Assembly (NCBI GenBank): GCA_016215705.1
Contig: JACRIR010000172.1
Span: 1 to 23,954, forward strand
Length of the DNA: 23,954 nt
Source: Candidatus Poribacteria bacterium
Lineage (GTDB): Bacteria; Abyssobacteria; SURF-5
Direction of reading: 5' to 3'
Positions 1 to 23,954 of the stretch are shown here, piece after piece. The notes under the pieces were generated by a model. It was not told the origin of the DNA, did no database searches, and worked only from the letters and a program-made list of their open reading frames with translations. The position numbers were made by a program, and so were the translations under genes. Every line of letters starts with the position of its first letter. Within the stretch, counting starts at the first letter, position 1.

Positions 1-141
1 AAACTTCTTTATCTCCGCATATCCCTTGTGCGACAAACACTTCGTTATCGCCGAGGTCAGCGTCGTCTTCCCATGATCCACGTGACCTATCGTGCCTACG
101 TTCACATGCGGCTTCGTCCGCTCAAATTTCTGCTTGGCCAT
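1..141 (-). CDS. tuf: Elongation factor Tu, N-terminal part (cut by window edge)
   Basis: Only the first 47 codons are present; the gene runs off the left edge. The visible protein starts [20 protein letters not shown] and continues through the [11 protein letters not shown]-loop (G1), the signature of the EF-Tu GTP-binding domain. EF-Tu carries aminoacyl-tRNA to the ribosomal A site as a GTP complex. The ATG at 139-141 is well supported: a TAAGGAGG Shine-Dalgarno sequence lies at about 153-160 on the coding strand, 11 nt upstream. The gene follows fusA by 54 nt with no visible promoter between them, so it is probably the last str-operon gene (rpsL-rpsG-fusA-tuf). Identification is secure, but nothing can be said about domains 2 and 3. 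Confidence 0.95.
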
Positions 142-195
142 GATTGGTGGCGCCTCCTTATCTTTGCTTAGTAGTCCCGTTCTGATGAAGCAAAG

Positions 196-2274
196 CTATC
201 CTGTCACTTTCTCAATGATTTCGTCAGCGAGAGTCTTGGGCATTTCGCCGTAATGCGAGAACTGCATCGTATATGTGGCTCTTCCCTGCGTTCTTGATCT
301 GAGGTCGGTCGCGTAGCCGAACATCTCGGCCAACGGAACCAGCGCAGACACTATCTTTGTGTCGCCGCGCGATTCGATGCCGTCGATCCGGCCGCGCCTG
401 GAGTTTATGTCTCCAAGCACGTCCCCCATGTAAACCTCCGGCACGACCACTTCGATCCTCATGACGGGCTCGAGCAATACGGGAGCAGCCTTTCGGCCTG
501 CATCACGGAACGCCATCGAACCGGCGATCTTGAAAGCCAGGTCAGAGGAATCAACCTCATGGAATGAACCATCGAGCAGAGTAACTTTGACGTCGACAAC
601 CGGATAGCCGGCAAGAAGGCCATTCTCGAGCGCCTCACTGATTCCCTCTTCGACGGATGAAACAAACTCGCGAGGGATGACGCCCCCGGCCAATTGATTC
701 ACAAACTCGAATCCTTTTCCCCTTTCCTGGGGCTCAACCTGAATCTTAGCATGGCCGTACTGTCCGCGCCCGCCTGACTGCCGGATGAATTTCCCCTCTC
801 CGGGAGCGGTGCGGGTTATGGTCTCTTTGTATGCCACTTGCGGCTTCCCGACGTTCGCTTTGACGGAAAACTCGCGCATCATGCGGTCAACGATGATTTC
901 GAGATGAAGCTCTCCCATACCTGCGATAATGGTTTGTCCGGTCTCGGAGTCCACCTTGACCTTGAAGGTCGGGTCTTCATCGGACAGTCTCCTCAGTGCG
1001 TTGCTGAGTTTTTCTTGTTCGGCCTTCGTCTTGGGTTCGATGGCGACGGATATAACCGGTATGGGAAATTCCATCTTTTCGAGGACAATCTGGTGGTTGA
1101 TGTCGCACAGTGTATCGCCCGTGGTGGTCGATTTCGGGCCGATGGCGGCGACGATGTCGCCGGTGCCGGCCAAGGAAACGTCCTGGCATTTGTTGGCGTG
1201 CATAAGAAGCAATCTGCCGACACGCTCCTTCAGTTTGCGAACCGGATTATAGACCATTTGGCCGGTCTTCACTGTGCCCGAATAGACGCGGAAATACGTG
1301 AGCTTGCCCACGAACGGGTCGTTCATTATCTTAAATGCCAGCGCGGAGAATGGTTCGTCGTCGCTGGGGCGTCTGATTTCTTCTTTCTTCTTCGTCGGGG
1401 AGATTCCTGTGACGGGGAGAACATCGAGGGGCGAAGGCAGGTATTTGACCACTGCGTCGAGGAGGAGTTGTACCCCCTTATTGCGGAATGCCGCTCCGCA
1501 GAGCACGGGTGTCAGTTTACCCTTCAGAGTGCATCGGCGAATAGCGGCTTCGATGTCCTCGCTCGTAATGGGGCTGCCTTCAAGGTATTTCTCGGTAATT
1601 CCGTCGTCCTCTTCAGCGAGGCTCTCGATGAGACGGTGATGTCCCGCCTCGGCCCGCTCGTAAAGCTCTTTCGGAATATCCATTTCGTCGTAGATCGCGC
1701 CCATTTCTTCGCCGGAATAGTAATAGGCTTTCATCCGGATGAGGTCGACCATCCCCGCAAAGGACTCTTCACTTCCGAGGGGGATTTGGAGTACGAGCGG
1801 CTTGGCGGCGAGCCTTTCGCGCATCATCCGAATGCACATATCCATATCGGCGCCGACACGGTCCATCTTGTTGACAAAGGCAATCCGGGGGACACTATAC
1901 TTGTCGGCCTGGCGCCAGACGGTCTCGGACTGCGGTTCTACGCCTGCAACGCCGTCAAACACGGCGACAGCGCCGTCGAGCACGCGCAAGGACCTCTCCA
2001 CTTCCATAGTAAAATCGACGTGTCCCGGAGTGTCGATGATATTGATGCGATGGTTCTTCCAATAGCAGGTGGTCGCGGCGGAAGTAATCGTAATTCCGCG
2101 CTCCCGCTCCTGTTCCATCCAATCCATCTCTGCAGCGCCGTCATGAACTTCGCCGATTTTGTACGTGCGGCCGGTATAATACAGGATCCGCTCGGTAATC
2201 GTCGTCTTGCCGGCGTCAATGTGAGCCATGATCCCGATATTCCTCGTGTTGAGGAGCACCGACCGACCGCTCAT
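196..2274 (-). CDS. fusA: Elongation factor G
   Basis: EF-G is the ribosomal translocation GTPase, which also acts in ribosome recycling. Starting from the ATG at 2272-2274 the protein is 692 residues, the usual EF-G length. G1 (AHIDAGKTT) is at residues 17-25, DTPGHVDF (G3) at 81-88 and NKMD (G4) at 135-138. The C-terminal domains IV and V are complete to the stop. The reading frame stays open upstream to another ATG at 2380-2382, which would add 36 basic, low-complexity residues, including a tandem KLDG/KLNG, that are atypical of EF-G. Neither ATG has a recognisable Shine-Dalgarno sequence; I prefer the shorter form on family length. The gene lies between rpsG and tuf in the standard str order. 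Confidence 0.96.
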
Positions 2275-2459
2275 TTTATCGCGCGACGGGAAACTCTGCT
2301 GCTGGTGGCCCGCTTCGACAGCGGACGATTTTCTCTTGCCGTTCAATTTGCCGTCCAATTTTCTTGCTGCTGCGCTATCCATGGTCTTGATTCATCAAAC
2401 GGGTTCGGAACTCAGGGACAATCCCCTCACAGCGCCAAACCCGGTGATCCTCCTGCTTC

Positions 2460-2930
2460 TTACCACCGGTAGTGGGCGAACGCCTTGTTGGCCTCCGCCA
2501 TCCGGTGTGTATCTTCCCTCTTTTTTACCGATGCTCCTTCGCCCTTGTACGCCTCGACAAGCTCGCCCGCAAGCTTTTCCTTCATCGTTTTCTCGCCACG
2601 GAGGCGCGAGAAGGAGATTATCCACCGCATCGCAAGGCTCGTTCGTCTTTCCGCCCTCACCTCGACCGGAACCTGGTAGGTGGACCCGCCCACCCGCCTG
2701 GATTTGACCTCGATAACCGGCTTCACATTGTTGAGAGCCTTGTGGAAGACGTCAAGCACGTCCGCGTTCAATTTCTTGGCGGCCAATTCAAGGGCGGCGT
2801 ATACCATCTTTTCGGCCAGCCCCTTTTTCCCGCGCATCATCATCGTATTGACAAATATTGAAACGAGTTGACTGTGGTATTTCGGGTCAGGAAGCGGCTC
2901 GCGCTTCACGGCTGCTTTTCTTCGAGACAT
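2460..2930 (-). CDS. rpsG: 30S ribosomal protein S7
   Basis: The protein is 156 residues, the normal length for bacterial S7. It starts [20 protein letters not shown] and has the typical [16 protein letters not shown] segment, which contacts 16S rRNA, and the C-terminal helix ending in AFAHYRW. S7 nucleates assembly of the 30S head and lines the E-site mRNA exit. The ATG at 2928-2930 is preceded by AGGAG (2939-2943) at 8 nt spacing. The 124-nt gap from rpsL includes a stem-loop (CGGCAC at 3003-3008 pairing with GTGCCG at 3029-3034). In E. coli S7 represses its own operon by binding the rpsL-rpsG intercistronic RNA; that a similar site exists here is inference from position only. Confidence 0.97.
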
Positions 2931-3002
2931 TAACCTATCTCCTGACAGTAAAAATCGGCATCACGTTTGTTCTTCACTTTGTCCTGGGGATCCCGCGACT
3001 CC

Positions 3003-3034
3003 CGGCACGCCGTGAGGACAAACCCGTGGTGCCG
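3003..3034 (-). promoter_or_regulatory. Candidate S7 autoregulatory stem-loop in the rpsL-rpsG gap
   Basis: CGGCAC at 3003-3008 and GTGCCG at 3029-3034 form an outer 6-bp stem. Further partial pairing inside (CCGTG with CACGG types) makes a longer irregular hairpin in the 124-nt intercistronic RNA. The location matches the E. coli S7 repressor site. The sequence itself is not recognisably the same, so function is only suggested. Confidence 0.3.
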
Positions 3035-3054
3035 ACCGGACGCGAACTGCGGCC

Positions 3055-3426
3055 CTACTTGGGCCTTTTCGCGCCGTACTTGGAGCGTCCTTGATGGCGG
3101 TCCTGAACGCCCATGGTGTCCAGGGTGCCACGTATTATATGGTAGCGGACGCCCGGTATATCCTTAACCCTGCCGCCTCTTACAAGAACAACCGAGTGTT
3201 CCTGCAAGTTGTGGCCGACGCCCGGAATATACGTCGTGATTTCAATCCCGTTGGTCAGCCTCACGCGCGCAACCTTGCGCAGGGCGGAATTGGGTTTCTT
3301 AGGAGTCACGGTGTAGACCCTGGTGCAGACGCCACGTCGCTGAGGACATCTTTGCAGGGCAGGCGCGGCCGTTTTCACCCTCGGCTTTGTGCGCCCTTTT
3401 TTCACCAACTGACTGATTGTGGGCAA
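3055..3426 (-). CDS. rpsL: 30S ribosomal protein S12
   Basis: The protein is 123 residues, starting (M)[11 protein letters not shown] and including the decoding-centre segment [20 protein letters not shown] and the [13 protein letters not shown] loop. S12 controls decoding fidelity and is the classic streptomycin-resistance target. Both lysines of the KKPNS motif and the lysine of GGRVKD are present, so the protein looks streptomycin-sensitive at these sites. The start codon is TTG (3424-3426): the N-terminus of the family begins exactly here and no ATG fits. AAGGAC at 3438-3443 is the likely ribosome binding site, 11 nt upstream. The gene has its own strong promoter at 3527-3555, so it heads the str operon. 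Confidence 0.97.
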
Positions 3427-3463
3427 TTTCGTGCTTTGTCCTTATGGTTTGAGCTTTACCCTC

Positions 3464-3490
3464 ACGGGCGGCTACTCACCGGCCCCCCGT
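3464..3490 (-). promoter_or_regulatory. Hairpin in the rpsL 5' leader
   Basis: ACGGGCGGC at 3464-3472 can pair with GGCCCCCCGT at 3481-3490 with one internal mismatch. It lies in the roughly 95-nt leader between the predicted rpsL transcription start and the TTG start codon. It could be a ribosomal-protein binding site or simply GC-rich leader structure. No U-tract follows, so it is not an obvious terminator. Confidence 0.3.
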
Positions 3491-3526
3491 GTTTACTCTG
3501 TTAACCCGCTAAGGGCACAGACGCTC

Positions 3527-3551
3527 ATTATACCCGCCTCAAGATGTTTTG

Positions 3552-3555
<4 letters not shown>
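3527..3555 (-). promoter_or_regulatory. Consensus sigma70-type promoter for rpsL-rpsG-fusA-tuf
   Basis: Read on the minus strand this is TTGACA (3550-3555), exactly 17 nt of spacer, then TATAAT (3527-3532). Both hexamers match the sigma70 consensus perfectly. The TGA stop codon of rpoC (3552-3554) lies inside the -35 hexamer. Transcription would start near 3520, giving a leader of about 95 nt before rpsL. Confidence 0.85.
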
Positions 3556-7634
<4,079 letters not shown>

Positions 7635-7653
7635 CTTTCTTACCCCCTGTTTT

Positions 7654-10600
7654 TCAGGAAAGTTTTTTTTCCGGCGAGTCGCCGTCTCCCGATTGCTTAT
7701 CTTCTTCGCTTTCTTCTTTCTTCAGTTTCTGGATGTCGAGGCAAAGGCCCTGCATCTCCTTCAGAAGCACGTTGAACGACTCGGGCGTGCCGGTCTCGAG
7801 ATGCTGCTGACCCTTCACGATGGCCTCGTACGCCTTGGCGCGGCCGGTCACGTCGTCGCTCTTGATCGTCAGCAGCTCCTGCAGAATATTGGCTGCGCCG
7901 TACGCCTCGAGCGCCCACACTTCCATTTCGCCGAATCTCTGGCCGCCGAATTGCGCCTTGCCGCCGAGGGGCTGTTGCGTTACGAGCGAGTATGGGCCGA
8001 TGGCGCGCGCGTGAATCTTGTCGTCGACAAGATGCGCCAGTTTCATCATGTAGATGCAGCCGACGGTCACCTTCTGGTCGAAAGGCTGGCCCGTCCGTCC
8101 ATCGTAAAGCATCGACTTGCCGTCTTCCGGCAGGCCGGCCTTCCCCAGGAACGCCTTTATTTCCTGTTCGTTTGCTCCGCCGAACACCGGCGAGGTCACT
8201 CTCATGCCGAGTTTCTGGGTGGCCCACCCGAGATGCGTCTCGAGTATCTGGCCTACGTTCATTCGCGAGGGCACTCCCAGCGGATTCAGTATTATCTCGA
8301 CCGGCGTGCCGTCGGGCAGGAAGGGCATGTCTTCCTCGGGCAGTATCTTGGCCACAACTCCCTTATTGCCGTGTCGGCCCGCCATCTTGTCGCCGACCGA
8401 AAGCTTCCGCTTGGAGGTGATGTACACTTTCACCATCTTGATGACACCGGGGGGAAGCTCGTCCCCTTTTTTCAAAAGGTCGAGCGATTGCTCCTTTTCG
8501 GCAAGCAGCTTGTTCTCCCGCTCCTGAGTCTGCATCAGGAGCTTCTCAAGGCCGGTCTCGACGTCTCTATCTGACACCTTGAGTTGGAACAGGTGCGCGT
8601 AGCTGGCCTTTTCGAGGTCCTCGGCGTGGATTATGTGCCGCTGCTTGAAAACTACCTCTTCGGTGGCGCCGTCAATAACGTCTTTGCTCGCTCTTGCACC
8701 CTCCAGAAGTTTCTTGGCCGCCTCGATGCACTCGGCATGGAGCCGGGTGATTTCGTAGGCGTATCGCTGTTCGATCTTTTTCTGTTCTCTCTTCTCGCTT
8801 ATCTTCGCCTTTTCGTCCTGCGCGCGTTCTTTGCGTGAGAACACCTTGACATCGATGACCGTGCCCTCGATTCCCGGCGGCACCCTTAGTGAGGCGTCGC
8901 GCACGTTTTCGGCCTTTTCTCCGAAAATCGCCCTCAGTAGTTTCTCTTCGGGCGCCAGTTCAGTCTCACCCTTCGGGCTCACCTTGCCCACGAGGATGTC
9001 GCCCTGTCGGACCTCGGCGCCGATGCGCACGATGCCGTCTTCATCGAGGTCCTTGAGAGCCTCTTCGCCCACGTTAGGTATATCTCGAGTTATCTCCTCG
9101 CGCCCAAGTTTCGTGTCACGCGCCTCGATCTCGAACTCCTCGATGTGGATCGATGTGAAGACGTCCTCTTTTACGACCTTCTCACTCACGAGTATGGCGT
9201 CTTCAAAGTTGTATCCTTCCCACGGCATGAACGCCACGAGGATGTTGCGGCCCAGCGCAAGCTGGCCGCCGTCGGTCGCGGGACCGTCGGCGATGATGTC
9301 GCCTTTCTTGACGCGGTCGCCTTCGCGCACGATAGGCTTCTGGTTGACGCACGTGCCCTGGTTGGACCGGACAAACTTTTGCAGCCAGTAAATGTCCTCC
9401 TGCGGGCCGTCCTTCTCCGTGGAACTCCGCCGCCGGATTATGATTCGCTCGGCAGTCACACTCTCAACCGTGCCGTTGTGCTCGGCCACTATCACGGCGC
9501 CTGAATTCTTCGCAGTTATCATCTCGAGTCCGGTTTCCACGTAAGGCGCTTCGGAGACGAGAAGCGGAACCGCCTGACGCTGCATATTCGAACCCATCAA
9601 GGCCCGGTTCGCGTCGTCATGTTCAAGGAATGGCACCAGGGCAGCGGCGATGCTGACCAGTTGCTTTGGCGAAACGTCCATATAGTCGATCTTGTCGGGG
9701 GGCGCCAGCGGGAAATCGCCCGTATGCCGGCACAAGACGAATTCGTTGACAAAGTGATTGCGCTTGTCCAACGGCGCGTTGGCCTGCGCTATCACGTACC
9801 TGTCTTCCTCATAAGCCGAAAGGTAGTCGATCTTCTCGGTCACTCTACCCTTTTCCACCTTGCGGTAAGGCGTTTCCAGAAATCCGAATTTGTTGATGCG
9901 GGCATAAGTGCTCAACGAAGCCATAAGGCCGATGTTCGGGCCCTCAGGCGTTTCCACGGGACAGATTCTGCCGTAATGGGTCGGATGCACGTCGCGCACC
10001 TCGAAGCCCGCTCTCTCGCGGCTGAGGCCGCCCGGCCCGAGAGCGCTCAGTCGCCGCTTGTGCGTGAGCTCGGCCAGCGGATTCGTCTGATCCATGAAAT
10101 GCGAAAGCTGGCTGCGGCCGAAGAAATCCTTGATTACCGCGCTCACCGGTTTCGGATTGATAAGACTTTGAGGAGTCACGGCGTCCATTTCCTGGAAGTT
10201 CATGCGCTCCTTGATGGTGCGCTCCATGCGGACAAGTCCGATCCGTATCTGGTTTGCAAGCAATTCGCCGACGGAGCGAACGCGTCTGTTCCCGAGGTGG
10301 TCGATGTCGTCGATCTGTCCTTCGCCGTTCTTCAGTTTGATAAGGTAACGAATGGTCTCAATCACGTCATCGGGACGCAGTGTAAGAGTCTCCATAGGGA
10401 TGTCGAGATTGAGTTTCCGGTTTATCTTATATCTGCCGACCGGTGAAAGATTGTAACGAGACGGATCAAAAAAAGTCTTCTCGAACAGCGTCTTGGCTGT
10501 GTTTACGGTCGCAGGGTCACCCGGCCGTATGCGCCTGTAAAGCTCAATGAGCGCCTCGGTCGTGGTTTTGATGTGATCGGCGGCAAGTGTCTTGAAAAGG

Positions 10601-11514
10601 GCCAGCGTCTCATTGGGTGACTTGAACTTGACGACTGTTACCGTCTTGATGCCACGCTCCTGAACGAGGGCCAGGGTCTTCTTCGTGATCTTCTCGCCCG
10701 TGGGCGCAAGCACCTCGCCCGTATTGACGTCGACGACATCTTTCGCAATCGTGCGATCAATCAACTCCTCGATGTCGAAACGCGAACCCTCCGACATCGC
10801 CTTCACTTGTCCGAGCTTTACTTCCTCGACTTCATATAAAAGAGCGACGATCGAGTCGTCGGACTCGTGCCCGAGCGCTCGCAGAAAAGCCGTCGCGGCT
10901 ATTCGCGTGCGCCTGTCGACGTGCATGTAGAGCACGTCGTTTATGTCGAACTCGAACTCCACCCATGCCCCGCGGTACGGAATTATGCGGCCCGACAAGA
11001 GCATGCGCCCGCTCGGGTGCTGTTTCTCCTCAAAGCAGACGCCCGGAGATCGATGCAACTGGCTTACAACAACGCGCTCGGCGCCATTGATGATGAATGT
11101 CCCCTTCTCCGTCATGAGCGGCAACTCGCCTACAAAAACGTCCTGCTCCTTTATGGCGATGGCCTGCTTGGCGCCTTGCGGGTCCTCTTCATAAAGAACC
11201 AGCCTGATCTTTGCCTTCAACGAGGCGGCATACGTCATGCCTCTCTTCTGACACTCGATGACGGAATACTTGGGCTGACTGAGCGAATAGCTCACAAATT
11301 CGAGCGACGACAAACCATCATGCGAGATAATCGGAAACACGTCGAGAAAGACCGCTTGTAAACCCTCATTGGCCCGGGCTTCCGCCGGTTTGTCCATCTG
11401 TAGAAAATTGTCATAGGATTCTTTTTGAATCTCTATCAGGTTCGGAAGCTCGATAATATCGGGATACTTCGCGAACGAATAGTTTTTCTCTGCGATGGCT
11501 TTCTTAATTGCCAT
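7654..11514 (-). CDS. rpoB: DNA-directed RNA polymerase subunit beta
   Basis: The protein is 1286 residues. Clear landmarks are the rifampicin-pocket segment ([20 protein letters not shown] followed by RLSALGPGG), the [12 protein letters not shown] motif, [10 protein letters not shown] and the C-terminal [20 protein letters not shown]. The pocket residues equivalent to E. coli D516, H526 and S531 are wild type, so rifampicin sensitivity is expected at those sites. The ATG at 11512-11514 has GGGGG (11523-11527) at 8 nt; an in-frame TTG five codons upstream (11527-11529) is less likely. The gene is first in its transcription unit: the usual rplJ-rplL genes are absent upstream, and a perfect promoter lies at 11653-11681. 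Confidence 0.98.
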
Positions 11515-11539
11515 AGATTGAGCCCCCAAAAATTGCCAT
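11504..11539 (-). other. Possible 11-codon upstream ORF overlapping the rpoB start
   Basis: An ATG at 11537-11539 opens an 11-codon frame ([11 protein letters not shown]) that stops at TAA (11504-11506), just inside rpoB and in a different frame. Its first codons ATG GCA ATT are the same as those of rpoB, because the start region is duplicated (see the 25-bp repeat). It could couple or modulate rpoB translation, or be an accident of the duplication. No independent ribosome binding site is obvious. Confidence 0.25.
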
Positions 11540-11549
11540 AAGTTGAGCC
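11506..11549. repeat. 25-bp-period tandem duplication across the rpoB start site
   Basis: The 19-nt segment at 11506-11524 (AATTGCCATA, GA, TTGAGCC) recurs at 11531-11549 with AG in place of GA; the offset is 25 bp and 17 of 19 bases match. One copy contains the true rpoB ATG, the other the start of a short out-of-frame ORF. Confidence 0.8.
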
Positions 11550-11573
11550 TTCAAAATGGATTGGTTGTGTGAT

Positions 11574-11594
11574 TGTGGGAATACCCATCCCACA
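11574..11594 (-). promoter_or_regulatory. Stem-loop in the rpoB 5' leader
   Basis: TGTGGGA (11574-11580) and TCCCACA (11588-11594) form a perfect 7-bp stem with a 7-nt loop. Nearby GTGTG (11566-11570) could compete for the CACAC side. It lies in the roughly 130-nt leader between the rpoB promoter and its ATG. There is no U-tract, so it is more likely a regulatory or stabilising structure than a terminator. Confidence 0.45.
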
Positions 11595-11652
11595 CTAGGA
11601 CATAGTTGGAGTAAGGATCATAAGATTAAGTTGATGGATTACGCAAAATATA

Positions 11653-11681
11653 ATTATATCTCGCATATGAGAATATGTCAA
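11653..11681 (-). promoter_or_regulatory. Consensus sigma70-type promoter for rpoBC
   Basis: On the minus strand: TTGACA (11676-11681), 17-nt spacer, TATAAT (11653-11658), a perfect match to the housekeeping consensus. The predicted start is near 11646, giving a leader of about 130 nt. It explains how rpoB is expressed without an upstream rplJ-rplL operon. Confidence 0.88.
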
Positions 11682-12093
11682 GAACTTTTTTTCAACCAAA
11701 ATCCGATCCCTCCACTTTTCTTATCTAATCTCTTTCATACCAACTACTTATCTCCTTCACACAAACTAACTCCACGCTCTCTCTCGAGAGTCATCACCTG
11801 GTTCTCGACCTCTTGCTGCCGACATGAGAAGCGCGTCGCACGCCAGTCAACTTACGCCTGAACATTCGTTCCGGGAGAGGCCACCGACCCTTCACACTTA
11901 TGTAACAGCGGCCGAAATCGAACCGAATTACACTATCTTAAGAATATGCACTTTCGAATGTCTCCTTGGCAAGAATCGTCTAAGCAGTGAAGCCGCCATG
12001 CGGCGAATTCAAAACACATTGAATTGCGTATTGATGCGATCGGCACAACTATATTTTGAGGAGAGAGGGGCCGGCTTCCCCCATTTTCGTTCT

Positions 12094-12122
12094 TTGACAC
12101 TCACACTCACGTGTGTTAGAAT
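12094..12122 (+). promoter_or_regulatory. Consensus-like sigma70 promoter for the GspE/PilB-like ATPase operon
   Basis: TTGACA (12094-12099), 17-nt spacer, TAGAAT (12117-12122): a perfect -35 and a five-of-six -10. The expected start is near 12129, leaving a roughly 130-nt leader that carries the heptad array before the ATG at 12262. Confidence 0.75.
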
Positions 12123-12182
12123 AAATTTGAAGTTGCAGGTGCGAATTCAACCTGAGATTTGAATGCTTTTTGTATTCCTGCA

Positions 12183-12238
12183 ACCGTGAACCGTGAACCG
12201 TAGACCGTAGACCGTAGACCGTGAACCATAGACCATAG
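12183..12238. repeat. Heptad array: 8 units of a 7-nt degenerate repeat
   Basis: Eight consecutive 7-mers, read as ACCGTGA, ACCGTGA, ACCGTAG (three times), ACCGTGA, ACCATAG, ACCATAG, with strict 7-nt spacing. They lie in the predicted 5' leader of the ATPase operon, 23 bp before its ATG. The same consensus (RACYRTR when rotated) recurs at 19584-19646. Confidence 0.9.
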
Positions 12239-12261
12239 CCCCACTTGGGAGAGACCACATT

Positions 12262-13563
12262 ATGGCGATGCCGGACAGGAAACTTGAGCTTTCCGAGATT
12301 CAAAGGCTTCTGATCCACAGACTCGTGAACGAGAATGCGGAGATAAGTGAGGTCGTGGACGTCGTCATAGAGCAGGGAACACGGCACAAGGCAAGTGACA
12401 TACACTTCGAGGCGTACAAAGACATCTTAAGAATCCGGTATCGGATCGATGGGTTCTTCCGCGACGTGCTCATTCTGCCGGCTGAACACCACGACAGGAT
12501 TATCGCTCGCCTTAAAGTTATGGCAAACTTGAATGCGCACGAGAAGAACCAGCCACAGGACGGAAGAATCTCGATGGACGTGGGCAACAAGCGCGTCGAT
12601 TTCAGAATAAGCACGGTTCCCACTGTCACGGGTGAGAAGGCTGTCGTAAGGGTATTCGACTCGACACGGTTTGTGTTTGATCTTGACAAATTAGGGATGT
12701 ATCCGGAAATCCAGAAGCGGTTCGAGCAAGTGTTGTTGGGGCTTCAAGGCTCAATAATAGTTGCCGGCCCGACAGGCAGCGGGAAGACCACCACTCTTTA
12801 CGCGGCTTTGCAGAAGCTGGCCAAATTGAAGAGCGACTGCGCCAGCATCATAACCATCGAGGACCCCGTTGAAGTGAACTTCGGGATTTTTCCGCAGATG
12901 GAGATAAGGAAAAAGCTGGGACTCACGTTTGCAGATTGCTTGAGGGCGGTGCTGAGACAGGACCCCGAAGCTATCATGGTCGGCGAGATTCGGGACCCGG
13001 AAACGTGCGAAATAGCGATGCGGGCAGGCTTGACCGGTCACCTGGTGCTGACAACGGTTCACAGCGGGACGGCGGCGGAAGTGATAACGAGAGTTCTCGA
13101 TATGGGTATCGAGCCGTTCATCGTGGCATCGTCGATAACGGCGGTAATCGCGCAAAGACTCGTTCGCTTGATTTGTCCGAAGTGTAAAGTCGCCTACGAG
13201 GCGCCGGAATACATGGCTGACGCGCTCGAGAAATGGTTCGGCGACAGCAAGGTTCGACTGATCAAGGGGGCCGGCTGTAATCGCTGTAACCATGTGGGGT
13301 ACTATGGCCGCACCGCAATCTCCGAGCTTCTCGTGATGGGAGACAAACTTCGAAGCGCGATTGCGGCAAAGGCCAGCACAAATGAATTGCACAAGACGGC
13401 GCGTGCGGAAGGCATGGTGCCGCTATTTCGAGATGGTCTCCGCAAAGTTCGCGACGGATACACCACGATGGAAGAGGTGATCCGCGCTCTTGGAGCGGAA
13501 GACTATTTGAGACAGGAAAAAAGCTTTCAAGGAGAATCTTCTGAAAGGAGTGGAGCGAAATGA
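12262..13563 (+). CDS. GspE/PilB-family secretion or pilus ATPase, short form
   Basis: A 433-residue hexameric-type ATPase of the type II secretion / type IV pilus assembly family. It has the Walker A motif GPTGSGKT (169-176), Asp box IITIEDPVE (196-204), Walker B region AIMVGEIRD (237-245) and His box TGHLVLTTVHSGT (258-270). A zinc-type tetracysteine site (C305, C308, C339, C342) is also present. The N-terminal MshEN/T2SSE_N domain of full-length GspE or PilB (usually over 550 residues) is missing; only the N2-type and catalytic domains remain. The ATG at 12262 has GGGAGA at about 12247; ATG 12268 is possible. The stop overlaps the next gene's ATG (ATGA). No gspF, pilin or secretin lies nearby, so its machine is unknown. 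Confidence 0.9.
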   Translation: MAMPDRKLELSEIQRLLIHRLVNENAEISEVVDVVIEQGTRHKASDIHFEAYKDILRIRYRIDGFFRDVLILPAEHHDRIIARLKVMANLNAHEKNQPQDGRISMDVGNKRVDFRISTVPTVTGEKAVVRVFDSTRFVFDLDKLGMYPEIQKRFEQVLLGLQGSIIVAGPTGSGKTTTLYAALQKLAKLKSDCASIITIEDPVEVNFGIFPQMEIRKKLGLTFADCLRAVLRQDPEAIMVGEIRDPETCEIAMRAGLTGHLVLTTVHSGTAAEVITRVLDMGIEPFIVASSITAVIAQRLVRLICPKCKVAYEAPEYMADALEKWFGDSKVRLIKGAGCNRCNHVGYYGRTAISELLVMGDKLRSAIAAKASTNELHKTARAEGMVPLFRDGLRKVRDGYTTMEEVIRALGAEDYLRQEKSFQGESSERSGAK

Positions 13564-13787
13564 AAAGGACTTTGACGTTCCTGGCCGTCGCGCTCCTGCT
13601 TGCATTCGTTGTCGTTAGTTGCACTACAACGGAGAAAGGCGCCGTTGTCGGAGGCGCGCTGGGAGCAGGAACAGGAGCAATCATCGGCCATCAAACAGGT
13701 AGTACTGCCGGGGGAGCCCTCATCGGCGGCGCAGTCGGCGCAGTCGGCGGCGGCCTCATCGGCCATGAGATAGACGAAAGCAAGTAG
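13560..13787 (+). CDS. Small glycine-zipper lipoprotein (copy 1)
   Basis: 75 residues. A signal peptide (MKRTLTFLAVALLL...) ends in a lipobox VVSC, so Cys21 is the predicted lipidation site. The rest is a glycine-zipper segment (GAVVGGALGAGTGAIIGHQT, then GGALIGGAVGAVGGGLIGHE), the pattern seen in SlyB/OmpA-like and YMGG-type envelope lipoproteins, whose small residues pack helices in or on membranes. The ATG overlaps the stop of the upstream ATPase gene (ATGA), indicating translational coupling. It is a close paralogue of the next gene but lacks that gene's C-terminal extension. Function is unknown; an outer-membrane or periplasm-facing role is inferred. Confidence 0.8.
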   Translation: MKRTLTFLAVALLLAFVVVSCTTTEKGAVVGGALGAGTGAIIGHQTGSTAGGALIGGAVGAVGGGLIGHEIDESK

Positions 13788-13824
13788 TGTCATGTCACAG
13801 AGTCCCCCAAGGAGGGAAATGATA

Positions 13825-14268
13825 ATGAATAAAAAGTTGGCTCTGGCCGCAACCGCTTTGCTTCTGGGAGTCGCGCTCATGGGTTGCACAACCACAGAGA
13901 AAGGCGCGATCGCAGGAGGCGCGATAGGAGCAGGAACAGGAGCAATCATCGGCCATCAAACAGGTCGTGGAGGTGAAGGAGCCCTCATCGGCGGCGCCGT
14001 CGGCGCAGTCAGCGGCGGCCTCATCGGCCATGAGATAGACAAGAGCCGCGAGCAGCAACAGCCGCCCGCGTCTTATTCGGCGACTCCGCCTCCCGCACCG
14101 CCTGCCTCCAGCACGGGCCAGTATTCCGGCGGCGGTGACTATTACGAAGGAGAACGCGACACCCAGGGTCGCAAGTGGGTGCCCGAGCACTATGAGTACC
14201 GCACCTACACGGCGACTGATGGCTCGACTTATCAGAAACAAGTCCTGGTCCCCGGACATTACGAATAA
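13825..14268 (+). CDS. Glycine-zipper lipoprotein with C-terminal WVPxHY-type tail (copy 2)
   Basis: 147 residues from the ATG at 13825, chosen because AAGGAGG (13809-13815) is 9 nt upstream; the in-frame ATG at 13819 is too close to it. A signal peptide ends in LMGC with lipidation at Cys21. The glycine-zipper region is nearly the same as in the preceding gene, at DNA level too. It is followed by a Pro/Ser/Gly-rich linker (about residues 78-108) and a Tyr-rich tail with WVPEHYEYRTY and VLVPGHYE, resembling the repeated WVPGHW-type motif of some envelope proteins. Probably an outer-membrane-associated lipoprotein from a tandem duplication followed by gain or loss of the tail. Role unknown. 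Confidence 0.8.
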   Translation: MNKKLALAATALLLGVALMGCTTTEKGAIAGGAIGAGTGAIIGHQTGRGGEGALIGGAVGAVSGGLIGHEIDKSREQQQPPASYSATPPPAPPASSTGQYSGGGDYYEGERDTQGRKWVPEHYEYRTYTATDGSTYQKQVLVPGHYE

Positions 14269-14283
14269 GTCCGCGAGAAAACG

Positions 14284-14313
14284 GGGACAGACCCGTTTCA
14301 GAGAGTCTGTCCC
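14284..14313. repeat. REP-like hairpin GGGACAGAC ... GTCTGTCCC
   Basis: A perfect 9-bp inverted repeat (14284-14292 and 14305-14313) with a 12-nt loop lies between the lipoprotein gene and mazG. The arms resemble the GGGACAGAC-type palindromes that are dispersed in many bacterial genomes. It may serve as an RNA 3'-end stabiliser; no T-run follows, so intrinsic termination is unlikely. Confidence 0.6.
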
Positions 14314-14345
14314 TGGTTTCCCTCGCCTTTCTCTTCGGAGCGCTC

Positions 14346-15173
14346 ATGACTGACCCACCAACCCCTCCAAGCGCGGCGACCGCGAGCGTATGCGCCGCGC
14401 TCTACGATTTGGCGCGTCATCTTCGCAGCGAACGCGGATGTCCCTGGGATCGAACGCAAAACCTCGAAAGCATGCACAAATACGTGCGTGAAGAGGCGGA
14501 CGAGCTCGGAGAATCAATCAGAAAAAACGACCCGGCCGGAATCCTGGAAGAGTGGGGTGATGTCTTCTTCATCCTCTTGATGCTCGGAGTCATCGCTGAA
14601 GAGGCCGGTCAATTCACGATCTATGAGGCGATGCGCCTCGTCGAAGCCAAGATGATACGCCGCCACCCCCACGTCTTCGGAAACAGTACGGTGAGCGCCG
14701 TCGAAGACGTCATTGCGCAGTGGGACAAGATCAAATCGCAGGAAAAAAAAGAAGAACCCAAATCGCTCATGGACCGCGACTCCTCATCCGGGTCGGCCCT
14801 CGAGCGCGCGGACCACGTGCAGAAAATTGCCGCCGACGTCGGCTTCGACTGGCCCACCCGCGATGGAATACTCGAGAAAATCAAAGAGGAAATGGCGGAA
14901 TTACACGATGCGTTTGCCGCCGGCGACCCGCATGGAACAGGCGACGAACTTGGCGATTTGCTCTTTTCGTGCGTGAACCTGGCCAGATTTGTTAGAATGG
15001 ACGCGGAAAAGCTGCTTGGCGCAGCCACCGATAAGTTCATCGAGCGGTTCAAGTACATAGAGTCCGAACTCGGCCGCGTCGGCAAGACCCCGCGCGAAGC
15101 GACCCTGGCCGAGATGGACGCGCTGTGGGAGCAGGCAAAGAAATGTGACAAAGGGATTGGGGAAAAAGGCTGA
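14346..15173 (+). CDS. mazG: Nucleoside triphosphate pyrophosphohydrolase MazG
   Basis: 275 residues with two all-alpha MazG domains, as in the E. coli-type enzyme. Domain 1 starts at the conserved CPWDRTQNLESMHKYVREEA; its metal-binding ExxE/ExxD set includes E49, E50 and E53 and then E69 and D72 (EEWGD). Domain 2 repeats the pattern (KEEMAEL at about 180-186, DELGD at 200-204). A hydrophilic, Lys/Glu/Ser-rich linker (about 130-155) joins them. MazG hydrolyses NTPs and dNTPs to NMP plus pyrophosphate, is thought to remove aberrant nucleotides, and affects (p)ppGpp levels in E. coli. The ATG at 14346 has CGGAG about 5-9 nt upstream. The gene follows the REP-like hairpin and precedes the threonine aldolase by 51 nt; no mazEF toxin genes are nearby. 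Confidence 0.93.
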   Translation: MTDPPTPPSAATASVCAALYDLARHLRSERGCPWDRTQNLESMHKYVREEADELGESIRKNDPAGILEEWGDVFFILLMLGVIAEEAGQFTIYEAMRLVEAKMIRRHPHVFGNSTVSAVEDVIAQWDKIKSQEKKEEPKSLMDRDSSSGSALERADHVQKIAADVGFDWPTRDGILEKIKEEMAELHDAFAAGDPHGTGDELGDLLFSCVNLARFVRMDAEKLLGAATDKFIERFKYIESELGRVGKTPREATLAEMDALWEQAKKCDKGIGEKG

Positions 15174-15224
15174 ACATTTCTCAGGCATGATATGGTAACA
15201 GTCAAGAGGACAGGATAAACATTA

Positions 15225-16271
15225 ATGACCAGAATGATTGATCTTCGCAGTGACACCGTAACTAAGCCTTCGCCGGGTATGAGACAGGCGATTTTCAATG
15301 CGGAAGTCGGAGACGACGTTCACGGGGAAGACCCGACTGTAAACAGGCTCCAGGAACGCGTCGCCGCCATGCTCGGGAAAGAGGCCTCGCTGTTCGTGCC
15401 GTCCGGCACAATGGCTAACCAGGTGGCTCTGCTCGCGCACACACGACATGGCGACGAGGTGATCCTCGAGCGCGGATCGCACCTCTTTTATTATGAAGCG
15501 GGCGGACTCGCGGCGGTGGCGGGCGTTCAACCATTCCTTCTTGACGGCCGGCGTGGAATCATCGAGGCGGAACAGGTGGAACAGTCAATCAGGTTTGCCG
15601 ACGTTCACTTGCCGCCAACGAGACTGATCTGGATAGAGAACACCCACAATCGCGGCGGCGGAACGGTGTTCCCGCTCGAAAAACTTAGGGCAATAAGGAG
15701 CGTATCTCTGAACTATTCTATTCCACTGCACATGGATGGAGCCCGCCTGTTCAACGCGTGCGTCGCAGCCGACGTGCCGCCGGAGGAGTATAGCCGGCAG
15801 GTGGATTCGCTCAATTTCTGCTTCTCGAAGGGACTCGGCGCGCCGGTCGGCTCGATAATCGCAGGCAGCGCCGAATTCATCACGCGCGCGCATCGCTATC
15901 GCAAAATGCTCGGCGGCGGCATGAGACAAGTGGGCATCCTCGCGGCTGCGGCCCTCTATGCGCTCGACCACAATATCGAGAGACTCGCGGAAGACCATAA
16001 GAACGCAAAACGCCTGGCCGGTGCGCTCGCCGAACTCGACGGCGTGAAAGTGGTCAACGATCCGGTCGAGACAAACCTCGTTTATTTCGATGTCTCCCGA
16101 ACCGGAATGAATACGCTCGAGCTTAAGAGCGAGTCGGCTGAACGCGGATTGCTGGTGGACCCGATTTCGTTCACCACCATGCGCGCGGTAACGCATCTGG
16201 ATGTTTCCGCCGACGACATCGAACGCGCCATCGAGGTCTTCCGGACAATATTCAAGCGCCCCGGGAAATAA
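15225..16271 (+). CDS. ltaE: Low-specificity L-threonine aldolase
   Basis: 348 residues, fold-type I PLP enzyme. It cleaves L-threonine or L-allo-threonine to glycine and acetaldehyde. The N-terminal [16 protein letters not shown] and [15 protein letters not shown] motifs are diagnostic, as is [17 protein letters not shown] is at 169-174, with the Asp that contacts the PLP ring nitrogen. The Schiff-base lysine is K202 in [13 protein letters not shown]. Length is normal. The start at 15225 is chosen over the ATG at 15234 because a purine-rich AGGACAGGATAA precedes it; the alternative differs by only three residues. It may be co-transcribed with mazG (51-nt gap) but no metabolic link is evident. 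The related phenylserine or beta-hydroxyaspartate aldolases are possible alternatives. Confidence 0.92.
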
Positions 16272-16287
16272 CGTATCCACTGCCGTC

Positions 16288-16315
16288 GTGCGTTCATGGT
16301 TTGTGGTTTATGATT
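16288..16315. repeat. Heptad array on the minus strand (4 units)
   Basis: Read on the minus strand from 16315 the units are AATCATA, AACCACA, AACCATG, AACGCAC: the same AACC-based 7-nt family as at 12183 and 19584, but in the opposite orientation and more degenerate. Confidence 0.6.
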
Positions 16316-16452
16316 GAAACAACTCAGGGCTGGTAGAGTCAAGTGTATCTGTAAATTTTTCTTTTCATTGGTTGTTTCTTCTTTTTTTTTCTGCAGTTTC
16401 CTCTTCCCCTTTCCCTGTTCATTGTTCATTCGTAATTCGTCCCGCGCCTTGT

Positions 16453-16471
16453 GTCCCGCCTTTCGCGGGAC
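16453..16471. repeat. Hairpin GTCCCGC-CTTTC-GCGGGAC
   Basis: Perfect 7-bp stem (16453-16459 and 16465-16471) with a 5-nt loop. The core CGCGAAAG-type word on the opposite strand is like the hairpins at 19499 and 21256, so it is probably a member of the same dispersed family. Confidence 0.55.
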
Positions 16472-16520
16472 GACATCCGTGTTCCCGGAATTTCTTCTTC
16501 TTTCTTGGTTTTTCTCATCC

Positions 16521-16548
16521 ATAAACCCTGAACCCGAAACTCCGAACC
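16521..16548. repeat. Heptad array (4 units)
   Basis: Units ATAAACC, CTGAACC, CGAAACT, CCGAACC keep a strict 7-nt period with the common core RAAC. A GC hairpin follows immediately at 16549. Confidence 0.6.
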
Positions 16549-16565
16549 CCGCGCGCTTCGCGCGG
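16549..16565. repeat. GC hairpin CCGCGCG-CTT-CGCGCGG
   Basis: 7-bp perfect stem with a 3-nt loop. The core CGCGCGCTTCGCGCG also occurs at 23584-23598, so it is a dispersed element of this genome. Confidence 0.6.
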
Positions 16566-16580
16566 CCCCTTTCGCCTTCT

Positions 16581-16619
16581 TTTCGTTCTGGCCCTACATT
16601 TCGTTCTGGCCCTACATTT
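16581..16619. repeat. 18-bp perfect tandem repeat
   Basis: The unit TTTCGTTCTGGCCCTACA is present twice in a row (16581-16598, 16599-16616) and followed by a further TTT. It lies in non-coding spacer. Confidence 0.85.
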
Positions 16620-16701
16620 GCCTAAACGACCGCATTTATGCAAGATTATGTAAGGTAAGCGAGAAAACATTTCAAGGACACAGGCCCGTCGTTTCCAAGC
16701 T

Positions 16702-16741
16702 GGAACTTGAAACCTGAAACGATTGACCCGAAACCGGTTTC
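16702..16741. repeat. Heptad array ending in a 12-bp palindrome
   Basis: Units GGAACTT, GAAACCT, GAAACGA, TTGACCC, GAAACCG keep 7-nt phase (16702-16736). The last unit forms part of the perfect palindrome GAAACCGGTTTC (16730-16741), 140 bp before the Crp/Fnr-family gene, so an operator role is conceivable but unproven. Confidence 0.5.
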
Positions 16742-16754
16742 TTGGGAGCGCTTG

Positions 16755-16772
16755 ACCACGCCACGGCGTGGT
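16755..16772. repeat. Near-palindrome ACCACGCC-AC-GGCGTGGT
   Basis: An 8-bp perfect inverted repeat (16755-16762 and 16765-16772) separated by 2 nt, upstream of the Crp/Fnr-family gene. It could be a dimeric-protein binding site or a REP remnant. There is no direct evidence for either. Confidence 0.4.
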
Positions 16773-16881
16773 TAGTTGTGGAAGAAAGGTAAAGCGTGGG
16801 AATTAGAGACGATTTTTCTCTTTTTTTCCGGATTCTCCTCGTCTTGTTCCTTTCGTTTTTCCCCTTTCTTAGGAGAGGAAC

Positions 16882-17592
16882 ATGGACCCAAAGAAGATCG
16901 ATCTATTGAGAAAGATCGACGTTTTTGGGGAGTTGACCGACAGGCGCCTCCACCAGATTCTGCCTCTCATCTCGTACCACCGTTTCTCCGAAAAGCAGGT
17001 AATATACATGCCCTCCGACCCGCGCGCCCGCCTCTACGCCATTCTCAGCGGGCGGGTCAAGCTTACCCAGGTCTCCCCTGAGGGCAAAGAACTCGTGCTC
17101 TGTGTCCTGGGCAAGGGCGACGTGTTCGGGGAGCTTTGCCTGTTTGATAAGGGTCCGCACAGCACGCTCGCCACGGCGCTCGAAGACGCCGAGATTTTTT
17201 CCGTCAAATGCTCGGACCTCGCGAAGTTCATGGCGGAAGACGCTGCCGTGGTCACTGCGCTGGGAAAACATGTGGGTGAAAGGCTGCGGACACTCGAACA
17301 GAAACTCTCCGACTTTGCTTTCAAGGACGTTGCGCAGAGGCTCGCCAGCCTGATCGTCGACCTCGCGCACGACTACGGAGAGAAGAAGACCTCCGGCGAA
17401 CACGTGATCGAAATGAAGATAACTCATCAAGACCTCGCCGGCCTTATCGGTTCCACCCGCGAGACCACGACAACAACCTTGAACCAATTCAGAGAAAAAG
17501 GATTGATTGAGTTCAAGAGAGGAAGTATAATTGTAAAGGATATCCAGCGACTCGAATCGCTTGCAAACGGCCATGTGAAGGAAACAACATAG
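16882..17592 (+). CDS. Crp/Fnr-family transcriptional regulator
   Basis: 236 residues. A cyclic-nucleotide-binding-type beta-roll spans about residues 12-120, with SGRVKLTQVSPEGKELVL and GKGDVFGELCLFD, the latter typical of the phosphate-binding cassette. A long dimerisation helix follows (about 122-160). The C-terminal winged helix-turn-helix is at about 178-220 (MKITHQDLAGLIGSTRETTTTTL). No N-terminal cysteine cluster is present (cysteines only at 74, 86 and 110), so an Fnr-type [4Fe-4S] oxygen sensor is unlikely. The ligand is unknown. The ATG at 16882 has AGGAG at 16871-16875, 6 nt upstream. The gene is alone after a 610-bp repeat-rich spacer. Oddly, the last 14 codons and stop are duplicated just downstream. 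Its targets cannot be told from the window. Confidence 0.92.
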   Translation: MDPKKIDLLRKIDVFGELTDRRLHQILPLISYHRFSEKQVIYMPSDPRARLYAILSGRVKLTQVSPEGKELVLCVLGKGDVFGELCLFDKGPHSTLATALEDAEIFSVKCSDLAKFMAEDAAVVTALGKHVGERLRTLEQKLSDFAFKDVAQRLASLIVDLAHDYGEKKTSGEHVIEMKITHQDLAGLIGSTRETTTTTLNQFREKGLIEFKRGSIIVKDIQRLESLANGHVKETT

Positions 17593-17637
17593 GGGCGCGA
17601 TTCACTCGCGAACGAGCATGTGAAGGAAACAGTGTAG
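17548..17637. repeat. 45-bp tandem duplication of the regulator gene's 3' end
   Basis: The final codons SLANGHVKETT-stop (stop at 17590-17592) are followed in the same frame, 45 bp later, by SLANEHVKETV-stop (stop at 17635-17637). CATGTGAAGGAAACA is identical in both copies (starting at 17572 and 17617). The duplication preserves frame and a stop at both ends. Confidence 0.85.
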
Positions 17638-17787
17638 GGGCTCAATTCATTGCGCCCTTGCCGGTGCGAATTGATCCGCACCCGGCGCTCAAAGGAAATT
17701 TTTTCTTCGTGTAATTCCTCGCCTTGCGCGATTCGTGATCCGCAGCTTCTTCTTTGCGGGTCAGATTCTTTTTCCCGGACGGCAGCA
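17593..17787. other. 195-bp spacer after the regulator gene
   Basis: It holds the second copy of the duplicated 3' end (to 17637), a 6-bp stem-loop (GGTGCG 17663-17668 with CGCACC 17677-17682), a short T-run at about 17699-17704 and a copy of the ATTCGTG/TTCTTCTT word (about 17722-17756). The stem and T-run are too far apart for a confident terminator. Confidence 0.5.
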
Positions 17788-18033
17788 ATGGAGAATGCAA
17801 AAGAAAAACCCTTCATATGGGTGAACAAAAAATGGTGCAAGCGGTGCGGACTCTGCAAAGAGTTCTGCCCGCGAGAAGTCTTCACGATTGACAAAGAAGG
17901 CTATCCGCATCCGGAAAACATAGACCGTTGCGTGCGCTGCGGACTCTGTGTGATCCAGTGCCCCGACTACGCCATAGTGGATGACGAGGAAGCAAAGCGG
18001 AAAGTCATCGAGGAATACATCCTGGATGAATAA
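17788..18033 (+). CDS. Two-[4Fe-4S] ferredoxin, KorD/OorD-like
   Basis: 81 residues from the ATG at 17788. The frame is open further upstream to 17650, but that part has no ferredoxin similarity and lies in repeat-like spacer. Two CxxCxxCxxxCP motifs (Cys 17, 20, 23, 27 and 48, 51, 54, 58) bind two [4Fe-4S] clusters. The order WVNKKWCKRCGLCKEFCP, then HPENIDRCVRCGLCVIQCPD, resembles the delta (ferredoxin-like) subunit of 2-oxoacid:ferredoxin oxidoreductases. No alpha, beta or gamma subunit genes are adjacent, so it may be a free electron carrier. It precedes the DUF3786 gene by 30 nt, probably as an operon. No clear ribosome binding site precedes the chosen ATG. Confidence 0.85.
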   Translation: MENAKEKPFIWVNKKWCKRCGLCKEFCPREVFTIDKEGYPHPENIDRCVRCGLCVIQCPDYAIVDDEEAKRKVIEEYILDE

Positions 18034-18063
18034 TTCGGACCACGAATCACGTGGACGGAACAA

Positions 18064-18690
18064 ATGACACCACAAAACACATACGATGAAGCCCGCACCC
18101 TCGCGTGGGACCGGCTGTCGAAGTGCGATCCGGCAAAAGTCGCCTCGGACGGACTCGTGAATCTCAACCATTCCAGCGAACGGCTCATCGTTTCGTTCCT
18201 CGCCGACAACTACCTGGTGGACATTCAATCACAAAAGGTCCTTTTCGAGAATGGGGCCGAACTGTTTCCGTTCCTGTCCGTCCTGATACTCCACTATCTT
18301 GTCGGAATCGATGAGACTCCGCTCGCAAACGAATGGATTTCGTTCCGCGAGTTCGACGGCGGCAACGTCTATTTCGGCTCGTTCAATGACCGCAGCCTGA
18401 CACCTCTCAAAAACGCATTCGGCAACCAGCCCGACGTGCTTCCGCTGGCCGCTGGACCGCTTGGAGCCAATTCGCTCGACTTCGGCGATGTCGGCGTGCG
18501 CATTCCCGTGTTTCCGAAACTGCCGCTGGCAGTAGTCCTGTGGCGCGGCGACTCCGAGTTCCCGCCCGACGCCAACATCCTCTACGACAAAACGGCCAAT
18601 AAAATCCTGCGCACTGAAGACCTCGCCATCTGCGGCGCGCTGACGGTCAGCAAACTCCGCAAAAACGCCGAGAAACTGAAAAAGGGGTGA
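18064..18690 (+). CDS. DUF3786-family protein
   Basis: 208 residues, cytosolic, no signal peptide or membrane segment. The pattern ILHYLVGIDETPLANEWISF, the FGNQPDVLPLAA segment, DFGDVGVRIPVFPKLPLAVV and WRGDSEFPPDANILYD are what I recall for DUF3786, a family found mainly in anaerobic bacteria and archaea, often near or fused to Fe-S proteins. No biochemical function is established to my knowledge. It directly follows the two-cluster ferredoxin, which fits a redox context. There are no conserved cysteines that would suggest its own cluster. The ATG at 18064 has only a weak upstream GGAAC. Family assignment is from memory of conserved motifs and should be tested by profile search. Confidence 0.75.
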   Translation: MTPQNTYDEARTLAWDRLSKCDPAKVASDGLVNLNHSSERLIVSFLADNYLVDIQSQKVLFENGAELFPFLSVLILHYLVGIDETPLANEWISFREFDGGNVYFGSFNDRSLTPLKNAFGNQPDVLPLAAGPLGANSLDFGDVGVRIPVFPKLPLAVVLWRGDSEFPPDANILYDKTANKILRTEDLAICGALTVSKLRKNAEKLKKG

Positions 18691-18751
18691 ATCCGCAGTA
18701 TCACGCCAGCTCGCGCAGCACGGCATAGCCGCAGCCGAAGAGAAAGAGGGA

Positions 18752-18951
18752 ATCCGCAGGTTTCGCAGATTTGCACAGATCCAGGGAAGATGATGATGAT
18801 GATGAAAGAAAAGAAAAAGAAGACTAAAGAAGAGAAGACATCGGCAACCACGGAGCGCACGGAGAACATGGAGAAAGAGCAAATCTCCGTGACCTCGGTG
18901 ATCTCCGTGAATAAGTTCTTGAATCAGTGAGAATCTGCGAAATCTGCGGAT
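18752..18951. repeat. Nested palindrome with 9-nt-period arms
   Basis: The outer arms 18752-18771 and 18932-18951 are inverted copies matching at 19 of 20 bases (right arm: AATCTGCGA AATCTGCGG AT). The inner arms 18849-18873 and 18885-18909 are inverted copies at 19 of 25 bases with an 11-nt loop (right arm built on CTCCGTGAC-like 9-mers). Each arm is internally periodic at 9 nt. Between the left arms is an (ATG)5 and A/G-rich stretch. Confidence 0.85.
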
Positions 18952-18962
18952 AAGAAAAGGAC

Positions 18963-19066
18963 TCATTCGTGATTCGTCGCATTCGTGTTCCAAGCTTCTT
19001 CTTCTCCATTCGTGACATTCGCTTTTTCATTCGTGATATTCGTGTTCCCAGTTTCTTCTTTTCTTG
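18963..19066. repeat. ATTCGTG / TTCTTCTT direct repeats
   Basis: ATTCGTGTTCC followed by AGCTTCTTCTT or AGTTTCTTCTT occurs twice (about 18980 and 19038). Each copy is preceded by 9-nt-spaced ATTCGTG words. A related copy sits before the ferredoxin gene (about 17722-17756). Confidence 0.7.
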
Positions 19067-19096
19067 ATTCCGTGTTCTTAGATAAGGAGACCCGCA

Positions 19097-19321
19097 ATGA
19101 CGCACGACAACGTAAGCAAGTTCGGAAAAGTAACCGGCAAAGAAACCATCGACAACAAAGAACTCGAGGCCGCCCTTCGCGCGCGCGCAAAAGAAAACAG
19201 AATCACCTGCGCCGAGATGTTCGCAATCGCCGAAAAACTCAAGCTCCCCCGCAAAGAAGTCGGCAACGCTGCGACCGAGCTCAAAATCAGAATCCACAAC
19301 TGCCAACTCGGCTGCTTCTAG
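19097..19321 (+). CDS. Small Cys-containing HTH-like protein ending in CQLGCF
   Basis: 74 residues with an excellent ribosome binding site (AAGGAG 19084-19089, 7 nt before the ATG), so it is very likely translated. The N-terminal 30 residues are charged. Residues 36-65 (ITCAEMFAIAEKLKLPRKEV, then GNAATELKIRI) look like a helix-turn-helix or small helical domain. The protein ends in NCQLGCF, and the three cysteines (C38, C69, C73) could bind a metal or form disulfides. I have a loose memory of short proteins with this CQLGCF ending in other anaerobes but cannot name a family. It stands alone: 406 bp of repeats before it and about 350 bp after. Function unknown; regulator or metal-binding protein are possibilities. 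Confidence 0.7.
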   Translation: MTHDNVSKFGKVTGKETIDNKELEAALRARAKENRITCAEMFAIAEKLKLPRKEVGNAATELKIRIHNCQLGCF

Positions 19322-19371
19322 ACTGGTGCGCCGTCAAGACAAAATTTAAGAGTATTGGCGCTTAGTTCTTC

Positions 19372-19399
19372 GTAGGGGCACGGCGCGCCGTGCCCCTAC
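19372..19399. repeat. Perfect 28-bp palindrome (REP-like)
   Basis: Half-site GTAGGGGCACGGCG followed directly by its exact reverse complement. The GTAGGGGC...GCCCCTAC outline is like mobile REP-type elements dispersed in many bacterial genomes. It has no loop, so as DNA it could form a cruciform. Confidence 0.8.
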
Positions 19400-19498
19400 A
19401 AATACCGACAAGACAAACTTGACCTGACCCTGGCTCAACTATGAATTCCCTGCCCAGTCGGGACACGATTTGAAAGGAGTTTCTTCTCTTTTTGTGAC

Positions 19499-19512
19499 CC
19501 CGCGAAAGCGGG
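19499..19512. repeat. Hairpin CCCGC-GAAA-GCGGG (dispersed family)
   Basis: A 5-bp stem closed by a GAAA tetraloop, followed by AATCCA. The same word with one arm mutation is at 21256-21269, and its inverted relative is at 16453. Hairpins of the form CCCGCGAAAGCGGGAATCC are common intergenic repeats in diverse bacteria. Confidence 0.7.
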
Positions 19513-19583
19513 AATCCATGTTCTTAGCAGAGGAGGCGGTCGGGCGACACCCCCTGACGACCCCCGGCCCACTCATAAATTCA

Positions 19584-19646
19584 AACCGTAAACCGTAGAC
19601 CATAGACCATAAACCATGAACTATGAACTATGAACTATGAACCAAT
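19584..19646. repeat. Heptad array: 9 units of the AACCRTR family
   Basis: Nine consecutive units in strict 7-nt phase: AACCGTA (2), GACCATA (2, with the first as GACCATA after GTA), AACCATG, AACTATG (3), AACCAAT. It is the same family as at 12183-12238 and likewise ends just before a gene start. Confidence 0.9.
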
Positions 19647-19674
19647 CTTCCCGGTGCGTGAGGTGAACAACAAG

Positions 19675-21180
19675 ATGGGCGAAAGCAGAATTCCGGTTAT
19701 CGTGGGAGTAGGCCAATTCACCAACAAACCCTCCGAAATCGAACATGCCATAGAACCATTCGAGATGATCAAAGTCTGCATCGCACGCGCAACGGAGGAT
19801 ACGAACGCAAAGCCATTCTTGCATATGGCCGACTCCATCCGCGTGGTCGGCATCTTCTCATGGCATTACGCTGACATCCCTTCGATGATTGCTGAACATG
19901 TTGGCGCAAGACCACGGGAGCAAATCTATACGAATACCGGAGGCAACAATCCGCAATTCATGATCAACGAAATCGCCCGGGAAATTGCCGAAGGCAGGTC
20001 CGGCATTTCTCTTCTTTGCGGCGGCGAGGCGCTTCATTCGAGATACCTCTCAAGAAAACTCGGCAAGCCGCTGCCCTGGCCACAGTATTCCGGCGTCCCT
20101 CAGATTTATGGGGAAGAGACAGGTGGTTCAAACGAAATTGAACTCCAGCACGGCTTGCGCTTGCCCATCCACGCTTTCCCGCTATTCGAGAATGCATTAA
20201 GAGAAGAAGAAGATGGCCTCTCCATCGAGGAGAACGTTGAGCAAACGGCCCGAATGTGTTCCGCTTTTGCGAATGTCGCGCGGTCGAATCCTCACGCATG
20301 GTTCAGAGACGGCAAGAGCGTCGGGCAAATCAAGACCATCACGCCTTCCAACCGGATGGTCTGCTTTCCATATCCCAAATATATGAACTCGATCTGGAAC
20401 GTTGACATGGCTTCTGCAATCATTATTACGAGTGCGGCAACTGCGCGGAAGCTGGGAATCCCCGAGGAAAAGTGGGTTTTCATTCATGGAGCAGGAGACT
20501 GCACCGATGCATGGTATCCCACCGAAAAACTCAACTACCACAGCATCCCGGGAATACGTCTGGCCGCCGATTATGCTCTGATTCAGGCAGGCGTCGCGAT
20601 TGACGATGTCGAGGTATTCGACCTCTACAGTTGTTTCCCATGCGTTCCCAAGATGGCGAAGAAGATGATGGGGATAAAGACGACGGATTGGGGCGCCTTG
20701 ACCGTCACCGGAGGACTCCCCTATTTCGGAGGACCCGGCAACAACTATTCTTCGCATGCCGTCTGCTCTTTAGTCGAACGCCTGAGAAAAGAGCCTGGAA
20801 AATTCGGCCTGACTTATGCGACAGGCTGGTACTTCGCCAAACATGCGGTCGGAATCTACAGCGCGAGACCAAAAGAAACCGAATTCGGAACTGTCAATTG
20901 TGAGCAGATACGCCGCGAGATCGCGAATCTACCATATCCGCCTTTCATCCTCAAGGCAGAGGGCGAAGCCACTCTCGAAACCTTCACCGTGGTTCATAAC
21001 CATGATGGTCAGCCGGATTATGCCATCATCATCGGCCGCCAGAACGACGGGCGACGCTTCATCGCGAACACCGAGAGAGACCCATCCCTCTTCCAATTCT
21101 TGACCACCCGCGATGTCATCGGCCTGAAAGGCAAAGTAAAATACTCGCCCGACCTAGAAATTAATATCTTCGCGCCATGA
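19675..21180 (+). CDS. Thiolase-like protein, type 1 (TLP1 family)
   Basis: 501 residues from the ATG at 19675, chosen because GAGGTG (19660-19665) is 9 nt upstream and the protein then begins GESRIPVIVGVGQ as thiolases do. An in-frame ATG at 19630 lies within the heptad repeat and is rejected. A thiolase-like fold covers about 1-410; a C-terminal OB-like extension (about 425-495, with ETFTVVHNHDGQPDYAIIIG and DGRRFIANT) is as I recall for TLP1-type proteins. The place of the nucleophilic Cys loop reads TNTGGNNPQ (86-94) with no Cys, and later motifs are DLYSCFP (316-322) and GGPGNNYSSHA (352-362). Acyl-CoA binding is likely, but normal Cys-dependent thiolysis is doubtful. Often annotated acetyl-CoA acetyltransferase. 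Confidence 0.8.
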   Translation: MGESRIPVIVGVGQFTNKPSEIEHAIEPFEMIKVCIARATEDTNAKPFLHMADSIRVVGIFSWHYADIPSMIAEHVGARPREQIYTNTGGNNPQFMINEIAREIAEGRSGISLLCGGEALHSRYLSRKLGKPLPWPQYSGVPQIYGEETGGSNEIELQHGLRLPIHAFPLFENALREEEDGLSIEENVEQTARMCSAFANVARSNPHAWFRDGKSVGQIKTITPSNRMVCFPYPKYMNSIWNVDMASAIIITSAATARKLGIPEEKWVFIHGAGDCTDAWYPTEKLNYHSIPGIRLAADYALIQAGVAIDDVEVFDLYSCFPCVPKMAKKMMGIKTTDWGALTVTGGLPYFGGPGNNYSSHAVCSLVERLRKEPGKFGLTYATGWYFAKHAVGIYSARPKETEFGTVNCEQIRREIANLPYPPFILKAEGEATLETFTVVHNHDGQPDYAIIIGRQNDGRRFIANTERDPSLFQFLTTRDVIGLKGKVKYSPDLEINIFAP

Positions 21181-21250
21181 AGATGGCCCCAACAAGCCCC
21201 AGAAACCAGAACCTCGCGCCGTCCTCCTTCACGGTTGATGCTCCTTCTTG

Positions 21251-21276
21251 TCATTCCCGCGAAAGCAGGAATCCAT
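21251..21276. repeat. Decayed copy of the CCCGC-GAAA-GCGGG hairpin repeat
   Basis: TCATTCCCGCGAAAGCAGGA followed by ATCCAT. One arm base differs (GCAGG for GCGGG) from the intact copy at 19499, and the flanking AATCCAT is shared. Confidence 0.65.
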
Positions 21277-21332
21277 TCCTCGCTCTCTTTGCGCCTCGGA
21301 CTTGTGCCCTTCGCGATTCGCCTCTTCTTCTC

Positions 21333-21353
21333 AATCCGAAATCCGAAATAGGA
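21333..21353. repeat. Short heptad run (3 units)
   Basis: AATCCGA, AATCCGA, AATAGGA in 7-nt phase. Weak alone, but it matches the period of the longer arrays in this window. Confidence 0.5.
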
Positions 21354-21384
21354 ACATCCGCGTCCATCGATATGGCTGAGCTTG

Positions 21385-21427
21385 GGAAAATCGGGGGCAT
21401 GATGCCTCATCGTGTCCCCGATTTTCC
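21385..21427. repeat. Hairpin with perfect 12-bp stem (GGAAAATCGGGG)
   Basis: GGAAAATCGGGG (21385-21396) and its exact reverse complement (21416-21427) flank a 19-nt loop that contains a small GGCAT/TGCC stem. Flanking ATCCG and CGGAT words extend an imperfect outer stem. It is a REP-like element; no terminal T-run in either useful position. Confidence 0.7.
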
Positions 21428-21678
21428 ACTGAAATGTCGATACGGATGACTCCGCGCCCTTTGCCGTTCGCTTCTACTTCTTCATCGTTTGCTTTCCGGG
21501 AAACCATTCCTTCTCTGCGAATCTCCTTTTCTTTGCTGATTCTCTCATTGCGCCCTTTGCGCCTCGGGACTGCGGCCCTTTGCGGTGAAAGAAGGCTTGT
21601 CTTGGACAGCGGCGATGAGTATCTGTACTCTTGCCGAGTAAGCGTGAAATGCAGATTCCACCTGATGAGACAAGCATG

Positions 21679-21706
21679 GTGACAATAATCGGGCGCTTGT
21701 GATACT
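21679..21706 (+). promoter_or_regulatory. Candidate promoter for the R-M genes
   Basis: GTGACA (21679-21684), 16-nt spacer, GATACT (21701-21706), with a TG one base before the -10. The match is moderate and it is about 55 bp before the methyltransferase ATG. It is the best candidate in this spacer but not certain. Confidence 0.35.
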
Positions 21707-21761
21707 ATGACATGGCAATGGACCTCAAAATAGCCTGTCCCTCTGAAAGAGAGAGCGAAAC

Positions 21762-22835
21762 ATGGCAAAAGAGCCAATACCAAGAATTGATTGTGATGAG
21801 CAGGTTCGCGCGCAACTTCTCCCACATTGTCGTTTGAAATACGGAGATGTCTGGGAAGACACCCGTTCCGGCCATAGAGTGGGCTGTCTCGACGCCTCCA
21901 ATGCAAGCGATTTCATCAAACTGGTCGGTGACAAGAAAGCCGCACTTGCGATTCAAGACCCGCCTTACAATGTTGTCGTGGGAAACGCGAATTCACATGC
22001 CTTGGGAAAGATTTCGGTGCAATCGTATCTGCCCTGGAGCAGAATGTGGGTACAAAACACACTCAGGGCATTGGCAAACAATTCACATCTGTACGTCTGG
22101 ATGGGTGCGGATCAGAACGAAGGGTTTCAGCCCCTGCCTGAGTTCATGATCATGATGAGGGAGTTCAAAGACTTACGGTCCCGAAGCTTCATAACAATGA
22201 GGAATCAACGAGGATACGGCACGCAGAAAAACTGGATGGCGGTCAGGCAAGAGCTTTTGTACTACGTCAAAGGTCATCCCGATTTTAATGTTGATGCGGA
22301 GTACACGGAAATTCCAAAAATCTTGAGAGGCTATTATAAGAGAGTCAATGGCAAGGTAACAGAGAACTTGGAGCGCAGCAAATCTGAAAACATACGGGCA
22401 GGCAACGTTTGGGTTGACATTCAACAAGTATTCTACAGAATGGAAGAAAACGTGCCGGGATGTTACGCCCAAAAGCCGCTCAAGGCAATTGAAAGAATCA
22501 TATCTGCCTCCACCCAAAAGTCCGATTTGATCGTTGATTTCTTCTCTCATAGCGGCGCCACACTGCTCGGCTCCGAAATACTGAACCGGCGCTGCTTTAC
22601 CGCCGACATTGATCCGATTTTTGCGGAAATCACCATAAGAAGAGTGGAGCGCTTCAGGAAGACGGGGGAAACCGGCTGGCAGTTCAAGAATCCATTTCCT
22701 GAAGTGGGTGTCAAGTGGGAAAATGGGGACGAGCAAGAGAGAGAGTCCGCTAAGCAAAGCGTTTCGTCACAAGGAACGCTGTTTGATGATTTGGGGGCTG
22801 CTGGACAAAGCAAAGGGCCTGCATGGAGAAGCTGA
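21762..22835 (+). CDS. Site-specific DNA methyltransferase, beta-class (N6-adenine or N4-cytosine)
   Basis: 357 residues. The catalytic motif IV DPPYNV is at 66-71 and the S-adenosylmethionine-binding motif I (VDFFSHSGATLLGSE) at about 258-272. With the catalytic motif first and motif I last, and about 190 residues including the target-recognition part between, the order is that of beta-class amino-methyltransferases. DPPY suits adenine-N6 or cytosine-N4 methylation. After motif I comes CFTADIDPIFAEITIRR, also typical of this class. The C-terminal 50 residues are polar. The ATG at 21762 has purine-rich GAGAGAGCG upstream. The gene overlaps the endonuclease gene by 13 nt, the usual type II R-M pairing. 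Codon use appears more A/T- and AGA-rich than in the neighbours, consistent with transfer. Confidence 0.9.
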   Translation: MAKEPIPRIDCDEQVRAQLLPHCRLKYGDVWEDTRSGHRVGCLDASNASDFIKLVGDKKAALAIQDPPYNVVVGNANSHALGKISVQSYLPWSRMWVQNTLRALANNSHLYVWMGADQNEGFQPLPEFMIMMREFKDLRSRSFITMRNQRGYGTQKNWMAVRQELLYYVKGHPDFNVDAEYTEIPKILRGYYKRVNGKVTENLERSKSENIRAGNVWVDIQQVFYRMEENVPGCYAQKPLKAIERIISASTQKSDLIVDFFSHSGATLLGSEILNRRCFTADIDPIFAEITIRRVERFRKTGETGWQFKNPFPEVGVKWENGDEQERESAKQSVSSQGTLFDDLGAAGQSKGPAWRS

Positions 22836-23572
22836 AGAAAGAACTGGACAAGTTGATCGAGAAGCTGGAGAATGCCGATGATTTCCGTTTAATCTTGGAA
22901 AGGCTCATATCGGTCTATCCGTTCAGTGAGTATGAATACGTCATCTCTCATCTGCTTGCGGCCCGCAAGCTCACGCTCGACGAATATCACGACCTGAGAA
23001 TCTCGTACATAGATAGAAATCTGTATCTGTACATATTCGAAATCTCTGCGCCGAGAGGTTTCGGCGACAAATGGGCATTCGGTCATCTGAAGGAACTCGT
23101 CCCGGAATTTCAACGGCCTTCCAAGAAACTCGATCCAAAGTATTCAGGAGAATATGACTTCTGGTTGGATTTGTCCGATAAGGGGAATAAATCTTATGGA
23201 ATTCGGATAGAGATCAAAACTTCGAGGGCCGTTGACTACGAGAGACCCGACGAACCTCTCTATATCAAAGCGTTGCCTTCGGATTCCGATCGGCCGTTCG
23301 ACATGAACTTCCAACAGATCAAAACAAAATGCGCAGATGTATTTCTCTGGATCGCGGTGTGGCGAGACAAAATCCGGTATTGGGTCTTGTGTTCCGACGA
23401 AGTTCAGAACAACAAGTATTTCTCGAAAAGACAGCACCGTGGAAATGTCGGCGAAGGACAGTTGCATTTCAACCGCGAGAATATATTTGAGTTCGATCGG
23501 TATGAGGTAAAATCCACACGAATCAAGAACGCAGTGGTCGAGGCGTATAAGAGACAGAAAGAGATAGGATGA
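22823..23572 (+). CDS. Probable type II restriction endonuclease, PD-(D/E)XK type
   Basis: 249 residues. It starts inside the methyltransferase gene (13-nt overlap), so translation is probably coupled. The N-terminal 45 residues form predicted charged helices. A likely PD-(D/E)XK core is D112 in GEYDFWLDL and E130-x-K132 in IRIEIKTSRAV, with a strand pattern between them. Downstream, DVFLWIAVWRDKIRYWVL fits core strands after the ExK motif. I do not recognise the specificity or a named isoschizomer family. The pairing with a methyltransferase is the main support; the protein would cleave the unmethylated form of the site that enzyme protects. Base composition is AT-richer than the left half. 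A solitary nuclease-like protein of other role is less likely. Confidence 0.75.
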   Translation: MEKLKKELDKLIEKLENADDFRLILERLISVYPFSEYEYVISHLLAARKLTLDEYHDLRISYIDRNLYLYIFEISAPRGFGDKWAFGHLKELVPEFQRPSKKLDPKYSGEYDFWLDLSDKGNKSYGIRIEIKTSRAVDYERPDEPLYIKALPSDSDRPFDMNFQQIKTKCADVFLWIAVWRDKIRYWVLCSDEVQNNKYFSKRQHRGNVGEGQLHFNRENIFEFDRYEVKSTRIKNAVVEAYKRQKEIG

Positions 23573-23583
23573 TGGTCGGTTTC

Positions 23584-23598
23584 CGCGCGCTTCGCGCG
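23584..23598. repeat. GC hairpin CGCGCG-CTT-CGCGCG
   Basis: 6-bp perfect stem with a CTT loop; same core as the hairpin at 16549-16565. Confidence 0.6.
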
Positions 23599-23623
23599 AC
23601 GCGGTCTAGGACATTCCCATTGT

Positions 23624-23648
23624 TGTCATTGCGAGCGAAGCGAAGCAG
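23624..23648. repeat. CATTGCGAGCGAAGCGAAGC-type dispersed repeat
   Basis: The word CATTGCGAGCGAAGCGAAGC is a frequently dispersed intergenic element in many genomes, as I recall. Only one copy is in the window, so its dispersal here cannot be shown. Confidence 0.5.
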
Positions 23649-23745
23649 TTTTTTCAGAAAAAGCAGGCGGGGGTTACCAATGGGGGCAATTCTCGCTGGA
23701 TTCCGCCATGCGCGATACGAACAACGCCGACCATACAAGGATAGG

Positions 23746-23954
23746 ATGATGCGACATTCAATGTTGGACAATCCGGAGATGTCTCTCGAAAAAGAAATTA
23801 AACGATTTGTGGCTGAGAATGAGGCCAATCGTTTCACTATGATAGACAACTCGCCAATGTTCGATGAACCACTGATCGGCTTCGCAGATGGCGATGACGA
23901 GATATTCGACACATACAAGGAGGTAGTAGGTGATTTTCACTGGAAGCCCAGGGA
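23746..23954 (+). CDS. N-terminus of a possible epoxyqueuosine-reductase-like Fe-S protein (partial)
   Basis: An open frame from the ATG at 23746 runs off the right edge; about 69 residues are visible. Three in-frame ATGs (23746, 23749, 23761) could be the start; AAGGAT at 23738 suits one of the first two, and a longer start at 23680 would enter spacer repeats. The segment includes PMFDEPLIGFADGDDEIFDT, then YKEVVGDFHWKPR, which I recall as the usual N-terminus of epoxyqueuosine-reductase-like 4Fe-4S proteins in anaerobes (FDEPLVGFA..., IGPFHxTPRE). The cysteine clusters that would confirm this lie outside the window. If correct, it is another Fe-S redox protein in this neighbourhood. Confidence 0.5.
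   Translation, partial: MMRHSMLDNPEMSLEKEIKRFVAENEANRFTMIDNSPMFDEPLIGFADGDDEIFDTYKEVVGDFHWKPR

What the first reader, a model, noticed from the sequence alone, without database searches (positions are those of the whole stretch)
18752..18951. Nested 200-bp palindrome built from 9-nt words
Outer arms match 19/20 and inner arms 19/25 as inverted copies, and every arm is itself a run of 9-nt units (AATCTGCGA..., CTCCGTGAC..., ACGGAGAAC...). The nine-nucleotide period and the mirror arrangement together are unusual: either a folded RNA or the product of a templated inversion mechanism. With the 7-nt arrays this suggests a general process that writes short-period words into spacers.
Basis: seen in the sequence. 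Interest (0 to 1): 0.6.

Follow-up and report, generated by a model that had tools for sequence, protein, structure and literature searches.

The report
Gene-less ends of small mobile genes
The nested palindrome is most likely the empty shell of two tiny mobile elements; across bacteria, a small nuclease-like gene family is bracketed by mirrored 9-letter DNA words and another small gene family by mirrored 7-letter words, and such words litter the gaps between genes here.

Summary
The 200-bp nested palindrome exists (outer arms 19/20, inner 19/25, 9-nt words). Its RNA folds at -82 kcal/mol (z -8.7). It is not unique: the outer 17-mer occurs 109 times in this genome against 2 for the reversed control.

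The words are the ends of small gene-bearing elements. In this genome the same outer arms bracket a GxxExxY gene (PF13366, PD-(D/E)XK nuclease fold) on C174, and the inner arms bracket another on C261. Across bacteria, 36 of 47 GxxExxY genes and 37 of 49 four-helix-bundle genes (PF05635, the protein of 23S rRNA intervening sequences) are flanked by inverted short-period arms, against 2.6% of ordinary ORFs. GxxExxY arms repeat every 8-10 nt and four-helix-bundle arms every 7 nt (p = 1e-10).

So the window feature is a gene-less nested pair of GxxExxY-element ends, and the 7-nt arrays are probably ends of the other class. Evidence for insertion as units: the same element in different contexts, an empty fabD-fabG site, and deletion derivatives.

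How they move is inferred. There is no transposase and no general target duplication, and most arms here are solo. I found no paper in the open library that connects these facts.

The parts
18752..18783 (+). outer left arm: ATCCGCAGG-TTTCGCAGA-TTTGCACAGATCCA, words of the CGCAGATTT type
   Evidence: same word brackets the GxxExxY gene of C174
18920..18951 (-). outer right arm, inverted partner (AATCTGCGAAATCTGCGGAT)
   Evidence: orthologous arm at the same place in G001
18849..18873 (+). inner left arm: CACGGAGCG-CACGGAGAA-CATGGAG
   Evidence: same word brackets the GxxExxY gene of C261
18885..18909 (-). inner right arm CTCCGTGAC-CTCGGTGAT-CTCCGTG
   Evidence: period 9
18784..18846 (+). purine-rich linker between outer and inner left arms, no gene
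   Evidence: sequence
18690..18698 (+). remnant left word AATCCGCAG next to the stop codon of the DUF3786 gene; the intact left arm of G001 lies at this position
18712..18751 (+). stock phrase (GCACGGCATAGCCGCAGCCGAAG...) preceding the arm; relatives CGCGGCGCAGCCGCAACCAAA precede many copies
18964..18988 (-). right arm of a CACGAAT-type word element, left partner not found nearby
19007..19046 (-). second CACGAAT-type right arm in tandem, followed by a pyrimidine tract
18064..18690 (+). flanking host gene, DUF3786 protein (not part of the element)
19097..19321 (+). flanking host gene, 74 aa, no family match; only 44 bp from the upstream gene in G002
19583..19644 (+). 7-nt array (AACCATGAACTATG): four-helix-bundle-type word array, gene-less
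12182..12238 (+). 7-nt array (AACCGTAGACCGTG), same class

Best explanation
The feature is a gene-less, nested pair of element ends. A family of small insertion elements (about 400-600 bp) consists of one short gene bracketed by inverted arms, each arm being 2-5 imperfect copies of a short word. Two classes exist. GxxExxY elements (PD-(D/E)XK nuclease fold, best PDB match Cas4) have 8-10-nt words, mode 9. Four-helix-bundle elements (protein of 23S rRNA intervening sequences, homologous to proteins whose crystal entries hold five chains) have 7-nt words. Internal deletion leaves gene-less palindromes. In the window a CGCAGATTT-type element sits between a DUF3786 gene and a small gene, a CACGGAG-type element lies inside it, and CACGAAT-type ends lie beside it. 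Shown: the anatomy, the gene-to-period link, insertion as units, deletion derivatives, and preserved pairing. Inferred: the encoded protein recognises the word array at its fixed period (a ring binding a repeated register, or a nuclease acting on the hairpin of the two arms), promotes insertion, and can act in trans on gene-less copies.
For: Same words bracket GxxExxY genes on C174 and C261 of this genome. In 98 genomes of about 96 families, inverted arms flank 36/47 GxxExxY and 37/49 four-helix-bundle genes against 2.6% of 926 ORFs. Period differs by gene, p = 1.1e-10. Left arm's best partner is its own right arm in 27/47 and 38/49 cases, chance about 1. Same element, 78% identical with similarity ending at the arm ends, in different contexts. 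About 460-bp insertion between fabD and fabG of one Sphingomonas, 31-bp spacer in another. Gene-less copy keeps arms plus first 31 codons. High-copy CGCAGATT word only in GxxExxY-carrying genomes, 8/8, p = 7e-6. Window site: outer pair at the same place in G001, 44-bp spacer in G002. Fold: Cas4 Z 9.3; pentamer-type homologues.
Against: No transposase and no general target duplication. Of arms from five clean word families, 322 of 365 have no opposite arm of their own type within 700 bp, so many copies are solo or tandem, which a simple paired element does not explain. Only 6 GxxExxY genes against more than 100 arms here. G002's short spacer could be a loss rather than a pre-insertion site. About a quarter of the genes show no detectable arms. 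The window interior keeps no recognisable gene remnant.
Confidence: 0.74

Rival explanations
1. Host-selected RNA or DNA stem-loops (terminators, RNase III sites, mRNA stabilisers) that happen to have a short period; the bracketed genes are passengers.
For: Strong fold, z -8.7; intergenic bias, with 29% of arms in long ORFs against 80% coding; RNase III excises 23S intervening sequences (PMC4990558).
Against: No reason for 7 nt with one gene family and 9 nt with another across phyla; identical words in unrelated families; single operons interrupted in one species only.
Confidence: 0.12
2. De novo writing: slippage or hairpin-templated inversion creates and mirrors short words in spacers.
For: The two ends of an element match each other best; word number differs between two near-identical elements of G046, L289 and L290; tandem arms are common.
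Against: Words are stock sequences shared by distant families and tied to two gene families; one conserved outer pair persists in two genera.
Confidence: 0.08
3. REP/RAYT system: hairpins mobilised by Y1 transposases.
For: Three Y1_Tnp genes in this genome; the genome also has tight hairpin families.
Against: The arms are spaced short-period arrays around GxxExxY or four-helix-bundle genes, not tight single hairpins; neighbourhood of the Y1_Tnp genes was not tested.
Confidence: 0.04

Closest known systems
23S rRNA intervening sequences (IVS) encoding S23p, PF05635
   Same: Small element, one four-helix-bundle gene between complementary ends that form a stem (28-bp stem in Coxiella), inserted into an existing hairpin (PMC4990558)
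   Different: Here intergenic, ends built of short-period words, a second class carries GxxExxY with 9-nt words, and gene-less copies are nested
Heptameric repeats of Xanthomonas and Nostoc (GGGAATC, GGGGA(T/C)T), PMC4692102
   Same: 7-nt arrays, about 70 convergent inverted pairs per Xanthomonas genome; X. campestris also encodes the solved four-helix-bundle protein XCC0516 (2gsc); Nostoc plasmid four-helix-bundle genes are flanked by 7-nt words
   Different: That paper does not link the repeats to a gene; the window feature is the 9-nt class
TAACTGA intergenic repeats of Beggiatoaceae, PMC4679880
   Same: 7-nt direct repeats spread through spacers
   Different: Mostly direct, upstream of starts; regulatory role proposed there
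MITEs
   Same: Gene-less inverted-repeat elements derived by internal deletion
   Different: No transposase-type ends and no general target duplication; arms are short-period arrays private to each element

Membership tests
GxxExxY element (gene-less derivative) | inverted 8-10-nt word arms of a type that elsewhere brackets a GxxExxY gene | tested here: met
   outer word = C174 element, inner word = C261 element
GxxExxY element (gene-less derivative) | GxxExxY gene between the arms | tested here: not met
   no ORF or remnant between 18784 and 18919; hence called derivative only
GxxExxY element (gene-less derivative) | inserted unit, absent from an orthologous site | tested here: inconclusive
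   G002 spacer is 44 bp without words, G001 shares the outer pair; direction of change not proven
23S rRNA intervening sequence (IVS) | located in a 23S rRNA helix | tested here: not met
   lies between two protein genes; no rRNA match at 11400-23954
23S rRNA intervening sequence (IVS) | complementary ends forming a long stem | tested here: met
MITE of a DDE transposon | target-site duplication at the ends | tested here: not met
   no excess of direct repeats outside the arms of 72 gene-bearing elements; the window site itself could not be tested
REP/RAYT | tight hairpins associated with Y1 transposase genes | tested here: inconclusive
   3 Y1_Tnp genes exist in the genome; association with these words not tested
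PD-(D/E)XK nucleases (the GxxExxY protein) | alpha-beta(3)-alpha-beta core with conserved E, D, ExK and Q | tested here: met
   invariant E25, D64, E74, K76, Q88; model pLDDT 92; best fold match 4ic1 Z 9.3 over 96 residues, rmsd 3.2

The most novel reading that the evidence does not exclude
A transposase-free class of mobile element in which a single small protein (a Cas4-like nuclease or a pentameric helix bundle) moves or maintains DNA bracketed by word arrays whose period fits that protein, with a copying step that keeps the two ends of each element alike. This class would include rRNA intervening sequences and account for many of the stock intergenic repeats of bacteria and archaea.
Probability: 0.35. 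Interest if true: 0.9.

Novelty: new variant of a known kind. Interest (0 to 1): 0.7.

Why it matters
GxxExxY and four-helix-bundle proteins were present in 25 and 36 of 98 diverse genomes examined, and the paper on the Coxiella intervening sequence calls the functionality and origin of such elements unclear. Linking each gene family to inverted word arrays of a fixed period turns three loose puzzles (what these proteins do, where rRNA intervening sequences come from, what the 7-nt and 9-nt intergenic repeats are) into one testable question. It also warns that such spacers yield spurious gene calls.

Tried and rejected
Rfam at gathering thresholds: no match in 11400-23954. A de novo, window-only repeat: rejected by 109 genome copies. 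The C56 radical-SAM gene as an empty site for the L121/L122 element: not syntenic. Same-genus empty site for G018: no other genus member held. GxxExxY in phages: none found. Window spacer in plasmids: no match. General target-site duplication: no excess over shuffled pairs. Calothrix twin plasmids as a transposition case: flanks are conserved too, so uninformative. Strict nesting of all arms: not upheld. With a loose scan 27 nested, 9 side by side, 8 interleaved, many of these being cross-hits between similar templates. Ten literature searches found no paper joining these genes to the repeats, but only an open-access library was searchable.

Full report
WHAT IS THERE. The palindrome is as described: outer arms 18752-18771 / 18932-18951 match 19/20 (84% over 32 nt), inner arms 18849-18873 / 18885-18909 match 19/25, all made of about 9-nt words. 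In 1.28 Mb of the genome, inverted repeats of at least this strength number 147 against 0 in shuffled sequence. The RNA folds at -82.1 kcal/mol (z -8.7) and single-stranded DNA at z -6.9, both with nested stems. It lies between a DUF3786 gene and a 74-aa gene of a member of the candidate phylum Abyssobacteria. The phylum assignment comes from G001, a genome of the same family that is Ca. Abyssobacteria bacterium SURF_17.

NOT A ONE-OFF. AATCTGCGNAATCTGCG occurs 109 times in the genome against 2 for the reversed pattern. Thirty copies read in full sit in spacers that are patchworks of stock phrases: CGCAGATTT, CACGGATTT, CACGGAG, CACGAATG and CGCAAAGG words, purine-rich linkers, 7-nt arrays and tight hairpins. 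Of the arms of five clean word families, 29% fall in ORFs of 150 aa or more, while such ORFs cover 80% of the sample.

THE KEY LINK. One copy (C174) had a GxxExxY gene between its arms. All five GxxExxY genes of this genome whose two sides are on the contig are bracketed by inverted word arms within tens of bases: C174 by the window's outer word, C261 by the window's inner word, C176 by CACGGGGAA, C40 by CACGAATG, C47 by CGCCGATGAA. A sixth, at C40:39144, has CACGGATT-type arms with several right-hand copies. The three clear four-helix-bundle genes are bracketed by 7-nt words: GGCGAAA, ATGATGA, GGTTTGG.

GENERAL TEST. In 98 genomes of about 96 families, PF13366 occurs in 25 and PF05635 in 36. 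For 47 GxxExxY and 49 four-helix-bundle genes I aligned the 350-bp left flank with the inverted right flank. Scores of 14.5 or more occur in 36/47 and 37/49, against 2.6% of 926 ORFs of this genome. The best arm period is 8-10 nt in 33 of 36 GxxExxY elements and 7 nt in 29 of 37 four-helix-bundle elements; Fisher p = 1.1e-10. Each left flank's best partner among all right flanks is its own in 27/47 and 38/49 cases, where chance gives about 1. So the words differ from element to element but match between the two ends. Further cases with arms include Bacteroides, Gemmatirosa, Lentisphaerales, Epilithonimonas and a Methanothrix archaeon for GxxExxY, and Nostoc, Calothrix, Trichormus and Riemerella plasmids for the four-helix-bundle gene.

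INSERTION AS UNITS. (a) The C47 element (432 bp) is 78% identical to one in G001 and G002; similarity ends at the arm ends and the contexts differ. (b) Sphingomonas parapaucimobilis has arm-GxxExxY-arm between fabD and fabG; S. paeninsulae has a 31-bp spacer there, and other alphaproteobacteria also give a match about 460 bp shorter. (c) At the window site, G001 carries the outer pair at the same place with other arms inside, while G002 has only 44 bp. In G001 the second word is TTCCGCAG on both arms, in the window TTTCGCAG on both: one compensated change. (d) A gene-less 7-nt palindrome on C193 retains the first 31 codons of the four-helix-bundle gene whose full element lies 3.4 kb away. (e) In genome G088 a deleted GxxExxY element (228-230 bp, 96% identical) occurs at two unrelated places with perfect 8-bp target duplications. 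It carries extra outer ends GTAAATACTCACTGA, so I read it as a transposon-type MITE that captured the word element, not as proof of how word elements move. (f) The CGCAGATT word is in high copy (3 or more) in 8 of 98 genomes, all of which carry GxxExxY genes; p = 7e-6.

MECHANISM. Shown: gene, arms and period go together, and units insert and decay. Inferred: the protein recognises the array. The four-helix-bundle protein is homologous to 2gsc and 2rld, each solved with five chains; the X. campestris protein is described as a toroidal homopentamer (PMC4990558). A ring contacting a repeated 7-nt register is the natural reading. GxxExxY has the PD-(D/E)XK catalytic pattern, a confident model and Cas4 SSO0001 (4ic1; the identification as Cas4 is my own knowledge) as best fold, Z 9.3; Holliday-junction resolvase Hjc follows at 7.0, which may be only a common arrangement. 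A nuclease acting on hairpin or junction DNA formed by the arms is plausible but untested. The gene-less window palindrome would then be a passive copy, kept because it sits harmlessly between genes.

LIMITS. No transposase is present, and gene-bearing elements show no excess of target duplications. In this genome most arms are solo or in tandem: within 700 bp same-family neighbours are LL 53, RR 26, LR 20, RL 6, and 322 of 365 arms lack an opposite partner within 700 bp. Neighbouring arms of different families share orientation 55 to 18. Simple paired elements do not explain this; decay, recombination between arms, or a unit smaller than the pair may. The interior of the window palindrome has no gene remnant, so its assignment rests on the words alone.

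LITERATURE. Open-access full-text searches found no paper that joins GxxExxY or four-helix-bundle genes to short-period inverted repeats. Known pieces are rRNA intervening sequences with S23p (PMC4990558), heptameric repeats with about 70 inverted pairs in Xanthomonas (PMC4692102) and TAACTGA repeats in Beggiatoaceae (PMC4679880). Subscription journals were not searchable, so prior description cannot be excluded.

Noticed in passing
window 12182-12238, 16516-16534, 19583-19644: 7-nt arrays (AACCATG / AACCGTA) in other spacers; by the period rule these are four-helix-bundle-type word arrays without a gene.
   Followed up: partly
whole genome sample (L041-L120); window 19372-19399, 21385-21427: Several tight hairpin families in high copy: GGGGACACGATGCGGCATCGTGTCCCC, GTCATTCTGAGCGAAGCGAAGAATCT, GTAGGGGCGCGATTCATCGCGCCC, GTAGGGGCACGGCGCGCCGTGCCCCTAC. 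They look REP-like; three Y1_Tnp genes exist.
   Followed up: no
L285, L286 (G088 C64 and C67): Two copies of a 228-230-bp derivative containing the last third of a GxxExxY gene, with ends GTAAATACTCACTGA and perfect 8-bp direct repeats (ATCAACAG, GGCATCCT); resembles an IS66-type MITE that captured a word element (family from memory).
   Followed up: partly
L291-L294 (G010): Four-helix-bundle genes in divergent pairs around a central hairpin, with 7-nt words at the outer ends; looks like head-to-head inverted dimers of the element.
   Followed up: no
L035 (G000 C174) and L125 (G001 C100): What looks like the same intergenic site in two genera is occupied by different GxxExxY elements with different words, suggesting a hot spot or turnover.
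   Followed up: no
L289 and L290 (G046): Two near-identical GxxExxY elements differ by one extra AACGCCGAGA word in the left arm, so word number changes.
   Followed up: no
L125 1890-2080, L084 19530-19743: Right arms repeated three to four times in tandem, in L125 separated by pyrimidine tracts; purine fraction outside arms (read as left arms) averages 0.64.
   Followed up: partly
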